Below are positions 1 through 64,000 of a DNA stretch of 64,000 bases, in pieces. Within the stretch, counting starts at the first letter, position 1. Every line of letters begins with the position of its first letter. A model generated the notes under the pieces. The model saw only the letters and a program-made list of their open reading frames with translations, was not told where the DNA came from and made no database searches. This DNA is from a virus. The stretch covers positions 1-64,000 of the IMG/VR virus record IMGVR_UViG_3300021171_000007. One strand, written 5' to 3'. The translations under genes were made by a program, and so were the position numbers.

Positions 1-348
1 AAATCCAGGAATTATGATAAAACCTGGTACTCCAAAAAAGATTACATCAACTGCTGTATTTGTGGCACTCTCTGGCTGTATACCATATATCTCAATACCC
101 AATTGATTTAATATAAATTGATTCGCTCCGTATGGAGTAATACTATTAATCAAATCTATCATAAATTGATTAGATATAACAATAGCACCAACATCTGTTG
201 AGGATACATCCTCAATTAGAGATGCTGGTAAATTAGCTGTATATCCAGGATTTGTAGATGTCACTAAAGTAATCAACTGTTGGCGCAACGTAGCGGGAGG
301 CGTAGGGATTGGACCCTGCGGACCCATTATGATAGGAAGCTGCGCCAT
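1..348 (-). CDS. Baseplate J-like wedge protein (partial, C-terminus beyond window)
   Basis: Only the first 116 residues are in the window; the gene runs off the left edge. It begins MAQLPIIMGPQGPIPTPP, and the following residues (a helix, then LIEDVSSTDVGAIVIS and NSITPYGANQFILNQLG) match the N-terminal pattern of phage baseplate J / Mu gp47-type wedge proteins, where a helical region leads into the P2 gpJ-like fold. The start codon overlaps the stop of the preceding gp25-like gene in a TAATG junction. Position after spike and gp25-like genes is the usual place for J. The family assignment comes from pattern and synteny only. Confidence 0.7.
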   Translation of the reverse strand, partial: MAQLPIIMGPQGPIPTPPATLRQQLITLVTSTNPGYTANLPASLIEDVSSTDVGAIVISNQFMIDLINSITPYGANQFILNQLGIEIYGIQPESATNTAVDVIFFGVPGFIIIPGF

Positions 349-722
349 TAGGAAGGAACCACTGTAGACAAAAATGCACCATATTGAGTTATAACAGTAA
401 CATTATATCCAGGAGAAGAAACACCATCTGGATCTAATGCATTTGGCACACTTGTTATAGATAAAAACATAAAATAACCAGCAAATGCTTGTTGAATATA
501 ATTCATATAGTAATCTGGAGCAAGTTGAGATATTACAGAAGAATGTGCTGGAACTCCATAATTGGAATAAAAAGGACTTTCATTTAGATTCAATTTTATA
601 ACTTGAATTAAAGTAGTTAACCAAACCATATCATCATAACCATTAGCATCTGTATCCACCTCTACCCATTTCTTAGTAGCCGGAAACAGAGGATCTGGTA
701 CGATGCGCCCATAAGTCCTCAT
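348..722 (-). CDS. Baseplate wedge protein, gp25/gpW-like (tentative)
   Basis: 124 aa. No signal peptide or membrane segment. The segment from residue 30 to 80, including NLNESPFYSNYGVPAHSSV and a following helix, resembles the small baseplate wedge proteins that sit between spike and J genes in contractile-tail phages (T4 gp25, P2 gpW, Mu gp46). It overlaps the spike stop by 4 nt upstream and the J-like start by 1 nt downstream, so translation is probably coupled. Function is inferred mostly from position; sequence similarity to gp25 is weak by eye. Confidence 0.6.
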   Translation of the reverse strand: MRTYGRIVPDPLFPATKKWVEVDTDANGYDDMVWLTTLIQVIKLNLNESPFYSNYGVPAHSSVISQLAPDYYMNYIQQAFAGYFMFLSITSVPNALDPDGVSSPGYNVTVITQYGAFLSTVVPS

Positions 723-2053
723 ATTCTAACCGCCCATATATTACCCATAACAGTGCAGGAACCGCTAAATGCAGCTTGAGCAATTAAATAATATATAGTA
801 TTGGTTGTTATATTGACATAGCAAGGACGCAGTGATAAGATCTGTTCAGCATTAGATGGAGTAACAGATGGGAAAACAATTTGAGATCTAGCAACAGCAA
901 TTCCAGGTACAGTAGGAAATGTGGCATTAACTGTATTAATTGCTGAATATATAGCAGTAAATCCAGCAGTCGGAAGAAACCATATTTCACCTTGAACTTG
1001 CCAAACACCAGGAGTTAATTGAATTAATGTAACATCTGCTGGCACATTATTAGAAATAGTAACGCCAGTGATAATATTACTAGAAACTATTTCTCCACTT
1101 TGTCCTGCACCTGGAAAAGATCCTCCTCCTGCACCACCAAATCCACCAGCACTAATCATACCGCCAGCAGAAATATTACCACTAGCTGTTAAACTACCAA
1201 TAATATCAACTATTGTTTGAGCAGAAGGAATTGGAAGATTTGGTAAAGGCGGTATCGGAAGTGTTATACCATTTCCAAGATCAAGATCAAGAGTTTCTGG
1301 CGCCTCTAATAAATCAAAAGTAGAAGTTTCTTCACTACCTGCTGCGCCAAATTTAAAGCTTGATGCTACCATATTAAATACGCCGCTGCCACTAATAGCG
1401 TGGGTTATTGTATTTTGCGCAACTTGTTGAATACTTTGTGCATTGCCAGATATAATACCCTCAAGGGCAGTATGAATAATGTTACTACCAGCAGTATGAG
1501 CTATAACTCCATCAAGTGCTCTATGAATAATGTCTTTGAGAGCACTATGATTTATAGCAGCAGAAGCAGTATGAATTATATTATTGAGTTTATCTAATAC
1601 TGTTGATGTTGTCGTATCCTGTGTTTGGATTTTATGTCCTGTTGGTCCTCCTGTAACTAAGAATTGATTTTGATCGCGCTTCGGATTATTGGTATTGCTA
1701 ATAGGATGGAATACACCAGTTGTTAAATTTCCTCTTTGAAATAGATTTGCTACGCCGCCACCTAATCCGCTTTCACCTCCTAAATTTACATCATTTGGAA
1801 CAATGTATCCTTTATCACCAACTTGTGTAGGTTCGCGAGAGTATTTGGAAAATGCTTGAGGATAAGTGGCACTTGGCAATGTAAAAACAGGATCAACTAT
1901 ATCAAATGCTACTTGAACAGTATCATCATTATTCACTACTGTTACATGACAAGGTAATTTCTTAGCTTGATTTTGAAAATTATCAGCAGCTTTCGTAGCA
2001 ACAAAATTATGTTGTTGAGCAGCAAGAGAATATTTTTGACCACTAGAGATCAA
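719..2053 (-). CDS. Baseplate spike (membrane-puncturing) protein with C-terminal trimeric knob domain
   Basis: 444 aa. Residues about 25-110 look like the OB-fold domain of phage spike proteins (gpV/gp45/gp138 type), with LPCHVTVVNNDDTVQVAFD followed by a GDKGYIVPND loop. Residues about 150-215 carry a short-period repeat (NNIIHTA, INHSA, DIIHRA, NIIHTA) fitting turns of an intertwined beta-helix. A Gly-rich linker (about 290-315) leads to a C-terminal domain with VTLIQLTPGVWQVQGEIWF and a YYLIAQAAF...VMGNIWAVRI ending, a recurrent trimeric fold at the tips of many phage fibres. The fusion implies that the spike, or a trimmed form of it, also carries a knob or receptor-binding module. Confidence 0.75.
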   Translation of the reverse strand: MISSGQKYSLAAQQHNFVATKAADNFQNQAKKLPCHVTVVNNDDTVQVAFDIVDPVFTLPSATYPQAFSKYSREPTQVGDKGYIVPNDVNLGGESGLGGGVANLFQRGNLTTGVFHPISNTNNPKRDQNQFLVTGGPTGHKIQTQDTTTSTVLDKLNNIIHTASAAINHSALKDIIHRALDGVIAHTAGSNIIHTALEGIISGNAQSIQQVAQNTITHAISGSGVFNMVASSFKFGAAGSEETSTFDLLEAPETLDLDLGNGITLPIPPLPNLPIPSAQTIVDIIGSLTASGNISAGGMISAGGFGGAGGGSFPGAGQSGEIVSSNIITGVTISNNVPADVTLIQLTPGVWQVQGEIWFLPTAGFTAIYSAINTVNATFPTVPGIAVARSQIVFPSVTPSNAEQILSLRPCYVNITTNTIYYLIAQAAFSGSCTVMGNIWAVRI

Positions 2054-2538
2054 GGATTCACCTCGAAATAACCGTTTCTAAATATCATTGTAGACTGAAA
2101 ATATCCTTTAGTCATACTTATTAAATAATCAATAACTCCCAAGACTGTAGCTGGACCAGGATCTATAGCTAATGGATAATAGATTTGATTATGACTTAAT
2201 ACATAAAGGAAACCACTACCATTATATTCATTTGGAACACAATTGATAACATTCGCTTGCAATACTCTTCCAATTCTAAGATAATATTGTTCGTCAACCT
2301 CTGCTATCACTCGTTGATTTAACGGATCATATATCATAGATAATACTTGAAAAGGATTAGGATTTCCTACTAACGGAACCATAAAAATTAAATTACCATT
2401 TAAATCCTTACAATTGACATAATAGCGTTGTGCGGATATATTCCAATAAACTGTTACATTATATATATTTCCATCAAATGTAGGTGCAAATGATTGTGCC
2501 TTTCTATTAGATGGAAGAAATTGAAAATAAGTAGTCAT
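2050..2538 (-). CDS. Baseplate plug-type small protein (Pam3 gp18/DUF6983-like)
   Basis: 162 aa. The N-terminal 60 residues (FAPTFDGNIYNVTVYWN, then YYVNCKDLNGNLIFMVPL) show the alternating beta pattern of the small baseplate plug family found between hub and spike genes in simple contractile tails. The C-terminal half (about 90-162) is unlike the usual short family members and may be an extra beta domain. It overlaps both neighbours by 4 nt. Family assignment is from motif memory and synteny. Confidence 0.55.
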   Translation of the reverse strand: MTTYFQFLPSNRKAQSFAPTFDGNIYNVTVYWNISAQRYYVNCKDLNGNLIFMVPLVGNPNPFQVLSMIYDPLNQRVIAEVDEQYYLRIGRVLQANVINCVPNEYNGSGFLYVLSHNQIYYPLAIDPGPATVLGVIDYLISMTKGYFQSTMIFRNGYFEVNP

Positions 2539-3260
2539 AAAAGAATTGTCGAACTTGTACCACCAATATTAACTGGTGGTGATAAAGGCGCAGTTCCACC
2601 AGCACCTGCTGCTTGATTAACACTAGATGCTGGCAACCCTAATGCAGTCAATGCAGAAGTCCACTCCGCAGAAGTTTGAACACCGCCTGTAATTTTGGCA
2701 TACAAATTATTCTCAGCAAATACTAAATCAGATTGAGCAATAAGAGGTTTTCTAAAATCCCATTTCCAAGTATTTTGCGGAGTAACAATTTGAGGATTTG
2801 ACATATCAGCCAAATCTAGCATAACCATATTATAATATGTATATGCTGGCGTGAATACTGTATATGTTCCACCCATATTATTATGCGTATCTAACGCTGA
2901 CTTAAGAGCAGTCATTGTAGCATTTTTAACTGCCCACGCATACTGTGTCTTCATAGGCGTTACCATAATCAAAGAAACTTCAATTGGGTTTCTAACAATA
3001 GCATTTGCAGCAACAGCCAAATTAGCAAAAGGATACTCAGCAATTTGTTGTGAAATTAATGAGCCGCCAGATGCAGGTTGAAATATACCAAAATAACTAT
3101 CCATATTAAAATTACCACTACCACCAGAAAATAAAATGTTATAAGCACTTGGATTAAGTAAAGCCATTATAGGAAGTATGTTTCCACCAATATTTTGAGC
3201 AATACCACCATTTAAAAATATGGGTGTAATTTGATATAAAAGTTGATAAAAACTAAGCAT
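2535..3260 (-). CDS. Dit-like baseplate/tail protein
   Basis: 241 aa. The central region (residues 85-150) has ANAIVRNPIEVSLIMVTPMK, then a helix, then YTVFTPAYTYYNMVMLDLAD. This is the 'phase-shifted loading then T-P-x-x-x-Y-x-N-M' pattern of Dit-like proteins of contractile tails. The tail end is a Gly/Pro/Ser-rich flexible segment. It lies between hub and plug genes and overlaps them by 8 and 4 nt. In such tails this protein forms a hub ring around the tube end. Moderately sure. Confidence 0.6.
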   Translation of the reverse strand: MLSFYQLLYQITPIFLNGGIAQNIGGNILPIMALLNPSAYNILFSGGSGNFNMDSYFGIFQPASGGSLISQQIAEYPFANLAVAANAIVRNPIEVSLIMVTPMKTQYAWAVKNATMTALKSALDTHNNMGGTYTVFTPAYTYYNMVMLDLADMSNPQIVTPQNTWKWDFRKPLIAQSDLVFAENNLYAKITGGVQTSAEWTSALTALGLPASSVNQAAGAGGTAPLSPPVNIGGTSSTILL

Positions 3261-4464
3261 GTCCTATACCTGGTAATCCTGAAGCTGGTGTAAATATTTG
3301 TTCTCCTGATATATTTTGTACTGGGATAGGATTTCCTTCACTATCATTACCAGGTGTTACAGCTTCAATAACTGTTATCCAATTTTGATCAGCAGCAGGG
3401 CTTCTGAAGCGCCCCATGTGTCTAACACTTACCACAGTAAATTGTCCTTGAAATGTAAGAATATTACCATGTTGAAATGTATTAAAAACTAGGCCTGGCA
3501 TAAATGTAAGACCACCGCTTTGTGTTGCAGAAGTCAAAATATTATTTGGCAATATTATTTGACTATTCGGAGAAATATCAGATCTTAAAGCAACTTTAAA
3601 TTGAATTTTGTTCGGGCCGATCCAACAAGGCTGTCCTATCAAATCTTGGAATTGTATCATTATTAATGCACTAGGTTGTGATGCATCAAAAATATTAAAA
3701 TTACCTTTTGAAGAATCAGCCATTACTCCTTGATAACCAGTTGTGTATGGTGTTCCAAGAACACTATGACTTAATACTTTAGCATAATCCAAATATTGTT
3801 CAAGAGATTGATAATATCCTTTATCATCATAATTAAGAGTAATATTTGGATTAATATTTAAATTAATTCCAACACCCGGAAAAGCAGTACTCAAAGCCTG
3901 TTGTATTGCTTGTCCTAATGGAGTGCCTTTAGGCATATTGTGAATAATATTTACAGGCTTAGTTGGTCCTCCAGAATTACCCATATTAGGTTTTAGAAAG
4001 AACGTAAGACTTAACTCAGTACCTGTCCACTCGCTTACACCTGGGAAAATCAAAGCATTGCACAATAGACCTTGATGCGCCACTTGGAAATTGGCAAGTG
4101 GTAGACCTTCAGTAAATCCTCCATATATAGCTAGTTGACAACCTGTAAAGTAAGATGATTGTGAAACTAAATTTTGTTGTATGCCATAAATTTTAACATA
4201 TCCATTTAAAGTTTGGCTACCTGGAGCAATTTGAATATCAAGCTCAATATCTAACGCTCCTGGATCGTTTTCATTATCAACAACACTACACCATTGCGCT
4301 CCAGATATACCTGCACCAGATATAGCAGCAAGTGCTGCTGGGACAGGTTGTCCTGCAAGTGATGCTAATTGTTGAACAGAATTAACAGAATCAGCAATAC
4401 CAGATATTTGAGCTAAACTGGTATAACTAATTCCTCCAGAAACTGTAAGCGCATAGAAACGCAT
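3253..4464 (-). CDS. Baseplate hub protein (gp27-like, tentative)
   Basis: 403 aa. All-beta composition with VDNENDPGALDIELDIQIAP and GYVKIYGI near residues 60-95, resembling the first tube-like domain of hub proteins that adapt the sixfold tail tube to the threefold spike. The C-terminal third (HMGRFRSPAADQNWITVIEA) resembles the second such domain. Position directly after the tape measure and before the Dit-like and plug genes supports the call. The start overlaps the tape-measure stop by 1 nt. Confidence 0.6.
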   Translation of the reverse strand: MRFYALTVSGGISYTSLAQISGIADSVNSVQQLASLAGQPVPAALAAISGAGISGAQWCSVVDNENDPGALDIELDIQIAPGSQTLNGYVKIYGIQQNLVSQSSYFTGCQLAIYGGFTEGLPLANFQVAHQGLLCNALIFPGVSEWTGTELSLTFFLKPNMGNSGGPTKPVNIIHNMPKGTPLGQAIQQALSTAFPGVGINLNINPNITLNYDDKGYYQSLEQYLDYAKVLSHSVLGTPYTTGYQGVMADSSKGNFNIFDASQPSALIMIQFQDLIGQPCWIGPNKIQFKVALRSDISPNSQIILPNNILTSATQSGGLTFMPGLVFNTFQHGNILTFQGQFTVVSVRHMGRFRSPAADQNWITVIEAVTPGNDSEGNPIPVQNISGEQIFTPASGLPGIGHA

Positions 4465-7454
4465 TAACCAAAGTTTCCTTGCGAAGAACCAATCATAGCT
4501 GTTTGAGTAGCTACATCAGCACCTGCCGCATTATTCACATTAACTTTAATTGCTTGATTAGTATTATATTGACTCATATCACCAATATGTGGATGAGGTC
4601 CTGATCTAGATGCAGTTCTCGTTGCACCAGCTTCTCTAGCTGAAGCTTCGGCTATAGCTCGGCGATCTCTAGCTATTTGAACATGTTCAGGATCGCCTGG
4701 AACTAATTCCATTCCATATTCAACAGCATGAGCACGTACATAATCGCGTGCCGGACCTTCAGCAAGATCAGCTGCCATTCCTTTTTCATGCAAAGATGTA
4801 CCAGGTTTTGCTGCAAGTCCTTGTCCGCCTATATGATGAATATAATTATAATAAAGCTCAGCTTGCTTTTTACTATCACGCACAAGGCTAGTAAATTGAA
4901 CTTTTTGTCCAGTAGCTTTTTCAGCAGCTTCTGTAGCACGTTTTAAATCAGCACCGAATTCTGGATTAATACCTTCAGTTTTAGATACTTCTCCAGATGC
5001 TCTTGATTTAAAGAAATCAGTATCTACTGCGCTATCGTCCCAGCTTCCTGATGCGCCGCCTCCACCGCTGCTTCCGCCTCCACCGGTAATAGTTTTACCA
5101 TCACCAGTAGATGCTGCACCTAAACCACGACCAAGATTAATTCCAGCAAGAATTTGTTCGTGAGTTGCAGTATGAGAACCTTTTCTACCTTCACGTTTGA
5201 ATTGTTGCTCTAACATACCAGCAACTTTTTCAGGATCAGCTGTAGAAAGATCGTATTGATCGTTAGGATCAATTCCAAGACTTTTTGCTAACGGACCAAT
5301 ATATCCATTTTCAGCCCATCCCTTAAGTGCTCCTTGAAGTGTTTTACCATTTTTAGCTTGATTACGAATCAACAATTTGTATGCTGCTGCCACGCCTTCC
5401 GGCATGGTCTTAAATACACCCATAGTATGTTGACCATGAGTTTGCGGATCAGTATAACTAAATTTACTTACTGCACCTTCCCATCCAGCATAATTTAAAT
5501 TACCAGGATTATTCGCACGCGTACCGTAATCTCCCCATGTTTTATCACCAGGTAACTGTGATATTTCTGGTGCATTAGTGTCAATAGTATTTGATTCTGT
5601 TCCTCCTGTATATTTACCGCCACCTAGACCACTACTAGAAATGCCACTACCTTTACCAATAGTACCTTCGCCAAGAGTTCTTGGCATTGCTGTGTCACCA
5701 ATACCACCGGTATCATAACGCGGAGTCGCGCCACTTTCTAGTCCGCCACCGCCACCACCTCTTCCACCTCCACCTCCTTGTCCAAATTTAGACGCTAAAT
5801 ATTGTCCAGAACCTCCAAACATAATGCGGGAGCCTCTGAGAAGTTGTTCGTTAAATTCAGCCAAACTCTTAGAAGTATCAGTAACATCTTTATTTAATTT
5901 AGCGATTTTTGGACTAAATATACTAACTCTAGTTACACCACCAATAACGCCACCATTTCCTTCATCTACTGCGCCACTACCTTGAATATTACTTTCAAGT
6001 GGAGGATTGTTTAGTGGTGAATGTAAACGTGGTACTGGTCGAAGTTTACCATCAGGCCGCGGTCCTGTTGTAGGCGCTGCTGGTTTACCACCTAAAATAG
6101 GACCACCCCAACCCCAATTTTCTGAATTGAATATACCGCCAGGCTTAAGACCTGGAGCAGCTTCTGGTCCCTCGTTTATCTTATTCATTTGATTTTTAAT
6201 AAAATTATCTATAGCAGGTGCAATATCAGCTAATTTATTGATAAAATGAGTTTGTATCTCAGAACTTGCTAAGTTAAGTGTGGTACTAAGATTGGTTAGA
6301 GCTTTCTGTTGTTCTTGAGTAGTTTCTAAATATTTTGCATTTGCCTCAACAGCTTCAGCTGCTTCTTTAGTTTCTTGACCAGACATCCCAATTAATCTGG
6401 TAGCTTGACCAATACCTCCTGGTAAAATTGAACCTAAATGTTGCGCCTCAAAGAGATTACCCATAGCTTGTGGGGTATATCCCTTTAATTTCTTTTGTGC
6501 TCTTATCATCAACTGTGCATACATAGTTGATGGATCCATATTTTTAATTTCTTCTGGAGAAAATCCCATAAAAGTATATGCTGCGAATTCATCTCCAATC
6601 ATACTTTTAGCTCTGTTCGCAGCCTCTAATCCAGGCTGAACAGGGCCAAATCTTGCAAGCTCGACTTGGGCAGATTTCATTCTGCCAATATCACCACCAA
6701 TTCCAGTCGCTTGAAGGCGCTGTTGCGCACCAACCGCCGCTCCTTCATTAATAGCATAACCGAGCGCGGCAGCAGTACCTCCAATTCCAAGCATCTTAAT
6801 AAGATTGCCGCTGAACATATTCCTCAATATGTTCTGGCTCATTCTCCCAGTAGAAAACATCTGGTAGAATGACTCATTCCATTTATCATTACCTTTCGCA
6901 AATTTTTCAAAAGTAGCTTTAAATTGTCCAGAACCAGTTGAATCTCTACCTGGACCCCAAGGTAATCTATCTAAATCAGATAGTGTCCCTGGTTTAGGTG
7001 CTCTTTCCCAATTTCCTTTAAATTGACCAGAACCTGTATTGTTGCGCCCAGGTCCCCAACGCAATCTGTCCATATCAGACAGAGAACCTGAAGCAGGAGG
7101 CTTTTCCCAACCTGCACTAAATTGGCTACCTGTTCCAGCTTCTTTAGGTTGAGACCAAGTAGGACGTTTGGTAAACGTACCTTGAGCGTTTCTATATTTC
7201 CTTCCTTCTGGAAATAGATCATCTTCAGATTTTTCACGTCTTCTATATTCTCTTCTTGATCTTGCTCCTTCACCAGCTGTTTTATTTAATTTTTCATGTT
7301 CCTTACTGGCTTGTGTTGTAATGGCAACATTTTCTTTTAATACAGCATTTGATTCTTTCAAAACGTCTCTATACTTCTCTGCCAGCTTAACAAGCTCGCT
7401 GAGTTTAGAAGTATCAACTTCTACGTCTATCGTTGATTTACCTTTAGATGCCAA
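4464..7454 (-). CDS. Tape measure protein with lytic-transglycosylase-like and M15 peptidase domains
   Basis: 996 aa, the largest gene of the structural module, directly after the frameshifted chaperone as is typical for tape measures. Residues 1-60 are a charged coiled coil. Residues 70-200 contain repeats with WGPGR and SGQFK. Residues 200-260 include a hydrophobic Ala/Gly-rich stretch. After two Gly-rich linkers, about 640-775 has the RANNPGNLNYAGWEGA motif of NNPGN-type muramidase/transglycosylase domains. About 825-925 is an M15-type peptidase with SLHEKGMAAD (H889, D896) and EH924 as zinc ligands. The protein should set tail length and, after ejection, cut both glycan and peptide of the host wall. 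Confidence 0.85.
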   Translation of the reverse strand: MASKGKSTIDVEVDTSKLSELVKLAEKYRDVLKESNAVLKENVAITTQASKEHEKLNKTAGEGARSRREYRRREKSEDDLFPEGRKYRNAQGTFTKRPTWSQPKEAGTGSQFSAGWEKPPASGSLSDMDRLRWGPGRNNTGSGQFKGNWERAPKPGTLSDLDRLPWGPGRDSTGSGQFKATFEKFAKGNDKWNESFYQMFSTGRMSQNILRNMFSGNLIKMLGIGGTAAALGYAINEGAAVGAQQRLQATGIGGDIGRMKSAQVELARFGPVQPGLEAANRAKSMIGDEFAAYTFMGFSPEEIKNMDPSTMYAQLMIRAQKKLKGYTPQAMGNLFEAQHLGSILPGGIGQATRLIGMSGQETKEAAEAVEANAKYLETTQEQQKALTNLSTTLNLASSEIQTHFINKLADIAPAIDNFIKNQMNKINEGPEAAPGLKPGGIFNSENWGWGGPILGGKPAAPTTGPRPDGKLRPVPRLHSPLNNPPLESNIQGSGAVDEGNGGVIGGVTRVSIFSPKIAKLNKDVTDTSKSLAEFNEQLLRGSRIMFGGSGQYLASKFGQGGGGGRGGGGGGLESGATPRYDTGGIGDTAMPRTLGEGTIGKGSGISSSGLGGGKYTGGTESNTIDTNAPEISQLPGDKTWGDYGTRANNPGNLNYAGWEGAVSKFSYTDPQTHGQHTMGVFKTMPEGVAAAYKLLIRNQAKNGKTLQGALKGWAENGYIGPLAKSLGIDPNDQYDLSTADPEKVAGMLEQQFKREGRKGSHTATHEQILAGINLGRGLGAASTGDGKTITGGGGSSGGGGASGSWDDSAVDTDFFKSRASGEVSKTEGINPEFGADLKRATEAAEKATGQKVQFTSLVRDSKKQAELYYNYIHHIGGQGLAAKPGTSLHEKGMAADLAEGPARDYVRAHAVEYGMELVPGDPEHVQIARDRRAIAEASAREAGATRTASRSGPHPHIGDMSQYNTNQAIKVNVNNAAGADVATQTAMIGSSQGNFG

Positions 7455-7456
7455 TA

Positions 7457-7729
7457 CTATCTCCGTCTAAAGTCATGTATAGATTTATAATCTCCATTAT
7501 ATTGCCACATAAAATCCCGAAAGCCTTCGCCAATTATCCAATTTAGGACGGAATTGACAATGCTCTCGGAGCCAAAACACTCGGGGTCATTTCTGGTTTC
7601 TCTCCAGTATTCTCTTCCTGATTCAATATCGTCAACGAATTGCAATAATCCATAACGCTTAATGATGTAGTTTGCGCTCCCCAAATTGAATTTAAGCCAA
7701 CCATGATCGTCGGCAGTTCGCTCTTTAAA
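7457..7729 (-). CDS. Tail assembly chaperone, frameshifted C-terminal (T-like) part
   Basis: This frame has no good ATG start of its own (only a TTG at 7684), and it is open upstream through the slippery site at 7723-7729. Reading TTTAAAG with a -1 shift joins residue K142 of the upstream frame to ERTADDHGWLKFNLG and on to the stop at 7457. This adds about 88 residues and gives a fusion of about 230 aa. The extension is rich in charged and aromatic residues (SGREYWRETRNDPE). It corresponds to gpT/GT-type extensions, which bind the tape measure during tail assembly. It stops 2 nt before the tape-measure start. Confidence 0.75.
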   Translation of the reverse strand, partial: FKERTADDHGWLKFNLGSANYIIKRYGLLQFVDDIESGREYWRETRNDPECFGSESIVNSVLNWIIGEGFRDFMWQYNGDYKSIHDFRRR

Positions 7730-8148
7730 TGAACTGCCGAGGCCACAGTAAAATAAACAAGGGCATTTTCAACCTCTCTTATTGTTTCCTCATCTAGAAG
7801 ATTTTTCATTTTTATTTCTAAAAATGGCTTTGCAGCCCATTTATTAACGGCAGGATCAACCATTAATACAAATGTAAGACGATATATTTCTTGAATAACA
7901 GGAACAGTCACATCAGTTTCGGTACTGATTTCTTTAGCCATGTCTTTTAATGCCATAGCAGCGACACGGGGTGCCATACCTGGCCCTACTCCATTGAAAT
8001 AGAGATTTGATAATGTCTTTACAAAAAGCAAATAATTTGCTTCAAAGACTTCTCTAGATATGGGTGTAGAATGAACCCACATCTTTTTATCATCTACTTC
8101 TAGCGGAAGAACCAAGTTTAGTTTTTTATTGATTGTTATGGCTGCCAT
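7543..8148 (-). CDS. Tail assembly chaperone, frame-0 product (gpG-like)
   Basis: 201 aa helical protein between tail tube and tape measure, the canonical place of the gpG/gpGT pair. The N-terminus (MAAITINKKLNLVLPLEV) is a beta segment often seen in these chaperones, followed by several helices. Codons 140-142 (CAU UUA AAG) form the slippery heptamer, and most ribosomes should continue in frame 0 to the stop at 7543. The C-terminal 59 residues overlap the -1 frame. Confidence 0.75.
   Translation of the reverse strand: MAAITINKKLNLVLPLEVDDKKMWVHSTPISREVFEANYLLFVKTLSNLYFNGVGPGMAPRVAAMALKDMAKEISTETDVTVPVIQEIYRLTFVLMVDPAVNKWAAKPFLEIKMKNLLDEETIREVENALVYFTVASAVHLKSELPTIMVGLNSIWGAQTTSLSVMDYCNSLTILNQEENTGEKPEMTPSVLAPRALSIPS
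7710..7740 (-). promoter_or_regulatory. Programmed -1 frameshift signal inside a hairpin loop
   Basis: The heptamer U UUA AAG (X XXY YYZ, in phase with frame 0) lies at 7729-7723. It is flanked by a perfect 10-bp inverted repeat, TCGGCAGTTC (7740-7731) and GAACTGCCGA (7719-7710). The slippery site therefore sits in the 11-nt loop of a hairpin rather than upstream of it. A second candidate, CUUAAAU about 30 nt further on, does not fit the consensus. Confidence 0.75.
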
Positions 8149-8172
8149 TTGCTACCTGCTACCTTTGATCGT

Positions 8173-8652
8173 TTATGTATTGAACATAAACGCGTTGACC
8201 TCGTAATAACCCTTAATCGTCACAACCCAAGTAGGTTCTTCGCCAGCGAACGACATAGCATTCACACTTTCGAGAACGCAGTTTTGGAGTTGATAAGAAC
8301 TCAAAACATTTCCACCGCCGACATAACTATTGGCAACAGCAGAAACATCTGGTTGAACAGTAACTAGCCCAAGAAGAGTATTTTCCTCAAATAAGCTCTT
8401 GACCATATCAGATTGCGGTTGTGACTTAAGCAACGCAATCGTCAAAGTGGCAATTTGAAACGGCGCTGGCGAAGGCACAGCGCCTGTCATTGTTGGGAAA
8501 TAATCTGTAGCATTTCCCTCAAGAGTCAGTCTTATCCCCTCTCTCCCCAACAAATACGGAGTGATTTGAAATAAAACTCCACTATTAAAAGTAACGAGGG
8601 CTGATACTCTATTGAGCACGCCCTGCGGGACATTAAGATTACCAGCGGCCAT
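8173..8652 (-). CDS. Tail tube protein
   Basis: 159 aa, just downstream of the sheath gene with a 28-nt gap and followed by the chaperone pair. The composition is beta-rich: NVLSSYQLQNCVLESVNAM, FAGEEPTWVVTIKGYYEVN at the C-terminus and LVTVQPDVSAVANSY in the middle match the beta-sandwich ring subunits of contractile tail tubes. No signal peptide. The call rests on size, fold pattern and strict synteny (sheath, tube, chaperone, tape measure). Confidence 0.8.
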   Translation of the reverse strand: MAAGNLNVPQGVLNRVSALVTFNSGVLFQITPYLLGREGIRLTLEGNATDYFPTMTGAVPSPAPFQIATLTIALLKSQPQSDMVKSLFEENTLLGLVTVQPDVSAVANSYVGGGNVLSSYQLQNCVLESVNAMSFAGEEPTWVVTIKGYYEVNAFMFNT

Positions 8653-8680
8653 CGTTCTCTCCTATCTCCATATATCTATA

Positions 8681-10135
8681 TTACAGTGTAACGATATTGG
8701 TCGCTACAACCGTTACCAGAATATGGACAAAGCCACGAGCAGGGATGAACAAAGTGCTTAGCCCATCATACTCGCCTGTGCCATAATCCGCTGGATTCAA
8801 TGCAGTATAAGTGGCAAACGGCACAGCATTGACATTGCATACCGTCGCATAAGTTCCAGCATCAATTGCATCTGCCAAGTCAGATGGCCCAAGTTGTGTT
8901 TGGATAACAGGTCCATTAACCATACCGTACTGGTTACCAGTAAGCATAGTATTGGCAAGAACTTGCTCCAACTGCAAGATGCCAGTTTGATTGTAATACA
9001 GAGGTGCAGTTGGATTATTAGATCCATTAAGCACGGCGTTGGAGATGTTCAAGTTGATATTGATTTGGACCCAATCAATCGTCCACCACCAATTGAAGTA
9101 GTCGAAGCCATCCGCAGTAACGCCCTTATACACATTGGTATAGGAAATACCTCCTTGCGCTCCAGTTTGAATATAATTCACATTATTCGTCTTAAAGTTG
9201 ACGAGAGTAGGCCCATTATTCGGAACTGGATATGGAGTAACACCATACATGTACTTGAAGCACATCGGTGCAACTCTCGTCACCGCAGTCGCCTTGAAGC
9301 GCATCGCCCAATAAAACATACTGGCGATAGTGAATTCAGCAAACTGCCCAGGTGTTGAGGCACCACGGGCTGCTTGAACTCCTGGCGCTTCCATAAGTTG
9401 AATAACAGACTTATTTGTGTTGTCGATCAAACCGACAGCTTGAAGATCATCGAGTGTAACCCAGAAATACGTCATAGCTTCCGGGTTAACGTATTGCTGG
9501 AAGAGCTCAATAACGCCCTGACCAGGTTGAAGATTTGCTACATCTCCCCAATAATCAGGTAACAAATACCCATAAAATGTTCCTGGGCTTTGTGTTAACC
9601 AAGTCTCTAGCGCAGTGACTTCGTCGGCAAACAAAGGCTGATAACCAAGTTCAAGAACATTAATTCCAACAGCGGTTCCTTGTCTGAAATACGTTGCAAT
9701 TTGAGCATTGAGCTGCAACGTAGAATACATTTGCCATGTACCCATAGTAACAGCAGTACCAGGATTTGTAGCAATAGGAACAGTAAAGCTGGTAGCACTA
9801 ACATAAGTAGCATCAAAAATTCCATTATACCCAATAGGATTCATACCAGCAATTGCGATCTTCATAACTGTGCCAGCGGTGGCATAGCTCGGAAGCGCAC
9901 CATTAATGGTATATGTTGCTACACCAGTAGCATATGTCACGGAGACAATTTGACCAGCGCCTTGCAACAATGGCTTTAGATCAGTAAATTGGGTAAGAAA
10001 CACAGAAGAATTTGGCGGAACATTTGTGCCACCAAAAGACAGAATAGCGCCAGTTTGCTGGAGCGTCGAAGGATAGGGCGCAAGAATAGTTGAAACTTGC
10101 ACGCTAACGATAGCATTTGGATCTTGATAAGACAT
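8681..10135 (-). CDS. Contractile tail sheath protein
   Basis: 484 aa. N-terminal residues 1-55 (IVSVQVSTILAPYPSTLQQTG...FLTQFTDLKPLL) match small-phage sheath proteins. Residues about 60-135 hold an inserted beta domain with GYNGIFDATYVSATSFTVP, a module that recurs in phage surface proteins. The conserved central fold follows (VTALETWLTQSPGTFYGYLLPDYW). The C-terminal domain ends PARGFVHILVTVVATNIVTL, giving the strand exchanged between neighbouring subunits. The gene establishes a contractile tail for this phage. Confidence 0.9.
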   Translation of the reverse strand: MSYQDPNAIVSVQVSTILAPYPSTLQQTGAILSFGGTNVPPNSSVFLTQFTDLKPLLQGAGQIVSVTYATGVATYTINGALPSYATAGTVMKIAIAGMNPIGYNGIFDATYVSATSFTVPIATNPGTAVTMGTWQMYSTLQLNAQIATYFRQGTAVGINVLELGYQPLFADEVTALETWLTQSPGTFYGYLLPDYWGDVANLQPGQGVIELFQQYVNPEAMTYFWVTLDDLQAVGLIDNTNKSVIQLMEAPGVQAARGASTPGQFAEFTIASMFYWAMRFKATAVTRVAPMCFKYMYGVTPYPVPNNGPTLVNFKTNNVNYIQTGAQGGISYTNVYKGVTADGFDYFNWWWTIDWVQININLNISNAVLNGSNNPTAPLYYNQTGILQLEQVLANTMLTGNQYGMVNGPVIQTQLGPSDLADAIDAGTYATVCNVNAVPFATYTALNPADYGTGEYDGLSTLFIPARGFVHILVTVVATNIVTL

Positions 10136-10156
10136 AACAGGCTCCTTAGAACTGGA

Positions 10157-11227
10157 TTAAGGCAGAGGTGAAGACGCTCCTTGAATGCAAGCTTTACTTG
10201 TTGGCGCCACATGCGCTCTCTTATTTCCAACTGTTTCGGTCGTTGCCCAAACATCAATATCAACAAGCGCATGTTTAATAAGTTGACGTGTTAGCATTGG
10301 ATTTGTCGAATATGTTTGAAGATAAGAAACTTTAAATTCAATAACCTTTTTCTGAGCTATAGTCTGTAACTCCGCCTGGGTTTGTTTTTCATCAACTATA
10401 GTAGGCATATTCATCATGCCTATTAAGCCTTCATCTTGGCTATATTGAACAACAAAATTCAAAAACTTAATCATATCATTATTCGTTACACCATATGTAG
10501 TAATTTTAACCAAATCTGAAACTAATTGTGAACTCATATTCTGTTTATCGAGATATGGAAAAGCCGCTAATGCTTTTGTTTCTTCTATGTGAACAGCAGC
10601 ATACGGTGGTTCTTCATTCTCAGGAACAAGAAATGAAGGAAACATATCAATAATTGGACAAGTAAATCCACCTTGATAATTTGGCATATAGGTTGGCATA
10701 GATAGCCAAATTGGCAAAGAATTTGTAACTACTAATTCATTAGCTAAATTATTTAAGACATCAATATCATCGACAATTTGTGTTTCCATAACAGCAGTAA
10801 CAGCAATACCCAAATAATGATATAAATCTGCCTGTTGAAAATATTTACCTTGTGAACTAAATGTAAAACGAATACCTTGATATTCAGCTAAATAAAGAAA
10901 TGGAGGATTAATTTCATTAAATATATCACATTGTTTTAATGAGGTAAACACTACTGTATTCACAGAAAGTGTTGACTCTTCTTCTTGCTCAACTTCTACC
11001 GAATAATGGAGCGCCCCCTTAACTTGTTGAGTTGCCAAAGGATCACCTACCTCTGGCGTAACTAAACTGTAATTAACCCAAAAAAGAAAACCATCTAATG
11101 GAAGAACCATTCTTTTGTAAAGAGTAAAAGTAATGGTTTGATTTGCATCAATTGAATTAACACCAGCTTCTAATAGCGAAGCTAATGGAGGTTTTCCGCT
11201 TGATACTGCTTCGTTAACGGTTGTCAT
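10157..11227 (-). CDS. Conserved structural protein upstream of sheath (unknown role)
   Basis: 356 aa, soluble, mixed alpha/beta. Visible pieces are TLYKRMVLPLDGFLFWVNY near the N-terminus, a middle part with LPIWLSMPTYMPNYQGGF and a C-terminal helix plus KHALVDIDVWATTETVG. Genes of this size lie directly upstream of the sheath in several small-sheath myoviruses and are annotated as virion proteins. A tail-terminator or neck role is possible but not shown. The start overlaps the upstream stop by 4 nt. Confidence 0.55.
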   Translation of the reverse strand: MTTVNEAVSSGKPPLASLLEAGVNSIDANQTITFTLYKRMVLPLDGFLFWVNYSLVTPEVGDPLATQQVKGALHYSVEVEQEEESTLSVNTVVFTSLKQCDIFNEINPPFLYLAEYQGIRFTFSSQGKYFQQADLYHYLGIAVTAVMETQIVDDIDVLNNLANELVVTNSLPIWLSMPTYMPNYQGGFTCPIIDMFPSFLVPENEEPPYAAVHIEETKALAAFPYLDKQNMSSQLVSDLVKITTYGVTNNDMIKFLNFVVQYSQDEGLIGMMNMPTIVDEKQTQAELQTIAQKKVIEFKVSYLQTYSTNPMLTRQLIKHALVDIDVWATTETVGNKRAHVAPTSKACIQGASSPLP

Positions 11228-11727
11228 TTAATATCTGCCCAACATCTAAATGATGCTCGATAGATACCTGATCTCTCAAATGACGGTCTTGCAGGAGTGC
11301 TTCTACCACGCTTGCGCTTTTTACCGTGTGAAATCTTTGTAGGAACGCCTTCTACCATTCCGTTCATTTCTTCTTGGTCAAGAAAACCTCTAAACATTTT
11401 TTCAATATTTCTTGTTTTTGGATCCATAAATTTAACCATACGAGCACTAGAAGGCTTACGATAATGAGTTACAGCTTCCACTACAAAATCTTCAAATACT
11501 TCGGTAACAATATCACTAATTTCTTCATCATAAATGTCTATAAATGTACCAATAATACCATATCCCCACTCTAATATATCACCTACATCTTCAGCAGTTC
11601 TGTATTTTGTAGATCCACGATGGAATTTTTTGGCATGTGCTTTAACAGCAGCCACAGGTGCTTTCATATTCTGCATTGTATATGGAGTATTTAGAAACCC
11701 CATATGTATGACAATATCTCTTGCCAC
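11224..11727 (-). CDS. Probable neck/tail-completion protein (unknown family)
   Basis: 167 aa, basic overall. It has a histidine/lysine-rich N-terminal helix (VAAVKAHAKKFHRGS), an acidic middle (IYDEEISDIVTEVFEDFV) and a basic tail with KKRKRGRS. Size and position among connector genes suggest a head-tail joining or tail-terminator protein of HK97 gp10 type, but no diagnostic motif is visible. It overlaps its neighbours by 1 and 4 nt. Confidence 0.45.
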   Translation of the reverse strand: MARDIVIHMGFLNTPYTMQNMKAPVAAVKAHAKKFHRGSTKYRTAEDVGDILEWGYGIIGTFIDIYDEEISDIVTEVFEDFVVEAVTHYRKPSSARMVKFMDPKTRNIEKMFRGFLDQEEMNGMVEGVPTKISHGKKRKRGRSTPARPSFERSGIYRASFRCWADIK

Positions 11728-11942
11728 TAGAACAAGTCACCATTTTTTGGAGGTTCTTGTTCGTCTGGTTGTATTCCAGGAAGTAATGGTGGAATATTTC
11801 CACCAGTCTTAACTACGATGCGCTGCGGAGCAGGCATGGTAGAAGCTTCTTGATCTGCCAAAGGCGGAGGATTATCAGCGATAACTACGCCAAAACGCAA
11901 TTTCGCATTTGCTGCACTCACATTTAGAAGGTGTTGAGGCAT
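11727..11942 (-). CDS. Small hypothetical virion-module protein ending in DLF
   Basis: 71 aa, Pro-rich and probably unstructured in its second half (LPGIQPDEQEPPKNGDLF). The last three residues are DLF, the same terminal peptide found on several replication proteins of this phage. It could be chance in a protein this short. It is coupled to the downstream 167-aa gene through a 1-nt overlap. No known family recognised. Confidence 0.5.
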   Translation of the reverse strand: MPQHLLNVSAANAKLRFGVVIADNPPPLADQEASTMPAPQRIVVKTGGNIPPLLPGIQPDEQEPPKNGDLF

Positions 11943-11951
11943 TGTAGCTCC

Positions 11952-12323
11952 TTAAGGAACAATCATTCCGTTGGAAGGTGGCGCTGCTGTAGTTCCAATA
12001 GTATTTGTTGCTGAAACAATGCAAGTCAAAGTAGTGCCTACATCAGCAGCCACAGCAGTATAATCTTCAAGATTTGCGCTTACTGTAATGGGCGCGCCAT
12101 TGCGTTGCCACCTAAAGGCATATGTATCAACTAAATCTCCCATATTCTCCCAATTACCAGTTGTACAATGATAAATGTTTCCAATACCACCCATATCAGT
12201 AAGTAAAGTAACAAATGGAACGTTAACATTAACAGGAGGATTTGTCTCTGGAGGCGCTGCAACATTGATATGCCACAGATGCGCTGCTTTCTTTTGAGTC
12301 ATTACTTGCGGATACTGCGGCAT
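11952..12323 (-). CDS. Ig-like domain virion decoration protein
   Basis: 123 aa. Residues 45-123 are one Ig-like module of the kind common in phage surface proteins: TGNWENMGDLVDTYAFRWQ, then RNGAPI, then AADVGTTLTCIVSATNTIG. The W-x-R-N-G and the D-x-G-x-x-L/I pattern recur in the 366-aa protein encoded at 12666-13766. The N-terminal 40 residues probably attach it to the capsid or tail. It lies between a collagen-like gene and a small Pro-rich gene. Confidence 0.6.
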   Translation of the reverse strand: MPQYPQVMTQKKAAHLWHINVAAPPETNPPVNVNVPFVTLLTDMGGIGNIYHCTTGNWENMGDLVDTYAFRWQRNGAPITVSANLEDYTAVAADVGTTLTCIVSATNTIGTTAAPPSNGMIVP

Positions 12324-12332
12324 TTGAAACTC

Positions 12333-12656
12333 CTACGGAATGACAACAGGTACCCATGCGCCATCTTGCCGCACGTATGTTTGCCCATCACTAGGCGCAT
12401 CTGCTAGTCCGTCAGCTCCAGCTGGACCTGTAGCGCCCGTATTGCCAATAGGACCTTGAGGTCCTTGTGATCCTGTAGGGCCTGGATCGCCCTGTGGACC
12501 CGGATCGCCTTGAGGACCTGGGGGTCCTTCAGGACCGGGAGGGCCAACTGGACCGGGAGGGCCTGCTGGCCCTGGTGCTCCTGCCATTTGGAAATGCTCC
12601 ATAGTTTCAGCATATGCGATACCGCCTCTGCTGCCAGGTCCTGGGCCATATGGCAT
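12333..12656 (-). CDS. Collagen-like virion protein
   Basis: 107 aa. After a 27-residue leader, residues 28-80 are an uninterrupted run of Gly-X-Y triplets with many GPP, GPQ and GDP, able to form a collagen-type trimer. The C-terminus [19 protein letters not shown] is a small beta motif seen at the ends of many phage fibres and collagen-like proteins and is likely to nucleate trimerisation. It sits inside a cluster of Ig-like genes and is probably a fibrous decoration of the virion. Confidence 0.8.
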
Positions 12657-12665
12657 CTAAGGCTC

Positions 12666-13766
12666 CTATGTCACATTAACTGTTAATGTACTTGGTTCAC
12701 CTATACCTATATCACTTTGAGCATAAAGAGTATATGTATAAGTACCTGATACTACAAGACTTTCATTCACTACTGTAACTATACCTGAACTATCTATATT
12801 AAATAAACCATTAGGGGTACTACCAGTTGGAACTATAGCCCAAGCATTTGGACTACCTGTTGCTACACATGTACCAACAATTTGTCCATTAATCACTGGA
12901 AGAGTAATATCAAATGTTGCTGGAGTAATAACTGGTTCAGGCGGATTTATAGTAACTTGATTAGAAGTAGAAACAGCAATGCCTCCACCTACAGCATTCG
13001 AGGCTTGAGCAACTCCACCAATTACTGTATTGGCATCATCTATTACTGTCGTATATTGACTTGTATTAGCACCAGATATATTAGAACCATTTCGTGTCCA
13101 TCCATAATAATAACTGGTTGGATTATTAGTCCAAGCTCCAGTACTCATTGATAATGTTGTACCAAAATCAACAGGACCAACAGGACTAATTGCTGGAAGA
13201 ACAACATTAACAGGTGGTCCCAGAATTGCAACCGTATTACTAGAAACTTCAGGTAAACTCTTACCACCATCATTATCAGCAGCTACAGTTGCACCAATAT
13301 TATTATTCCTATCAACAACAGTAGTTAAATATACAGCCGAATTTGCACCAGCAATAGGAAGACCATTTCTTGTCCATTGAATATCAAATCCTAAAGGATT
13401 ATTAGTCCAAATACCTACATTTACAGTTAATGGTAAACCTGAGTTTACTGGACCTACAGGCGTGATAGATGGCGGAGTTGTATTAACTGGAATTGGCGGA
13501 GGAGCAGGCGCTGTATCCCAGACAGGCATTGCATTGGGCGCACCTGAAATGTACACAGGAATGGCATTATTAGGATTGCCTTGATCAGTTCCAAACGGAG
13601 GAGTTCCTGGACCTGCTGTTACATAAACTGGGATTGGACCAGAAGCTGGACCTCCCGTTGCGCCACCAGCGACAAAATTCACTGGTATCGCCTTACCGCC
13701 TGGACCACCAACAAGATAGACTGGAATAGCTCCAGCAGGATTGTTGCGGTCATTAGGATAACCCAT
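12666..13766 (-). CDS. Multi-domain Ig-like virion surface protein
   Basis: 366 aa from the ATG at 13766, which forms a TAATG junction with the upstream stop; an upstream in-frame ATG at 13829 is less likely. The N-terminal 100 residues repeat an IPVY(L/V/I) unit (AIPVYLVGG, AIPVNFVAG, PIPVYVTAG, AIPVYISGA), about four copies. Then come two Ig-like modules (WTRNGLPIAGA and WTRNGSNISGA, each followed by a D-x-N-x-x-I/V-G core) and a third, different beta module. It fits a long decoration fibre on head or tail. Confidence 0.65.
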   Translation of the reverse strand: MGYPNDRNNPAGAIPVYLVGGPGGKAIPVNFVAGGATGGPASGPIPVYVTAGPGTPPFGTDQGNPNNAIPVYISGAPNAMPVWDTAPAPPPIPVNTTPPSITPVGPVNSGLPLTVNVGIWTNNPLGFDIQWTRNGLPIAGANSAVYLTTVVDRNNNIGATVAADNDGGKSLPEVSSNTVAILGPPVNVVLPAISPVGPVDFGTTLSMSTGAWTNNPTSYYYGWTRNGSNISGANTSQYTTVIDDANTVIGGVAQASNAVGGGIAVSTSNQVTINPPEPVITPATFDITLPVINGQIVGTCVATGSPNAWAIVPTGSTPNGLFNIDSSGIVTVVNESLVVSGTYTYTLYAQSDIGIGEPSTLTVNVT

Positions 13767-14251
13767 TATAGAGTCAATCCCCACATAGAACCGACACTTT
13801 GGGCAATACCCATATAGACGCGCCCCCAAGGTGTTTTCAACAACTGCAAATCACCAATAGTCAAATCTTTCATACTATTCAATAATTGCAATCCAGCACT
13901 CGTTCCTTGATCTGCTGCATTGTCAACAAGACCTGGAACAAAGCTATTAAGATTTAAACCAGCTCGCAAATCTGCCCAATATGTAGCTGCATTATCAGGA
14001 GGTGGAATAGCAGCAGGATCATCTTGTGCTATATTGACTAGAAAATTACCTGCCAAATTATAAACAGCAACAGTAAAAACCCCAGGATTTACCATATTTA
14101 TATATTGATTAACGAACTCATATGCTATATCATAAGACATTTGAATATAGATACTATCACTTGGAAGAACAGATGGAGGCACACCCATTACGCTATAGAC
14201 CCAATCTGTATATCCTTCTATTGTTGGAGGAGCTATATCTTGAAGAGACAT
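13766..14251 (-). CDS. Head-tail connector / head-completion protein (tentative)
   Basis: 161 aa, helical. It contains SYDIAYEFVNQYINMVNP, a long helix around FVPGLVDNAADQGTSAGLQ, and a C-terminus with LKTPWGRVYMGIAQSVGSMW. The location between coat and tail genes and the size suggest an adaptor bound to the portal. No diagnostic motif. The start abuts the upstream gene with 1-nt overlap. Confidence 0.5.
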   Translation of the reverse strand: MSLQDIAPPTIEGYTDWVYSVMGVPPSVLPSDSIYIQMSYDIAYEFVNQYINMVNPGVFTVAVYNLAGNFLVNIAQDDPAAIPPPDNAATYWADLRAGLNLNSFVPGLVDNAADQGTSAGLQLLNSMKDLTIGDLQLLKTPWGRVYMGIAQSVGSMWGLTL

Positions 14252-14805
14252 CAGAACATTGACCTTTTCTGTCCTGTACGGAACAGATCAGTCACAACGC
14301 CTAAAGGACTTCTACCGTCCTCTTGCGGCGCACCACGCTCTTTGGATCTTGTAATCGTAATTTTCTCAGCAATTTCCTGATCGCGATCTTTTCTTTGTAC
14401 CTCTGTAATCTCCATCTCGAACGCAGTAAGTTTCTCTCCAGCATTTTCCTCAATCTGTGCATTGACAGCAATAGCTGCTTCAGCACGAAGTCTTTCACCA
14501 GTCTTCTTATTCACTTCTCTATTATTGACAACAAGCTCAACAATCTTTTCAGCAGGAATAGGTTTATCAACTGAAAACATATAAGGAATAAAATATCCCT
14601 TAAATTGATCAATTTCTGTAACTCTGATCATTCCATATTTCATATGGAATTTTGCGATAATGTCTATTTGTTCCATAGACAAGTCGCCTGAAAGTCTAAT
14701 TTGACCTCCAATAGGTATCATCTGCCTGCGATAATTCTTAAATTCAGGCAAGCGATATTGGAAGTCAACGTTTTGGTGCGTGCCGTTTGCAACAAACATT
14801 TGCAT
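14251..14805 (-). CDS. Conserved head-module protein of unknown function
   Basis: 184 aa. The N-terminal half is beta-rich (QNVDFQYRLPEFKNYRRQMI, IPIGGQIRLSGDLSMEQID). The second half is a long, highly charged helix rich in Glu, Arg and Lys (residues 95-175), probably a coiled coil. Placed directly after the coat gene, it may be a head vertex or connector component; this is inference from position only. Confidence 0.5.
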   Translation of the reverse strand: MQMFVANGTHQNVDFQYRLPEFKNYRRQMIPIGGQIRLSGDLSMEQIDIIAKFHMKYGMIRVTEIDQFKGYFIPYMFSVDKPIPAEKIVELVVNNREVNKKTGERLRAEAAIAVNAQIEENAGEKLTAFEMEITEVQRKDRDQEIAEKITITRSKERGAPQEDGRSPLGVVTDLFRTGQKRSMF

Positions 14806-14827
14806 TTGGAACTATCCTTGCTACCGT

Positions 14828-14860
14828 GGGCGGTCACGGGGTAGCAATCCGTAACCGCCC
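14828..14860 (-). terminator. Strong hairpin after the coat gene
   Basis: A 12-bp stem with one G-U pair (minus strand GGGCGGTTACGG with CCGTGACCGCCC) and a 9-nt loop lies between the coat stop and the next gene. There is no U tract, so it is more likely an mRNA stabiliser or processing hairpin, or a partial terminator, than a full intrinsic terminator. Confidence 0.5.
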
Positions 14861-14903
14861 AGGATCGTCCAGGTTCGAGAAAGAGGATCTCTACAGCTGG
14901 AGA

Positions 14904-15932
14904 TTACTCGTACTGCATCGTGGCGATTGTAATGCACTCAGGACGGACGCCCCATCCAGAGGTGATGCGCCACTCAGACAGCACGTCAATGGCTCCGCCG
15001 GCGAGCGGAGTAGGAATTTCACGAGGTGCTGCCATATCGGCATACATCAAGGTGCAAGCCTCGATGCCAGGAGCAATTTTGGCAATTTCATTCGTGTTGA
15101 TCTTGCTGCCAACCGGCTTCTTCACTTCCGGCATGACAATAAGAACAACGTCATTGTTACCGCCGCCAACGCCCTTGCCGATAAGAGTATCGTCATAAAC
15201 CCAAGAAATCGTATCGCCGTTCTTATTCAGAACGCTTTCAAACATTCCCTTGGTCGAATCAGAACCGGCACCTTCGCGCTGGAACTGGACAATCTGGACG
15301 ATGTTTTGGTATTCCATCGCCGCTAGGGTTCTCTGCGGTCCCAAAATTGTAAAGTGGCGACCGATACCGAGTTGGTTCGTAAGCGTCTTCAAGGCGCTAA
15401 TTTGTGTGATAAGCCACACGCCCAACTCGCCGTTATCATATGTGACAACGGTATCATTGCCGTTACTGTCAGGCGGCAAACTGACCGCGACAGCGCCCTG
15501 CGCGTTGAGGAGACCTTCTCCATTGACAGGATTCATGCCATAAAGAAGTGCGTTGCGCGCGAGTTGGAAGTGGCCTTGTCTCATGCCGAGGCGTTGCGCC
15601 TCAACCATGTTTAGGCCCCAATTTCCCATAGCCGCGGTGTCGTGGTGATCGTATTCCGCCCGCACTCTGAGAAGATAGCTGGCAGTAGAGATCATCGACA
15701 GAGCAATGCTGACACTCGGCAGCTGATTATAAGCAGCCTGCCCAGCAGCCATACGCGTGCGAACGTCGAGACGCTTCATGTAAACATAAAGGTCTCCGTC
15801 ACTCAATCTGACAAGAGGTTCTTCTCCGGCCAAAGTGCTAAAGGCCCCTGATGCCTGGACATAAGGGAGAATGATTCCGGGTTCAACGAACGACGGATTG
15901 ACAATGGCATATGATGGATTGACGCTACCCAT
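14904..15932 (-). CDS. Major capsid protein (HK97-fold, DUF2184-like)
   Basis: 342 aa. Sequence landmarks: NPSYAIVNPSFVEPGIILPY at the N-terminus, YDHHDTAAMGNWGLNMVEAQ around residue 95 (E-loop/spine region), LGPQRTLAAMEYQNIVQIVQ near 200 (P-domain helix and turn) and a C-terminal VLSEWRITSGWGVRPECITI. This matches the DUF2184 group of coat proteins seen with DUF1073 portals. Codons are noticeably more GC-rich than in the neighbouring hypothetical genes, as expected for a highly expressed gene. Flanked by hairpins on both sides. Confidence 0.85.
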   Translation of the reverse strand: MGSVNPSYAIVNPSFVEPGIILPYVQASGAFSTLAGEEPLVRLSDGDLYVYMKRLDVRTRMAAGQAAYNQLPSVSIALSMISTASYLLRVRAEYDHHDTAAMGNWGLNMVEAQRLGMRQGHFQLARNALLYGMNPVNGEGLLNAQGAVAVSLPPDSNGNDTVVTYDNGELGVWLITQISALKTLTNQLGIGRHFTILGPQRTLAAMEYQNIVQIVQFQREGAGSDSTKGMFESVLNKNGDTISWVYDDTLIGKGVGGGNNDVVLIVMPEVKKPVGSKINTNEIAKIAPGIEACTLMYADMAAPREIPTPLAGGAIDVLSEWRITSGWGVRPECITIATMQYE

Positions 15933-15954
15933 TGTAAGTTCACCTCATATTTGG

Positions 15955-15971
15955 GAGGCGTGTAGCGCCTC
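15955..15971 (-). other. Short hairpin upstream of the coat gene
   Basis: GAGGCG (15955-15960), TGTAG loop, CGCCTC (15966-15971). It lies in the gap between the decoration and coat genes, 20 nt upstream of the coat start region. The 14-nt word AGCGCCTCAGTTGC that includes its right arm recurs at 16665-16678 in the gap before the decoration gene. Confidence 0.4.
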
Positions 15972-15988
15972 AGTTGCACAAGTTCCGA

Positions 15989-16630
15989 TTAGATTTCAAG
16001 AAGGATTGTATCGCCAGAACGGTTCCAAGTAGCGAAACCAGTGACCGAATTGTAGACAACGGTCATCGAATTCCCGAGATTGTACCCGATGACATTCATA
16101 CCTGCTGTTGGCAGAGCAATTCCGCCAGCGGCAGTTGCAGTAACCCACTGGTTCGTAATATTGAAGAACAGTGGTGCCGGCGCCAATGCAACTGGAACTG
16201 GGTAGCCGGGAGGCGCCAATTGCAGCAAAAGTGCCGGGTCCATCGCCATAGGAATACGCGCACGGCTTCCAAAGCGATAGAAGTTCACAAGCATTCCAGC
16301 ATCCGCTTGCGGAACTGGGCTCTGTGGACTGCTGATCATAGCATGATTTTGGTTGAACACGCTAATACCAGTAGGTGCAACAGTGGCACTCGCACGCGTG
16401 ATAGAGTTCTGCAACGCTGGATCCCAGAGACTTCCAGTAGGCGGAAGATGCTCAGAAATCGGAACGCCACCAAACATAGGCAGCGTTTCCGTGGGTGCCA
16501 ATTGACCACCCGTCAACTGGTATCTGATTGCAGGATCGTCCATTGCCATACCTTGCATCATCCCGTCAAGGGTGATTTTAAAGGTACCAGCAGCGTTGGT
16601 CGTAATAACGGGATTAAGCGAGATTGACAT
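15989..16630 (-). CDS. Head decoration/cement protein (tentative)
   Basis: 213 aa, beta-rich, between the protease/scaffold and coat genes, the usual place for a decoration protein. It contains NAAGTFKITLDGMMQGMAMD near the N-terminus, a hydrophobic Ala/Pro stretch (LLQLAPPGYPVPVALAPAP) and a C-terminal beta segment NSMTVVYNSVTGFATWNRSG. No motif ties it to a named family; the call rests on gene order. Confidence 0.5.
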   Translation of the reverse strand: MSISLNPVITTNAAGTFKITLDGMMQGMAMDDPAIRYQLTGGQLAPTETLPMFGGVPISEHLPPTGSLWDPALQNSITRASATVAPTGISVFNQNHAMISSPQSPVPQADAGMLVNFYRFGSRARIPMAMDPALLLQLAPPGYPVPVALAPAPLFFNITNQWVTATAAGGIALPTAGMNVIGYNLGNSMTVVYNSVTGFATWNRSGDTILLEI

Positions 16631-16670
16631 GACAGAAGTGCTCCTTAATGGTTACGGCCTATGAAGCGCC

Positions 16671-17519
16671 TCAGTTGCTGTTGTTTTTGATTCCAACAAG
16701 CATCCTCTTTGGCGCCGCAAATTGGTTCATCCACGCAGATGGTCGCCCGACGAACGTGGAAATTTTGCGACCAGTACTGTCTTCGGATTTGATTTCCCGC
16801 AAGAAATCCTCGCCCATATCTGCTGGATGTAGACCGGCTTGTTCAGCATCGGAATAGATCGTATTCTCGATGTTGGCGAAGGCTGCATCATCTGCAATGA
16901 CCTTAAGGTCAATGTCCTTCCAGGCCTTGGAGTGCTCCTTGAGGCCATTGGCAAGACGACGACGATACGCAATCAAAGTCTCCCCATCAAGCGCACGCGG
17001 AGCCTTGCTGCCATGCATCAAATAGATGCGGTCGGCGCGAACCTGCGAATCAGCCATTAAAGCATAATCCGCATCCGTCATTTGACGAGGCAGTTTGGCT
17101 GCAACGTCAGCAACGCTCTTACGGAGCGTTTCAAGTTCGGCGGCATCTGCCTTGGCTTTGGCATCGGCCTTTTCTTTTTCCTCGGCATCCGCCTTGGCTT
17201 TGGCTTCCGCGTCCGCCTTGGCCTTGGCTTCTGCATCAGCTTTTTCGCGCTCGGCGGCGTCCATTTTGGCACGGGCGTCAGCCTTCTCCTTCTCTTCGGC
17301 GTCAGCTTTTGCCTTGTCAGCTTTCTCCTTTTCCTTCTCGTCCCAGGCGTCGCTGACGGTTTTCTTTACTGAATCCTTAATCGCATCGGCAAATGACGCA
17401 AAATAAGAATCAAATCGGGCCTTGTCAGCCTTTTCCTTTTCTTCTGCGTCAGCCTTTGCCTTCGCCTCATCTGCCTTGCGAGCGGCTTCCAAAGCCGCAG
17501 CTTTATCGTCGTCTGCCAT
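16671..17519 (-). CDS. Nested scaffold protein from internal start (probable)
   Basis: In-frame ATG at 17519 (MADDDKAAALEAARKADE) with AAAGGAA about 7 nt upstream inside the fusion gene. It would give a 282-aa protein consisting of the acidic/basic coiled coil plus C-terminal domain only. This repeats the lambda C/Nu3 arrangement, in which the scaffold is the C-terminal part of the protease gene translated separately. The start falls exactly where the protease-like region ends. Confidence 0.6.
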   Translation of the reverse strand: MADDDKAAALEAARKADEAKAKADAEEKEKADKARFDSYFASFADAIKDSVKKTVSDAWDEKEKEKADKAKADAEEKEKADARAKMDAAEREKADAEAKAKADAEAKAKADAEEKEKADAKAKADAAELETLRKSVADVAAKLPRQMTDADYALMADSQVRADRIYLMHGSKAPRALDGETLIAYRRRLANGLKEHSKAWKDIDLKVIADDAAFANIENTIYSDAEQAGLHPADMGEDFLREIKSEDSTGRKISTFVGRPSAWMNQFAAPKRMLVGIKNNSN

Positions 17520-18470
17520 AACAAGTTCCTTTTCTGCGGTTATCACGCCACTCGGCGGTAGTCCTTTATCCCAAACACCCACAAAGCAAATAGCTATGTG
17601 GTCTAGTAGTCTTGGCTTACCTTCAATAAGTAATTTGTTACCATTCCTCAGCTTAATTTTTTGGTCTTCACCCGTAAGAACCACGCAAGGAGAAGTGCTT
17701 AATTGATTTTCTGCCATAAGTTTGGCAGCATTTTCATCCCATACTTTTACAATTGCCCAAACTTCATCACCCTTAATATATGGAATAAATACAGAACCAA
17801 CATTTCTATCAACGTATTCTTTGGTATTTAATGTTGCCCTACCAGGATGCTCAAAGATAACAGGAAGACCATTACAACGCTCAAGAAATTCTTGATTCAA
17901 ATAAATCGACTTGTCGCGCCACACATGCTCTTTAATACCACTTCGATATGATAATCCAGTACCAGTTATTCTAATATCAAACAAAGTAAGATTGGCATAA
18001 CGCTGCGGTGAGGTTAACTCACCATCTTTCATAAGTTTAGCAATACCTAATTCATCAGCAAATAGTTTCTTTATAGTCGTTACTACCCCAGGATGTAATG
18101 GCTGGGGAGGCATTTCCAGTGGTGCCCACTTAAAGCCTGTATGTTCTTCATCTAATCTTGGAGGTACAAATTCGTCATCTACTTCTTGAATATAAGTAGT
18201 ATAATCAACTATGTATGTGGGTCTGTCTCCGTTTCCTTCATTAGTGGATATTCTACGAGAGAGTTCAAATAATTCTCCAGAAGGGTAGAATCCAATTTCT
18301 TCAGAACATTCTCTAATGGCTGCTTGGACTGATGTTTCACCGGCTTCCCGTTTTCCACCAGGTAGATCGTAAAATCCAGAATAATCTCCATATTCTGAAC
18401 GCTTAAGAAATAATGCCCTCTTGTCAGATGTGACAAAGAGGATGCCGGAAGCATTGATAGTCTCCGTCAT
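16671..18470 (-). CDS. Nudix hydrolase - DUF2213-type prohead protease - scaffold fusion
   Basis: 599 aa in three parts. Residues 1-150 are a Nudix domain with an intact box G39-x5-E45-x7-R53E54-x2-E57E58-x-G60. Residues about 155-315 match the DUF2213 phage protease region (YANLTLFDIRITGTGLSYR, VIFEHPGRATLNTKEYVDR). From residue 318 on there is an extremely Ala/Lys/Glu/Asp-rich coiled coil with AKADAEEKEK repeats, then a helical C-terminal domain, as in scaffolding cores. Position between portal and coat supports a protease/scaffold role. A Nudix domain joined to a head-maturation protein is unusual; it may hydrolyse a nucleotide during infection or be a structural relic. Confidence 0.8.
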   Translation of the reverse strand: MTETINASGILFVTSDKRALFLKRSEYGDYSGFYDLPGGKREAGETSVQAAIRECSEEIGFYPSGELFELSRRISTNEGNGDRPTYIVDYTTYIQEVDDEFVPPRLDEEHTGFKWAPLEMPPQPLHPGVVTTIKKLFADELGIAKLMKDGELTSPQRYANLTLFDIRITGTGLSYRSGIKEHVWRDKSIYLNQEFLERCNGLPVIFEHPGRATLNTKEYVDRNVGSVFIPYIKGDEVWAIVKVWDENAAKLMAENQLSTSPCVVLTGEDQKIKLRNGNKLLIEGKPRLLDHIAICFVGVWDKGLPPSGVITAEKELVMADDDKAAALEAARKADEAKAKADAEEKEKADKARFDSYFASFADAIKDSVKKTVSDAWDEKEKEKADKAKADAEEKEKADARAKMDAAEREKADAEAKAKADAEAKAKADAEEKEKADAKAKADAAELETLRKSVADVAAKLPRQMTDADYALMADSQVRADRIYLMHGSKAPRALDGETLIAYRRRLANGLKEHSKAWKDIDLKVIADDAAFANIENTIYSDAEQAGLHPADMGEDFLREIKSEDSTGRKISTFVGRPSAWMNQFAAPKRMLVGIKNNSN

Positions 18471-18649
18471 TCTTTCTTACTCAACGCGCCTGTACGCAAT
18501 TCTTCACGTTCATTATCCTTCTTTTTATCGGAAAATGGAGGACAATCCTTATTTGGAGGAGTTCCCATCACTGCTTGGTCTTTTTTGGGCGCAAACAGTG
18601 CATCCATCATAGAGTCCAGCTTCTTCATATGCTCAGATCCGCACGGCAT
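18467..18649 (-). CDS. Small hypothetical protein between portal and protease
   Basis: 60 aa, highly charged (C-terminal half dominated by Lys, Asp, Glu), with CGSEH near the start. The ATG forms a TAATG junction with the portal stop and the stop overlaps the start of the Nudix/protease gene by 4 nt. Tight coupling on both sides supports that it is translated. Role unknown. Confidence 0.6.
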   Translation of the reverse strand: MPCGSEHMKKLDSMMDALFAPKKDQAVMGTPPNKDCPPFSDKKKDNEREELRTGALSKKE

Positions 18650-20232
18650 TATTGAGCCTCCGTCGTCTGTTGAGCTGGTAAACGCTGTCTTGCTTTACGT
18701 GCTTCAACTTCTTGAAGATAATCTATTACGGCATCTTCAAGTGAATCCACACGCGTAGAGCCACTTCTGCTTAATTGTCCAAGCTTGTAATGTGGTTTTC
18801 CGGGCGCACCCGCGGCGCCACCAGCACCCTCCATGGGATCAGGCTTAAATTTAGCCATTTTCTCATAATCGAGCACAAGCGGAGATGGGAACATAGCCTT
18901 TAAATCATTAAAATTATCAGATGCCCATTCGTAAATAGTCGCTTTATTATCATCGTCAGCAAGTGGAAGAAGCAATTCAAGCATAGAAATGACGCTTCTT
19001 AGCTTGACATTCGCTACTTTTATCTTTTCAGAGTCAGGTTCAGTCAACAAAGATGGCCAGATCGCAATAAAGTGATCTGACCATTCAGTAAACGCCTGAT
19101 TGTAGCTCTTTTTTCCGTACTCGTCTTTGAAATCGTTCTGTACTGTCTCGTAAAATTCCAAATTCCAAGCTCGATATTGCACTATTTGAGTGAAAAAATC
19201 ATATAAAGGCTGCATCGACTCACGTAATTTGTCAATATAGCGTGCTATAGCTTTGGCGTCTTCCTCTCCTTCAGCAAAGGCAACCGCTAATGTTTCTGAA
19301 TTTACTAATTTTGCTGGCATTCCAGCTGCTGCTGCTATATTTTCAAGTATGTTTTTTCGTGCTGTGCGTGATGAGTTGTCTATATTCTGTAGGTTTAAAG
19401 ATTCAATACTCTCATCGATTGAAATATTCATTACGGAACCAGTCATCGCCTCCTTAAGCATACCGCGCTTAATTCCAGCGATCTGCTGCATCACATTATT
19501 TATGATGCTGCCTGGTGCTTTCAACTTTGCTACGATAATTCCAGCCTTTTTCGTGACTAAATCATCTGTAATCATCGACTGCAAAAATGATTTGAGTGGA
19601 TACAATGCCCTTTGGTATACTGAGCGACCCACATAGCCCCAAGCGCTAGTAGTATAATCAAGATAAATTGGGTCTTCATTCTGATATATGCAGGTTCGAG
19701 TGAAATTGTACGCTTGTCCTTGGACAGCGATGGTTAAAGGCTTCAAAAATGTTGGAGAATTTGGATTTTGGTTTAAAACCAAGCTTCCAGCAGTATTTAA
19801 TGGATCAAAAACATTAAAAGTCATCGGTTTTTTTGATAAAGTTGCAAAATCTAATGGTTTTGTCGGATCTTCTTTGGGAATCATACAAGCTACAGAGGCA
19901 ATTCCATAAATTCTAGCTAATCTTACCACATTTGCGATGATTCTATCTGCATCTATTCGTTGCCACTCATCTGTAAACGCTTTTCTTACACGATCTTCAG
20001 GCGATCCTGGGATATTTATGTTGCGCCCCTGAGATTGTGCCAATTGAACCGGCACATCCACGAGCTTTGCCCCATAAGGATGGTAAGAATAGATAAGCTT
20101 GCATAACTCGTAGCTGGCTGACGAGCCAAGCTCGATGTTATCTGCCATCAATATTTTCATTAATGGAGTCCCTAGTGGGGAACCGCCAAACATTCCACCA
20201 CTAGGGTTCTCGATTACTGCTTCAGATGCCAT
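18649..20232 (-). CDS. Portal protein (DUF1073-type)
   Basis: 527 aa. Typical DUF1073 portal features are LIYSYHPYGAKLVDVPVQLA early, RIIANVVRLARIYGIASVAC (helix then strand) around residue 100, the stem/wing region with VYQRALYPLKSFLQSMI and a long helix LRESMQPLYDFFTQIVQYRA around residue 340. The C-terminus is a Gly/Pro linker and a charged helix. The dodecameric ring it forms is the DNA gate for TerL, encoded two genes upstream. Confidence 0.85.
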   Translation of the reverse strand: MASEAVIENPSGGMFGGSPLGTPLMKILMADNIELGSSASYELCKLIYSYHPYGAKLVDVPVQLAQSQGRNINIPGSPEDRVRKAFTDEWQRIDADRIIANVVRLARIYGIASVACMIPKEDPTKPLDFATLSKKPMTFNVFDPLNTAGSLVLNQNPNSPTFLKPLTIAVQGQAYNFTRTCIYQNEDPIYLDYTTSAWGYVGRSVYQRALYPLKSFLQSMITDDLVTKKAGIIVAKLKAPGSIINNVMQQIAGIKRGMLKEAMTGSVMNISIDESIESLNLQNIDNSSRTARKNILENIAAAAGMPAKLVNSETLAVAFAEGEEDAKAIARYIDKLRESMQPLYDFFTQIVQYRAWNLEFYETVQNDFKDEYGKKSYNQAFTEWSDHFIAIWPSLLTEPDSEKIKVANVKLRSVISMLELLLPLADDDNKATIYEWASDNFNDLKAMFPSPLVLDYEKMAKFKPDPMEGAGGAAGAPGKPHYKLGQLSRSGSTRVDSLEDAVIDYLQEVEARKARQRLPAQQTTEAQ

Positions 20233-20325
20233 TTTCTTCTTATCTAAAAGTGATTGCGGAGGAGGCTGTCAGTCCCCCTTGCCAGTTCACAGAGTGTTAA
20301 TTCACCCCGCCGCAACCATCCCAGT

Positions 20326-21141
20326 TTAGCGCTTCGGTTGAGGAGTTGTCCCAGGCGCAATCGGCTGAGTTGGCTGGCCGGCGCCAACAGGAGGCCGCGG
20401 TAGTGGCTGTCCAGGACGAACCGGAGGCGTCACAGAGCCAGGAGGACGAGGCTGACCTGCAACAGGCGGTCGTCCAGGAAGTCCCTGATCGGGATGTGTT
20501 CCATCATCCGGAAGTTCCGGCGGTTCAGTCGTAGGCGGCTCATTCGGAAGGCCCTGATCAGGATGAACAGGAATATCCAAAACCGCGTAGCGATAGCCGA
20601 CGCCGCTGATCAAAACGAGAACGAGTGTCTTTCCAGCAGGAACGCTTGGAGGAAGCGGCGGCCAAATTGTGCCAGGAGGCGGATCAGTTGGCGGAAGTTC
20701 TGGTTCGCCAGGCTGCGGCGGTGCAATCGGGTGAGACGGATCGACCGGCCAAGCAGGAATGTGTCCTTCATCCACACCATAGTCCGGATCCACCGGACGA
20801 CCTCCACCTCCCCAACCGAAACCAGGGTCAATAGGGCGCCCAGGTCGTGAAGGAAGATGTCCAGGGTGTTCCGGGCGAAAACCAGGACGCCCGCCAGGAA
20901 GCCCCTGATCTGGATGTCCTCCTTCAACACCCCAACCCGGATCAACAGGACGACCAGGACGAACCGGACCTTGATCAGGACGACCAGGCCAAGAGCCTGG
21001 TGGACGATTTCCCACATGCGGAGGACGACCGCCAGGAACACCATAACCTGGATCAACAGGTTCGTCAATTCCATAGTCCGGATCAGTAGGACGCTGCGGT
21101 CGACCATTACGGTCGAGGAACTGAATATAAGCAAAAGGCAT
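20326..21141 (-). CDS. Pro/Gly-rich repetitive protein of unknown function
   Basis: 271 aa starting MPFAYIQFLDRNGRPQRP with a good GAGGAGA ribosome-binding site. Most of it is low complexity, built on short units such as HPDQGLPGGRP, RPVDPDYGVDEG and RPVDPGWGVEGG. One ordinary folded segment stands out at about 165-195 (AGKTLVLVLISGVGYRYAVLD). It lies between TerL and portal. The composition, with almost no hydrophobic core outside that segment, fits an extended fibre-like or disordered virion protein. The opposite strand also has long open frames, a by-product of the GC-rich repeats. Confidence 0.6.
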   Translation of the reverse strand: MPFAYIQFLDRNGRPQRPTDPDYGIDEPVDPGYGVPGGRPPHVGNRPPGSWPGRPDQGPVRPGRPVDPGWGVEGGHPDQGLPGGRPGFRPEHPGHLPSRPGRPIDPGFGWGGGGRPVDPDYGVDEGHIPAWPVDPSHPIAPPQPGEPELPPTDPPPGTIWPPLPPSVPAGKTLVLVLISGVGYRYAVLDIPVHPDQGLPNEPPTTEPPELPDDGTHPDQGLPGRPPVAGQPRPPGSVTPPVRPGQPLPRPPVGAGQPTQPIAPGTTPQPKR

Positions 21142-21305
21142 TATCTTCTCCTCACAGGTAAGTTTCTCTTGTTAGTCTGGCTCTTCAAACGCGTGGCGTC
21201 CCAGACAAAAGTGCAGGGTGGAATCACATCGACGGGAGGCCGAGACCGCTCAATTGCCGCTAGTTGGGAGGTACGCCGCGACAATTTCACCCCTGCTGAA
21301 GTTTA

Positions 21306-22811
21306 TTACCAAAGTTCTGAATCGCCCAGAGAAGAACATACTCCGTAGCAAAAGCAATCAACCAAATCGTCTTCTTGATCTGGCACGCCAACATTAAAAC
21401 TGTGAACTTGTTTAATGAGATGATTAGCGTGTCTTTGTTTAAAATCCACAGTCTTGTTATAAGCTTGAACAGAATACTTTACCTTGCCAACGGAAACGTA
21501 TCCACTAGCATTGAGAGCACGCGGTTGTTTGCCAAGTTGTACCAACTTAGCGTCAACACCAGTTGCCAAAAGGTTGCGTCGATTACATTGTTGCAAAAGG
21601 ACAATTCCAGAGCCCTTTTCTTCAATTACTGTACCAATCGACCCACGCCGCGCCCGACAAGCTCTGGCATATTCCTCAAGTTTTAAGTAAATGCCAGGTA
21701 TCCAATCTATCAACAAATCAGCAGGAACTTGCAAAATATCATAATCTAAAATAGTAAGTGGCGCCGCAAAACGCTCGTTCAAAGCCCAATAGATTACTGC
21801 GGTGGCATCGTGTTTCGCATCAGCCTTAATGCCAGTATCAATAGTGGCAAAGACGCAATCAGTCCACTCAGGAAAGTTGACAGGCAATCCGTCAACAAGT
21901 AAGTCCTTTTCGAGGAAAAACGTACCACCAGGCGGCTGCGGATTTTGTTGATAGAGAGACTCAAAATCTCTAATCCCCAAGATAGTTCGCTTTCGCTCCA
22001 GAGCTTCTGCGTTTTCCCAACCAGGCCAAAGAGCCTCACCTACTTTACGTGGAGGATCAAGAGGATCATTAGCAGTTGCAAATGCTGGCAGATTTATAAC
22101 AGTCCACTGATCTCCGCCCTTATCCATTTCATTTAAAAGCATTCCACCTAAATCTTCTAAATGCCATCGTGTCTGGATAAGGATAATTCTAGCATCTGGC
22201 TTAAGACGTGTGACAAGATCTGATTTATACCATTCGTAAGTTTTTGTCCTAACGGTTTCTGATTCAGCATCCTCTCTGGATTTAACTGGATCATCAATAA
22301 TTGCGAGATCAGCGCGTCTTCCAGTAATAGCGCCTCCCACACCTGCCGCGTAATATTCACCTCCGTTTGTGGTTTCCCATCGAGAAGCTGCTCTGTTTGA
22401 TTCATCTAGCGAATAGCCTAAAATTGGTGACTTCAACAGTATCTTGTTACGCACCTTACGGCCAAAACGCTCAGCAAGCTCTCCTGTATGTGAACAACCA
22501 ATTACAGAGGAACGCGGAAACTTTTTAAACCAATACGGCGGTAACAATTCAGATGTATAAGTAGATTTGGCGCTCCCAGGAGGAGCAAATATCATTAAGC
22601 GATCAATTTCACCTTTTATAACTTTTTCTAGGGCTTTGATAATGTGTCTATGATGCGGTGCTGGTTCAAAATTAAAATCATGTACGCACTCTTCACACCA
22701 AGAAAGTAAGTCGGTTTGACAAGAACGACGCCAAGCTTCAGCGCGATATTTAAGAATTTGACGCTTACGTATTGTCTCAAATTGGGATGGTTGTGAAGGC
22801 TCGAATCCCAT
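21306..22811 (-). CDS. terL: Terminase large subunit
   Basis: About 501 aa from the ATG at 22811 (an in-frame GTG two codons upstream is also possible). The Walker A motif is APPGSAKST (about residues 76-84) and the Walker B is LAIIDDP (about 169-175), followed by ILIQTRWHLEDL, the coupling region typical of phage terminases. The nuclease domain begins at VFATIDTGIKADAKHDAT with the first catalytic Asp, and ends near DQEDDLVDCFCYGV. Full length, no truncation. The small subunit is not adjacent: a TerS-like gene lies about 10 kb away on the other strand. Confidence 0.92.
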   Translation of the reverse strand: MGFEPSQPSQFETIRKRQILKYRAEAWRRSCQTDLLSWCEECVHDFNFEPAPHHRHIIKALEKVIKGEIDRLMIFAPPGSAKSTYTSELLPPYWFKKFPRSSVIGCSHTGELAERFGRKVRNKILLKSPILGYSLDESNRAASRWETTNGGEYYAAGVGGAITGRRADLAIIDDPVKSREDAESETVRTKTYEWYKSDLVTRLKPDARIILIQTRWHLEDLGGMLLNEMDKGGDQWTVINLPAFATANDPLDPPRKVGEALWPGWENAEALERKRTILGIRDFESLYQQNPQPPGGTFFLEKDLLVDGLPVNFPEWTDCVFATIDTGIKADAKHDATAVIYWALNERFAAPLTILDYDILQVPADLLIDWIPGIYLKLEEYARACRARRGSIGTVIEEKGSGIVLLQQCNRRNLLATGVDAKLVQLGKQPRALNASGYVSVGKVKYSVQAYNKTVDFKQRHANHLIKQVHSFNVGVPDQEDDLVDCFCYGVCSSLGDSELW

Positions 22812-22836
22812 TGACACAGTTAGAAGCGCCCAAGTG

Positions 22837-23088
22837 TTAGACTATTCCAGGCTCAACACTTCCAATAGCCGCAGCAATAGCCGCTCGGTATTTCTCAAAC
22901 TGCGCCTGTCTCTGGAACGAATTACCCAAATCAGCAGCAGGCAACATACCAATGGCTTGCGTGCCAATTGAATCAAGTGCGATCTGAATTTCCGGAGCAT
23001 TGGGGAAGCGAGCAGCATATTCATTTAATGCTGAAAATTGCTCATCTGTGATTAGATAAATGCGAAGTCCGCGTCCAGCTTCAGCCAT
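22837..23088 (-). CDS. Small helical protein upstream of TerL
   Basis: 83 aa, first gene of the leftward structural module. It looks like two or three helices (ITDEQFSALNEYAARFPNA, FEKYRAAIAAAIGSV). Nothing indicates a DNA-binding small terminase, and a better TerS candidate exists at 32825-33469. Unknown role. Confidence 0.6.
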   Translation of the reverse strand: MAEAGRGLRIYLITDEQFSALNEYAARFPNAPEIQIALDSIGTQAIGMLPAADLGNSFQRQAQFEKYRAAIAAAIGSVEPGIV

Positions 23089-23096
23089 TTATTCAA

Positions 23097-23408
23097 AATC
23101 CTTTATAGAGACACTTCGTCCAATCTCATTTTCAGAGTTTGGGCCCTTATTTTGGCCTCGTTCCCTGCCTTAGCAGGACTGACTTAACTGGCGCAGTAGG
23201 CCAAAACCTGGGCCCATCCGGGCTGGGGGGCTCTGTTAAAGAAGGGCCCAGGCATTAAATTCCAGCCTTAGGGGAAAGAGCTGGAGGCGGTCCCTCAATG
23301 AGCAGGAAACGCACTGAGAGCCCTTGAGCATGGGTGGTAAATATGTCTTTTCTGCGGCTTTTACATTAACCCGAACATTAAATTTTCGTAATGTTTACAC
23401 TGTCCCCG
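23097..23408. other. Non-coding divergent control region with GGGCCC palindromes
   Basis: No convincing gene on either strand. It contains three GGGCCC sites arranged in two interleaved inverted repeats. One is CCTGGGCCC at 23207-23215 against GGGCCCAGG at 23244-23252. The other is GGGCCC-n3-TTTTGGCC at 23141-23157 against GGCCAAAA-n3-GGGCCC at 23199-23215. An AACATTA/TAATGTT inverted pair lies at about 23374-23396. The region separates leftward late genes from rightward genes and adjoins the terminase genes, so control elements or a packaging site are possible. Confidence 0.5.
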
Positions 23409-23437
23409 TAGACTTCACAACCATTTTGTGCTATAGT
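23409..23437 (+). promoter_or_regulatory. Sigma70-like promoter for the NusG-like operon
   Basis: TAGACT (23409-23414), 17-bp spacer ending TGTGC, TATAGT (23432-23437). The TGC before the -10 makes it an extended -10 promoter of the same design as five others in this window. The first gene starts at 23471 with GGAGGG 5 nt upstream. Confidence 0.65.
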
Positions 23438-23470
23438 GTTTAGTAAGAAAAGCAAGTTTTGGAGGGCTCA

Positions 23471-23998
23471 ATGCAAGATCTATTTGCCACACAAACACAA
23501 AACGATTTCAAGTGGGTAGTGGCAGTCTTTGCAAATACTGGCGCAACAGAAGCCATTCGAAAAGCTAACGATGTACCATTGAAAACATTTTATCCAATAC
23601 GATTTAATCAAAAAGGACTTCCAGTCCCTTTGTGGCGCCACTACTTATTCATTGAATTTCGCGACACGTTAACAGCTCAAGTATGTCGGAGCACTAAAAA
23701 ATTCATTAAAGTAATTACTATGCGTGATGAAGAAGGAATAGAATATCCAGTAATGGTACGTAAAAACGCTATTAATGAACATCTAGGATTATTACTATCT
23801 GGTAGATTTAATAGTAGATCAACAGTTAGACGTTATTACGGAAAAGGATCAATAGTTAGAGTATTGGAAGGTAATTTTATTGATAAGAAAGTACGATTGG
23901 AAACAGATGTACCTCCAAGTATGCCTGGTAATAAGAAAGTACAAATTGACATAGGTGGATTCAAAGCAAGCATCGAGATTTGGAAGTTAGCACTATGA
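23471..23998 (+). CDS. NusG/RfaH-like transcription elongation factor with N-terminal QDLFA peptide
   Basis: 175 aa from the ATG at 23471 (GGAGGG RBS). Residues 12-110 fit an NGN domain: FKWVVAVFANTGATEAIRK, then YPIRF, then LPVPLWRHYLFIEF (the usual RxxYLF/GYVF position). Residues about 120-175 fit a KOW domain (GKGSIVRVLEGNFIDKKVRL). It is the first gene of the long rightward region, so processive antitermination of that region, or of late genes, is a likely job. The N-terminus MQDLFATQ carries the DLFA peptide shared with the phage polymerase, ligase and other proteins, an unexpected link between a transcription factor and the presumed clamp-binding set. Confidence 0.75.
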   Translation: MQDLFATQTQNDFKWVVAVFANTGATEAIRKANDVPLKTFYPIRFNQKGLPVPLWRHYLFIEFRDTLTAQVCRSTKKFIKVITMRDEEGIEYPVMVRKNAINEHLGLLLSGRFNSRSTVRRYYGKGSIVRVLEGNFIDKKVRLETDVPPSMPGNKKVQIDIGGFKASIEIWKLAL

Positions 23999-24156
23999 CA
24001 AATGAAGACGAAGAGGATCACTACAATGATTATGATGAAGGATATGAACCTCCATTTAGACATCCATGGAGAGAAATAATTACATTTATATTATTTGTCA
24101 GTATCATAATAGCAGGACTATGGTGGTTAACTTGGAAGATATATGACTGGATATGA
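23995..24156 (+). CDS. Small single-pass membrane protein
   Basis: 53 aa. Acidic N-terminus (EDEEDHYNDYDEG), then one membrane segment (about residues 28-47, IITFILFVSIIIAGLWWLTW) and a short tail. The ATG overlaps the stop of the NusG-like gene (ATGA). Unknown role. Confidence 0.55.
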   Translation: MTNEDEEDHYNDYDEGYEPPFRHPWREIITFILFVSIIIAGLWWLTWKIYDWI

Positions 24157-24164
24157 GGTAGCAA

Positions 24165-24608
24165 ATGTGCATGGATTGGGAAGAATGGGAGAAGAATCGC
24201 TTCTTCATTTTAATGGGAAAAACACCAGTTCCATCTAATATGCAAGGATGGTCTGCATGGTTTGAAAAAGCCTATGGCACTAATGAAACTGTGGTAGCCT
24301 TTACCAAAACAGATCTAGTTGAAGTAAGCACTGTTTTTCTAGGAATTAATCATAACTTTAATTTTGGGCCTGATAGAGGCGCACCAGTATTATTTGAGAC
24401 AATGGCATTTCATAAGCTAGAAATGCCAAAAATAATTCTAGATCACGAAATAGATTGGGATGGCCAAGAAACCATGCGCTGCTGTACATGGGAAGAAGCT
24501 GAGTTACAACATAAGATAATGGTAGCAGAAGTAATCAGTAAAGAATATCTGGGAACTCCAGAACAACTTAAGGCTATGGTAGAAGCAATCTTCAAGGAGC
24601 AGAAATGA
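24165..24608 (+). CDS. Hypothetical protein
   Basis: 147 aa, Trp-rich N-terminus (MCMDWEEWEKNRFF). A start two codons later (MDWEEWEK) is also possible. Soluble, no motif recognised. The stop overlaps the next start by 4 nt, so it belongs to the NusG-led operon. Confidence 0.55.
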   Translation: MCMDWEEWEKNRFFILMGKTPVPSNMQGWSAWFEKAYGTNETVVAFTKTDLVEVSTVFLGINHNFNFGPDRGAPVLFETMAFHKLEMPKIILDHEIDWDGQETMRCCTWEEAELQHKIMVAEVISKEYLGTPEQLKAMVEAIFKEQK

Positions 24609-24835
24609 CACAGTTCGGAGCAACAGGTGACTATCCACACGGCAAAATGAACGTAGAAGATGAGGGAGGAATCATATTAGGAATTGCTCATGATAAAGGA
24701 AATGTTATTATTAATTTTGGTAAGCCATGTGCTTGGATAGGAATGCCACCGGAAGAAGCATTTGGGCTTGCTAGATTGATAGCAGAACATGCCCATAAAG
24801 CTATGAGAGATATAACGGAAAGTAACAATGGATGA
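24605..24835 (+). CDS. Small conserved-type phage hypothetical protein
   Basis: 76 aa. ILGIAHDKGNVIINFGKPC followed by WIGMPPEEAFGLARLIAEHA: a short beta hairpin and a helix, a pattern seen in small phage proteins of unknown function. Overlaps both neighbours. Confidence 0.55.
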   Translation: MTQFGATGDYPHGKMNVEDEGGIILGIAHDKGNVIINFGKPCAWIGMPPEEAFGLARLIAEHAHKAMRDITESNNG

Positions 24836-25064
24836 GACAGTAATAGCATGTATGAGGGTTTCTACAAAAGGCCCTCATACTGATAGTATCATCTCCAGTT
24901 GCAACAAATGCCTCCATCCTATATGGATTGCCAAAAGCACTCCAAATATTGATGGAGCGCGCTTTCTGTGCATTCAATGCGTTCCATGGAACGAAGTAGA
25001 TGACATAGCACCGCCGACGCTTGATCAAATGTCTGACGTTCTGAACTCCAAAAATAGAAGGTAG
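24828..25064 (+). CDS. Small zinc-ribbon-type hypothetical protein
   Basis: 78 aa with two Cys pairs, SCNKC (residues 24-28) and CIQC (about 48-51), spaced like a zinc ribbon. Unknown role. Overlaps the previous gene by 8 nt. Confidence 0.5.
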   Translation: MDETVIACMRVSTKGPHTDSIISSCNKCLHPIWIAKSTPNIDGARFLCIQCVPWNEVDDIAPPTLDQMSDVLNSKNRR

Positions 25065-25066
25065 CA

Positions 25067-25567
25067 ATGAGACTCAAAGATATCACTAGTGAAGGAGATG
25101 TCCGCGAATGGCTTCAAGAATGGATAGATGAATGTCAAGGGAGGTTAAAATTAGAATGGATTGAACCATCGATATACGGTAGCACTGTTGGCACTCCAGA
25201 TTGCAAAGTCTCAAAGTCCGGAGTGCAATGGACTATTGGTGTAGAACTCAAATACCTTTTAACAACCAAAAAAGGAATCAAATGGGAGGTGCGCCCAGCA
25301 CAACGGCGCTATCATCACATGCACGCTAAGAGCGGTGGCAGGAGCGCACTAATGGCATATATCGCTGCCAACTCAGTTCTTGGATTAGTTCGTGGCGATC
25401 ATATTCCGCTACGAGACTATGCCAAAGATCCACAGAGCGGCATCCATGATGGTAAAGTTAAAATGTGGGATCTCAGTTATTTTAGCGTAGATACTGATCT
25501 TAATACAATATTGAATTTGGAAAGAGCCTTGTTTGGAGAACTCTTTTGGGAGAAGCATCATGCGTAA
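25067..25567 (+). CDS. PD-(D/E)XK superfamily nuclease-like protein
   Basis: 166 aa. The core motif is visible as GTPDCKVSKSGVQWTIGVELKYL (split here as GTPD, then about 14 residues, then ExK), followed by VRPAQRRYHHM, the Q-helix typical of VRR-NUC and phage holliday-junction-type nucleases. Probable role: DNA processing during recombination, repair or packaging. Full set of catalytic residues (D, E, K, Q) present. Confidence 0.65.
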   Translation: MRLKDITSEGDVREWLQEWIDECQGRLKLEWIEPSIYGSTVGTPDCKVSKSGVQWTIGVELKYLLTTKKGIKWEVRPAQRRYHHMHAKSGGRSALMAYIAANSVLGLVRGDHIPLRDYAKDPQSGIHDGKVKMWDLSYFSVDTDLNTILNLERALFGELFWEKHHA

Positions 25568-25652
25568 AATTGATCCTCTCTTTGTGTTAGCCATAATGTT
25601 TATGATTGCTTATGGTGGACAAATTATCATCAACCTGCTAGGATTAAAATAA
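25560..25652 (+). CDS. Very small membrane protein
   Basis: 30 aa, MRKIDPLFVLAIMFMIAY followed by GGQIIINLLG: essentially one membrane helix. The start overlaps the nuclease gene by 8 nt and the stop overlaps the next ATG. Possible regulator or membrane-associated peptide; small size keeps this uncertain. Confidence 0.4.
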   Translation: MRKIDPLFVLAIMFMIAYGGQIIINLLGLK

Positions 25653-25699
25653 TGGTAAAGATGGTACCACCTCAATATAAAAAAGGAGGATCACACGCT

Positions 25700-25894
25700 A
25701 TGCCAAGAGAGGACATTGCTCATCACTTTGTTGGACAAAAAGTCCAGAAACTAGATGGATATAAATACCCAGGTATCATTGTCTCTGTATTCAAAACTAC
25801 GGAAGGAAAAGTCAGATATGTCGTTGAAGCTGATCATACTGATTTTCGTGGTATGCTTCATATTTTCTCTGATGCGCAGCTTGAGGAACGGTGA
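25700..25894 (+). CDS. Small beta-barrel (KOW/SH3-like) phage protein
   Basis: 64 aa from the ATG at 25700, chosen because AAGGAGGA lies at the correct distance; an upstream ATG at 25652 would add 16 residues. VGQKVQKLDGYKYPGIIVSV, then RYVVEAD, then MLHIFSDAQLEE is a small beta-barrel pattern found widely in phages next to zinc-finger genes. Function unknown. Confidence 0.6.
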   Translation: MPREDIAHHFVGQKVQKLDGYKYPGIIVSVFKTTEGKVRYVVEADHTDFRGMLHIFSDAQLEER

Positions 25895-26302
25895 ATGAGG
25901 TGCCAAAACTGCCACGGTAACGGACACGCTTGGAATATGTTAACCCAAGAATATCTCCTTTGTATGGAATGTCATGGCAGCGGCATAACATCATGTTGCG
26001 AAGGGAACCCAAATATGACTGAAGATAAAAATCATCCATTCGTATCAACACCAAATAATGGACCATGCTCCAGCTGCGGAAAATTACGTAGTGATTCAAT
26101 TCATCGTAGAATGTTTGAATGTGATGCAGAAGTTTATACGTGCCCATATTGTATGAAAGCTGTTGTGGTATATGTAGAATTAGATGGTAGTGGAGTCATT
26201 TCACACGAGAGCTATGATTTAATTGCTAATTGGGTATATCATTCCAAATGCTGGGATGAACAAATGCGTAAATTTCCGCCAGGAGAGCCAAATGCAAAAT
26301 GA
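25895..26302 (+). CDS. Multi-zinc-finger protein (DnaJ-type CxxCxGxG)
   Basis: 135 aa with CQNCHGNG and CMECHGSG (residues 3-32), as in the DnaJ Cys-rich domain, then CSSC and CPYC pairs further on. It probably binds three zinc ions. Small phage proteins with this zinc arrangement are common and uncharacterised. Overlaps the next start by 11 nt. Confidence 0.6.
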   Translation: MRCQNCHGNGHAWNMLTQEYLLCMECHGSGITSCCEGNPNMTEDKNHPFVSTPNNGPCSSCGKLRSDSIHRRMFECDAEVYTCPYCMKAVVVYVELDGSGVISHESYDLIANWVYHSKCWDEQMRKFPPGEPNAK

Positions 26303-26615
26303 TCCACTTAAAGAAATCCAAGAGTTCAATAGAAAGCGTAATGAGCTATTTCGCAACCCAACATTGGAGGCGGCAACTGCACACCTAAAAGAAATGGGTA
26401 TTACTGGATTTGAAAGAGAAGATGTGCCATTAGCAACAGTTCATAAAGCACGCCTACAATGGCTAGAAGCTACAAATCAAATGATTACAGAGTCCATCGC
26501 ATGGCTAAAAGAACATGGCTACGAGACAACTTTTAAAGGAGCGCCACCACTCACGCCAGAGCAACGTGACTCAGACCGTATTGAGATCGGAAAGAAACCA
26601 TTAGGAGAAGAATGA
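26292..26615 (+). CDS. Hypothetical helical protein
   Basis: 107 aa from ATG 26292, with AGGAG at 26281. Helical, charged (LKEIQEFNRKRNELF), no motif recognised. Overlaps the next gene by 4 nt. Confidence 0.55.
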   Translation: MQNDPLKEIQEFNRKRNELFRNPTLEAATAHLKEMGITGFEREDVPLATVHKARLQWLEATNQMITESIAWLKEHGYETTFKGAPPLTPEQRDSDRIEIGKKPLGEE

Positions 26616-26848
26616 TGTTGGAAAAAGAATTAAAAGAGTCAGATGAAGTGCTCTTCAAAATTGTAGCTGATAATCTCGAAGCTTCCATAGAAAATGAATA
26701 TAATATGGATAGCTACACAGATGAAGAACTTGCTGGCGATCTATTGGCATATGCAGAAGATTGCTCAGAATATAGTATTGAATATCTAACAGCAGCAGTT
26801 CACAAATGGAGAAAGAAAAATGGGCGAAGCCAAAATAAAACGCCTTAA
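26612..26848 (+). CDS. Small acidic hypothetical protein
   Basis: 78 aa, strongly acidic helix-rich sequence (SDEVLFKIVADNLEAS, TDEELAGDLLAYAEDCSEY) with a basic C-terminus. Tandem ATG ATG start. Could be a nucleic-acid mimic, but nothing proves it. Confidence 0.5.
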   Translation: MMLEKELKESDEVLFKIVADNLEASIENEYNMDSYTDEELAGDLLAYAEDCSEYSIEYLTAAVHKWRKKNGRSQNKTP

Positions 26849-27233
26849 AATAAAGGCCAGAAATATTCTAAATACGGAGTTCCAGACTACTAGACTCAGT
26901 AGTGGCTGTGACTGCTTAAACTGCGGCATAGAAATTGATGCTGCTACCAGTGTTGGCCACAAAAACCTGCCACAAGAAGGTGCTATTGCCATCTGCATGA
27001 TATGCTCTCATATTATGGCATACGACGAGAAAATTCATCTGCGAGAGATGACAGACGAAGAATGTCTGACAATTGCTGGTGATCCAGAAATTCTCTTTCT
27101 TATCAACGGCCTAGGCAGCGCCAAGAAACACTGGGAAGAAATACATGGTAAAGACACGTGGGGCGCCAAAGCGCGGGAAAGGCTCGCTAGGCTCAAAGCT
27201 CAACAAAACGAAGAGAAAGCTAAGGAAGAATGA
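26820..27233 (+). CDS. Zinc-binding phage protein
   Basis: 137 aa with CDCLNC (about residues 30-35) and CMIC (about 59-62) forming a zinc site, then an acidic and a basic helix. Resembles a widespread family of small phage zinc proteins without assigned function. Overlaps its neighbours on both sides. Confidence 0.5.
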   Translation: MGEAKIKRLKIKARNILNTEFQTTRLSSGCDCLNCGIEIDAATSVGHKNLPQEGAIAICMICSHIMAYDEKIHLREMTDEECLTIAGDPEILFLINGLGSAKKHWEEIHGKDTWGAKARERLARLKAQQNEEKAKEE

Positions 27234-27438
27234 ATATGAGTGCGCTGCCTGTCATGAGGTCTATGCCAAAGGAGTGTCTGATGAAGAGGCTTTGGCGGAA
27301 GCTGCGACGCTTTTTCCTACTGTTCCAATTGAGGATACTTCAATAGTCTGCGATGACTGCTTTCAGAAAATGATGGCAGACGTCAAAGCCCGCCCATGGG
27401 CATACCCACCCCTACCAGGAGATGATGATGGTAAGTGA
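27145..27438 (+). CDS. Small zinc-ribbon protein (start uncertain)
   Basis: Up to 97 aa. The conserved part is YECAACHEVYAKGVSDEEALAEAA...CDDCFQKMM: paired CxxC motifs around a short acidic helix, a pattern common in phages. The only in-frame ATG lies deep inside the upstream gene (overlap 89 nt) with a weak GGAAG upstream, so an alternative start nearer residue 25 is possible. Confidence 0.5.
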   Translation: MVKTRGAPKRGKGSLGSKLNKTKRKLRKNEYECAACHEVYAKGVSDEEALAEAATLFPTVPIEDTSIVCDDCFQKMMADVKARPWAYPPLPGDDDGK

Positions 27439-28024
27439 TTTGTTTGACGAACACGGAAAACGAAAGATGCGCCCAGGTAGTGGAGTGATACCGAAGCCAT
27501 TTGACAAAGTAGAACTTGAAATTGTGCGTGCTGATATGGCTGAATTAATAGCCAGAGAAAAAGAAAATGGCGATTGGGAAAAATGGCTTGAATCGCAGCG
27601 CCCAATTTCGCAACTGCGGTCGCTTGACCGCGATTTACTTACAATCTCAGTTACACTGACAGTTGATGGCCACGTCATTCCTACGCCTGTTGGTCTTCCA
27701 GACGCAATCATGGAAGAGATAAATGACAGATACCGCAACCGTTCAACGCACCGTCTGGAGCGCCAAGAAATGCCCAGCCGCATCGTAGCAATGGAAGCTG
27801 ATCGAGAAAGATTGGAGAGAATTCGATTTTACACAGGTCAAATTACTGCTGAGATCTTCGCTCATTATGTAGGCCGCCCACCACAGAATGATGATCTTAT
27901 GCGCGCCAATTGTAATCTAGCCGGCCAATTAGGACATTCCGCCTGCGGTTGGTGCGGAAGCTGCCAACGGCCCCGATTCATATGCAACCACCACGTGATA
28001 TCACCCAATGGACCAATGAGATGA
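27428..28024 (+). CDS. Hypothetical protein with N-terminal SDLF peptide and C-terminal Cys cluster
   Basis: 198 aa from the third ATG of an ATGATGATG run (AGGAG is best spaced to this one). N-terminus MVSDLFDEHGKRK carries the DLF peptide seen at the ends of replication proteins. The middle is helical and charged, with SQLRSLDRDLLTISVTL. The C-terminus has a Cys/His group CGWCGSCQRPRFICNHH. Function unknown; if the N-terminal peptide is a clamp-binding motif, it acts at the replication machinery. Confidence 0.55.
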   Translation: MVSDLFDEHGKRKMRPGSGVIPKPFDKVELEIVRADMAELIAREKENGDWEKWLESQRPISQLRSLDRDLLTISVTLTVDGHVIPTPVGLPDAIMEEINDRYRNRSTHRLERQEMPSRIVAMEADRERLERIRFYTGQITAEIFAHYVGRPPQNDDLMRANCNLAGQLGHSACGWCGSCQRPRFICNHHVISPNGPMR

Positions 28025-28341
28025 AAACCAAAAAATGGAAGAAGCATATGCTTCAACTCATGAGGATCGCCCTGATTCCAGGTCCACCAGGCCCTAGAGG
28101 CGCCACTGGGCCCCAAGGTCCACAAGGTGTTCCAGGTCAGCAAGGCCCCATCGATTCATCAAACTATGACCTTGCTGAGCAGATCGCTTGGTTGAAGAAT
28201 GAACTAGCACAGTTGAAAATTGAAATTGACAGCTCAAGGAGGATTAGTGATGAAAATCAAAAACTATCAACCTCAAAACGAGGAAGAAGCCGTAGGATGG
28301 TTGATGGAAGAGTGCTGCGAGGTGGTAATATCAATCGGTAG
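28021..28341 (+). CDS. Small collagen-like protein outside the structural module
   Basis: 106 aa. A basic N-terminal helix (MKTKKWKKHMLQLMRIAL) is followed by eight to nine Gly-X-Y triplets (GPPGPRGATGPQGPQG and on), then a helix ending in a basic tail. The start overlaps the preceding stop (ATGA). The last third overlaps the MazG-like gene in another frame. A second collagen-like gene is at 12333-12656. Confidence 0.5.
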   Translation: MKTKKWKKHMLQLMRIALIPGPPGPRGATGPQGPQGVPGQQGPIDSSNYDLAEQIAWLKNELAQLKIEIDSSRRISDENQKLSTSKRGRSRRMVDGRVLRGGNINR

Positions 28342-28468
28342 GTGCATGAGGTTTGGAATTGAAACTGTCCACGAGGGCCGTACTAATCGCCAGATCCTAC
28401 TCGATGAGCTTGATGATTTATCTAAAGCCTGGGCTGAATCACAACTATGGCTAAGGAAAGTCAAATGA
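28250..28468 (+). CDS. MazG-like nucleotide pyrophosphohydrolase domain protein
   Basis: 72 aa from ATG 28250 with AAGGAGG upstream. VGWLMEECCEVVISIGRC and LLDELDDLSKAWAESQLWL match the EExxE...ExxD helix pair of all-alpha NTP pyrophosphatases (MazG-like family). It is short, a single four-helix half, and would have to act as a dimer. Possible role: removal of unwanted dNTPs during infection. Confidence 0.55.
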   Translation: MKIKNYQPQNEEEAVGWLMEECCEVVISIGRCMRFGIETVHEGRTNRQILLDELDDLSKAWAESQLWLRKVK

Positions 28469-28635
28469 TTAGATGCGCCCAGTGCAAGAAAGAGTTTGCT
28501 CCAAAATTTCCACAACATAGATTTTGTTCAAAAGACTGTGGCACAAGATTCCATAGATACGCACGAATGATGAAACGCGATCGTAAATGGATTTTGATTA
28601 ATGGGCCTAGATCTGTTCAATCTGATTCTACGTGA
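28465..28635 (+). CDS. FCS-type zinc-finger protein
   Basis: 56 aa from ATG 28465 (ATGA junction). CAQCKKEF...HRFCSKDC is a two-Cys-pair zinc knuckle. A paralogue with the same layout (CVECEKEF...KFCSDLC) is encoded at 32234-32416. Likely nucleic-acid binding; role unknown. Confidence 0.6.
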   Translation: MIRCAQCKKEFAPKFPQHRFCSKDCGTRFHRYARMMKRDRKWILINGPRSVQSDST

Positions 28636-29085
28636 ACGGATTGTAACTCATTATGATTCCACAGTGGGGGGTTGTAGAAATCAAGATGAGTGAAAATTTG
28701 ATGCTAGTCCGGTGACGGTCACCACCAGTGGGTCGCGTGAAACAGGTAAAACAGAAGATCGACCCCGACCTTCGGCTGGCCAGAAAATCGACAGAGAAGG
28801 GCAAGAGATAGGGATAGGGTCTAGCGTTTTAGGCTATGTGCATAGCGGACGCATGTCCGAGGCCGCCTGTCAGCCTCCTAATGCGATTTAAACGCATATC
28901 GCGGACTAGGGCATAACGGACGCGAGAAACGAAACATTCGCGAACATTACAAAATGTTAATGTGTTCGCAATGTTTTGTAATGTTGCAAACGTCGTTTAC
29001 GTGTATTGTTCCCTTTGCACCGCGCTTTTGCGGTGCGGGCGGACGCTACGTGCGCCGCTCTTGTCTAGCAAAAAGGACTAAACAA
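28636..29085. other. 450-nt GC-rich non-coding stretch with several hairpins
   Basis: No supported gene. Hairpins visible: GGTGAC-G-GTCACC at about 28711-28723, CGGAC-gcat-GTCCG at about 28847-28860, ATGCG-7 nt-CGCAT at about 28880-28896, and GCACCGC/GCGGTGC just before the next gene. Base composition changes here from AT-rich phage DNA to GC-rich DNA with many CGCG words. It may hold a structured RNA or be the edge of an inserted segment. Confidence 0.45.
28943..28985. repeat. 12-bp perfect inverted repeat, candidate operator
   Basis: AACATTACAAAA (28943-28954) and TTTTGTAATGTT (28974-28985) with a 19-nt spacer that itself contains another AATGTT-like half. Lies 100 nt upstream of the GC-rich gene. 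A related AACATTA/TAATGTT pair occurs at 23374-23396 near the NusG-operon promoter, suggesting one DNA-binding regulator may act at both. Confidence 0.5.
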
Positions 29086-29583
29086 ATGTCGAACGAAAAG
29101 CCCGCAAAGGTTGCGGACGTTCTCGCGCAAGTTAGCGCGGATAATGCGGAAGTGCGCGCTAGCGTGCTTGCGCTAGTGCAGGCTATGCCGCAAGCGATTG
29201 CGGACGCGGTTAAGCAGGCGTTGCCTGTCCCGACCGTGCGCGCGCCGCGAACCGCTCGCGTTGCGGTGCAGATGTCTCCTGCGGACGCGGACGCCGCAAT
29301 GTGCGGTTTTAACAAGAAAGGTCCGCGCCGCGATTTCTTTCTTGCTGTGCGCGAATTGCCGAGCGGCACATATTCGCTTGCGGAAACGTTTCCGGGCGTT
29401 TCGCTTGCGGAGGCGGGCGTTGTTTATCGTCGCCTTAGCGGACAACGCACGGGCGGACGCGTTACGGAAAGCTTTTTCGAGCGGTTAGGCTTCGAAATCG
29501 CAATCGTTAACGAAGTGCGCGGGAAGGCCGAAATCGGCATTACGCGTTACACGGACGCGAACAAGACGGGCGAAACCGCCTAA
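29086..29583 (+). CDS. GC-rich orphan gene, probably acquired recently
   Basis: 165 aa from ATG 29086 (AAAGGAC upstream); an earlier in-frame ATG would only add GC-rich leader. The N-terminal 55 residues are an Ala/Val-rich helix (VADVLAQVSADNAEVRASVL), followed by a basic linker and a folded C-terminal part (FFLAVRELPSGTYSLAETFPG...VVYRRLSGQRTGG) that looks like a small alpha/beta or winged domain. Codons are dominated by GCG, CGC and GCC, very unlike all neighbours. Bounded by a strong terminator downstream. Function unknown. Confidence 0.6.
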   Translation: MSNEKPAKVADVLAQVSADNAEVRASVLALVQAMPQAIADAVKQALPVPTVRAPRTARVAVQMSPADADAAMCGFNKKGPRRDFFLAVRELPSGTYSLAETFPGVSLAEAGVVYRRLSGQRTGGRVTESFFERLGFEIAIVNEVRGKAEIGITRYTDANKTGETA

Positions 29584-29592
29584 CGCGCAATC

Positions 29593-29621
29593 GAGCGGAC
29601 GCGACAAGCGTCCGCTCTTTT
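29593..29621 (+). terminator. Intrinsic terminator
   Basis: GAGCGGACGC, 5-nt loop, GCGTCCGCTC, then TTTT. A perfect 10-bp GC-rich stem directly after the GC-rich gene. Confidence 0.85.
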
Positions 29622-29652
29622 CTTGCCCTCTAACTTCAGGACCAACAAAACC

Positions 29653-29745
29653 ATGTTTATCATCATCGCACATCGTGGCCTCAACTGGCGCTGCTTCCGT
29701 GGCCCCAAGCGGACGTACTTCCTCTGGATCCACGAAGGAAATTGA
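29653..29745 (+). CDS. Possible 30-aa basic peptide
   Basis: MFIIIAHRGLNWRCFRGPKR and so on to a stop just before the next ATG. It is too short to be sure; the near-contiguous junction with the next gene and the GC-rich codons shared with it are the only support. Confidence 0.35.
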   Translation: MFIIIAHRGLNWRCFRGPKRTYFLWIHEGN

Positions 29746-29746
29746 A

Positions 29747-29878
29747 ATGGCCAAGATCATTCCCGTCATTGGGCTGCTGATTGCCCTCGCGTTTGGCCTC
29801 ATAGCTGTCGGCCACCACAACTACGTCACCCAGGTCAACGACTATCTGGACCATGGCACTCCTGCCACAAAACCATAA
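29747..29878 (+). CDS. Small single-pass membrane protein
   Basis: 43 aa from ATG 29747 with AAGGAA upstream. Membrane helix at residues 3-22 (KIIPVIGLLIALAFGLIAVG), then a short polar tail. GC-rich codons as in the gene before it. A terminator follows 2 nt after the stop. Confidence 0.5.
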   Translation: MAKIIPVIGLLIALAFGLIAVGHHNYVTQVNDYLDHGTPATKP

Positions 29879-29880
29879 TC

Positions 29881-29904
29881 AATGGGGCGCAAGCCCCATT
29901 TTTT
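29881..29904 (+). terminator. Intrinsic terminator
   Basis: AATGGGGC-gcaa-GCCCCATT followed by TTTT: 8-bp stem with a GCAA tetraloop and U tract. Ends the rightward GC-rich block. Confidence 0.88.
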
Positions 29905-30514
29905 CATGTCCAGTTCGTTCATCCCATGAATTGAATCAATCTCATGAATTGAGTTTGGTGATGATGATATCATGACATTCATCCCATGAATTGAATATAG
30001 ATCATAATTCATTCATCATGGTCATTTTCATTCATTGGCTGGTAACTTCATGAGTGCCATTGGCTGATGGATGCGCACCAACGTGGATTGATGATGGTGA
30101 CTTCATAGCAATCATTGATTGATGGTTGCGCCCAGATCATGGGATGATACCAATCAACTACCATTACCACTCACCATTGACTGAATCATTACTGATGACT
30201 TACCATTGATTCATGGAGCGCCCAGGGACTGTTACCAGTCCTGTTAGTCCTGTTATTTTTCATATAAAATAGGACAAAGAAAGTGCAACGATTACAAGGA
30301 CTTACGGCGACCAGTCCTGTTAGTCCTGTTTGTCCTATTGGTATTTCCATATGCGAGGCGTCGTTTTGCTACCTCTTCCCGACCACTGACCGGACAGCCT
30401 CCATGGCCGGCCTAACCCCTTGTAATCGTTAAGGAATTTCTGTCCTCCTTGTGGTTTTCAGAAAACAGGACAGGACAGAACCACAGATCATTAATGTAGA
30501 TTGTTACCATTGAC
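29905..30514. other. Repeat-rich non-coding region, candidate replication origin
   Basis: About 610 nt without a gene between a terminator and the end of the leftward helicase gene. The word CATGAATTGA occurs three times (29925, 29943, 29985). Two of these are part of a longer TTCATCCCATGAATTGAAT repeat exactly 60 nt apart. Many variants of CATTGATTGATGG and TGATGATGG follow. Then CCAGTCCTGTTAGTCCTGTT occurs twice (30235, 30311), with inverse GGACAGGACAG near 30468. A 13-bp inverted repeat AACGATTACAAGG (30287-30299) pairs with CCTTGTAATCGTT (30418-30430). Iteron-like repeats next to an SF3-type helicase gene suggest an origin. Confidence 0.5.
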
Positions 30515-31999
30515 TCAAGCATCTGGCTTATACAAACTGAAATCAAAATCAGTATTGCCGCGTAAAACTGACCATTGACCATCTTCTGTTGACCATTGAA
30601 CCTTACCACCCAACTTACTTTCCAATGATCTTCTGACATCGGGACATAATGGAACTTCATATCCATTGCGTCTATTATCACGACTGTCTCTAATCTTGAT
30701 ATTCTCAACTACCATATCAGGTATCAAATCTGCTAATTGGCGACCAAATTTTCTTTCTGATAACTGGTGGCGCTTCCCAGCTGGAGAATGATTATAGTCA
30801 TTCAATAGCAGAGCTTTGATTACTTGCACTTTGCCATCCATCAATTCACCATAAGGCATTTCTTTGGAGTCTACAATACTATATAGCCATTCTTGGACTC
30901 CATTCATACTCTGTTGTTTCTGGAATATTAATTCTTCAGTAACAGGAGCTATTCTGAGATCAATATCATATTTATGATTGAGGAAATAATGCATGAGCGC
31001 GGCATTGCCGCCATTTTTAAACCAATTGTCAAGTTGGGCAAAGTATTTAGTATCACGTCTCTTATCTTCTGATGCATGAAGTGCGAATATGCGCCTAGCT
31101 TTGAATCCAGCGCTGACTAGCCATTCTGGATTACCAGTTATAAATAAATGAAGATGATTTGGAACTTCGTAAACTGGCACATATTTATCATTAATAGGTA
31201 ATGTGGGACCAGATATGATATCTTTTAATAATGATTCATCTTTCTTACTACCAGCCCAAACTGCCTCTTCCAAATGGAGTAATATACAGTTCTTCAATTG
31301 CCCGTTATGATCGCCAAATATGTATGCTGGATTTGATGTTTTAAATGTATATGGGCGCATCAATTCAGATAATTTCTCCACAAAGAATGATTTGCCTACA
31401 CCCTCATCTCCACGTATTACTACGGCTATGGCTGGTTTCAAATGAGGCTCTTGGAACATTTGGGAAATGAGTGCAATTAGATAATTGAAATTGTCTACAT
31501 TTCCACAACAAATGATATTATTCATTAAATCTAAGAATGGTATGACATCGCCCTCTTTTGATTCAATTCTATATCCTTTCCATAAATTATATTTATCATT
31601 TCTATTACCTAAATATGATGGATCGAAATCAAATCCGTATTTATAATGGCGACGTTCTGAACTGGCGAACCATACATCCGTAATTGGCACATATTTTGGA
31701 TCACCACCTTCGGTTGGCATTATCATAATACGTCTATCTGAATAACCAGCAACCAAATCTTTCTTATCCATTATTTCTAATGTGCCATCTGGATTCTCTC
31801 TGACTACTTTGAATCGCCCATTTAAATATATTGTAAAATGATCTTCATTTAATTCTAATATGGCATCTTTCTTTGGATCGCCAGTTCTGGTATATTCTCG
31901 TCTGGGCGCACCATGTTGATTTTGTTGATATCTTGGATCCTCAGTAAGTTTCTTAATACGTTCCAAATCTGGATATAGGTCGTCATCATCGTCAGCCAT
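30515..31999 (-). CDS. SF3-type replicative helicase (DUF5906-like)
   Basis: 494 aa. Walker A is RGDEGVGKS (about residues 196-204), Walker B LHLEEA (241-246), with a sensor-like LHLFITGNPEWLV and an arginine-finger region near FKARRIFALHA. This is the DUF5906 helicase domain found in phage and plasmid primase-helicases of the NrS-1 type. The N-terminal 110 residues (GRFKVVRENPDGTLEIMDK) are a beta domain that could bind DNA. The primase activity appears to be on a separate gene (49213-50457). The first two downstream-strand genes of this leftward operon are at 32024-32416. Confidence 0.8.
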   Translation of the reverse strand: MADDDDDLYPDLERIKKLTEDPRYQQNQHGAPRREYTRTGDPKKDAILELNEDHFTIYLNGRFKVVRENPDGTLEIMDKKDLVAGYSDRRIMIMPTEGGDPKYVPITDVWFASSERRHYKYGFDFDPSYLGNRNDKYNLWKGYRIESKEGDVIPFLDLMNNIICCGNVDNFNYLIALISQMFQEPHLKPAIAVVIRGDEGVGKSFFVEKLSELMRPYTFKTSNPAYIFGDHNGQLKNCILLHLEEAVWAGSKKDESLLKDIISGPTLPINDKYVPVYEVPNHLHLFITGNPEWLVSAGFKARRIFALHASEDKRRDTKYFAQLDNWFKNGGNAALMHYFLNHKYDIDLRIAPVTEELIFQKQQSMNGVQEWLYSIVDSKEMPYGELMDGKVQVIKALLLNDYNHSPAGKRHQLSERKFGRQLADLIPDMVVENIKIRDSRDNRRNGYEVPLCPDVRRSLESKLGGKVQWSTEDGQWSVLRGNTDFDFSLYKPDA

Positions 32000-32023
32000 A
32001 GTGCGCCCGTCCCAAATGTTATA

Positions 32024-32218
32024 TTATGGAAGTAACGATTTGAATTCTACTTCAAAATCCTCCTGTGATATTTTACTGTTAGTTCTATGTATGAAATATT
32101 CATACATAACATCCTTATCTATGACAATACTTCCGTCATCATTTTTCTTTTGAAATGGTAATTCACCTTCATTTAGGACATCGAACCAAAACTGTTCTAC
32201 TTCTGATAAATGACGCAT
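32024..32218 (-). CDS. Small protein resembling the C-terminal appendage of SF3 primase-helicases
   Basis: 64 aa: VEQFWFDVLNEGELPFQ, then KDVMYEYFIHRTN, then a final helix. The pattern F-x-x-L-x-x-G-x-L-P ... K-x-x-x-Y-x-x-Y resembles the winged segment normally fused to DUF5906/D5-type helicases, here encoded separately directly upstream of the helicase gene. It probably works with it. Confidence 0.5.
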   Translation of the reverse strand: MRHLSEVEQFWFDVLNEGELPFQKKNDDGSIVIDKDVMYEYFIHRTNSKISQEDFEVEFKSLLP

Positions 32219-32233
32219 TGCTACCTCCCATTA

Positions 32234-32416
32234 TCATGCCGCGAATAGATCACGCTTTTTGGGCTTCTCAGCCTCTATTTTGGCTTTCTTATTCTTCCAA
32301 TAGTGGCGCCCACGACACAGATCTGAGCAGAACTTCTGCATGGGTTGAACTTTAGCGAATTCTTTTTCGCACTCAACGCATTTAACGATGAGTTTACTTA
32401 GGTCGATTTCTGGCAT
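32234..32416 (-). CDS. FCS-type zinc-finger protein with C-terminal DLFAA
   Basis: 60 aa from the third ATG of ATGATGATG (AGGAG spacing best there; two Met earlier are possible, to 32422). CVECEKEF and FCSDLC form a zinc knuckle, paralogous to the gene at 28465-28635. The C-terminus KKRDLFAA carries the terminal DLFA peptide of the phage replication proteins. First gene of the leftward helicase operon. Confidence 0.65.
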   Translation of the reverse strand: MPEIDLSKLIVKCVECEKEFAKVQPMQKFCSDLCRGRHYWKNKKAKIEAEKPKKRDLFAA

Positions 32417-32445
32417 CATCATCTCCTGCTACCGAACGAACGATA

Positions 32446-32474
32446 AGAATAGCACGCAAACGCGCGTTTGTAAA
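32446..32474 (-). promoter_or_regulatory. Leftward extended -10 promoter of the helicase operon
   Basis: On the minus strand TTTACA (32474-32469), 17-nt spacer ending GTGC, TATTCT (32451-32446). The spacer contains the palindrome AAACGCGCGTTT, a possible operator. RBS and start follow about 20-30 nt downstream. Confidence 0.75.
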
Positions 32475-32504
32475 GCAAAATCATTCTACTGATCAATTTT
32501 GTAC

Positions 32505-32533
32505 TTTACACGGCGCTCGATTTGTGCTACACT
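32505..32533 (+). promoter_or_regulatory. Rightward extended -10 promoter of the TerS operon
   Basis: TTTACA (32505-32510), 17-nt spacer ending TGTGC, TACACT (32528-32533). Divergent from the promoter at 32446-32474. The expected transcription start coincides with the ATG at 32539, so the first mRNA may be leaderless. Confidence 0.7.
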
Positions 32534-32538
32534 TGATC

Positions 32539-32832
32539 ATGCCTGAAGATTCACCTGAAACTGCCAGACAGCGCGCCACAAGGATCTGGCGGAATGCTTG
32601 GATTCAAGGACAATCAGAACTTCAAAATCAGGAACAACCTATAGCCACAATCCAAGAACAGGAACGCTTACTCAATCAGGAACGGACTAAATTGATAGCT
32701 GCTGTTAATAAAATATTTGAAGAACAAAAGCATACATTCAATTTGGCATATTATAAGTTGGTAATCAGTAGACGGAGACGTAGGTTACTGGAAGAAAAAC
32801 TGAGGCGGTTGGAGTCACAGCAACATGACTGA
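32539..32832 (+). CDS. Hypothetical coiled-coil protein
   Basis: 97 aa from ATG 32539, almost entirely helix: QEQERLLNQERTKLIAAVNK, then a basic end RRRRRLLEEKLRRLE. No RBS is visible and the promoter -10 ends 6 nt upstream, so initiation may be leaderless. Overlaps the TerS-like gene by 8 nt. Confidence 0.55.
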   Translation: MPEDSPETARQRATRIWRNAWIQGQSELQNQEQPIATIQEQERLLNQERTKLIAAVNKIFEEQKHTFNLAYYKLVISRRRRRLLEEKLRRLESQQHD

Positions 32833-33469
32833 TCCAGTACACAATATCGACCCTGGCCCCACTGTTATGTGGGAAGAGGATTATGAGCGCCTCAAAAAGC
32901 AACAGCGATTGGATGCTGAGATTGAGCGCGTCAGGAAGGCCAAGGAAGATGAGATCAATCGTGAGCGCTTCAAAGAGAATCAAAAGATCAAAGATAAAAT
33001 TGAATACACAGAAGAATTGGCAACAGAGATTTGTGAGAGGATCAGTGCTGGTGAGCTATTGATCAACGTGTGCAAAGATAGTCATATGCCAACTGTGCGC
33101 CGCTGTTCAGCATGGCTGAAGTCAGAAGCTGACTTCCAAGCACTGTATAATATGGCCATTGCAGACCGATTGACTATATTTGAGGAAGAAGTGATCTCAA
33201 TTGCTGATGATGCAACAAGAGATATGAGGGAAATTATTAAGAGTGGTAAAACCATTAAAGTCCAAGATGCTGAAGTCATTGCGCGAGCCAAACTCAGAGT
33301 TGAGGTGCGCTTCAGGCATTTGAAGGCTGGACGTCCTGGTAAATGGGGTGACAGCACTACTCTCATCACTAAATCAGAAGATGAAAATATTGCTGAGATG
33401 CCATTGTCTGAGCTGGAAAAGAAGATCGCTGAGTTGGAACATAAAGATCGGGTGGTGAAAGCAGTTTGA
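32825..33469 (+). CDS. terS: Terminase small subunit-like protein (Sf6 gp1-type)
   Basis: 214 aa. Residues 65-170 match Sf6-type small terminases: YTEELATEICERISAGELL, then an HTH-like segment (NVCKDSHMPTVRRCSAWLKS), then FQALYNMAIADR, EVISIADDA and AKLRVEVRFRHLKAGRPGKWG. N-terminal 65 residues are an added charged coiled coil and the C-terminus an acidic helix. It recognises the packaging site and feeds TerL (21306-22811), which is 10 kb away on the opposite strand, an unusual separation. Confidence 0.75.
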   Translation: MTDPVHNIDPGPTVMWEEDYERLKKQQRLDAEIERVRKAKEDEINRERFKENQKIKDKIEYTEELATEICERISAGELLINVCKDSHMPTVRRCSAWLKSEADFQALYNMAIADRLTIFEEEVISIADDATRDMREIIKSGKTIKVQDAEVIARAKLRVEVRFRHLKAGRPGKWGDSTTLITKSEDENIAEMPLSELEKKIAELEHKDRVVKAV

Positions 33470-33535
33470 TTCATCATTCGTTACGCAGTTACGCAGTTAC
33501 GTAGCCTATCCCGCTCGTTTATTTCTGACACAATA

Positions 33536-33560
33536 GGATCAATCATTGGCTGATTGATCC
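33536..33560. other. Perfect 10-bp inverted repeat upstream of a promoter
   Basis: GGATCAATCA-TTGGC-TGATTGATCC. It ends 28 nt before the -35 box of the promoter at 33588-33616. It could be an operator or the terminator hairpin of the TerS transcript (no U tract follows). Confidence 0.5.
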
Positions 33561-33587
33561 ATGTCATAGTCATCATTATTATGTGAC

Positions 33588-33616
33588 TTGCATCATCAAT
33601 AGAACTGTGCTATAAT
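33588..33616 (+). promoter_or_regulatory. Strong extended -10 promoter
   Basis: TTGCAT (33588-33593), 17-nt spacer ending TGTGC, consensus TATAAT (33611-33616). Gives a leader of about 110 nt containing a CTAGGC/GCCTAG hairpin before the ATPase gene. Confidence 0.8.
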
Positions 33617-33730
33617 AGGCTCTAGGCGGTTAGATCCACTGCCTAGGGCTATTTGACATTGTGAATACTGGACACTGTGACATGTAACTCTGTTCCGTGT
33701 AGATTAGCCATCTCACAGAGGAGAATAATC

Positions 33731-34762
33731 ATGTCATTGCTAATGTCACTAATACAAAACGGCTCAAATCAAGAAGATCCCAGGACAAATCTTCTTGAGT
33801 ACACTGCTGGTACCATCGCTAAGCATATTGATGCGCCAGCGCACTACCTGGTTGGATTAGCTCTATGGGCGCTACATACCCATGTGTATTCCACCTATAG
33901 CAAGACTCCAAGATTAGCTATCTTGAGCCCAGTTCCTAACTGTGGCAAGAGTACAGTTTTGGAGATACTAGCTGCAATGGCTTGGAATCCTAAACGAGTA
34001 ATAGACCCAACTGAAGCCGCTCTATTTCGTTTGGCAAGCAATCATACAATGCTGCTAGATGAAGTAGATAACATGTCAATATCAAGAGGCATGAAGTCTG
34101 TCTTAAATGAAGGAGACAGATTGGGTGGTAGTGTTATAAGAACTGGAAAGGACGGTGAAGTTATATCCTATCCAGTTTTTGCTCCTCTTGCACTTGCTGG
34201 TATTGGTAGGTTGCCAGCAACTCTTATGACTCGGTCAATAGTTATAAGACTCCATCGCTCAGATAAAGCAATGGATAGATTCTCAGCAAGAGAGCAGCAC
34301 TTTGCACCACATTTCTATAATTGGGGTGATCAGGTAGTTCTTAATTCTGATCCACAAATGCCGCCTCAGTTAGTAGGTCGTGACGCAGATAAATGGAGAT
34401 CGCTCGTAGCTATTGGAGACTCGTTTGGTCGAGGCGAGATAGCGAGAGAGGTGGCGCTCAAGTTCGTAACTGAGAGCGTTAATCCAGATGTCAAGGAGCT
34501 AATACTGCGTGATACACAGAGAGTGTTCAATAGAGCTAAAGTCACTAAGATCTCTGTGAAGAGAATGTACGAGAAGCTTATTGAGGACAAAGAAGGTGAA
34601 CACGAAGTAGATTATGACGGCCAAAAAATAACAAAAAGAAAAGTTGGAGACACATTACGTGATTTCCAAATATACAGTCGTATCGAAAGGCCAGAAAAAG
34701 GCGAGCCAGTTAGGTATTGGCTCAGAGACGATTTTGAAGAAATGTGGAAAAGGTATGCCTAG
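33731..34762 (+). CDS. DUF3631-type AAA ATPase (replication accessory)
   Basis: 343 aa from ATG 33731 (GAGGAG upstream). Walker A-like SPVPNCGKST (about residues 66-75) and Walker B MLLDEVDN (107-114), then an arginine region ATLMTRSIVIRLHRS. The C-terminal third fits DUF3631: DKWRSLVAIGDSFG, then NRAKVTKISVKRMYEKLIED and a winged-helix-like end. Proteins of this type accompany phage and integrative-element primases. Own strong promoter and flanking inverted repeats make it look like a self-contained cassette. Confidence 0.7.
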   Translation: MSLLMSLIQNGSNQEDPRTNLLEYTAGTIAKHIDAPAHYLVGLALWALHTHVYSTYSKTPRLAILSPVPNCGKSTVLEILAAMAWNPKRVIDPTEAALFRLASNHTMLLDEVDNMSISRGMKSVLNEGDRLGGSVIRTGKDGEVISYPVFAPLALAGIGRLPATLMTRSIVIRLHRSDKAMDRFSAREQHFAPHFYNWGDQVVLNSDPQMPPQLVGRDADKWRSLVAIGDSFGRGEIAREVALKFVTESVNPDVKELILRDTQRVFNRAKVTKISVKRMYEKLIEDKEGEHEVDYDGQKITKRKVGDTLRDFQIYSRIERPEKGEPVRYWLRDDFEEMWKRYA

Positions 34763-35261
34763 CACTACGTAACTACGTTACAGCGTTACAGTGAGTCCCA
34801 ATAAAGATGGGTGCGCCTCATTTTATCGAGTTATTTCAGCTTATGACAATCAATCGCCAATCAGTGAATGAATAATGGCTGAATTATGTAGTGAATTCAA
34901 TATTTGAAGTTTCATGGGTCAGTGATTATCATGGTATTTTCTCTGTATGTTCCCTTTTTACCCCCTATTTGTTCCCCTTGCTTTCCTTCCGCGAACGTGC
35001 TACGGTTCTTCTCCCGCAGAGGAAACTGCGGCGCAGCCTGAGACTTGGCGAAGAGCGAAATAAACCCGGCAAAATGACTCGCCGAGCGGTTAAGTAAGTG
35101 GTTAGGCAGTCTCTCCTCAAAGGGCAAAAAGCACCAGGGAGAAAAACCTGCCATTTGCGTCGTTTCGGCGGACGGAAATATCCGCCTGAAATAACAACAC
35201 AGAGCACAGCGTTCTGAGAAGGATGCTGTGCTCGCTGGTGTTATTTCTAGCAAGGAAAAGT
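34763..35261. other. About 500-nt non-coding region with long hairpins
   Basis: No gene is convincing on either strand (the open frames here lack an RBS and have unlikely composition). It contains CCGCAG-aggaaa-CTGCGG near 35015-35032, TTTCGGCGGA...TCCGCC-T-GAAA at about 35163-35190 and the long hairpin listed separately. The last 60 nt form the leader of the next gene. Confidence 0.45.
35190..35245 (+). ncRNA. Long 21-bp hairpin in the leader of the hammerhead-operon first gene
   Basis: Arms 35190-35210 and 35225-35245 pair at 18 of 21 positions (left arm contains GAGCACAGC, right arm GCTGTGCTC) around a 14-nt loop. It ends 16 nt before the ATG at 35262. Likely an mRNA-stabilising or regulatory 5' structure. 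Confidence 0.55.
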
Positions 35262-35645
35262 ATGATGTCTAGTAAAAAACGCGCATTGATAAGGCATATG
35301 AAAGCAAATCCCGTAGATAGTGTGAGATCTGCACATAAAAATATGAATATCACTCCTTTGCGTTTAACCTACAGGATTGATCCAAATAAAGAATTGAAAG
35401 AACGAGATGTAAAGCCTATGACGGAATTAGCAATTGATCAAAATTACGACATTTTGAAGAGAAAAGAGACATTTCTTGTAAGAACTGGTAAGAGAGTTAT
35501 AAAATATGTGAAGAATAATCCGCCTGGAAAGCGGTATTATCCTCGATCTGAGTCAAAAATAGCAAGAGGTGATACATTAAACGGAAAGACTTTGAGTTAC
35601 ACTACGCTTTCTGATTACAATAGTAAGCGTAAAAATGAGGAGTAA
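35262..35645 (+). CDS. Basic hypothetical protein
   Basis: 127 aa, starting ATGATG with AAGGAAAAG upstream. Highly basic and mostly helical/extended (SKKRALIRHMKANPVDSV, VIKYVKNNPPGKRYYPR). Could bind nucleic acid. First gene of the operon that contains the ribozyme array. Confidence 0.55.
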   Translation: MMSSKKRALIRHMKANPVDSVRSAHKNMNITPLRLTYRIDPNKELKERDVKPMTELAIDQNYDILKRKETFLVRTGKRVIKYVKNNPPGKRYYPRSESKIARGDTLNGKTLSYTTLSDYNSKRKNEE

Positions 35646-35650
35646 GCGTT

Positions 35651-35818
35651 ATGACAGAGCGTAAACTTGTTGACAGGAGTATTTTCAGAAAACAACCAAA
35701 AATGCCACCACTACAGCGATTGTTTGTCAGCGTAGCAACTGGACATGCCAATCGCAGCAAAAGACAAAAAGTCTCAGTTGCACCTATGCAATTCACCAAA
35801 CAGGAGAAGCAAAAATGA
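35651..35818 (+). CDS. Small basic hypothetical protein
   Basis: 55 aa (MTERKLVDRSIFRKQPKMPP and on), very basic, probably disordered. Its stop overlaps the ATG of the next gene (ATGA). Confidence 0.45.
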   Translation: MTERKLVDRSIFRKQPKMPPLQRLFVSVATGHANRSKRQKVSVAPMQFTKQEKQK

Positions 35819-36207
35819 AAGTGTTCAATAAAGAAATGCATGACAATCTATTAGCTCTGGGATATGAGCATACTCGATATGTCTCCAAAAAATATCGAAC
35901 CAGATTCGATATGTATGATCACCCAGATAACGACGACTGGTTTGAGATAGACGAGAAAGGACATATTGATCCAGCTGATCTTTGCGGCTTTACGGAAGGA
36001 TCTACCAGAGGGCACCAAATATATGAGGATTGGAAAGCAGCAGGGAAACAAGGTTTTCTGAACTTCAAAAATAAACCATTACCGACAGAATTGGTAATAC
36101 ACAGAATAGGGTGTGATATTAAGGATAGATTAGTCAAAAAGAACATGCCATTCGAGTTAGAACTCACGGAAGAAAAATTTCAACTGAAAAGGCTTACTGA
36201 GCATTAA
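35815..36207 (+). CDS. Hypothetical protein upstream of ribozyme 1
   Basis: 130 aa. Contains GYEHTRYVSKKYRTRFDMYD, a pattern shared with the 69-aa protein at 46090-46299 (GYRYSEHVRYDRYDHEE), so the two may be distant paralogues. The stop codon TAA is followed immediately by hammerhead 1. Confidence 0.55.
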   Translation: MKVFNKEMHDNLLALGYEHTRYVSKKYRTRFDMYDHPDNDDWFEIDEKGHIDPADLCGFTEGSTRGHQIYEDWKAAGKQGFLNFKNKPLPTELVIHRIGCDIKDRLVKKNMPFELELTEEKFQLKRLTEH

Positions 36208-36270
36208 GACCGAAACTGGGGCGCCACAAAAGCTCTCCAGTCCTAGCGTAAGGCGCTAGCTGACGAGGTC
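36208..36270 (+). ncRNA. Hammerhead ribozyme 1 (type II)
   Basis: Stem II GACC (36208-36211)/GGTC (36267-36270); core GAAA (36212-36215); stem III starts A-C-T-G-G and closes C-C-A-G-T; cleavage nucleotide C36242; stem I CTAGCG (36243-36248)/CGCTAG (36254-36259), loop TAAGG; core CTGACGA (36260-36266). It begins right after the upstream stop codon and ends 19 nt before the next ATG. Predicted cut between 36242 and 36243. Confidence 0.9.
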
Positions 36271-36289
36271 AGTAACAGGAGTTGTACTA

Positions 36290-36706
36290 ATGAAACTAGA
36301 TCTTAATATTCACATAAACTCTTGGTTGCATCGTAATGACGATGTAATCGACCCTATTCTCATTCAATTGAAGGGGAATAGCGAACGGATGATTGTAGAT
36401 ACTTCTGAGTATATTTTTATCAGTTTCGAGTATCCTCTTTCACAAGGACTCGATCTGCCGTTTAATGGCAAGAAGCCTTGGAGATTGTGCGATCTTATTG
36501 ATGCGATCTGCCAGGGATATGTGAAGATTTACGACGAGGAAGATGAGACCAGAACGCTTCCTGCTCAGTCCCCATTAGATTCTGTTCTGGTTAATCGTCC
36601 TAAGACTGACGGCAAGCATGGCATTTGGGGACACGATCTCAATGACCTTTATATTGAAGGCGTACATAAAGAAGAAGGAATTTGGCATCTCGATATTGGA
36701 TCATAA
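36290..36706 (+). CDS. Hypothetical protein downstream of ribozyme 1
   Basis: 138 aa, acidic. Starts MKLDLNIHINSWLHRNDD, with SRL-like beta segments and a C-terminal DLYIEGVHKEEGIWHLDIG. RBS AGGAG within the leader left after ribozyme cleavage. No family recognised. Confidence 0.6.
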   Translation: MKLDLNIHINSWLHRNDDVIDPILIQLKGNSERMIVDTSEYIFISFEYPLSQGLDLPFNGKKPWRLCDLIDAICQGYVKIYDEEDETRTLPAQSPLDSVLVNRPKTDGKHGIWGHDLNDLYIEGVHKEEGIWHLDIGS

Positions 36707-36718
36707 TGGGAGGGAGCA

Positions 36719-36937
36719 ATGGGATATAGAATGAGGCGTTGTGACAAATGTAAGGATTTGATAAACGGAAATGATGTTGCATTCAATATACATTTTAAAT
36801 GGTGCGGACATAATACTGGACTAAACTATATGAGTGAGAAAGATCTTAAAGTGCTGGAAGCTAAATTGGCGCAACCAAGGAAAGATTCACCAGAAGCGGC
36901 TTGGAATAAAATGCACAATTGGTCAGGAAAACAGTAG
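36719..36937 (+). CDS. Small Cys-containing hypothetical protein
   Basis: 72 aa with CDKCKD at residues 8-13 and a later CGHN, a possible zinc site. Good RBS (GGGAGG). Its TAG stop shares its G with the first base of hammerhead 2. Confidence 0.6.
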   Translation: MGYRMRRCDKCKDLINGNDVAFNIHFKWCGHNTGLNYMSEKDLKVLEAKLAQPRKDSPEAAWNKMHNWSGKQ

Positions 36938-36997
36938 ACCGAAACTGGAGTGCCACAAGCTCTCCAGTCGCAGCGTTCCTCGCTGCCTGACGAGGTC
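36937..36997 (+). ncRNA. Hammerhead ribozyme 2 (type II)
   Basis: Stem II GACC (36937-36940)/GGTC (36994-36997); GAAA 36941-36944; stem III C-T-G-G.../C-C-A-G; cleavage C36969; stem I GCAGCG (36970-36975)/CGCTGC (36981-36986), loop TTCCT; CTGACGA 36987-36993. Predicted cut 36969/36970. The G of the upstream TAG is its first nucleotide. Confidence 0.9.
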
Positions 36998-37015
36998 AGT
37001 AATAGGAGAATGAAA

Positions 37016-37240
37016 ATGGCACGAGTAATTGTTCAAATTAAAACTGTCACATATTTAAATGGAGCTACTACTGAAATCGAAGATGAGTTACTTCGTGAAT
37101 TTACAGTAGTAACAAAAGGTCGTGGTGCAGTGAACATGCATTCAATGGCATCAATTATACAAGGTACGATCGAATCTGCTGAGGAAAGATTTAGGGTTGA
37201 AAAGACCAAAACATATTCAACAAATCGTAATATTGGTTAA
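37016..37240 (+). CDS. Small hypothetical protein between ribozymes 2 and 3
   Basis: 74 aa from ATG 37016 (AGGAG 7 nt upstream; an ATG two codons earlier is too close). Beta-rich N-terminus ARVIVQIKTVTYLNG, then a basic helix. The stop lies 3 nt before hammerhead 3. Confidence 0.55.
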   Translation: MARVIVQIKTVTYLNGATTEIEDELLREFTVVTKGRGAVNMHSMASIIQGTIESAEERFRVEKTKTYSTNRNIG

Positions 37241-37243
37241 TTA

Positions 37244-37302
37244 GACCGAAACTGGCAGGTGCGATCTGCCAGTCGCAGCGTTTCTCGCTGCCTGACGAGG
37301 TC
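37244..37302 (+). ncRNA. Hammerhead ribozyme 3 (type II)
   Basis: Stem II GACC (37244-37247)/GGTC (37299-37302); GAAA 37248-37251; stem III 8 bp A-C-T-G-G-C-A-G/C-T-G-C-C-A-G-T with loop GTGCGAT; cleavage C37274; stem I GCAGCG/CGCTGC (37275-37280/37286-37291), loop TTTCT; CTGACGA 37292-37298. Predicted cut 37274/37275. Confidence 0.92.
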
Positions 37303-37321
37303 AGTAACCAGGAGAACTAAA

Positions 37322-37603
37322 ATGAAACTTCCTCCAATAGAAGATGTTAAACTTACTGTCATAGGGCCGGATGATCCGCTTCCAGCGGGCTTCGAGCCCA
37401 TCACCATTGTCGTCAAGGACGTATCATGTCCAAAATGCGGTGCTGGAGAGATGCACCCGGATGGCAAGCATGTCCTAATTCGTGGATTCAAAGTCTGCGA
37501 TGCAAAAGGACATTGGTGGAGTCAATGTCTTGTCTGTGCCGGTGGGTACGACGCAGATTTGAACCCCGTTAAGGAGTTTGATCGCAACAAGGGATGGTTC
37601 TAA
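37322..37603 (+). CDS. Zinc-ribbon hypothetical protein
   Basis: 93 aa from ATG 37322 (CCAGGAGA upstream). N-terminal beta segment KLTVIGPDDPLPAGFEPITI, then a zinc ribbon CPKCGAGEMHPDGKH...CLVCAGGYD. Stop and next ATG share bases (TAATG). Confidence 0.6.
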   Translation: MKLPPIEDVKLTVIGPDDPLPAGFEPITIVVKDVSCPKCGAGEMHPDGKHVLIRGFKVCDAKGHWWSQCLVCAGGYDADLNPVKEFDRNKGWF

Positions 37604-37842
37604 TGCCAACCATAACAGTTGAACTCGAAGTAGCAATGGCTCAAGAGCTTGCCTCAGTAGCGCGTGGCAAAGCTAAGGGCATCGACTGGGTTCTGGAGAA
37701 TAAACCTCCAGTTCCCAAGAAGGCGTTGGAGCTTGACGAGCGAGCCAAAATTCTCGTTCAAGCTGCCACACTAATCGAGACTGCTCTTCACCAAAGAGCA
37801 CTCGGCAACGTCGTAAAGATGGGAGATAAAAATGTCCGATAA
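37603..37842 (+). CDS. Small hypothetical protein
   Basis: 79 aa, MPTITVELEVAMAQELASVA then two helices with conserved-looking LELDERAKILVQAATLIE. Translationally coupled to both neighbours. Unknown. Confidence 0.55.
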   Translation: MPTITVELEVAMAQELASVARGKAKGIDWVLENKPPVPKKALELDERAKILVQAATLIETALHQRALGNVVKMGDKNVR

Positions 37843-38131
37843 GGACCCATGGATCGTCTGCCCCGTGTGTGATGGGGAAGGCAAGACAGTCAATCCTAAT
37901 ATTGATGCGAACGGATTGACTCGCGAAGACTTCGATGAAGACCCAGACTTCAGAGAAGATTATATGAGCGGCATGTATGATATTACGTGCGCCGCTTGTT
38001 CTGGGAAGCGCGTTGTGAAACAAGCACGCATCACGGAATTAGAGCAGAATGCTGAAGATCGTCGGCTTGCTGCTCGTGAAAACGGCGACTATGAATCATA
38101 CAGTGTCGCAGGCGATTGGAGATACGGATGA
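37832..38131 (+). CDS. DnaJ-type zinc-finger hypothetical protein
   Basis: 99 aa. CPVCDGEGKTVNPNIDA and CAACSGKR form a CxxCxGxG-type zinc site around an acidic insert (EDFDEDPDFREDYMSG), followed by a charged helix. This family is frequent in phages and uncharacterised. Confidence 0.6.
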   Translation: MSDKDPWIVCPVCDGEGKTVNPNIDANGLTREDFDEDPDFREDYMSGMYDITCAACSGKRVVKQARITELEQNAEDRRLAARENGDYESYSVAGDWRYG

Positions 38132-38370
38132 AACTGGATAAACAACGCGAAAACCGAGCCAAGTACCCTTTCATTTGTGCTTGGGGCGCTAGACTTGGTT
38201 CTTTTCAATATTACATCGACGGTGAAGTTGCAAGAGCCATCGAAGATGGCGCTCCTGACCGTGCCATTTATAAGAGTGGCGACGGCAAGTGGCGCACCAT
38301 CGATGACTGCCAAAACGAAATGGCCAAAGAAGAATGTATAGCTTGGGTGGCCAAAAACTTTAAGAAATAG
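38128..38370 (+). CDS. Small hypothetical protein upstream of ribozyme 4
   Basis: 80 aa from ATG 38128 (overlaps previous stop, ATGA). Contains YPFICAWGARLGSFQYYID, CQNEMAKEECIAW. The G of its TAG stop is the first base of hammerhead 4. Confidence 0.55.
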   Translation: MKLDKQRENRAKYPFICAWGARLGSFQYYIDGEVARAIEDGAPDRAIYKSGDGKWRTIDDCQNEMAKEECIAWVAKNFKK

Positions 38371-38428
38371 ACCGAAACTGGTAGGTGCGATCTACCAGTC
38401 ACAGCGTAAGGCGCTGTCTGACGAGGTC
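38370..38428 (+). ncRNA. Hammerhead ribozyme 4 (type II)
   Basis: Stem II GACC (38370-38373)/GGTC (38425-38428); GAAA 38374-38377; stem III ACTGGTAG/CTACCAGT with loop GTGCGAT; cleavage C38400; stem I ACAGCG/CGCTGT (38401-38406/38412-38417), loop TAAGG; CTGACGA 38418-38424. Compared with copy 3, stem III has C-G replaced by T-A and stem I G-C replaced by A-T: compensatory changes. Confidence 0.92.
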
Positions 38429-38446
38429 AGTAATAGGAGTTGTATA

Positions 38447-38941
38447 ATGAAACAGGTTTCTGATTACTACAAGAAGTTCCTTCATAACGACGGAATTTCC
38501 AAAGAAATGTATAATGAAAACATCGAGCTTATTTACGATGTTGACGCAGAAATGTGGTATGCTTTTAATTACATATCACCAACGCATTACTACGAAGAAT
38601 TTGAAGATCTCATCGACGCGCTCGATTCAAATTCTGTTCTTTGGTGGCACGACTTGTCCGGCGACAATGATAAAGTTACGGACAGGAAGCAGATATTGGT
38701 AATTAAATTCCTCGATGACGAGGAAGACGAATGGACCATGTTCTACCATCACGGTATAATGGACGGCAAAGATGTAACAACATCTTGGGCTGCTCCATCT
38801 TCAGGAGAATTTCCTACTCCTGAATGCATTGTACGTCAGAAAGTATCTGTGGTGCAATGTGCTGTTGATGCCGCACAATTTATTTTTGATCAACCACATA
38901 TAAATAAGCCACGTAATCCATCACTTCGTTACGTCAAATAG
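38447..38941 (+). CDS. Hypothetical protein between ribozymes 4 and 5
   Basis: 164 aa, acidic and aromatic-rich (VDAEMWYAFNYISPTHYYEE), beta-rich middle (ILVIKFLDDEEDEWTMFYHH). No family recognised. RBS AGGAG. Its TAG overlaps hammerhead 5 by one base. Confidence 0.6.
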   Translation: MKQVSDYYKKFLHNDGISKEMYNENIELIYDVDAEMWYAFNYISPTHYYEEFEDLIDALDSNSVLWWHDLSGDNDKVTDRKQILVIKFLDDEEDEWTMFYHHGIMDGKDVTTSWAAPSSGEFPTPECIVRQKVSVVQCAVDAAQFIFDQPHINKPRNPSLRYVK

Positions 38942-39007
38942 ATCGAAACTATGGGGCGCCACAGGAGCGTTCCATAGTCGCAGCGTAACTCGCTGCCTGA
39001 CGAGATC
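38941..39007 (+). ncRNA. Hammerhead ribozyme 5 (type II, covariant stem II)
   Basis: Stem II GATC (38941-38944)/GATC (39004-39007): relative to the other copies both strands have changed so that pairing is kept. GAAA 38945-38948; stem III A-C-T-A-T-G-G/C-C-A-T-A-G-T; cleavage C38979; stem I GCAGCG/CGCTGC (38980-38985/38991-38996), loop TAACT; CTGACGA 38997-39003. Confidence 0.92.
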
Positions 39008-39025
39008 AGAAAAGGAGTAGGTAGC

Positions 39026-39235
39026 ATGACGAAAGTAGATCCAAAATCTGCCTTTGAAGGGGACACCATTACTCCCGTTGAGAAGCCTAAGTCAAGGGCG
39101 CAGAAGGTTGCTGAGTACAGAGTAGCTCATCGAGCAGAGTACGAGCGAACTTGCCATGATGCACAATGCACTTGCACGCCAACTCGCGCGCAGATGTTGA
39201 TTATGGATAACTACCAAAGCCCACCAATCGACTAA
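39026..39235 (+). CDS. Small hypothetical protein
   Basis: 69 aa, with a basic helix (KSRAQKVAEYRVAHRAEYER) and CHDAQCTCTP, a possible metal site. AAAAGGAG RBS after ribozyme 5. Followed by an intrinsic terminator. Confidence 0.6.
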   Translation: MTKVDPKSAFEGDTITPVEKPKSRAQKVAEYRVAHRAEYERTCHDAQCTCTPTRAQMLIMDNYQSPPID

Positions 39236-39258
39236 TTATAAACCTTACCATTGAACTT

Positions 39259-39285
39259 TGGAGCGCAGCAATGCGCTCCACTTTT
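39259..39285 (+). terminator. Intrinsic terminator within the ribozyme operon
   Basis: TGGAGCGCA-gcaa-TGCGCTCCA then CTTTT. Perfect 9-bp stem, tetraloop, short U tract. Probably partial, since genes in the same direction continue without an obvious new promoter. Confidence 0.75.
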
Positions 39286-39316
39286 AGGCAATTTTGCCAC
39301 TACCAGGATAAGTAAA

Positions 39317-39448
39317 ATGTCAAGAATAAAATCAGCTTTACGAGGTGTTGTCATAGTACCGGCTTGGGTCGTTATGCTGGCAACAGCCAGTTTTATCGTC
39401 GGAACTGGTATCTGGACTACACTGCTGATGAGCCGCTGTTCGATCTAA
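39317..39448 (+). CDS. Small membrane protein
   Basis: 43 aa, MSRIKSALRGVVIVPAWVVM then a second hydrophobic half: one membrane helix of about 25 residues after a basic N-terminus. Unknown role. Confidence 0.5.
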   Translation: MSRIKSALRGVVIVPAWVVMLATASFIVGTGIWTTLLMSRCSI

Positions 39449-39472
39449 CCAACCTAAACCAGGAGAATAAAA

Positions 39473-39790
39473 ATGACACCTCAAGAGAGCAGGAAGAATT
39501 GGCTCGATAAGCAGCCAGTGCGCGAGAATCTTACTACTGAGCACGGATGGCCGATGCGAAATGATCATATTCTGCATCTGTTCGGTTTGCCATCAAATCA
39601 TCCTATTCCGCCGGATTATGAAGATATCAAACTAATCGGTAATGTTTGGGTTCGGATTTATCCACGCGGACAGGCGCACATTGGTAGACGTGTTGTGGCA
39701 GAATGTCCAAAATGTGAAAGATTGGTTTGTGCTGGCCATTTAATGCAACATATGAAGGTACATAATGATCGAGGAGCAAGCAAAATTTGA
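39473..39790 (+). CDS. C2H2-like zinc-finger hypothetical protein
   Basis: 105 aa. C-terminal CPKCERLVCAGHLMQHMKVH is a C2H2-type finger; the rest contains HLFGLPSNHPIPPDYEDIKL and a small beta domain. May bind DNA or RNA. Overlaps the next gene by 26 nt. Confidence 0.6.
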   Translation: MTPQESRKNWLDKQPVRENLTTEHGWPMRNDHILHLFGLPSNHPIPPDYEDIKLIGNVWVRIYPRGQAHIGRRVVAECPKCERLVCAGHLMQHMKVHNDRGASKI

Positions 39791-40001
39791 GAGATGGAAG
39801 TCCAGAGTAGACGTTTACCTGGAGCAGATGGTAAAGAAACTAAGTGGAGATTTTAAATATGATTATCTCCACGACTTCCAAAATAAGGTTCCACCCAGCA
39901 TAACAGCTACTCGCGTTGTAAAACGCCAGTACAGAAATGGAGTAGAAAATGGTAGCAACAGCATACGGAGTCAAGGCAAATGGCAAAAAACTCCTCGATG
40001 A
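39765..40001 (+). CDS. Small hypothetical phage protein
   Basis: 78 aa, ERWKSRVDVYLEQMVKKLSG, then DYLHDFQNKVPPSITATRVV: a pattern (helix, DY/F...P...A) common in small phage proteins of unknown function. It overlaps the preceding gene by 26 nt and the following one by 53 nt. Confidence 0.5.
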   Translation: MIEEQAKFERWKSRVDVYLEQMVKKLSGDFKYDYLHDFQNKVPPSITATRVVKRQYRNGVENGSNSIRSQGKWQKTPR

Positions 40002-40197
40002 ATATCGAGGAGACCGCATATATGGAGATTGTTTCATCATTCTTAAGGATGGAAAGGAAACATATGAGGTTGTTCTTTCCACTATCGGTGATATGTGCAA
40101 TTGCAAAGCTGGCGAACATGGTCATCAATGCAAACATGTTAAGATGGCACTAGAATATCATCACAAAATTAACGAAGCGATTGAGGCAGTCAAATAG
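39949..40197 (+). CDS. SWIM-type zinc-finger protein
   Basis: 82 aa. ILKDGKETYEVVLSTIGDMC then CNCKAGEHGHQCKH, the CxC...CxH motif of SWIM fingers. A paralogue is encoded at 46951-47151. Probably DNA or protein binding. TAG stop shares its G with hammerhead 6. Confidence 0.65.
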   Translation: MVATAYGVKANGKKLLDEYRGDRIYGDCFIILKDGKETYEVVLSTIGDMCNCKAGEHGHQCKHVKMALEYHHKINEAIEAVK

Positions 40198-40260
40198 ACC
40201 GAAACTTGGGGCGCCACAAGGCGTTCCAAGTCGTGCTGTAAGGCAGCACCTGACGAGGTC
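40197..40260 (+). ncRNA. Hammerhead ribozyme 6 (type II)
   Basis: Stem II GACC (40197-40200)/GGTC (40257-40260); GAAA 40201-40204; stem III A-C-T-T-G-G/C-C-A-A-G-T; cleavage C40232; stem I GTGCTG/CAGCAC (40233-40238/40244-40249), loop TAAGG; CTGACGA 40250-40256. Stem I differs from other copies on both strands with pairing kept. Confidence 0.92.
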
Positions 40261-40284
40261 AGAAATGCCAAGGAGGTAGCACGT

Positions 40285-40419
40285 ATGGGTGACCCAGAAG
40301 AGCATAAAGACGAAGAGTTGAGCCTTGAGAAAGAGACTCAAAAAGAGCCCAAAGAAGAGGCAAAAGAGCCAGTAAAAGAAGGTGATCCTCAACCAGAGGA
40401 AGATCCCAAAGTAGCGTAA
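40285..40419 (+). CDS. Small acidic Lys/Glu-rich protein
   Basis: 44 aa (MGDPEEHKDEELSLEKETQK and on), almost only Glu, Lys, Pro, Asp: certainly disordered. Very good RBS AAGGAGG. Last gene of the ribozyme operon, followed by a terminator. Confidence 0.55.
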   Translation: MGDPEEHKDEELSLEKETQKEPKEEAKEPVKEGDPQPEEDPKVA

Positions 40420-40435
40420 ATATAACGTCAACTTT

Positions 40436-40468
40436 CCGCTCCCATTTGGGAGGGTGGGAGCGGTTTTT
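40436..40468 (+). terminator. Intrinsic terminator ending the ribozyme operon
   Basis: CCGCTCCCA-10 nt-TGGGAGCGG followed by TTTTT. 9-bp GC-rich stem. Confidence 0.88.
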
Positions 40469-40483
40469 AGCTAGGGATGGAAA

Positions 40484-40738
40484 ATGAAAAACATAAAAGA
40501 AATCACGTCTATGAAAGAGTTTGCTATCATTAGACGTGCTTTGGAATTATATGTTGCTACTCTAAGTGAAGAGTATGACAACAAACCAATGCGTGCCAAA
40601 CTTATAAAACTTGAAGAGGCGCAAGCCTGTTTGAGAGATTTCAACAAACTAGGAGAACAAAATGGCAAATCTAAAGAGTTACCCACCACTAAAACCTTGC
40701 CATTGCGGCAGCGGTATGGAAAGAGAAGCGAGATATGA
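40484..40738 (+). CDS. Small helical hypothetical protein
   Basis: 84 aa, two helices (MKNIKEITSMKEFAIIRRAL, RAKLIKLEEAQACLRDFNKL). Overlaps the following zinc-ribbon gene by 77 nt, so its C-terminal part may not be conserved. Confidence 0.45.
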   Translation: MKNIKEITSMKEFAIIRRALELYVATLSEEYDNKPMRAKLIKLEEAQACLRDFNKLGEQNGKSKELPTTKTLPLRQRYGKRSEI

Positions 40739-40859
40739 TGCTCGCGGTATTTTTCTCACGTATGTATGTGAGAAATGTGAGAAAGAAAAGTTATCACATT
40801 ATCGACCAGACGTTCTTACTGATTCAAATTATTGGCACGACGAGCCAATTGACGATTAA
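40662..40859 (+). CDS. Lar-like small zinc-ribbon protein
   Basis: 65 aa with RBS AGGAGA. LKPCHCGSGMEREARYDARG, then YVCEKCEKEK: LKPC-x-C-G ... C-x-x-C as in Lar-type zinc ribbons, ending SNYWHDEPID. Lar-type proteins include an anti-restriction factor, but that function cannot be inferred for this one. Confidence 0.6.
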   Translation: MANLKSYPPLKPCHCGSGMEREARYDARGIFLTYVCEKCEKEKLSHYRPDVLTDSNYWHDEPIDD

Positions 40860-40916
40860 GACGCGGTAAACAGCGTTAATGCCCAACACACGATTGGCAG
40901 CGTAATGGGCAGACTT

Positions 40917-40950
40917 GCCATCTAAACCAACCCCCGTAAGATGGCTTTTT
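40917..40950 (+). terminator. Intrinsic terminator
   Basis: GCCATCT-15 nt-AGATGGC then TTTTT. A second hairpin TGCCCA/TGGGCA (40880-40885/40906-40911) precedes it. Confidence 0.8.
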
Positions 40951-40965
40951 ATTAATTTAGCGAAT

Positions 40966-41011
40966 CACCTGGTTTTGCTTCAACTGCCCCCCAGTTGCTA
41001 AAAGCCAGGTG
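40966..41011 (+). ncRNA. Nested hairpin between two terminators
   Basis: Outer stem CACCTGG/CCAGGTG (40966-40972/41005-41011), inner stem CAACTG/CAGTTG (40981-40986/40992-40997) separated by symmetric 7-8 nt internal loops. Enclosed by terminators at 40917-40950 and 41020-41053, so it could be a small RNA of about 100 nt if a promoter lies upstream, but none is evident. Confidence 0.45.
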
Positions 41012-41019
41012 TAGACTTG

Positions 41020-41053
41020 CCGCCCACAGTCCCACAACTGTGGGCGGTCTTTT
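41020..41053 (+). terminator. Intrinsic terminator
   Basis: CCGCCCACAG-8 nt-CTGTGGGCGG then TCTTTT. Perfect 10-bp stem. Confidence 0.85.
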
Positions 41054-41088
41054 AGGCAATTTAGCCAACAACCAGGATTTAAAATGTC

Positions 41089-42102
41089 ATGTACCTTATG
41101 GACAGCATCGTAGAAACAGTTCATGAAGCTAAGAAACGAAAATTGATACAACATCCTGTCATACAAATCTTCCCAATACTAGAAGAGAAATTGAAAGGAT
41201 GTCCTCGGTTCTTGTTTGACGATACTGCGATCAGAACGGCTGTGGAGCTTACTCTGGGGCGCCCCAAGGTGCTTAGGGAAGCCATGGCACACCTTACCAT
41301 TCCATATCCTAAGATATGGGTAGAATGGCCAGAAGCAGGAAGAGAAAAATTGAGACAGACGTTCTCAATAGACTCTTACGAGTATCCTAATCGACCACTA
41401 CCAACTCGTCTTGGCTTTCTGCTAGAGACAGATGAGTCTGGTAGGAAAGGTCAGGTAACTTGGGTTTGGAGTAATCATTTCATTAAGAAAGGTGAACCTC
41501 CGAATGTTGGTCCAATATCTGCGTTCTTCGATTTGGATTTCAACTACAGCAAGTTGGTAAGTCCGACTTTTGTCAATAGTTTCTTGGATGCTAACTTAGC
41601 GCATATTTGGAAGGACAACAAAATCCAATTGGAGGCGCTCCTTAGCATCTGGGACACAGCTTACCATCAACCGTCCGAATGGGGTGCAAGATTTCTGAGA
41701 ATTCCTTCTCCAGATTCTCCGTATGGAAGCGTAGATTCTCGCGTAGCCAATTTCTATGCGGACGTTTATGGCGAATACATTATGGTTTGGTCATGCTTGT
41801 TATTGTTGACATCTTCCAGAAAGATAGTTGAATTGGAAGAAGTTGATATGTCTCAACTAAATAAAATACGCAGAAGAATGGATAAACCTCAAAGGTTAGA
41901 CCATACCACAGTTAGTCTCTATATCAATAGAGATAATGTGATACACAAACAAGGTGTACCACTAGGATTTGAACGAAAGAGTCCGCGTATCCATATGGTT
42001 GGGTCATATCTTAATAGACGTGGCGATAAACATTGGATAGTCCAGCCTTTCTGGCGCGGCGAAGGTGAGGTTATCAGTCGTCATGTAAAAGTGAAAGGAT
42101 AG
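41089..42102 (+). CDS. Conserved-type phage protein of unknown function
   Basis: 337 aa, soluble alpha/beta. The C-terminal region (QLNKIRRRMDKPQRLDH, then RGDKHWIVQPFWRGEGEVIS) matches a domain that ends many phage hypothetical proteins: arginine-rich helix, then a W-x-x-x-x-x-x-R-G loop. The N-terminal 200 residues (FPILEEKLKGCPRFLFDDT, ...) have no recognised motif. Largest gene of this accessory stretch. Confidence 0.55.
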   Translation: MYLMDSIVETVHEAKKRKLIQHPVIQIFPILEEKLKGCPRFLFDDTAIRTAVELTLGRPKVLREAMAHLTIPYPKIWVEWPEAGREKLRQTFSIDSYEYPNRPLPTRLGFLLETDESGRKGQVTWVWSNHFIKKGEPPNVGPISAFFDLDFNYSKLVSPTFVNSFLDANLAHIWKDNKIQLEALLSIWDTAYHQPSEWGARFLRIPSPDSPYGSVDSRVANFYADVYGEYIMVWSCLLLLTSSRKIVELEEVDMSQLNKIRRRMDKPQRLDHTTVSLYINRDNVIHKQGVPLGFERKSPRIHMVGSYLNRRGDKHWIVQPFWRGEGEVISRHVKVKG

Positions 42103-42105
42103 AAA

Positions 42106-42351
42106 ATGGCATCTTACTATTACTCAATGCTTGGAATGGTAAGAGTTAGGCAAAATAAAAACTATATAGTTGAAGTAAGCTATAAAGATGAAACTGTCTA
42201 TGTTGGACAGTACAGAGAAGAACATAAATGGCATTATATAGGTGAATATGCCAATGTTGATGAGTTAAATGACGTCATTCTAACTTTATGCAAAGAGGAG
42301 ACCAAACGTGAAATCCAGCCTAATCATACTGACACTCCTGATATCGAGTAG
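42106..42351 (+). CDS. Small hypothetical protein
   Basis: 81 aa, beta-rich first half (NKNYIVEVSYKDETVYVGQY). 3 nt after the previous gene; overlaps the exported protein gene that follows. Unknown. Confidence 0.5.
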   Translation: MASYYYSMLGMVRVRQNKNYIVEVSYKDETVYVGQYREEHKWHYIGEYANVDELNDVILTLCKEETKREIQPNHTDTPDIE

Positions 42352-42673
42352 TGCCAGAGCAGAGATGTGTGATATGCAGAAACACTGTTATCCAGAGCAG
42401 CCATATTACGACATACATGGGAACAGGGTTCCTCCACCAGCACCGCAATATCCACAACCAAAACCATTACCAGTACCAAATAACATAACAGTACAGCCAA
42501 CAATTAATTCAAACATTTGCAAATTGGCTAGGATCAGGGTTGCTCCTGAGGCGCCACAAACTATAATTGAAATCTGCACCATGTCAAATGAAGAAGAAAG
42601 AATGTATCGTCAACGACAAAGACTAAATCAAGCATCAATTCCGCAAATGTACCTACCAAACGGAGACTATTAA
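42308..42673 (+). CDS. Exported protein with signal peptide
   Basis: 121 aa from GTG 42308 (GAGGAG upstream). Signal peptide KSSLIILTLLISSSARA with likely cleavage before EMC. The mature part has four Cys and a Pro-rich segment (RVPPPAPQYPQPKPLPVPNN). Periplasmic location expected in a Gram-negative host; possible role in lysis or superinfection exclusion is speculation. Confidence 0.55.
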   Translation: MKSSLIILTLLISSSARAEMCDMQKHCYPEQPYYDIHGNRVPPPAPQYPQPKPLPVPNNITVQPTINSNICKLARIRVAPEAPQTIIEICTMSNEEERMYRQRQRLNQASIPQMYLPNGDY

Positions 42674-42966
42674 TGGAACATTCATCTGGACGTATAGGGC
42701 AAACAGAAGGTGAATTCTCTGTTTGTCAATTTTTTGAAAACGAATTTTATGAATATACGCGCCGTTATGTTGGTCCTGAAGAAGCAGTATTAGCATTCAA
42801 ACATTATACTACCAGTGTAGCAGCGCAAATGGGTATCGTAAGGCGTGTAATCATTACTGATGGCGGAGATTTTACTACAATGGAATGGCAATACGGTAAA
42901 GGTATAACTTTCCCAACAAAAGAGGAACTCCAGAATGCCAGAGCACAAGAACCAAAAGAGGACTAA
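42673..42966 (+). CDS. Hypothetical protein
   Basis: 97 aa, acidic N-terminus, FKHYTTSVAAQMGIVRRVII then DGGDFTTMEWQYGKGI. Coupled to both neighbours by overlap. Unknown. Confidence 0.55.
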   Translation: MEHSSGRIGQTEGEFSVCQFFENEFYEYTRRYVGPEEAVLAFKHYTTSVAAQMGIVRRVIITDGGDFTTMEWQYGKGITFPTKEELQNARAQEPKED

Positions 42967-43309
42967 ATTTGAATTTCCGCAGGTGCCACCTACTGGCAGT
43001 TATATGTATATCATAAAGCCTACTGATACTACATATGCTGAAGGTAAAGTGCTCACAACATTACCAACACTCGATATGTTGGTTTTTGGTGTAGAAGGTC
43101 ACATAGAACTTGTGCCACGCTTTACCAAATTCGGTGGACGTTCATGCGTTGCCTTCTGTAATGAAGAAGGCAAAATGCAAGGCAAACAACCAAATCATCT
43201 TGCTCACATTCTATGGGAAGAGAATGTGGGGCGCCTCATAACTGAGGACTATCTAGTTGGTAATATAGTAATCATCGTTGCTGATGCTAGTTTCCTAGCG
43301 AGGATGTGA
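42935..43309 (+). CDS. Hypothetical protein
   Basis: 124 aa, FEFPQVPPTGSYMYIIKPTD, beta-rich. Overlaps the previous gene by 32 nt. No family recognised. Confidence 0.5.
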   Translation: MPEHKNQKRTKFEFPQVPPTGSYMYIIKPTDTTYAEGKVLTTLPTLDMLVFGVEGHIELVPRFTKFGGRSCVAFCNEEGKMQGKQPNHLAHILWEENVGRLITEDYLVGNIVIIVADASFLARM

Positions 43310-43611
43310 TGAAGACTCTCTCAGTCGTAGCACTAACCATAGGCATGATAAATGCAGCAGATGCTCATTGCTATTCTCGCTGGTATTATCCGTATCCACA
43401 GAAATGTGGAGGAATTTATACTCGTCAAAGTAACAGACCTCCAATTATATCTCGCGCTAATTTCAGTCCTCCTCTTTCTCCTGATGCTCCAATTATACCG
43501 CTTCCTGATATGAGCGGTATATGGATTAATTCGACAGAAACTCCAGAACAATTAGAATTAATGGAAGCAATGGATCGTCTCAAAGCAATTAGATCGTTAT
43601 CAAATAATTAA
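43309..43611 (+). CDS. Exported protein with signal peptide
   Basis: 100 aa from ATG 43309 (overlaps previous stop TGA). Signal peptide MKTLSVVALTIGMINAADA, cleavage before HCYSRWYY. The mature part is Tyr/Pro-rich with two Cys. Its mature start HCY resembles the KHCYPEQPYY stretch of the protein at 42308, so the two may be related exported proteins. Confidence 0.55.
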   Translation: MKTLSVVALTIGMINAADAHCYSRWYYPYPQKCGGIYTRQSNRPPIISRANFSPPLSPDAPIIPLPDMSGIWINSTETPEQLELMEAMDRLKAIRSLSNN

Positions 43612-43637
43612 TTAGGCATTTTGCCAAGGAGACTGTT

Positions 43638-43961
43638 ATGAAAAAAGAGCACCTTAAGATCATCAAGGCTGCTATTGACAATCTTACTGAGCAGGACAGA
43701 AAGTTTGATGATCTTGTAGCCAGCGCTATAGGAGAAATTGACAAAGAAGTAGAAAATCTTGGTAATCTGAAAGATACACTCGAAGGAGAATTTGAGGAGC
43801 TTTCTGAGAGTCAGCAAGAAGGTGACAAAGGCACAGCTCTTCAAGAAGCTATCGACGCAATTGAGGAGGCAAAGACAGATCTTGAAGGTATCAAAGATGA
43901 TCTCGATGATGCACCATTCGACGATATCATTAACAAACTAGGAGAACTGTCACCCAAGTAA
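43638..43961 (+). CDS. Acidic coiled-coil protein
   Basis: 107 aa, strongly acidic heptad-type helices (NLKDTLEGEFEELSESQQEG, AIEEAKTDLEGIKDDLDD). Could be a DNA-mimic or structural coiled coil. Followed by a GC-rich hairpin. Confidence 0.6.
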   Translation: MKKEHLKIIKAAIDNLTEQDRKFDDLVASAIGEIDKEVENLGNLKDTLEGEFEELSESQQEGDKGTALQEAIDAIEEAKTDLEGIKDDLDDAPFDDIINKLGELSPK

Positions 43962-43966
43962 AAATT

Positions 43967-43994
43967 TTGGGGCGCTGCTCGTGTGGCGCCCCAA
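43967..43994 (+). terminator. GC-rich hairpin (partial terminator or processing site)
   Basis: TTGGGGCGC-10 nt-GCGCCCCAA: 9-bp stem preceded by an A/T tract, no U tract after it on the plus strand. Confidence 0.45.
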
Positions 43995-44010
43995 TCACTA
44001 GGAGAGTAAA

Positions 44011-44202
44011 ATGGCAAGAGAAATATCAGTAGATACACATTCTTGGGATTTAGCAGAATTCTTTTTGGAAGAAGAACCTATCAAAGATGAAGATAGGAAA
44101 CGAATCACAGATATGTTGGCACAAGAAATTCAACAATGTGTTGAAGATTTTATCTATTTAACTATGCCTCATCTGGGAGTGCTTAAAAATGATTCCATGT
44201 GA
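44011..44202 (+). CDS. Small acidic hypothetical protein
   Basis: 63 aa, helical (DEDRKRITDMLAQEIQQCVE). RBS AGGAGAG. Overlaps next gene by 14 nt. Confidence 0.5.
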   Translation: MAREISVDTHSWDLAEFFLEEEPIKDEDRKRITDMLAQEIQQCVEDFIYLTMPHLGVLKNDSM

Positions 44203-44401
44203 TGTAAGAGAAGCAACACACGTTCAAATAAATGATAAAATTAAAAAGATACTTTTCAAATATGGCATTACAGAAGGTACTGGAGTTTTGTTAAAACCAT
44301 CAGAAGGCGGCTTTGGTGTCATTACTGAAGATAACCAGACTGTAACTATGTGGGAAGCTCAAAGATACTTCAAGGAAGAGAAAGATGACATACAGACTTG
44401 A
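44189..44401 (+). CDS. Small hypothetical protein
   Basis: 70 aa: KIKKILFKYGITEGTGVLLK, then EGGFGVITEDNQTVTMW. Small alpha/beta. Unknown. Confidence 0.5.
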   Translation: MIPCDVREATHVQINDKIKKILFKYGITEGTGVLLKPSEGGFGVITEDNQTVTMWEAQRYFKEEKDDIQT

Positions 44402-44588
44402 AGATGCAGAAATGATCAGGCAAATTTCTTCTCACGCCTTTAAAGCAGAATATTCAGCATTAACCGAAAAAACTCGTATTTATGAGGAACGTCTACATAA
44501 TATGACTAATGCTCAATTTGATCAAGCTGTAATTGAATATGCAGAGAAACTCATCAAGGAGCATAGCGATGTCAATAGGTCCAGGTAA
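44385..44588 (+). CDS. Small helical hypothetical protein
   Basis: 67 aa, all helical, charged. Overlaps neighbours by 17 and 20 nt. Unknown. Confidence 0.5.
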   Translation: MTYRLEDAEMIRQISSHAFKAEYSALTEKTRIYEERLHNMTNAQFDQAVIEYAEKLIKEHSDVNRSR

Positions 44589-44886
44589 CTATGATGAAGA
44601 AGCCACGTGGGTACAGCAGCGAACACAAGCGCATGGTGTACTACTAATGATAGTAGCTGGTAATAAGGGTAATGGTTTTTCAATAGCTAGTTTTGATATC
44701 CAAGCAACTCTTGAAATTACATTATCACTACCGAAATTATTAAGGGAAATGGCAAATCAAGTAGAAGTTGACATAAAGGAGCAAGGTTTAATTCCAAGCG
44801 CACAACATCATTTAGATGAACTCAATAAGACTAGGGTTGCTCAAGGTAAAAAGCCTTGGACACATGACTATAAAGGTGAAGACTAA
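44569..44886 (+). CDS. Hypothetical protein
   Basis: 105 aa from ATG 44569 (AAGGAG upstream). Beta segments GVLLMIVAGNKGNGFSIASF, then a helix. Resembles small phage proteins of unknown role. 1-nt overlap with the next gene. Confidence 0.55.
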   Translation: MSIGPGNYDEEATWVQQRTQAHGVLLMIVAGNKGNGFSIASFDIQATLEITLSLPKLLREMANQVEVDIKEQGLIPSAQHHLDELNKTRVAQGKKPWTHDYKGED

Positions 44887-45311
44887 TGAGTAATATCTTT
44901 AGTTTCGTAGGTGATGACGGAACGAACATTCATGTAAACGCAGAAAAACTGCGTTTATGGTGTATAGAGAATAAGCCAGAAATTTTCCTATTGCCATTAA
45001 GATATGAATTACTTAACAATTTTAAGCGTGATAACGTAGTTAATCCAGAAAGAGTTTTGGAACTTGCTTCCAGAAAAGATCTTGCGCCAATTATAATGGT
45101 AAAAGACGGAACAATAGGTGGAAATGGATATCCTAACGCAATACTTGTCGATGGTCATCATCGTTATGCATTGGCTTGTCTTAGAGGCCAAAAATATATC
45201 GATGGATATTTTCTGGAAGAAGCGCAATGGAGACCATTCCAAATACATTGGTTGCGCGACTTAACTGCTGAAGAGTTAAGAGCTAGACCAGTAACTAAGC
45301 GCGATTATTAG
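44886..45311 (+). CDS. ParB/Srx-fold protein
   Basis: 141 aa. NAILVDGHHRYALACLRGQK is the ParB/sulfiredoxin-type motif (D-G-H-H-R), here at about residues 80-100, preceded by LELASRKDLAPIIMVKDG. No HTH follows, so it is a stand-alone Srx-fold protein; such proteins can be CTPases, nucleases or modification enzymes. Role in the phage unknown. Confidence 0.65.
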   Translation: MSNIFSFVGDDGTNIHVNAEKLRLWCIENKPEIFLLPLRYELLNNFKRDNVVNPERVLELASRKDLAPIIMVKDGTIGGNGYPNAILVDGHHRYALACLRGQKYIDGYFLEEAQWRPFQIHWLRDLTAEELRARPVTKRDY

Positions 45312-45314
45312 TTT

Positions 45315-45393
45315 GTCTGACATACCAGCCTGCGGCTATCGCAAACCCCCAACAGGAACTGGCGTTGATATAGCACAGTCAACGAAAGTCAGA
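45315..45393 (+). ncRNA. Structured RNA with three-way junction (unclassified)
   Basis: Closing stem TCTGAC/GTCAGA (45316-45321/45388-45393). One arm is CCAG/CTGG stacked on CCTG/CAGG (45325-45332/45353-45362). The other arm is CGTTGA/TCAACG (45363-45368/45379-45384), with junction strands ATA and AAA. Does not carry the CUGANGA core, so it is not a hammerhead. Sits between the ParB-fold gene and a second hairpin. Confidence 0.5.
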
Positions 45394-45400
45394 TGAAGAG

Positions 45401-45441
45401 TGGGAGGAGGTCAGAAATTTTGCCTTCCGTTCCTCCTCCCA
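45401..45441 (+). terminator. Strong hairpin, possible weak terminator
   Basis: TGGGAGGAGG-21 nt-CCTCCTCCCA then ATTTCC. 10-bp stem. It sequesters GGAGG words and could also block ribosome access. Confidence 0.5.
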
Positions 45442-45463
45442 TTTCCTCCAACTAGGAATAGAA

Positions 45464-45727
45464 ATGAAAAAGCCACATAAAGAGCAAACTGAAGAAGAGC
45501 ATGTGAAGACATGCTTTCGTTGCAGACTTCACGCACTAATGGTTGAATTGTATCCAACAGGAATTACAGATATGGAAGAAGGACAATTCATTTTAGTAGC
45601 CCTAGCTGAAGCAGCAGGTCAAATGTTAGCAGATTATGAAGAACAAGATTTTCATACTTTTTTGAAAGCTGTAATAAGATTTCATAATGCAAGAGTTCAA
45701 GAAGATGATGAAGAGACTAAACACTAA
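45464..45727 (+). CDS. Small hypothetical protein
   Basis: 87 aa, CFRCRLHALMVELYPTGITD then a long helix AALAEAAGQMLADYEEQDFH-like. Common phage-type small helical protein. Unknown. Confidence 0.55.
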   Translation: MKKPHKEQTEEEHVKTCFRCRLHALMVELYPTGITDMEEGQFILVALAEAAGQMLADYEEQDFHTFLKAVIRFHNARVQEDDEETKH

Positions 45728-45745
45728 CCAGGAGAGGTAGCACTC

Positions 45746-46087
45746 ATGGAATTCTCAGAACAACAACTCGAAGAGGCGCTCAATAGAAAACTCATACCGT
45801 TGCGTATGCACGGTGGCATTATAAGATGGATCTTAATAGGTCAAATGCCAGGAAGCTTTCTAAGTGCGATCATTAAAAATGATCTACGAGACTCAATTGG
45901 TTATGCAGATGACGAAAATATTACAAGATTATCAGCTTATATCCAATTCTTCTATCATCACGCTCCAACAGGATGTTGGGGATCGAAAGAAAAAGTCCTA
46001 CAATGGGAACAAGATGGAGGATTGAGAAAAGTAAAATCAGTTCCTCTAAGATTAGTAGATGGAGATGTGTACGACGACGGAGAATAA
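45746..46087 (+). CDS. Hypothetical protein with C-terminal-domain-like helix set
   Basis: 113 aa. GGIIRWILIGQMPGSFLSAI, SIGYADDENITRLSAYIQFF and YHHAPTGCWGS: resembles small phage proteins with a conserved P-x-G-C-W-G/H motif. Unknown function. Good RBS (CCAGGAGAGG). Confidence 0.55.
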   Translation: MEFSEQQLEEALNRKLIPLRMHGGIIRWILIGQMPGSFLSAIIKNDLRDSIGYADDENITRLSAYIQFFYHHAPTGCWGSKEKVLQWEQDGGLRKVKSVPLRLVDGDVYDDGE

Positions 46088-46089
46088 AA

Positions 46090-46299
46090 ATGAAAACTAC
46101 TCCGTTAAATGATAAGCTTCATACATTTCTGTTGAAGAAAGGTTACAGATATTCTGAGCATGTACGCTATGATAGGTATGACCATGAAGAGCAAGGGGTA
46201 ACAGTTTTTTACTACATCAATAGCTATATAATGATATTGGACAGAAATGGGGAACCTGCGTCAACACGTGTTACTCGTGAAATCGAGAAAGCACTTTAG
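46090..46299 (+). CDS. Small hypothetical protein
   Basis: 69 aa from ATG 46090. LKKGYRYSEHVRYDRYDHEE resembles residues 15-35 of the protein at 35815. Two nt after the previous stop. Confidence 0.5.
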   Translation: MKTTPLNDKLHTFLLKKGYRYSEHVRYDRYDHEEQGVTVFYYINSYIMILDRNGEPASTRVTREIEKAL

Positions 46300-46308
46300 G
46301 AGAACCAA

Positions 46309-46512
46309 ATGCCACGTATGACAATAAACATCAATCAACCGAATGTTGAAGTTCTCGAATATTCGGCTGAAGACATTAATAAATTCATCGAAAGAGAAAT
46401 CTTTCAAGATGAGATCCAAACTAAATTGGAACATGCGCTAGATGAGGCGCAAGCAGATGCGCTCAACGGTGGCGGAGATATCCAATATGTCGTTATAAAA
46501 ATCAGTAAATAG
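46309..46512 (+). CDS. Small hypothetical protein
   Basis: 67 aa: beta strand TININQPNVEVLEYSAEDIN, helix, strand IQYVVIKISK. RBS AGGAG. Unknown. Confidence 0.5.
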   Translation: MPRMTININQPNVEVLEYSAEDINKFIEREIFQDEIQTKLEHALDEAQADALNGGGDIQYVVIKISK

Positions 46513-46521
46513 GGGCGCTCC

Positions 46522-46797
46522 ATGTATGTTGTGATAACATTCGTAGGCGACTTTCCTGTGGAAGGTCAACCTGAATGGACAACAGACTATTCAACAATAA
46601 TCGACGCTATTGGTGCTGCCAAAAGGCAGCACCAGTTACTCAAAGAAGCAGAGAATGATCAACATTACACTGTAATTATGGATGAAGATCCTAATATAGA
46701 AGATGATGTAAAATGGATCATTTATCAGGATAAAGAAACGGTAGGTGAGGAAGCGCAAGTGCTAGCTGACAAGTTAGCATATGGAGAAATACCATGA
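46522..46797 (+). CDS. Small hypothetical protein
   Basis: 91 aa, YVVITFVGDFPVEGQPEWTT then helix GAAKRQHQLLKEAENDQHYT. Unknown. Stop overlaps next start (ATGA). Confidence 0.5.
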   Translation: MYVVITFVGDFPVEGQPEWTTDYSTIIDAIGAAKRQHQLLKEAENDQHYTVIMDEDPNIEDDVKWIIYQDKETVGEEAQVLADKLAYGEIP

Positions 46798-46967
46798 AAA
46801 CTCTAATGCTACTAGTCACTTTAGTCGGTTATAATGGTGACGATTATCAACGCCCAGATGTTCGTGAGCGCCGCCTAGAACGTCAAGAAGATCAAAGATG
46901 GCAAAGCGAAAAATGGCAAAGACAACAGGAAAAATATAAGGATTGGTTAAATGAAAGAAGATTTTGA
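46794..46967 (+). CDS. Small protein with hydrophobic N-terminus and Gln/Trp-rich helix
   Basis: 57 aa: KTLMLLVTLVGYNG (too short for a clear signal peptide) followed by a charged helix with a repeated W-Q/K pattern (EDQRWQSEKWQRQQEK). Start overlaps previous stop; overlaps next gene by 17 nt. Confidence 0.45.
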   Translation: MKTLMLLVTLVGYNGDDYQRPDVRERRLERQEDQRWQSEKWQRQQEKYKDWLNERRF

Positions 46968-47151
46968 ATATTATCCACACCAGATCGACGAAGATCATTG
47001 GGTAGTATTCAAAGTCAATACTTATCATTACAAAGAACCTGAGAAAGTGTATGTAATAAAACGTTGGGGAGGTGAGATGCACTGTGATTGCCCAGCAGGT
47101 GGGCGCTGCAAGCATTTAAGTATGATACAACCAAAGAAAGAACTATTCTAA
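46951..47151 (+). CDS. SWIM-type zinc-finger protein
   Basis: 66 aa. HCDCPAGGRCKHLSM is a SWIM motif as in the protein at 39949. N-terminal VVFKVNTYHYKEPEKVYVIK is a beta hairpin. C-terminus KKELF is similar, but not identical, to the DLF terminal peptides. TAATG junction with the next gene. Confidence 0.6.
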   Translation: MKEDFEYYPHQIDEDHWVVFKVNTYHYKEPEKVYVIKRWGGEMHCDCPAGGRCKHLSMIQPKKELF

Positions 47152-47468
47152 TGTCTGACAATGTAATACCATTCCCAGAACATAGGATATGCAGAGACCA
47201 AAATGGAAATATACCAAAATCATGTGTCAATTATAGTAGCTGCAAAAATTTTGAAGCAGAAGTTTATTCTATTCAATATGAAGAATTTGGATATCATAAT
47301 AATCGTAAACCTGGAGAAAAATATTATGTTGGAGCTTTAACATATCAAGATCCAGATTTTGAAGGAGGCTTAATAGCGATTCATTTTAGTGAAATGACAT
47401 GTGGATATCAAATGTCAAAAGAAGAAGCAATTAAATTGGCAAATTTACTTTTGGAGTTAACTAAATGA
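47151..47468 (+). CDS. Hypothetical protein
   Basis: 105 aa from ATG 47151. NVIPFPEHRICRDQNGNIPK, Cys-containing middle (SCVNYSSCKNFE) and a C-terminal helix KEEAIKLANLLLELTK. Unknown. Confidence 0.5.
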   Translation: MSDNVIPFPEHRICRDQNGNIPKSCVNYSSCKNFEAEVYSIQYEEFGYHNNRKPGEKYYVGALTYQDPDFEGGLIAIHFSEMTCGYQMSKEEAIKLANLLLELTK

Positions 47469-47974
47469 CTCGCGAATGTGGTGAATGCACTTTATGCTGC
47501 AAGTTATTGCCAGTTTTAGAATTGGATAAACCTGCTAATATACGTTGTAAGCATCAACGTCAAATAAAGGGATGTCTTGTTTATCATACTAACAAAATGC
47601 CCTTATCATGCCATGTTTGGAATTGTCGGTGGCTTGTTAGTGATGATACGCACGATTTGGCGCGCCCAGATAGATCTCATTATGTCATTGATATTACGCC
47701 AGATTTTGTTATAGCTGTTGATAGAGGCGAGAATATTAAGATTCAAGTAGTACAAATTTGGTGCGATGCAAATTATCCAGATGCTTGGAAAGATCCTAGA
47801 CTCAAAGCCTACATGATGCGTCGTGGTGCAGAAGGTATTGCGAGTATGATTCGTTACGATTCTTGGAGGGCTATAATTGTTATTCCACCTAATATGACTA
47901 TTGAAAAGCAATGGGTTGTAAGAACAGGTGATATGAAAGAGAAAGAAGATCTCATTAAGATATTAAATGAGTAA
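47465..47974 (+). CDS. YkgJ-family-like cysteine-cluster protein
   Basis: 169 aa. ECGECTLCCKLLPVLELDKP, then CKHQ, GCLVY and CHVWNC: the Cys pattern of YkgJ-type (CxxCxxCC) zinc/iron cluster proteins. C-terminal half alpha/beta. Enzymatic role unknown in the family. Confidence 0.65.
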   Translation: MTRECGECTLCCKLLPVLELDKPANIRCKHQRQIKGCLVYHTNKMPLSCHVWNCRWLVSDDTHDLARPDRSHYVIDITPDFVIAVDRGENIKIQVVQIWCDANYPDAWKDPRLKAYMMRRGAEGIASMIRYDSWRAIIVIPPNMTIEKQWVVRTGDMKEKEDLIKILNE

Positions 47975-47988
47975 GTGCGGAGGTTCTA

Positions 47989-48189
47989 ATGAATGTTGGC
48001 GAGCGTGAGAAGCGTATTTGGGATATTGCAGAAAAATTAAATCTTTATATGTCAGATTTAGATGAATGGCCTAATCCTGTATCTGAAGGATATTGCGCCT
48101 CATTCAGTACATTAGACGTAACAGGAAATGGAGAGACTCCAGAATTAGCTCTTGAAGATTTAATTGTCAAATTGGAACAGAGGAATTAG
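47989..48189 (+). CDS. Small hypothetical protein
   Basis: 66 aa, helix then YCASFSTLDVTGNGETPELA. Resembles the small HicB-like/antitoxin-type beta-alpha pattern, but no partner toxin is visible. Low certainty. Confidence 0.5.
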   Translation: MNVGEREKRIWDIAEKLNLYMSDLDEWPNPVSEGYCASFSTLDVTGNGETPELALEDLIVKLEQRN

Positions 48190-48242
48190 TGGTGTTGCCC
48201 CTCGCCACTAATAAAACTCTCACAGGGGCCTTGGAGTACACA

Positions 48243-48641
48243 ATGGAAAGCACTGAGCTTACCTGGCACTTGCCGAGGGTACTGCCCGAGGTGAGTAATC
48301 CACGGAGTTTTCTGGATCATGTTCACTCGATCTTGAAGAAACTGTGGTCAAGCGACGAATTTTATCAGTACATCGACGGCGTGACTAACAAGTTGTCGGT
48401 TACTGGTAACTTTCTCGTTGATCGAGGATTTGCTGCAAGGCAGATCCAAGATGTTGCCAAGGAGGATGGCATTGCTGATGTTGCGACATGCAAATTGTCG
48501 AAGATCATGCGTGCCATTGAGACCATCCTGCGTCGTCCCGAGTATGCTATGGGTCGCAAAGAGCGCCTCGCTAACCTCAAGTTGTTGGAGGCGCAAGCGG
48601 CGCAGCAGGAGACGCAAGAAGCTCAAGTTGCTGCTGAGTAA
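48243..48641 (+). CDS. Hypothetical protein with GC-richer codons
   Basis: 132 aa from ATG 48243 (TTGGAG upstream); a GTG at 48189 would add 18 residues. Residues 55-100 look like a helix-turn-helix region (DRGFAARQIQDVAKEDGIAD), C-terminus an Ala/Gln-rich helix. Codon use is GC-richer than its neighbours. Possibly a virion or regulatory protein. Confidence 0.5.
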   Translation: MESTELTWHLPRVLPEVSNPRSFLDHVHSILKKLWSSDEFYQYIDGVTNKLSVTGNFLVDRGFAARQIQDVAKEDGIADVATCKLSKIMRAIETILRRPEYAMGRKERLANLKLLEAQAAQQETQEAQVAAE

Positions 48642-48655
48642 AGCGTAGCGTAAAC

Positions 48656-48681
48656 GGGGGCCAGGGTAAAACCTGGTCCCC
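48656..48681 (+). terminator. GC-rich hairpin between genes
   Basis: GGGGGCCAGG-6 nt-CCTGGTCCCC, 10 bp with one G-U. No U tract; likely partial terminator or processing hairpin ahead of the next RBS. Confidence 0.5.
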
Positions 48682-48699
48682 ACTAACCAGGAGAGTAAA

Positions 48700-49230
48700 A
48701 TGGATGTAACTGTTGTGGAAAAGAACACAAACGTGAAGATTTATGATGCACTTATATTTATTCAAGTTTACGAAGCTGACAAAAAAGAATTACCTACAAT
48801 TAATCAAATAACTAAAGCTGTAGGTTGTTCCAAAAGTACAGCTTCAGAAGCATTACATGAGAATAAGAGTTTGCAAGCTGGATTGTTAGGTCCAGTAAAA
48901 ATAAGTAAGGCGCAAGAATACCATATTAATGCTATGATAATTAGAAGGAAAAGAGAAATTGAAGCAGAATTTGATGAGCGTGTTAGGCTTAAAATGCTCG
49001 AACATAATGAAGCATATCGAGCTGGATTAGAAAAGCTCAAAACAGAGGCGCAAAAGAAATTTGATCTATACGAGAAATTGCTTAACAAACATAGGCCATT
49101 ATTTACGGAAGATGAGTTCCGTACTATAATGGCATGTTTACATCCAGATAATTCTGCCTCAAAAGAAAAGCGTGAGATAGCGTTTACTAAATTTATTGAA
49201 AAGAAACTCCAACTAACTGGAGCCAAATAG
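48700..49230 (+). CDS. HTH protein with long helix and J-domain-like C-terminus
   Basis: 176 aa. Residues 30-55 (PTINQITKAVGCSKSTASEA) fit a helix-turn-helix. A long charged helix follows (residues 75-135). The C-terminal IMACLHPDNSASKEKREIAF has the H-P-D...AF arrangement frequent in phage proteins. Probable DNA-binding regulator. Its 3' end overlaps the convergent primase gene by 18 nt. Confidence 0.55.
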   Translation: MDVTVVEKNTNVKIYDALIFIQVYEADKKELPTINQITKAVGCSKSTASEALHENKSLQAGLLGPVKISKAQEYHINAMIIRRKREIEAEFDERVRLKMLEHNEAYRAGLEKLKTEAQKKFDLYEKLLNKHRPLFTEDEFRTIMACLHPDNSASKEKREIAFTKFIEKKLQLTGAK

Positions 49231-50457
49231 ATCCTTATCGGCGTGAGAGATGACAGGTCTGTTTCTCTCCGCCTCCTCCATCATTCTGTTATAATCTTCT
49301 TCCCACATGACTTCGCCTATCCACGGCGGCTTAAATCCATTCTCCTTTGCTGCCCATATAAGACCTCCAAGACTTTTAGTCCCATTTCTAGGAAATTCTG
49401 GGCGATGCGATTTCCATTGCCGCATAAAGTAACCTTGGCCGCGCCCCATTACACCGTATCTGGCGCCGCCGCTTACAGCTTCAAGAAACAATTCTGTTGC
49501 CTCATCAATTGTTAGTTGATTTGCTTCATTTTCGTCATGTATCGCTCCTATTAATGGTAGCATTACATGAAGTGTGTACCATTCGTTTGTGTCTGCCAAT
49601 CCTTCGTCTCGAATGAACTCTATACATGCCAACGCTTTCTTGTATGCTGTCCATTTGGAATCTTTGCGAGGTATAAATGGTTGTCTCTGCGACTGTGCGC
49701 GAATTGGCGTTATATTTGGCACTTTTAATCTCAATTCATCAATGCTATGTTTATAACAATAATTTCTGGCTATGTGTGCTAACGCTACTTGCTGGCCTTT
49801 GGTTTGCTTCTCTAATTTTGGATAATTTACCGTTCCTGGAAGACGCATCACTCGGTCTACGTTGGACATATTATCAACTTTGACTGGAAGATGTGCTACT
49901 TTGGAACGTAAGAACGTCTCAAAATCATGCCCAAGATTAGTAACGAATGAGCGCATTTTAATTGATCCTAAATTAGCAGCTTTTTTCTGCTCAGTATCTG
50001 CTGGATTAAATAATTTGACACCTTCTCTCCTATTGAGAAGATAGATAAGGTGAAAGCCGCCGCCAGTATTAATAACTAGCGATGGTTTTAATTCAAGTTC
50101 CTTATCTATAAAATCCAAAACCTTTTGTTGATCTCTTTCAAAAGAAGTAAAATCTATATCAAATGCTAAGGCTCTGATACCTATGATATCATCTATATTA
50201 TTTTTGCCACCCTTGCCTTGTCTATCAAAAATCTTACATGGTATGTTAACACTGTAATAAACATTGGACTTACGAGCTTGGCGCTTCTTAATGTCTGCAA
50301 TCAATAATTCTCTTTGTTCCTTTTCAAAGGTGCGCCCAGCTTCCCAGACTGGGCCGTTATCAGGTCCGCCAAATGGCGCTTCAGAAGCTATTGTATGGCG
50401 CCCATTAGGCTCTAGGATGTCAAGAAATTGAAGAGCTTGCTCGATATTGAGTTCCAT
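49213..50457 (-). CDS. AEP-type DNA primase (RepB-like/prim-pol), C-terminal KDLFGSS
   Basis: 414 aa. GIRALAFDIDF (about residues 93-103) gives the acidic metal-binding D-x-D, LVINTGGGFHLIYLL (about 126-141) the sGGxH motif, and VDRVMRLPGTVNYPK a third primase motif, all as in archaeo-eukaryotic-type primases of phages and plasmids. The C-terminal 130 residues are helical. The protein ends KDLFGSS, carrying the terminal DLF peptide. It is in a leftward operon with the small DLF protein at 50459, opposite in direction to its surroundings and controlled from the divergent region at 50.7 kb. Confidence 0.75.
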   Translation of the reverse strand: MELNIEQALQFLDILEPNGRHTIASEAPFGGPDNGPVWEAGRTFEKEQRELLIADIKKRQARKSNVYYSVNIPCKIFDRQGKGGKNNIDDIIGIRALAFDIDFTSFERDQQKVLDFIDKELELKPSLVINTGGGFHLIYLLNRREGVKLFNPADTEQKKAANLGSIKMRSFVTNLGHDFETFLRSKVAHLPVKVDNMSNVDRVMRLPGTVNYPKLEKQTKGQQVALAHIARNYCYKHSIDELRLKVPNITPIRAQSQRQPFIPRKDSKWTAYKKALACIEFIRDEGLADTNEWYTLHVMLPLIGAIHDENEANQLTIDEATELFLEAVSGGARYGVMGRGQGYFMRQWKSHRPEFPRNGTKSLGGLIWAAKENGFKPPWIGEVMWEEDYNRMMEEAERNRPVISHADKDLFGSS

Positions 50458-50458
50458 C

Positions 50459-50692
50459 TTACTCTCCCTTTTTCACAGCTTTAATTTGTATTGATCTTAA
50501 ATTCTTGGCTGTTTTAATTGTCTTAGATTGTTGAGCACTAAATTCTTTATATGTCTCAGTAAGTTCTTCATAATTATGTTTTAATAAAATATAAATAGCG
50601 TCATAAAGTCTTAATGATTCATCGTAATTAGCCTTGGCTTTTTCCCAATTCTTTTTTGCACGATCGTATTCATCTGTAAACAGATCTGGCAT
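50459..50692 (-). CDS. Small coiled-coil protein with N-terminal PDLF peptide
   Basis: 77 aa. MPDLFTDEYDRAKKNWEKAK followed by a continuous helix. It lies 1 nt upstream of the primase gene in the same operon. The N-terminal DLF suggests that it, too, docks on the replication clamp; a bridging role with the primase is an inference. Confidence 0.6.
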   Translation of the reverse strand: MPDLFTDEYDRAKKNWEKAKANYDESLRLYDAIYILLKHNYEELTETYKEFSAQQSKTIKTAKNLRSIQIKAVKKGE

Positions 50693-50721
50693 AATTTCTA
50701 TTTCTCCTTATTGCCTAAATT

Positions 50722-50750
50722 AGAGTAGCATAAACCGAAAAAGAAAGCAA
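50722..50750 (-). promoter_or_regulatory. Leftward extended -10 promoter of the primase operon
   Basis: Minus strand TTGCTT (50750-50745), 17-nt spacer ending ATGC, TACTCT (50727-50722). Start codon of the first gene lies 30 nt downstream, with AAGGAG. Confidence 0.75.
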
Positions 50751-50799
50751 GACCTTTCTTAAACTGTAAAACTTCAAATCAACCCCAGAAGGAAAGAAA

Positions 50800-51141
50800 A
50801 TGGCGACTTTCACCTATAAATCCTACAATTTTGTGGATAAAGATCCTATAATTGATGAAATCCGAACTGTCTATCAAGACAGCGGTGTCAACTATAAATG
50901 GATAGAAGATAATAGTGGCGTAGGCGCAAAAACACTATCAAATTGGTTTAACGGCAAAACTAAGAAGCCACAAGCCGCAACCATAAATGCTGTACTTAGA
51001 TCATTAGGTTACAAGCTAGGCATTGTTGAGTTTGGTAAACAAGTTAAAGTATTTCCAGTAATGGAACAACCTAAGCCAGTTAAAACATCTATACGGCATG
51101 TTGTTCAAATGAGCAAGTACAAGAAAAAATCAAAAAGATAA
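50800..51141 (+). CDS. XRE/Cro-type HTH regulator
   Basis: 113 aa. Residues 18-65 form a Cro/C1-type fold: IRTVYQDSGVNYKWIEDNSG, then GAKTLSNWFNGKTKKPQAAT and NAVLRSLGYKL. C-terminus basic. Transcribed divergently from the primase operon, so it probably controls the shared region at 50693-50799 and possibly other promoters. Confidence 0.7.
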   Translation: MATFTYKSYNFVDKDPIIDEIRTVYQDSGVNYKWIEDNSGVGAKTLSNWFNGKTKKPQAATINAVLRSLGYKLGIVEFGKQVKVFPVMEQPKPVKTSIRHVVQMSKYKKKSKR

Positions 51142-51330
51142 CCGGAACCCCACCGAGGATACAACCCCAGCATCGGAAGTGTGACTACCGGCTAGTGATG
51201 GACTCTTTAGTAAATGGCCTGCGCTGTACCCCGCGGCTATATTGAGGAAGAGTTTTGGCACTACAAGACTTGGTTCAGGTCCTCGCGTGGGCCTAGACAT
51301 TGCCTGTGAAACCAAGTAACGTCGCATATT
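51142..51330 (+). ncRNA. Structured non-coding region (unclassified RNA)
   Basis: About 190 nt without a gene. Pairings visible: CCGG at 51143 with CCGG near 51187; CCGA/TCGG enclosing an 16-nt loop (about 51154-51177); ACTTGGTT (about 51269) with AACCAAGT (about 51310), extended by AGG/CCT. Followed directly by a 14-bp hairpin. No known riboswitch or ribozyme consensus recognised. Confidence 0.45.
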
Positions 51331-51364
51331 GAGGCTGTCGCCGGAATGGGCCGGTGGCAGCCTC
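51331..51364 (+). terminator. 14-bp hairpin, probable terminator
   Basis: Stem 51331-51344/51351-51364 (contains GAGGCTG and CAGCCTC ends; two G-U pairs), loop AATGGG, then TCTTACC. Strong stem, poor U tract. Confidence 0.6.
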
Positions 51365-51390
51365 TCTTACCATCAAACAGGAGAAGTAAA

Positions 51391-51810
51391 ATGAAATATA
51401 AAGTAGAGTTTTCAGGTAATGCAGAGATCATGTTTGCTATGATGGCAAAACTATTGCCAGATGAACTTAATGTTCATGTTGAAGAGTTACCTGAACCAAA
51501 AGCGGAACATTTCTCTAAAGTGGCGCAACTGGTTAATAGCCACCAGAAGTTGGTAGCGCCACCAAAGGGAAAGGGGCAACGCCATTATAAAGATCCATCA
51601 GGCAAAACATGCCAAGATCATACCTTTGAATTTCTAAAGAGTCGTCCATCAGCAACATGGGCAGAAATGAGCCATCATATTGTAACATTAGGTTACAATA
51701 AAAGCTCAATTAATAATGCCGTTGTTAGATTGGTGCATAAGAAGTTGATTGAGAAAGTGACAACAGGTGTATATAGAGTCATTAAGAAATCACATGATCG
51801 GACTGTGTAA
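51391..51810 (+). CDS. Winged-helix-like hypothetical protein
   Basis: 139 aa from ATG 51391 (CAGGAG). The C-terminal half (FLKSRPSATWAEMSHHIVTL, then SSINNAVVRLVHKKLIEKVT and GVYRV) matches a winged-helix fold. The N-terminal part KVEFSGNAEIMFAMMAKLLP is separate. Possibly a transcription regulator. Confidence 0.55.
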   Translation: MKYKVEFSGNAEIMFAMMAKLLPDELNVHVEELPEPKAEHFSKVAQLVNSHQKLVAPPKGKGQRHYKDPSGKTCQDHTFEFLKSRPSATWAEMSHHIVTLGYNKSSINNAVVRLVHKKLIEKVTTGVYRVIKKSHDRTV

Positions 51811-51819
51811 ATTTTTCGG

Positions 51820-51848
51820 TTGCTTTCCTCGCGCAACTATGCTATGTT
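51820..51848 (+). promoter_or_regulatory. Extended -10 promoter of the ligase/replication operon
   Basis: TTGCTT (51820-51825), 17-nt spacer ending ATGC, TATGTT (51843-51848). Precedes the ligase gene at 51870 and the long replication operon. Confidence 0.7.
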
Positions 51849-51869
51849 AAGAGAGAAGGATGGGTTCTG

Positions 51870-53015
51870 ATGTTTCTGGATAAGATCTATAAAAAGGACG
51901 TTTCTGGCAATATAAGAGTTTGGCAAGCCGAAGTGGGGGAAGGTGAATGGGAAGGTTGCTGGAGATCGCATCACGGTACTTTAAATGGGCAAATCCAAAC
52001 AACACAATGGACAGAAGTAGAATTAAAATCACAATCATCTATAATGGAGCAAGCTATATTTTATGCCAATGCAGAAATGAAAAAGAAATTGAAAATAGAT
52101 TACAAACTCAATATCGAAGATATAAATGAGTCTCGAATGAGTTTTATTAAACCGATGTTAGCTCATACATATGTAGGATGGGAGCGCCCATGTTTTGCTC
52201 AACCTAAGCTAGATGGCGTTCGATGCTTGGCAAATGTAGATGGGCTTTGGACGCGCACCAATAAGCAGATCATTTCTACACCTCATATCGAGGGAGAATT
52301 GAAGGCATTTTTTGAAGATCATCCAGAAATTATTTTAGATGGAGAATTATATAATCACGACCTGCATGATAACTTCAATAAGATAATTTCTTTGGCTCGA
52401 AAGACTAAGCCTGAGTTTGCGGACTTAGAAGAGTCAGCAGAGCTTATAGAATATTGGATATATGATATGTTTAATCTAGAAAATTCTGACTCTATATTTG
52501 AAGAGAGATGGGATTATATACATGACAATTTATTTAATCTAGATCATAATATAAATATGATAAAAGCAGTTCCAACTCGGTTTGTTACAACGGAAGATGA
52601 GTTGGATATATACAATCAAGAACTCTTATTGGACGGATATGAAGGACAAATTGTGCGCCACAATGTTGCATATCAACAGAAGCGCACAGATAAACTTCTC
52701 AAACGAAAAGAGTTCGTTGACGAAGAATATGAACTAAAATCAATTGAAGAAGGAGCAGGGCAATGGAGCGGCTATGCAAAAATAGCTGTTTGCCAATTAC
52801 CAGATGGCAGAGAATTTAGAGCAGGTATATCTGGAACACAAGAATTCACATTACAACTTTTGGAGGAAAGAGAGAAGTATCATTCTGTTACGGTGAAATA
52901 TCAAGCATTAACTCCAGATGGAATTCCTCGCTTTCCAATAGCTATAAAGTTTTGGGAAGAAATGTTTGATAGACTAGACGAAGTTCTCAAACCGAAACGT
53001 GATCTTTTCGCATAG
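51870..53015 (+). CDS. ATP-dependent DNA ligase with WGR-like N-terminus and C-terminal DLFA
   Basis: 381 aa. Motif I is AQPKLDGVRC with the AMP-accepting K113; motif III-like EIILDGELYNH; motif IV YEGQIVRHN; motif V DKLLKRKEFVDEEYELKSI; then an OB domain (AGQWSGYAKIAVCQLPDGRE). Residues 1-85 (KIYKKDVSGNIRVWQAEVGE ...QAIFYANAEMKKKLK) resemble a WGR domain, as in several phage ligases. The C-terminus KPKRDLFA is the terminal DLFA peptide. Seals nicks during phage replication; recruitment to the clamp through DLFA would fit. Confidence 0.88.
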   Translation: MFLDKIYKKDVSGNIRVWQAEVGEGEWEGCWRSHHGTLNGQIQTTQWTEVELKSQSSIMEQAIFYANAEMKKKLKIDYKLNIEDINESRMSFIKPMLAHTYVGWERPCFAQPKLDGVRCLANVDGLWTRTNKQIISTPHIEGELKAFFEDHPEIILDGELYNHDLHDNFNKIISLARKTKPEFADLEESAELIEYWIYDMFNLENSDSIFEERWDYIHDNLFNLDHNINMIKAVPTRFVTTEDELDIYNQELLLDGYEGQIVRHNVAYQQKRTDKLLKRKEFVDEEYELKSIEEGAGQWSGYAKIAVCQLPDGREFRAGISGTQEFTLQLLEEREKYHSVTVKYQALTPDGIPRFPIAIKFWEEMFDRLDEVLKPKRDLFA

Positions 53016-53025
53016 GAGTTTGGTA

Positions 53026-53841
53026 ATGAACGAAGTGCAAACAACGACCCAAGGTCAACTAGCTTTAGATGATGAACTCTTATCGCTAGGAGGGATGGGA
53101 ACTGAGAATGTAAAGTCCAAAGACGTTCTTATTCCACGCCTAGTCATTCTGCAAGCACTGTCTCCTCAATTGAACAAAAAGAAAGCAGAATACATTGAGG
53201 GTGCAGAGATCGGTGATTTCTGCAATGTGGCAACTGGTGACATTTACAAGGAATCAGTTCTCGTTGTTCCTTGCCATTTTACTACGGATTATATTGAATG
53301 GACAAAGAACCGCGGTGGCTTAGCAGCAAACCACGGAGACGATGCTTCAATTTTGAAGCACACTGTCAAGAACGACAAGAACGAGAACGTATTGACGAAT
53401 GGTAACATTGTCCAAGAAACGGCACAATGGTATTGCCTTCTGCAAGATGGCGCCTCATGGTCAAGAATTTTCTTTCCGCTTAAGGCAACCAACCTAAAGC
53501 ACTCAAGAAAATGGCTTACATTATGCAGAGCAGAAGTGGTACAACTTCCGAATAACGAACTTTGGAAGCCGCCCCTTTTTTGGCGATCTTGGAAGTTGGA
53601 TATTATCAGTGATGGAAACGACCAAGGTGATTGGTACACATTTAGGCCAGTTAAGGGCGAATTAATAATGGATCTTGATCCAAGTAAGCAACTCATTAGA
53701 CTGTGCAAGTCATTTTACGAAGATATTCGTACCAACGTTGTTCGTCCTGATATTGAAACAACTCAAGACGAAACTGGTCCTATTATTGAAGGGAGAGCAA
53801 ATCCAAAAACAGATCCAACCGAAAAGGATATACCATTCTAA
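53026..53841 (+). CDS. Single-stranded-DNA-binding-type protein with DIPF C-terminus
   Basis: 271 aa from ATG 53026 (AGGAG). The body (IPRLVILQALSPQLNKKKAE...GDIYKESVLVVPCHFTTDYI) is a beta-rich fold found in phage proteins located with ligase/helicase genes. The last residues PTEKDIPF reproduce the acidic DDDIPF tip of bacterial SSB, which recruits replication and repair proteins. The OB-fold itself is not clearly recognisable by eye. Function as the phage SSB is therefore a strong but indirect inference. Confidence 0.65.
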   Translation: MNEVQTTTQGQLALDDELLSLGGMGTENVKSKDVLIPRLVILQALSPQLNKKKAEYIEGAEIGDFCNVATGDIYKESVLVVPCHFTTDYIEWTKNRGGLAANHGDDASILKHTVKNDKNENVLTNGNIVQETAQWYCLLQDGASWSRIFFPLKATNLKHSRKWLTLCRAEVVQLPNNELWKPPLFWRSWKLDIISDGNDQGDWYTFRPVKGELIMDLDPSKQLIRLCKSFYEDIRTNVVRPDIETTQDETGPIIEGRANPKTDPTEKDIPF

Positions 53842-53911
53842 GGAGGTGCTGGTGCGAGATATTGGGGTTACGCCTATATATCTGAGGGTTCGATTCCCTC
53901 TACCTCTTCCA
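53842..53911 (+). tRNA. tRNA-like relic (acceptor and T arm only)
   Basis: The 3' part is clearly tRNA-like: T stem GAGGG/CCCTC with loop TTCGATT, acceptor strand TACCTCT, then T and CCA. The first 7 nt GGAGGTG pair with the acceptor 3' strand (two G-U pairs). Only 35 nt lie between acceptor and T arm, several fewer than in a normal tRNA. They form AGATAT/ATATCT plus an internal GG/CC pair instead of proper D and anticodon arms. No anticodon can be assigned. Probably a degenerate tRNA. Confidence 0.4.
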
Positions 53912-53927
53912 ATAGTGAGGAGATGAA

Positions 53928-54374
53928 ATGAGCCTTATTGAACACGATGTAGGTGAACACGCAACCCGAGCAATTGAAGAGAGACTTCTTGGTGTAGAAA
54001 GACCAAGATTATTGAGAACACTTTCGACCAAACCAGAACCGGTGGTTGAGGAGCCACCGGCACCGGAACCTGAATCTATGCCAACACCTGTTAAAATAGA
54101 CCATACATTAATTCCGATCGACGCTCTTGAAGAAGTGTCACGAGCACTTATGTATGGTAAAGAGAAACATGGCGCTTGGGGATGGATAGAACATCCAAAG
54201 AGCTATACTGAGCTTCTCGCGAAAGCGCAGCGCCACATTTTTGAGTTTCAACGCGGTGTGACAATTGATCCAGCAACTCAATTGTCACATATAGCATGTG
54301 CGATCTGTGATCTCATGTTTCTGCAATCCAATATTATAAAGGGTCGTGGAACAGATGACAGGTTCAAAGATTAA
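53928..54374 (+). CDS. dATP/dGTP diphosphohydrolase-like protein (DUF5664/MazG-like)
   Basis: 148 aa. LEEVSRALMYGKEKHGAWGW, then YTELLAKAQRHIFEFQRGVT and ATQLSHIACAICDLMFLQ: the L-x-YG-x-x-K-x-x-x-x-W ... RH ... D-x-x-T/S-x-L-x-H pattern of phage DUF5664 nucleotide diphosphohydrolases. N-terminal 60 residues are a Pro/Glu-rich linker. Likely adjusts the dNTP pool, in line with ThyX and the MazG-like protein at 28250. No PurZ homologue in this window, so no sign of a Z genome. Confidence 0.7.
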   Translation: MSLIEHDVGEHATRAIEERLLGVERPRLLRTLSTKPEPVVEEPPAPEPESMPTPVKIDHTLIPIDALEEVSRALMYGKEKHGAWGWIEHPKSYTELLAKAQRHIFEFQRGVTIDPATQLSHIACAICDLMFLQSNIIKGRGTDDRFKD

Positions 54375-54651
54375 GGAGCATGGGAAGGCTAGGTTCGGTA
54401 GAAGTCCGATTGAAGTCCCTTCAATGAGCAACGCCTAGCATAGCAATGGACTGATCGCGCCTAATCGGAATGGAGGTAGACATGTCCTGAAGGGCATACT
54501 GAGGACCGGGGACATACGAGGTCCATGAGAGATTGAGAACACCGTGGAAATAATCCGTAGTAGCGAAAGCTAGTGTAACTCAAACCAGGCCGTTTTGCCG
54601 CTATACCAATGCGGAGTGCTGTAAACAGCAATTAGGCCAAATGAGGGAGAT
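54375..54651 (+). ncRNA. 277-nt structured non-coding RNA (unclassified)
   Basis: No gene. First domain: GCTAGG/CCTAGC (about 54388/54434) enclosing TCGG/CCGA and TTGAAG/CTTCAA hairpins. Middle: ATGTCC/GGACAT and GGACC/GGTCC hairpins. Last domain: GGCC...GGCC enclosing CCGC-9 nt-GCGG and TGCTG-taaa-CAGCA. Dense nested pairing between two coding genes indicates an RNA, but it matches no consensus I recognise. Confidence 0.5.
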
Positions 54652-55002
54652 ATGGGAATAAGATTAACATATCTCCCTCTCACTAATATAGAAAAGCTAG
54701 AACGATGGCTTAAATTGGAGGTTGTAGTGGACTATAAAGAATTTGATTGCATAGATTGTAATTGCCATGTATATACATGGGCAGATGATGACAGAGAACG
54801 ATGTGCAGTTTGCACATGGATTAATCAATTGCCTGATCTAACGCAAAACGAAATTGATGAGATACGTGTTATGACTGCAACTCCTATACTTCCCAAATAT
54901 AGAGATGATAATTTTCCTGAAAGAAATTGCGACTATTGTGGCAATTTATATAAAGGCCCAGCAGTTTATTGCAGCCATGCATGTGCAATGAAGGACGCTT
55001 AA
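54652..55002 (+). CDS. Zinc-finger hypothetical protein
   Basis: 116 aa with three Cys groups: CIDCNC (about 32-37), CAVC (about 51-54) and CDYCGNLYKGPAVYCSHAC at the end, an FCS-like zinc knuckle. Begins just after the structured RNA region with GAGGGAG as RBS. Unknown role. Confidence 0.55.
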   Translation: MGIRLTYLPLTNIEKLERWLKLEVVVDYKEFDCIDCNCHVYTWADDDRERCAVCTWINQLPDLTQNEIDEIRVMTATPILPKYRDDNFPERNCDYCGNLYKGPAVYCSHACAMKDA

Positions 55003-55003
55003 C

Positions 55004-55558
55004 ATGAACGACGATATTCGTGATCTTTTCGGATTTGTTGCGCCATCTCAAGAGCAGTTGACGTCCATATCGAAATGGGCGAGTAAGGCTTTAGAGCTAC
55101 AAGCTGAGATTGAGCAAGTTGAGGCGCACCTAAAAGAATTGAATAGAGAATTAGCCCAAATCGAAGAAGTAGATTTGCCCAGAGCAATGATGTCTGCTGG
55201 CTCGGAAGAATTTACTATGACAGGAGGCGGCAAGATTTCCATAGACGATGTTATTCAGGGCAGTCTAGCTAAAGGTGAAGAAAAGCGGGAATATGCGATC
55301 CAGTGGGTGGCAGAAAATGACGGCCAAGAAATTATAAAAAGACATTTCGAGATAGATTACACCAGAGGCCAGCATTCCTATGCGATGGCATTACGTAAAC
55401 TGCTCGAAGAAAATCAGGTACATTTTGACGAGTTTGAGAGCATTCACACTAGCACCTTCAAAGCATTTCTGCGTGAGAAGTTAAGAAAGAATATCATGCC
55501 ACCCTTCGATAAGATGGGTTTTCGCTTTTTTAAAAAAGCTATTATCAAACCAAAGTAA
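55004..55558 (+). CDS. Conserved phage replication-module protein with N-terminal RDLF
   Basis: 184 aa. Helical coiled coil (residues 20-60), then EVDLPRAMMSAGSEEFTMTG and a C-terminal domain ending RKNIMPPFDKMGFRFFKKAI. This helix-plus-'LP...M...G...F' protein is common beside ssDNA-binding genes in phages, with no assigned activity. The N-terminus MNDDIRDLFGFV contains the DLF peptide, again linking it to the replication set. Confidence 0.6.
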   Translation: MNDDIRDLFGFVAPSQEQLTSISKWASKALELQAEIEQVEAHLKELNRELAQIEEVDLPRAMMSAGSEEFTMTGGGKISIDDVIQGSLAKGEEKREYAIQWVAENDGQEIIKRHFEIDYTRGQHSYAMALRKLLEENQVHFDEFESIHTSTFKAFLREKLRKNIMPPFDKMGFRFFKKAIIKPK

Positions 55559-55562
55559 GAAA

Positions 55563-55652
55563 ATGGCAGGACACGATTGGTTTGAGGCGTTAACGTATTG
55601 TACGATTATCGTTTGGTTTTTATACGATGTATGGAAGCGGCGTAATGACTGA
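55563..55652 (+). CDS. Very small membrane protein
   Basis: 29 aa, AGHDWFEALTYCTIIVWFLY then DVWKRRND: one hydrophobic helix with basic end. Overlaps the next start by 8 nt. Confidence 0.4.
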   Translation: MAGHDWFEALTYCTIIVWFLYDVWKRRND

Positions 55653-56526
55653 TATCCATATTATTGGAGCAGGTATGTCTGGCTTGTTGGCAGCTAATAT
55701 GCTGCGGCGCCACAGAGTAACTGTGTTTGAAAAACAAGAGCAACTTCCAAATAACCATCATGCAGTCTTACGTTTTAGAACTCCAGAAATAGGCAATATT
55801 TTGGGTATTCCTTTTAAAAAAGTTAATATGATTAAAACTTACGAGCCATATATGAATGTGGTAGCAGATAGTTTGTCATATTCCAGGAAATGCACTGGTA
55901 AATATCTATCAGATAGATCCATTATTACTGGAACTATTCAATCTGAGCGTTACATTGCGCCTCAAAATCTAGTAGAACAAATGGCAGAAAATGTTAATGT
56001 CTGCTATGGCACAGGATTTGATCCATTAAAAAACAAAGCAAACATACCAGTTAAAGCTATTTCTACGTTGCCAATGCCTGTGCTAATGGCATTATTAGAA
56101 TACGAACATGATATTAATTTTGATAGTATCCCAGGTTGGGTCTTCACAGGCAGAATATTGGATTGCGATGCCTATGTCTCAATTTTATACCCAGGTCCAC
56201 AAGTATATAGTCGCGCCACTATTACGGGAGATCAAATTATTGTGGAATTCCCCAACCTTGGAGAAATTCCTGATATTGTTGATCTTGCTAATGTTTATAA
56301 CTCCCTTGGTTTATATGATTGTGTGGTACTTGATGCCGAATTTAAGAGACAGCCATATTTCAAAATAACAGAGATAGATGAAGCAGAACGCAAGGCGTTT
56401 ATGCGTTGGGCAACTGTCACATATGGTATCTATTCTCTGGGGCGCTACGCAACCTGGAGACCAAAACTGCTACTTGACGACCTAATCCACGATGTCCGCA
56501 AAATAGAAGGATGGATCTGCAAATGA
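55645..56526 (+). CDS. FAD/NAD(P)-dependent oxidoreductase-like protein
   Basis: 293 aa from ATG 55645. DIHIIGAGMSGLLAANML (residues 3-20) is the Rossmann GxGxxG motif, followed by VTVFEKQ, the strand ending in the ribose-binding acid. The remainder (FDSIPGWVFTGRILDCDAYV, ...) resembles flavoprotein monooxygenase/amine-oxidase-like phage proteins. It lies two genes before the FAD-using ThyX, but no direct link in the reaction is known. Confidence 0.65.
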   Translation: MTDIHIIGAGMSGLLAANMLRRHRVTVFEKQEQLPNNHHAVLRFRTPEIGNILGIPFKKVNMIKTYEPYMNVVADSLSYSRKCTGKYLSDRSIITGTIQSERYIAPQNLVEQMAENVNVCYGTGFDPLKNKANIPVKAISTLPMPVLMALLEYEHDINFDSIPGWVFTGRILDCDAYVSILYPGPQVYSRATITGDQIIVEFPNLGEIPDIVDLANVYNSLGLYDCVVLDAEFKRQPYFKITEIDEAERKAFMRWATVTYGIYSLGRYATWRPKLLLDDLIHDVRKIEGWICK

Positions 56527-56729
56527 CATTCGAGCAACTTCTCAAAAAGGCTGCTGAAGAAGCCAACGAACATGAGCTAGTAACTATTACTATTTCAGAA
56601 ATAAGGAGCTATCTTGACAGCATAGAAAATCAATTAGAGGAACTCGATGGTGCTTTAGATTGGGCGCAAGGTGCAGTCCATTCTGGAGAAAGTAAAGAAG
56701 CTTGGGTTCTTATTAAGGTAGTATCATAG
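56523..56729 (+). CDS. Small acidic hypothetical protein
   Basis: 68 aa from ATG 56523 (ATGA junction). Helical, acidic (SYLDSIENQLEELDGALDWA). Unknown. Confidence 0.5.
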   Translation: MTFEQLLKKAAEEANEHELVTITISEIRSYLDSIENQLEELDGALDWAQGAVHSGESKEAWVLIKVVS

Positions 56730-56739
56730 GAGGATGCGA

Positions 56740-57015
56740 ATGAAAAAGCTACCTCCTTTAGGTGATCAAGCTATACAACCGGAATACAAAGAAAAGATGA
56801 TAGCATTAGCTCAAGCTATTGATGAACTATTTAATGGAGAAGCCAAAGGTAAAGATAAAAAAGTTGGTTTTGTATTAATGGTATTTCCATTTGGTAACGA
56901 AGATGGGCGTTGCAATTATATCAGCAACGGTGCTGATAGAAAAGATATTGTTGTTATGATGAAAGAACAGATTAAACGATTTGAAGGCCAAAAAGAAGAA
57001 GTTGGGAGAGCATAA
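56740..57015 (+). CDS. Small hypothetical protein
   Basis: 91 aa from ATG 56740 (AGGAGG 6 nt upstream; ATG at 56734 too close). KVGFVLMVFPFGNEDGRCNY then DIVVMMKEQIKRFE: a small alpha/beta pattern common in phages. Unknown. Confidence 0.55.
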   Translation: MKKLPPLGDQAIQPEYKEKMIALAQAIDELFNGEAKGKDKKVGFVLMVFPFGNEDGRCNYISNGADRKDIVVMMKEQIKRFEGQKEEVGRA

Positions 57016-57749
57016 TGAAAGTAACGCTTATTGACGGAACAGGATTTGGTTCTCCAAATCCAAGTCGCTATGCTGCAAATATGATTGCATACACTAGATC
57101 AACAAGACTCAATATGTCTCCAGGATTACTTGCTGAAATCCAAGCAAAAGAAGATTTTGAAGTTCTTAAAGAAGTGCAATTGGCAGCAGGTACAATTCCA
57201 TCTAGCTGGGAGTTCGTTCAATTCACATTTGTTATAGAGAAAGTGACACGAGCATTTACCCACCAATTGGTGCGCACCAGACACGCCTCATATGCTCAAC
57301 AAGCTATGCGTATTGTTGAGATGACAGATTTTGAATACGCTAGAGGTCCGTCTGTTGGAGAACAAGGATTATACGATGATACTATGGCAATGATTGCCAA
57401 AAATTATAAGATATTAATTGATTCAGGTGCAACGACTGAGGATGCGAGAGGCATATTGCCAACGAATATTCTCACCAATATTTGTATGCATATCAACATG
57501 CGTAACTTTGTTAATTTGACAAGGAAACGCGTCAGTAGACGTGTGCAAAATGAGTACAGAAATGTACTTGATGCAGCAATAATTGAAGTCGAGAAAACAT
57601 ATCCATGGTTCTATCTTTTCTATAAAAATGATGCATTTAAGGCCAGAAAAGATCTGCAAGATATGATCTATGAAAATAAGCACCTGCTACCTGAAGAAAA
57701 GGTAGACATGGTTAAGAAATTGGATATTATAGGAGGGCAAGAGTTATGA
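57015..57749 (+). CDS. thyX: Flavin-dependent thymidylate synthase ThyX
   Basis: 244 aa. FTHQLVRTRHASYAQQAMRI (residues 81-100) is the ThyX signature region; the usual RHR is RTR and the following Ser (S92) is kept, whereas the second conserved Ser is Ala. C-terminal NFVNLTRKRVSRRVQNEYRN corresponds to the second conserved block. Makes dTMP from dUMP using CH2H4folate and FAD. Part of a nucleotide-supply cluster. Confidence 0.85.
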   Translation: MKVTLIDGTGFGSPNPSRYAANMIAYTRSTRLNMSPGLLAEIQAKEDFEVLKEVQLAAGTIPSSWEFVQFTFVIEKVTRAFTHQLVRTRHASYAQQAMRIVEMTDFEYARGPSVGEQGLYDDTMAMIAKNYKILIDSGATTEDARGILPTNILTNICMHINMRNFVNLTRKRVSRRVQNEYRNVLDAAIIEVEKTYPWFYLFYKNDAFKARKDLQDMIYENKHLLPEEKVDMVKKLDIIGGQEL

Positions 57750-57925
57750 AATTAAATTGGGCAGAAGAACTTGCCCTAGATGTATCAATGTGTTATCAGC
57801 AAGGAAAGGTGGCGCGACAAAAGAATGAAAGCAGGTTCGACAATCCATATATGCAAAAGAAATTCACATACGAAAAAGCATGGGATCAAGGTTGGGTAGA
57901 TGAGGACGGTCTTATAAATCAATGA
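57746..57925 (+). CDS. RMF/CrpP-like small protein
   Basis: 59 aa. CYQQGKVARQKNESRFDNPY then YEKAWDQGWVDEDG: the A/G-rich helix, N-P and W-x-x-G-W pattern of ribosome modulation factor-like and CrpP-like small proteins. Function in the phage unknown. Overlaps both neighbours by 4 nt. Confidence 0.5.
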   Translation: MKLNWAEELALDVSMCYQQGKVARQKNESRFDNPYMQKKFTYEKAWDQGWVDEDGLINQ

Positions 57926-58368
57926 TAGTTGTTGTTGATCTCGATCATACTGTGTCTGACGCGTTTTGGCGCGACAGTATGATAGGTGTCAATCCTTGGG
58001 ATGAATATTACGAAAACGCTAAGTACGATAAGCCATTCAAGAACGTAGCTAATTTAATCAATTCTCTTTCTGCTATGAACTACGAGATTATAGCATTTAC
58101 TGGAAGACCAGAAAAATTTAGAACTCTAACAGTCAGTTGGTTAGTTCGTAATAGAATTGACATAGATACTATCTTGATGCGCCCAGACGAGGATTATACC
58201 AAAAATAGCGAGTTGAAACTTAGATTAATCAAAGAACATTTTAAGGATAGATTTTATCAAATACATTTTATTATTGACGATAATGAGGAATCAGTATTAG
58301 AATTTTACAAATTGGGGATACCTACACTTCAAATAAGAAACGTAAGACCAAAGGATCTCTTCGCGTGA
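57922..58368 (+). CDS. HAD-family phosphatase with C-terminal DLFA
   Basis: 148 aa. Motif I VVDLDHTVSD (D-x-D-x-T; D6/D8), motif II FTGRPEKFR (T/S then G-R-P), lysine NSELKLRLI and motif IV FIIDDNEESV: a cap-less HAD phosphatase similar to the phosphatase half of T4 Pnkp and to small nucleotidases. The kinase half is absent. C-terminus RPKDLFA carries the DLFA peptide. Substrate could be a nucleotide or a DNA/RNA 3' phosphate. Confidence 0.7.
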   Translation: MIVVVDLDHTVSDAFWRDSMIGVNPWDEYYENAKYDKPFKNVANLINSLSAMNYEIIAFTGRPEKFRTLTVSWLVRNRIDIDTILMRPDEDYTKNSELKLRLIKEHFKDRFYQIHFIIDDNEESVLEFYKLGIPTLQIRNVRPKDLFA

Positions 58369-58658
58369 CAGAACTATCAGAAACAGAACAAGCCATAGGA
58401 CTTATGAATGAATTAATAAAGACTATGAAGGAGCGTGAAGCAGAGTATGGTAGTAATGAACACAAAACTGCCCAGATATTGATGATATTATTTCCAGAAG
58501 GAATACATGTCAACTCTTTTGAAGCAGCAGTCAGAATTAAATTCTTGATCTATATAATAGATAAACTCAGTAGATATTCAAAAAAAGGGAATAAAGATAG
58601 TTTGATAGATTTGGCAGGATATGCGTTGCGTTTGGCAGTATTCGATCCAAAGGAGTAG
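58365..58658 (+). CDS. Small helical phage protein (DUF6378-like)
   Basis: 97 aa. MKEREAEYGSNEHKTAQILM, then KFLIYIIDKLSRYSKKG and DSLIDLAGYALRLAV: the R-x-x-x-YG ... K-x-x-R ... D-x-x-x-D-x-A-G-Y-A pattern of DUF6378-type MazG-like small proteins. Probably all-alpha nucleotide-related. Overlaps the HAD gene by 4 nt. Confidence 0.55.
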   Translation: MTELSETEQAIGLMNELIKTMKEREAEYGSNEHKTAQILMILFPEGIHVNSFEAAVRIKFLIYIIDKLSRYSKKGNKDSLIDLAGYALRLAVFDPKE

Positions 58659-58664
58659 GTAGCA

Positions 58665-59177
58665 ATGGGTAATGAGCCATATACTGAACAAGAATACAAA
58701 AGGGCATGGAAAGGAAATAACAGGTCAGTTCGTGATCTAATAGAAGAATGGCCTAAGAGCAGATGGCCAGCAGTAATTAAAGATGAATTAATTAATCAAT
58801 CAAAAATAGCAAACCCTAATGTTGGATTTACTCAATACATTGCCAATGGGTTAAATGGAGTAACTAATCAAACTAATTCTAAACCAATATTTACTCAACC
58901 AACAACAATTCCAAAAGACATAAAGGAATTGAGTATATTGAATTGGGCTAGATGGATATATTGGCATCAAGATGAATGGAAATATTCAGGCTGTAAATAT
59001 CCAGAAAAGAGCCGTGAATGGGTAACTGCAAAAGACAGAGATTCTGGGAGGGATATTGATAATCAAAAACTGTTACGCGAGTATGAATGGACAGAATTAT
59101 CTGATAACCAACTTTGGCTTGTTAGAGGAACTATCAACGCATTCATAATCTATCTAAGATCAATAGGTTTTAAATGA
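58665..59177 (+). CDS. Hypothetical protein
   Basis: 170 aa, Trp-rich (NWARWIYWHQDEWKYSGCKY), a helical N-terminus and a basic middle. Overlaps the exonuclease start by 4 nt, so it is co-translated with the polymerase genes. No family recognised. Confidence 0.55.
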   Translation: MGNEPYTEQEYKRAWKGNNRSVRDLIEEWPKSRWPAVIKDELINQSKIANPNVGFTQYIANGLNGVTNQTNSKPIFTQPTTIPKDIKELSILNWARWIYWHQDEWKYSGCKYPEKSREWVTAKDRDSGRDIDNQKLLREYEWTELSDNQLWLVRGTINAFIIYLRSIGFK

Positions 59178-59707
59178 TCGCTACAGTATTTGACACAGAA
59201 ACAACTGGGTTAATCATTAACCCAGCTCGTAAATTGGATACACAGCCTGAGATCATATCTCTGGCAATGCAATCATTAATTGTGCCTAGTGGTGAATTAC
59301 AAGTATCATATTATAAAGTATTTAAACCAAAGAAACCTATCCCAGAAGAGATCACAAAGATAACTGGATTTACTAATGACTCTGTCTCTGGTGCGCCACC
59401 AATTAAAGATCATTTGGAAGATATAATTGTTTTCTTAGAAACATCAGAATTAATCATAGGTCAAAATCTAGGTTTCGATATGAGTATGATAGAGTTAGAA
59501 TGCCAAAGAGACAATAGACGAATTAAATGGCCAAAGAAACTTGATCTTGTTGCCAGCACAATACACCTTAAAGGCTATCGTTTGAGTCTTAAAAACCTTC
59601 ATACAGAATTGTTTGGAGTTGCATTTGAAGATTCACATACCGCAGATGCAGACGTTGCAGCAACCGTGAGATGCACTGTTGAATTATATAAGCGCGGCTT
59701 GTTATGA
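59174..59707 (+). CDS. DnaQ-type 3'-5' exonuclease
   Basis: 177 aa. Exo I is ATVFDTETTGL (D7, E9), Exo II LIIGQNLGFDMSMIE (D near residue 101), Exo III HTADADVAATV (H, D). A complete DEDDh set. Two genes upstream of the alpha-type polymerase, so it is presumably the proofreading subunit. The Pol III PHP domain appears to be degenerate, which fits a separate nuclease. Confidence 0.88.
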   Translation: MIATVFDTETTGLIINPARKLDTQPEIISLAMQSLIVPSGELQVSYYKVFKPKKPIPEEITKITGFTNDSVSGAPPIKDHLEDIIVFLETSELIIGQNLGFDMSMIELECQRDNRRIKWPKKLDLVASTIHLKGYRLSLKNLHTELFGVAFEDSHTADADVAATVRCTVELYKRGLL

Positions 59708-59970
59708 AGAAGGTAAAGTATTACGTGTCCAGATACAACAGACATGAGGCAGAAATCCCAGAAACGTGGGAAGAGGCACGAAATATGTTAGAACATGTTA
59801 TGAAGAATTATAATAGCCATCGTGGCGGCAATAATGAGCGTCTCTCAGTTGCATGTCGCGTTGCTTTTGGTATGTTCAATAAAGATAATTTGATACCTGA
59901 TCCAACACATGCCTTGATGTTTTTAATGATGAAAATTTGTGAGCGCAAAGGAGCAGGGCTTGACAAATGA
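59704..59970 (+). CDS. Small hypothetical protein
   Basis: 88 aa, KKVKYYVSRYNRHEAEIPET, then NERLSVACRVAFGMFNKDNL. Coupled on both sides to exonuclease and polymerase. Could be a small replisome accessory protein. Confidence 0.5.
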   Translation: MKKVKYYVSRYNRHEAEIPETWEEARNMLEHVMKNYNSHRGGNNERLSVACRVAFGMFNKDNLIPDPTHALMFLMMKICERKGAGLDK

Positions 59971-62858
59971 GAATCAAGTCAGAATATAGTTTTCGTCACG
60001 CATACGGAAAAATTGAAGATGTTCATAATAGAGTGCTACAGTGTGACTGGTTAGCAGCGCCCATTTCAGATCGTTTGTCTACATTCGGATTTACAGATTG
60101 GGATAAACTATGTGATGAAGTTAAAGTAAAACCCGTGTTTGGTGTAGAGCTTGGAGTGACTCCACTTCTAGGCCAGAAGAAACCGCCAGTATCTTACTGG
60201 ACCTTTTTCGCCACAAGCAAGCTCCGCACCATTAATGAATTAGTTCTAAAGGCAACATCCAAAACAGGATATTATCCAGTCTTATCTTATGAAGAAGCTA
60301 TTCTTACAGAAGAAGTAATCAAGATTGCTGATAATAAATTGTTGCTGTCTGAAATCTATCCTCATGAGTATTTTTTTATTGCCTTGTCTCCATCCACTCC
60401 TATTGGCTTATTCAGAGAAGCAAAGGCTAAAGGATTTCAATTTATAGCTAGTAGTGATAATGTTTTTACATATCCAGAAGATAAATTGCCATATCATACC
60501 TTAATAGGTAAGAACTCAGAAACATCTCTATTTCCACAGTACATTATGACAGATGAAGAATGGCGAGCGGCGCTCCCATATTGTGTAACAGATATTGACG
60601 CACAATGTGCGATAATCAATAGAGACTTTGCATTGGATATTTGTAATGCCAAATTGCTTAAGGCTGACATTTTCCGACCTTCTCATAATTATTCATTAAG
60701 ACAGATGTGCGAAGATGGCGCATCAAAGTTGGGAATAGATTTAAATGATCCAATTTATGCAGAACGATTGGATCGAGAAATACAATTAATTGAGGAAAAG
60801 AACTTCCAAGACTATTTCTATATCGTAGCAGATTTGGTTGCTTATGCCAAAGAACACATGATCGTAGGACCGGGCCGTGGCTCATCTTCTGGTAGTCTGC
60901 TCTGTTATCTTTGTGGTATTACAAACGTCAATCCTATTAAATTTGGCCTTCTCTTCGAGAGATTTATCGACGTCACGAGGGCAGATCTTCCTGACATTGA
61001 TCTTGATTTTAGCGACGCTAAACGGCATTTGGTTTTTGACTATATTAAAGACAAGTATGGAGTTGAACATGTGGCGCGGCTAGGCTCAGTTATGAGCTAT
61101 AAGCCAAGATCAATTCTCAATACAGCAGGACAATCTTTGGGTATACCAAAGTGGCTGTGCGACAAGGTAGCTGACACACTTATCGAGCGATCATCAAAAG
61201 ATTCCCGTGCGCTCCAATCATTTGAGGAGACTTTCTCTGACACAGAAATCGGAAGGAAACTACTCACGGAATATCCAGAAATTTCAGCAGTATTTGAAGC
61301 TGAAGATCATGCAACTAATGCTGGCCAGCACGCAGCCGGTATCGCCATTACTAGTGGTGAAGTATTGGACTATGTTGCTATTGATGGTCGGACTGGCGGA
61401 ATCATGGCAGATAAATATGATGCAGAAGTTCTCAACATTCTTAAAATTGATATTTTGGGTCTATCTCAATTATCCGTTTTTGAACGAGCTTTAGAACTAA
61501 TAGGTGAACAGCCAAAGAACGGTTTCCTTGAGGCGCTCCCGTTAGATGATCAAAAAGCGTTCGACGTATTGAATAAGAAACAGTTCTCAGGTATATTTCA
61601 AGCAAATGGAAAGAGTTTGCAAATTTTGTTTCAATCTATTCATACGGATAGATTAGGAGATTTGGTAGCTATCACTTCTTTGTCGCGCCCAGGGCCAGTT
61701 GCTGCTGGTGGAGCAGTCCGTTGGACACGTAAAAGAATGGGGACAGAACCTGCTACATATCATCATCCTATGCTAATTCCATATTTGGAAGTTACATATG
61801 GAGAGGTAGTTTATCAAGAGCAGGTGATGTCTATCTGTCGCGATGTTGGCAAAATGGACTTTCGCGGCGTTACTAAGATCAGAAAGGCTATGTCCAAATC
61901 TTTGGGCGTAGAAGAAATGAAGACGTTAGGTGAGCCATTTAAGAAAGGCGCGTTTGAGAATGGATTAGATGAAAAGACGATAGACACTATTTGGGCAGAA
62001 CTAATCCAAATGGGTGCTTGGTCGTTTAATCTGTCACATGCACTTTCGTATTCTTTGATAACGTATTGGTGTTGTTGGCTTAAAGCGTATCATCCTGTAG
62101 AATTTGCAGCAGCCACATTAGACAATGAGTACGAGCCTATGAAGCAACTCAGATTGCTTCGTGAGCTAGATATGGAAGGTATCAAATACAAACCGTTAGA
62201 TATTGAGAAGTCTACAGAGCGATGGAATATCAAAGAAGAGGATGGTAAGAAAATCCTCGTTGGTCCTCTTACGAATATCAAGGGTGTCGGTCCAGTTACG
62301 GTGCGTAAGATATTGGAGTCACGCAAACCTGGTGGCGCACCATTAACTCCTGCCATAATGGCAAAACTGCAAACTGCATCAACAAAGATAGACTCACTCA
62401 CTCCTATTAGAGATGCAATCAACAAAATACATCCAGATTTAAGTAAGATCAATATTATATCAGAGCCTACGCCTATATGTGATCTCTATGCAGGATTGAA
62501 TGATCAATACACAATTCTTGGGCTTGTCAAAAAGATACAGCCTCGGGATGAAAATGATCTTCATTCATTAGCAAAGAGAGATGGCAGAAGAATTGAGGGT
62601 CCATCTTGGAGTCTTAATCTGTTCGTGCATGACGATACTGATGAGATTTTGTGCAAGATTGATAGATATGACTATTCTACTTCAGGTAAGAAAATTGAAG
62701 AAATAGCTGGTGCAGGTGATTCTTTGTATGCCATTAGAGGACGCATACCAAGAGGCTTTAGAATGATCTTAATTTCAAATATTAGGTATCTTGGTAAGAT
62801 GTCTGATCTAGAAATTAAGATGCAGCCGAAGATGAAAGGTCCAGATCTTTTCGCATGA
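59967..62858 (+). CDS. DNA polymerase III alpha-subunit-type replicative polymerase, C-terminal DLFA
   Basis: 963 aa, shorter than bacterial DnaE (about 1160). Residues 1-240 correspond to a PHP domain whose first metal motif is changed (RIKSEYSFRHAYG instead of HxHxxYS). Polymerase motifs are VGPGRGSSSGSLLCYL (about 299) and LPDIDLDFSD with D343 and D345 as catalytic acids. Further on come LSRPGPVAAGGA, VVYQEQVMSICRDVG and a tandem-HhH region with IKGVGPVTVRKI. The OB domain lies near the C-terminus. The protein ends MKGPDLFA; the internal clamp motif and tau-binding tail of DnaE are missing, so the terminal DLFA may replace them. Confidence 0.9.
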   Translation: MRIKSEYSFRHAYGKIEDVHNRVLQCDWLAAPISDRLSTFGFTDWDKLCDEVKVKPVFGVELGVTPLLGQKKPPVSYWTFFATSKLRTINELVLKATSKTGYYPVLSYEEAILTEEVIKIADNKLLLSEIYPHEYFFIALSPSTPIGLFREAKAKGFQFIASSDNVFTYPEDKLPYHTLIGKNSETSLFPQYIMTDEEWRAALPYCVTDIDAQCAIINRDFALDICNAKLLKADIFRPSHNYSLRQMCEDGASKLGIDLNDPIYAERLDREIQLIEEKNFQDYFYIVADLVAYAKEHMIVGPGRGSSSGSLLCYLCGITNVNPIKFGLLFERFIDVTRADLPDIDLDFSDAKRHLVFDYIKDKYGVEHVARLGSVMSYKPRSILNTAGQSLGIPKWLCDKVADTLIERSSKDSRALQSFEETFSDTEIGRKLLTEYPEISAVFEAEDHATNAGQHAAGIAITSGEVLDYVAIDGRTGGIMADKYDAEVLNILKIDILGLSQLSVFERALELIGEQPKNGFLEALPLDDQKAFDVLNKKQFSGIFQANGKSLQILFQSIHTDRLGDLVAITSLSRPGPVAAGGAVRWTRKRMGTEPATYHHPMLIPYLEVTYGEVVYQEQVMSICRDVGKMDFRGVTKIRKAMSKSLGVEEMKTLGEPFKKGAFENGLDEKTIDTIWAELIQMGAWSFNLSHALSYSLITYWCCWLKAYHPVEFAAATLDNEYEPMKQLRLLRELDMEGIKYKPLDIEKSTERWNIKEEDGKKILVGPLTNIKGVGPVTVRKILESRKPGGAPLTPAIMAKLQTASTKIDSLTPIRDAINKIHPDLSKINIISEPTPICDLYAGLNDQYTILGLVKKIQPRDENDLHSLAKRDGRRIEGPSWSLNLFVHDDTDEILCKIDRYDYSTSGKKIEEIAGAGDSLYAIRGRIPRGFRMILISNIRYLGKMSDLEIKMQPKMKGPDLFA

Positions 62859-64000
62859 TAAGAGTAATCACAGAAGCAAACTATTTGATGATTCACGGGC
62901 CGTTCCCGCTTGAGTTCTTAAGAATACTTTCACGTCTGTCTGGACCAAAAATACGCTATTCATCTAAATCCATTAGATATGATATGTCTAATTGGAATGT
63001 TAAGGTTCTCAAAGAGAGCGGATTTGAAATCGAATGGGAAGATTCTACTGAAGAATTAAAACAAATAGATGAAATTCAATCTATTAAAGAGATGATGGAT
63101 GATATTAAACCTATCAAATTCAATTATCATCCGAAGTACGAGCTTAAAGATCATCAAATAGAAGGACTTAATCTCAGCACATATCGCAAAGCGTTTGCTT
63201 GGTTCTTAGAGATGGGACTAGGCAAGACAGCCTTGGCTATTGCCAATTTCTGTATTCTATTTATGGAAAAGAAAATTGATGCTGTTCTTGTTTTGTCACC
63301 AAAAGGCGTGCATAAACAATGGATAGCAGAAGAAATTCCAAAGCATATAGATCCATCTATTCCTTTAAATATGACTCTATGGAATCGTCATGGTAAAGGG
63401 AAAGGTGCTTATGAATCTACTGATTTAAGACAGCAAGGTTTACTCAACATATTTTCTTTGAATATAGACTCAGTTAATACTAAGGATGGCTACTTTGCCA
63501 TTACTCAATTTTTCCGTTTATTTGGTGCACAATTTGATGTACGATATACCAAGAAAGGAAATAGAATATATGAAAATATAAGGCGTAAAGCTAAGATAAT
63601 GATGATTATTGACGAGTCTCATCAAATAGGAAATTATACATCTGGTAGAACACAAGAAACTATAGATTTTGGCAAATTAGTTGAGTATCGTAGAATATTA
63701 ACAGGAACTCCTATTGCCACTAGCCTACTTAATATTTGGTGTCAATTTATGTTTCTCGATCCTAAGATTATTGGATATAACTATGTGACTCCATTTAAAG
63801 CACATTTCTGTGAGCTTGGAGGATATTCTGGACAAGAGGTTGTTGGCAGCAAAAATGTTGAAGAGTTCTATAGTATCATTGCGCCACATTGCTTTAGAAA
63901 AACCAAAAAGGAATGTCTCGATCTTCCTGATAAGATTTACGCCAAACGAACTTATATGCTAGGCAATGAGACACGTTGGCATTATGAAAATATCAAACAT
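62855..64000 (+). CDS. SNF2/SF2-type helicase (partial, C-terminus beyond window)
   Basis: 382 residues visible, start overlapping the polymerase stop (ATGA). Motif I FLEMGLGKTALAIA (about residues 118-131), Ia VLVLSPKGVHKQW, motif II MIIDESHQ (DESH box) and motif III RILTGTPIATSLLN, then the sequence continues beyond the window. N-terminal 100 residues include an RNA/DNA-binding-like region and YELKDHQIEGLN (Q-like motif). Probably remodels DNA at forks or during recombination. Confidence 0.88.
   Translation, partial: MIRVITEANYLMIHGPFPLEFLRILSRLSGPKIRYSSKSIRYDMSNWNVKVLKESGFEIEWEDSTEELKQIDEIQSIKEMMDDIKPIKFNYHPKYELKDHQIEGLNLSTYRKAFAWFLEMGLGKTALAIANFCILFMEKKIDAVLVLSPKGVHKQWIAEEIPKHIDPSIPLNMTLWNRHGKGKGAYESTDLRQQGLLNIFSLNIDSVNTKDGYFAITQFFRLFGAQFDVRYTKKGNRIYENIRRKAKIMMIIDESHQIGNYTSGRTQETIDFGKLVEYRRILTGTPIATSLLNIWCQFMFLDPKIIGYNYVTPFKAHFCELGGYSGQEVVGSKNVEEFYSIIAPHCFRKTKKECLDLPDKIYAKRTYMLGNETRWHYENIKH

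Follow-up and report, generated by a model that had tools for sequence, protein, structure and literature searches.

Here we report that six type II hammerhead ribozymes lie between blocks of small accessory genes in a 64,000-nt stretch of viral DNA (positions 1 to 64,000 of IMG/VR record IMGVR_UViG_3300021171_000007; hereafter, the window), where they very probably cut, in cis, the sense transcript of the operon and thereby segment it between gene blocks. Core, fold, covariation and conservation among related phages support their identification. All six copies carry the core CUGANGA and GAAA with the cleavage base H17 after U16.1 (paired to A15.1), and the minimum-energy structure of each copy folded alone (RNAfold; -23 to -33 kcal/mol) is a three-stem hammerhead, in which the stems surround the core and stem II is the open end. 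An initial annotation of this DNA had proposed the six elements, their type II identity, coordinates, core nucleotides and cleavage positions, and these prove correct base for base (Table 1), as do its stem I variants, the change of stem II from GACC/GGTC to GATC/GATC and the change of stem III from ACTGGCAG to ACTGGTAG with a matching change of partner. Searched with a covariance model of the family, the full 79,611-base virus record yields exactly six matches, all on the + strand at 70-78 bits, and no further hammerhead outside them; a strict structural scan likewise returns six in the window, whereas Markov-shuffled sequence from the scanned loci (3.85 Mb) returns none.

Table 1. Features of the ribozyme-bearing operon, in order along the window; the first number of each predicted cut is C17, the last base 5' of the cut.
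Feature	Position	Strand	Predicted cut	Score (bits)	Description
Hammerhead copy 1, type II	36208..36270	+	36242/36243	78.0	directly after TAA of 130-aa gene; downstream ATG at 36290
Segment 1 (between ribozymes 1 and 2)	36290..36937	+			two small genes, 138 and 72 aa
Hammerhead copy 2, type II	36937..36997	+	36969/36970	72.0	first G is final base of upstream TAG; downstream ATG 37010 or 37016
Segment 2	37016..37240	+			one gene, 74 aa
Hammerhead copy 3, type II	37244..37302	+	37274/37275	73.9	downstream ATG at 37322
Segment 3	37322..38370	+			four genes, 93, 82, 99, 80 aa
Hammerhead copy 4, type II	38370..38428	+	38400/38401	73.9	shares base with upstream TAG; downstream ATG at 38447
Segment 4	38447..38941	+			one gene, 164 aa
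Hammerhead copy 5, type II, stem II GATC/GATC	38941..39007	+	38979/38980	72.9	shares base with upstream TAG; downstream ATG at 39026
Segment 5	39026..40197	+			five small genes, 69, 43, 105, 78, 82 aa
Second intergenic element, between copies 5 and 6	39251..39299	+			TTGAACT, GC hairpin, CTTTTAGGCAATTTTGCCA; terminator-like
Hammerhead copy 6, type II	40197..40260	+	40232/40233	70.5	shares base with upstream TAG; downstream ATG at 40285
Last gene, 3' of ribozyme 6	40285..40419	+			44-aa acidic protein from ATG 40285
Intrinsic terminator-like hairpin	40436..40463	+			12 bp, TTTTT tail

Covariation among relatives argues for a structure maintained in all three helices. Across 22 related elements every stem cell pairs (308/308, 100%, vs 82.6% shuffled), with 53 two-sided changes, found in each helix, compared to 12.4 in shuffles, and a covariation score of 0.547 against 0.186 for shuffles and at most 0.131 for slid partners. 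In a set of 39 elements chosen without any pairing requirement, 575 of 585 pairs still form, where shuffles average 430 and reach at most 453. Could the elements nonetheless be non-catalytic repeats, terminators or protein-binding hairpins that resemble hammerheads? They are GC-rich hairpins between genes, and their stem III sequences recur in the terminator-like element at 39251-39299; however, the unpaired core is kept while the stems change in a paired manner, and no T-run follows either hairpin of the ribozymes, so that we regard this explanation as scarcely credible. The arrangement is conserved as well: among 11 contigs selected through a neighbouring protein, ten have two to seven hammerhead copies in the same operon, all in the operon sense, and the sequence of the eleventh ends just upstream of the place of the array. 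No such ribozymes occur in related phages whose neighbouring gene is 82% or 71% identical; the ribozymes are therefore dispensable in that wider lineage.

The uncultured virus is assigned as a tailed dsDNA phage by its terminase, portal and DNA polymerase genes; neither the DNA from 34 to 42 kb nor the neighbouring 337-aa protein showed a match to named phages. Although the initial annotation had the copies separating the genes of one operon, they lie between same-strand genes without separating every one, with 2, 1, 4, 1, 5 and 1 genes downstream of copies 1-6, respectively. The last gene of segment 5 (82 aa) has a weak SWIM zinc-finger match. An ATG follows shortly downstream of each copy, as had been claimed, at 19, 12 or 18, 19, 18, 18 and 24 nt for copies 1-6 (copy 2 is followed by two in-frame ATGs). 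The terminator-like hairpin beyond the last gene, 97% identical over 31 bases in a relative (G002), is likely the end of the operon. Since a further terminator-like hairpin sits between copies 5 and 6, at about 39268-39287, at which transcription may stop before copy 6, reading of the operon as a single transcript is no more than likely.

From this anatomy we infer the following order of events in the cell. Each hammerhead would fold during transcription, with stem II open and stems I and III loop-closed, and would cut its own RNA after C17; such predicted cutting of the sense strand, between the upstream stop codon and the downstream ribosome-binding site, has good backing from both anatomy and conservation. 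The primary transcript would be divided into up to seven pieces, and an internal piece would start with the stem I hairpin, bearing a 5'-OH and leading into the ribosome-binding site, and finish in the stem III hairpin with its terminal 2',3'-cyclic phosphate, ends that are predicted from known hammerhead chemistry and the positions of the elements. The most likely use is to uncouple the gene blocks, each with a leader, ends and decay rate unaffected by adjacent blocks, so that blocks could come and go with no effect on the others. In synthetic insulators of the RiboJ type, a hammerhead directly 5' of the ribosome-binding site removes upstream RNA and leaves a hairpin leader; those are engineered whereas the elements here are natural, and by analogy such hammerheads may serve as natural insulators. 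We rejected exposure of the ribosome-binding site by cleavage: predicted folding of the six copies shows no consistent gain in its accessibility after the cut, so better translation is unsupported by folding.

Phages were already known in 2011 to contain clusters of this kind. Perreault et al. (2011; PMC3088659, Figure 3) described, from prophages, multiple hammerheads that border one gene or a short run of genes and proposed that long phage transcripts are processed by clustered hammerheads; the suggestion that no operon segmented in this way had been described is thereby contradicted, and novelty of the segmented operon is not supported. Rather, with six copies on the + strand between same-strand genes of a tailed phage, the present array is a large, well conserved case of these known clusters. 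The two share several hammerheads, type II included, in one orientation and bordering phage genes; they differ in that the published clusters lie in prophages, whereas ours is on a virus contig and is all of one subtype. Furthermore, the published array tested in E. coli, that of A. tumefaciens ardA, is triple; it cut both in vitro and in E. coli, while four of 18 consensus hammerheads assayed in that study did not cleave (PMC3088659).

An alternative fate for the pieces is circularisation of the RNA between ribozymes into mRNAs by an RtcB-type ligase. RtcB suits 5'-OH and 2',3'-cyclic phosphate ends, the end chemistry expected here. Hammerhead-bounded circular RNAs occur in eukaryotic retrozymes (PMC7761336). 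Against this, circular products of clustered hammerheads were sought earlier and none was found (PMC3088659), and RtcB is absent from the window's phage and three relatives by a search that detected it in nine of 14 control genomes. We therefore reject circularisation by a phage RtcB and hold circular mRNAs in general, for which RtcB could still be supplied by the host, to be very improbable.

It is also conceivable, though unlikely, that translation, Mg2+ or a ligand controls cleavage, the ribozymes being switches and not constant cutters. Four copies (2, 4, 5 and 6) indeed begin at the G of the upstream TAG, as initially annotated, so that stem II opens with the final stop-codon base, and a ribosome terminating there would sit over stem II and GAAA; the same TA|G overlap is seen in 147 of 382 distinct elements. 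However, the base 5' of stem II is A in 571 of 574 matches, and the overlap can therefore come from compact packing alone; nor do the loops hold a conserved ligand-like domain.

Among viral contigs, arrays are common and reach eight copies. In wider viral loci, 230 of 377 elements start at a stop codon or at most 10 nt after one, and 305 of 379 have a Shine-Dalgarno-like site and start codon within 60 nt downstream, compared with 402 of 3000 random places. One operon (locus L048) mixes four Twister-P5 ribozymes (RF02684) with six hammerheads; Twister-P5 has an unrelated fold and the contig belongs to an unrelated phage, but there too the ribozymes occupy the slot between stop codon and ribosome-binding site on the same strand of one operon. 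The cultured Streptomyces phage Wentworth carries four hammerheads (52835-52886, 56672-56724, 57967-58040 and 58993-59057 of its record). The matches in Aminobacter, Arthrobacter and Caulobacter phages had none within the stretches scanned. The role of phage and bacterial hammerheads has been called an open question (PMC6155905; PMC10085705), and the conserved, covarying six-copy array, the mixed-class arrays and the four copies of Wentworth make segmentation directly testable.

Comparison of close relatives bears on the evolution of the arrays. At 97% identity, genomes G002 and G001 are distinguished by a 1.66-kb insert and by a gene together with a ribozyme (L136 4434-4700), and the ends of both differences fall inside ribozymes. 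The 5' side of the sole G001 ribozyme (L137 2944) corresponds to one G002 copy, its 3' side to the other. Similarly, the two genes of segment 1 are missing at the corresponding place in G002, which has one ribozyme there. Such joints would be expected if the ribozymes were selected mainly as homologous sites for exchange of phage gene cassettes, with cleavage secondary. Yet eight of 115 clean indels across related loci (7%) end in a ribozyme, and ribozymes occupy 5.5% of same-strand gene junctions; there is therefore no clear excess of indel ends over gene junctions, and we rejected ribozymes as general hot spots of gene indels, since the enrichment holds over bases and not clearly over junctions. 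Furthermore, pure homology joints would need neither co-changing paired stems, an intact core and sense orientation nor replacement by Twister-P5, and exchange as the main selected function appears improbable. Segmentation of the transcript remains our preferred reading, and exchange may accompany it: tentatively, accessory gene blocks of many tailed phages could be plug-in units between self-cleaving ribozymes of exchangeable kinds (hammerhead subtypes, Twister-P5), which would sever the mRNA between blocks and also offer crossover points for block swaps. If so, each block would receive standard RNA ends and a clean leader, and ribozyme arrays would be a general phage device for gene expression and evolvability. 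Added here are the arrays of up to eight, the Twister-P5/hammerhead operon, the cassette ends in ribozymes and the cultured phage with four copies.

The Rfam type II model misses a common subtype, and such arrays are therefore under-counted. The search suggested in the initial annotation, with Hammerhead_II (RF02276), did not detect the six copies in the window at the gathering score or at E<=5, although the same library found the L048 hammerheads at 38-59 bits. The model and our copies share the type II permutation and catalytic core; the copies escape it because it represents a pseudoknotted form, in which stem II has 2 bp and the stem I loop can pair with the 3' tail, whereas in ours stem II is 4 bp long and loop I, of 5 nt, lacks consistent tail pairing. 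A pseudoknot between the stem I loop and the stem II region occurs in about 40% of hammerheads and is not required. By inspection, loop I (UUCCU, UUUCU) could pair with the downstream AGGAG in copies 2 and 3 but not in copies 1, 4, 5 and 6, and on this basis the pseudoknot between loop I and tail from Perreault et al. (2011) was set aside as a shared feature. N7 is C, which, together with the lack of the known loop I-tail pseudoknot, counts against the segmentation reading through its bearing on the rate of cleavage at cellular Mg2+. The tail itself starts AGTAA or AGAAA in 27 of the 39 clade elements, a possible contact.

Each of the six elements lies exactly at the position given in the initial annotation and holds the complete type II hammerhead core claimed there, running from stem II (GACC or GATC) through GAAA, a stem III hairpin, U-C, a stem I hairpin and CUGACGA to the second strand of stem II (GGUC or GAUC); when each copy is folded by itself, the minimum-energy structure is the hammerhead. 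Searching the whole 79,611-base record, whose first 64,000 bases are the window, with a covariance model based on 22 relatives gives exactly six matches, all on the plus strand at 70-78 bits; these scores are not independent because the model contains the window's own copies. Independent support comes from a structural scan, which gave 0 matches in 3.85 Mb of shuffled sequence. The suggested Rfam search returned no window copy at the gathering score, and copy 4 alone matched at all, to type III, at a weak 20 bits and in the wrong permutation. Stem II is 4 bp long and loop I 5 nt in the window subtype. The Rfam type II model instead expects 2 bp in stem II and complementarity between the stem I loop and the 3' tail (as seen in its alignment to an element of viral locus L048), and it misses the window copies because of these differences in stem II and in loop/tail pairing.

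The array is conserved. Among 11 viral contigs chosen via a neighbouring 337-aa protein, not via ribozymes, 10 carry hammerheads in the same operon (2-7 each, all in operon sense) and the eleventh starts too close to show the region; independent lineages are fewer than contigs because some are near-duplicates (e.g., L140 and L141). With the core as the sole selection criterion, 39 distinct elements were obtained, in which pairing holds at 575 of 585 stem positions, against a mean of 430 after shuffling. An alignment of 22 elements has 308/308 cells paired; changes on both sides of a pair number 53, and covariation scores 0.547 (0.186 shuffled). The unpaired core is invariant while the stems change and covary. 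The base 5' of stem II is A in all 39 related elements (571/574 across all loci) and their tail most commonly reads AGUAA or AGAAA, features that may form a tertiary contact and that differ from the published pseudoknot. In loci found by pattern scan (e.g., L034, L026, L094), the tail 3' of stem II is often UCAGAAA or CAGUAA, either immediately or three bases further on (GGTC-catcagaaaa, GATC-gtcagaaa), a possible partner of loop I.

All six copies sit between a stop codon and the ribosome-binding site of the next gene, and four share their first G with a TAG stop, as had been noted. In a presumed single transcript, cutting is predicted to yield pieces of about 727, 305, 1126, 579 and 1253 nt, and the final piece would run to a strong terminator-like hairpin (40436-40463). 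The proposed separation of genes therefore holds for blocks and not for every single gene, because the pieces carry 2, 1, 4, 1, 5 and 1 genes. By known hammerhead chemistry, each internal piece would have a stem I hairpin with a 5'-OH at its front and, at its 3' end, a stem III hairpin bearing a cyclic phosphate. On general grounds, both ends should slow RNA decay of the kinds that begin at a free 5'-monophosphate or a single-stranded 3' end.

The initial annotation was not aware of a described operon of this kind, but such arrays have a precedent. Perreault et al. 2011 (PMC3088659) reported natural type II hammerheads, found prophage hammerheads clustered around single genes or short blocks, proposed cutting of long phage transcripts into mRNAs of operon or gene length, and showed a triple array cleaving in E. 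coli as well as in vitro. De la Pena et al. 2017 (PMC6155905) likewise mentioned neighbouring hammerheads flanking small ORFs and called their role an open question. Within the open-licence literature, the window array is of the same kind as those clusters, new, larger and well conserved.

Viral contigs scanned for exact patterns with three stem II sequences yielded 96, at least 120 and at least 120 stretches, and the fetched loci, chosen largely by pattern and not a census, hold 391 distinct type II hammerheads, with a maximum of eight per locus (L034, L213, L291). A Shine-Dalgarno-like site and start codon follow within 60 nt for 305 of 379 elements, compared with 13% of random positions. 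In locus L048 six type II hammerheads and four Twister-P5 share one strand within about 5.5 kb, ten ribozymes in all, each between stop codon and ribosome-binding site; that two unrelated ribozymes occupy the same slot argues that cutting itself is the selected property, and like reasoning has been applied to ribozyme neighbourhoods by others (PMC10085705). The four type II hammerheads of cultured Streptomyces phage Wentworth all point in one operon direction, and a start codon follows each; in the stretch searched, all stay below the Rfam gathering score. The short sequence match seen in Wentworth is shared by phages Rooney, Gibson, Yara, Dryad and phiRKBJ001.

Ribozymes and repeated intergenic elements
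Feature	Location	Strand	Remark
Mixed hammerhead/Twister-P5 array	L048 5300-10821	-	interspersed between genes of one operon
Four unannotated type II hammerheads	L417 (Streptomyces phage Wentworth MH019216.1), record 52835-59057	-	between genes
Second element	window 39251-39299 and about 41020-41067	+	
Second element	L138 5429 and 8963		
Second element	L143 2773 and 3783		
Second element	L145 3018		
Second element	L152 5805, 6168, 6745		
Second element	L405 3097		

Ribozymes might alternatively serve as joints for cassette exchange. Around the array, relatives G002 and G001 share 97% identity, yet two differences separate them, a gene plus a ribozyme in one case and a 1.66-kb insert in the other, both with ends inside ribozymes; a mosaic ribozyme (L137 2944-3007, in G001) resembles one neighbour copy in its 5' part and the other in its 3' part (L136 4370-4433 and 4678-4736, in G002); and where G002 has a single ribozyme, the window has copies 1 and 2 with two additional genes between them. 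Ribozymes therefore appear to have served as recombination sites here. In other loci 7% of indel ends fall in ribozymes versus 5.5% of gene junctions occupied by them, and because these are about equal we do not claim recombination as their general purpose. The mosaic ribozyme sits at the edge of the gene-plus-ribozyme deletion or insertion. G002 also has an extra, opposite-strand type II hammerhead (L136 2404-2481, minus strand; G002:C1:36971-37048) with a UA cleavage site and 49 bits, before a gene of that strand.

Genes for terminase large and small subunits, portal, DNA polymerase III alpha, primase and ATP-dependent ligase identify the source as a tailed dsDNA phage, whose terminase and polymerase are <60% identical to those of any named phage. 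A 599-aa protein with an N-terminal NUDIX domain (16674-18470, minus strand; phrog_6216) adjoins the portal gene and is encoded with the structural genes.

A second intergenic repeat is built of a GC hairpin followed by YTTTTAGGCAATTTTGCC(A), a gap of about 10 nt, and a ribosome-binding site with ATG. It could be a terminator plus operator or, alternatively, an undescribed processing element, and the copy at 39251-39299 could end some transcripts between copies 5 and 6. Its hairpins share stem III sequences with hammerheads of the same phages, and three form an array in L152, in an operon without hammerheads.
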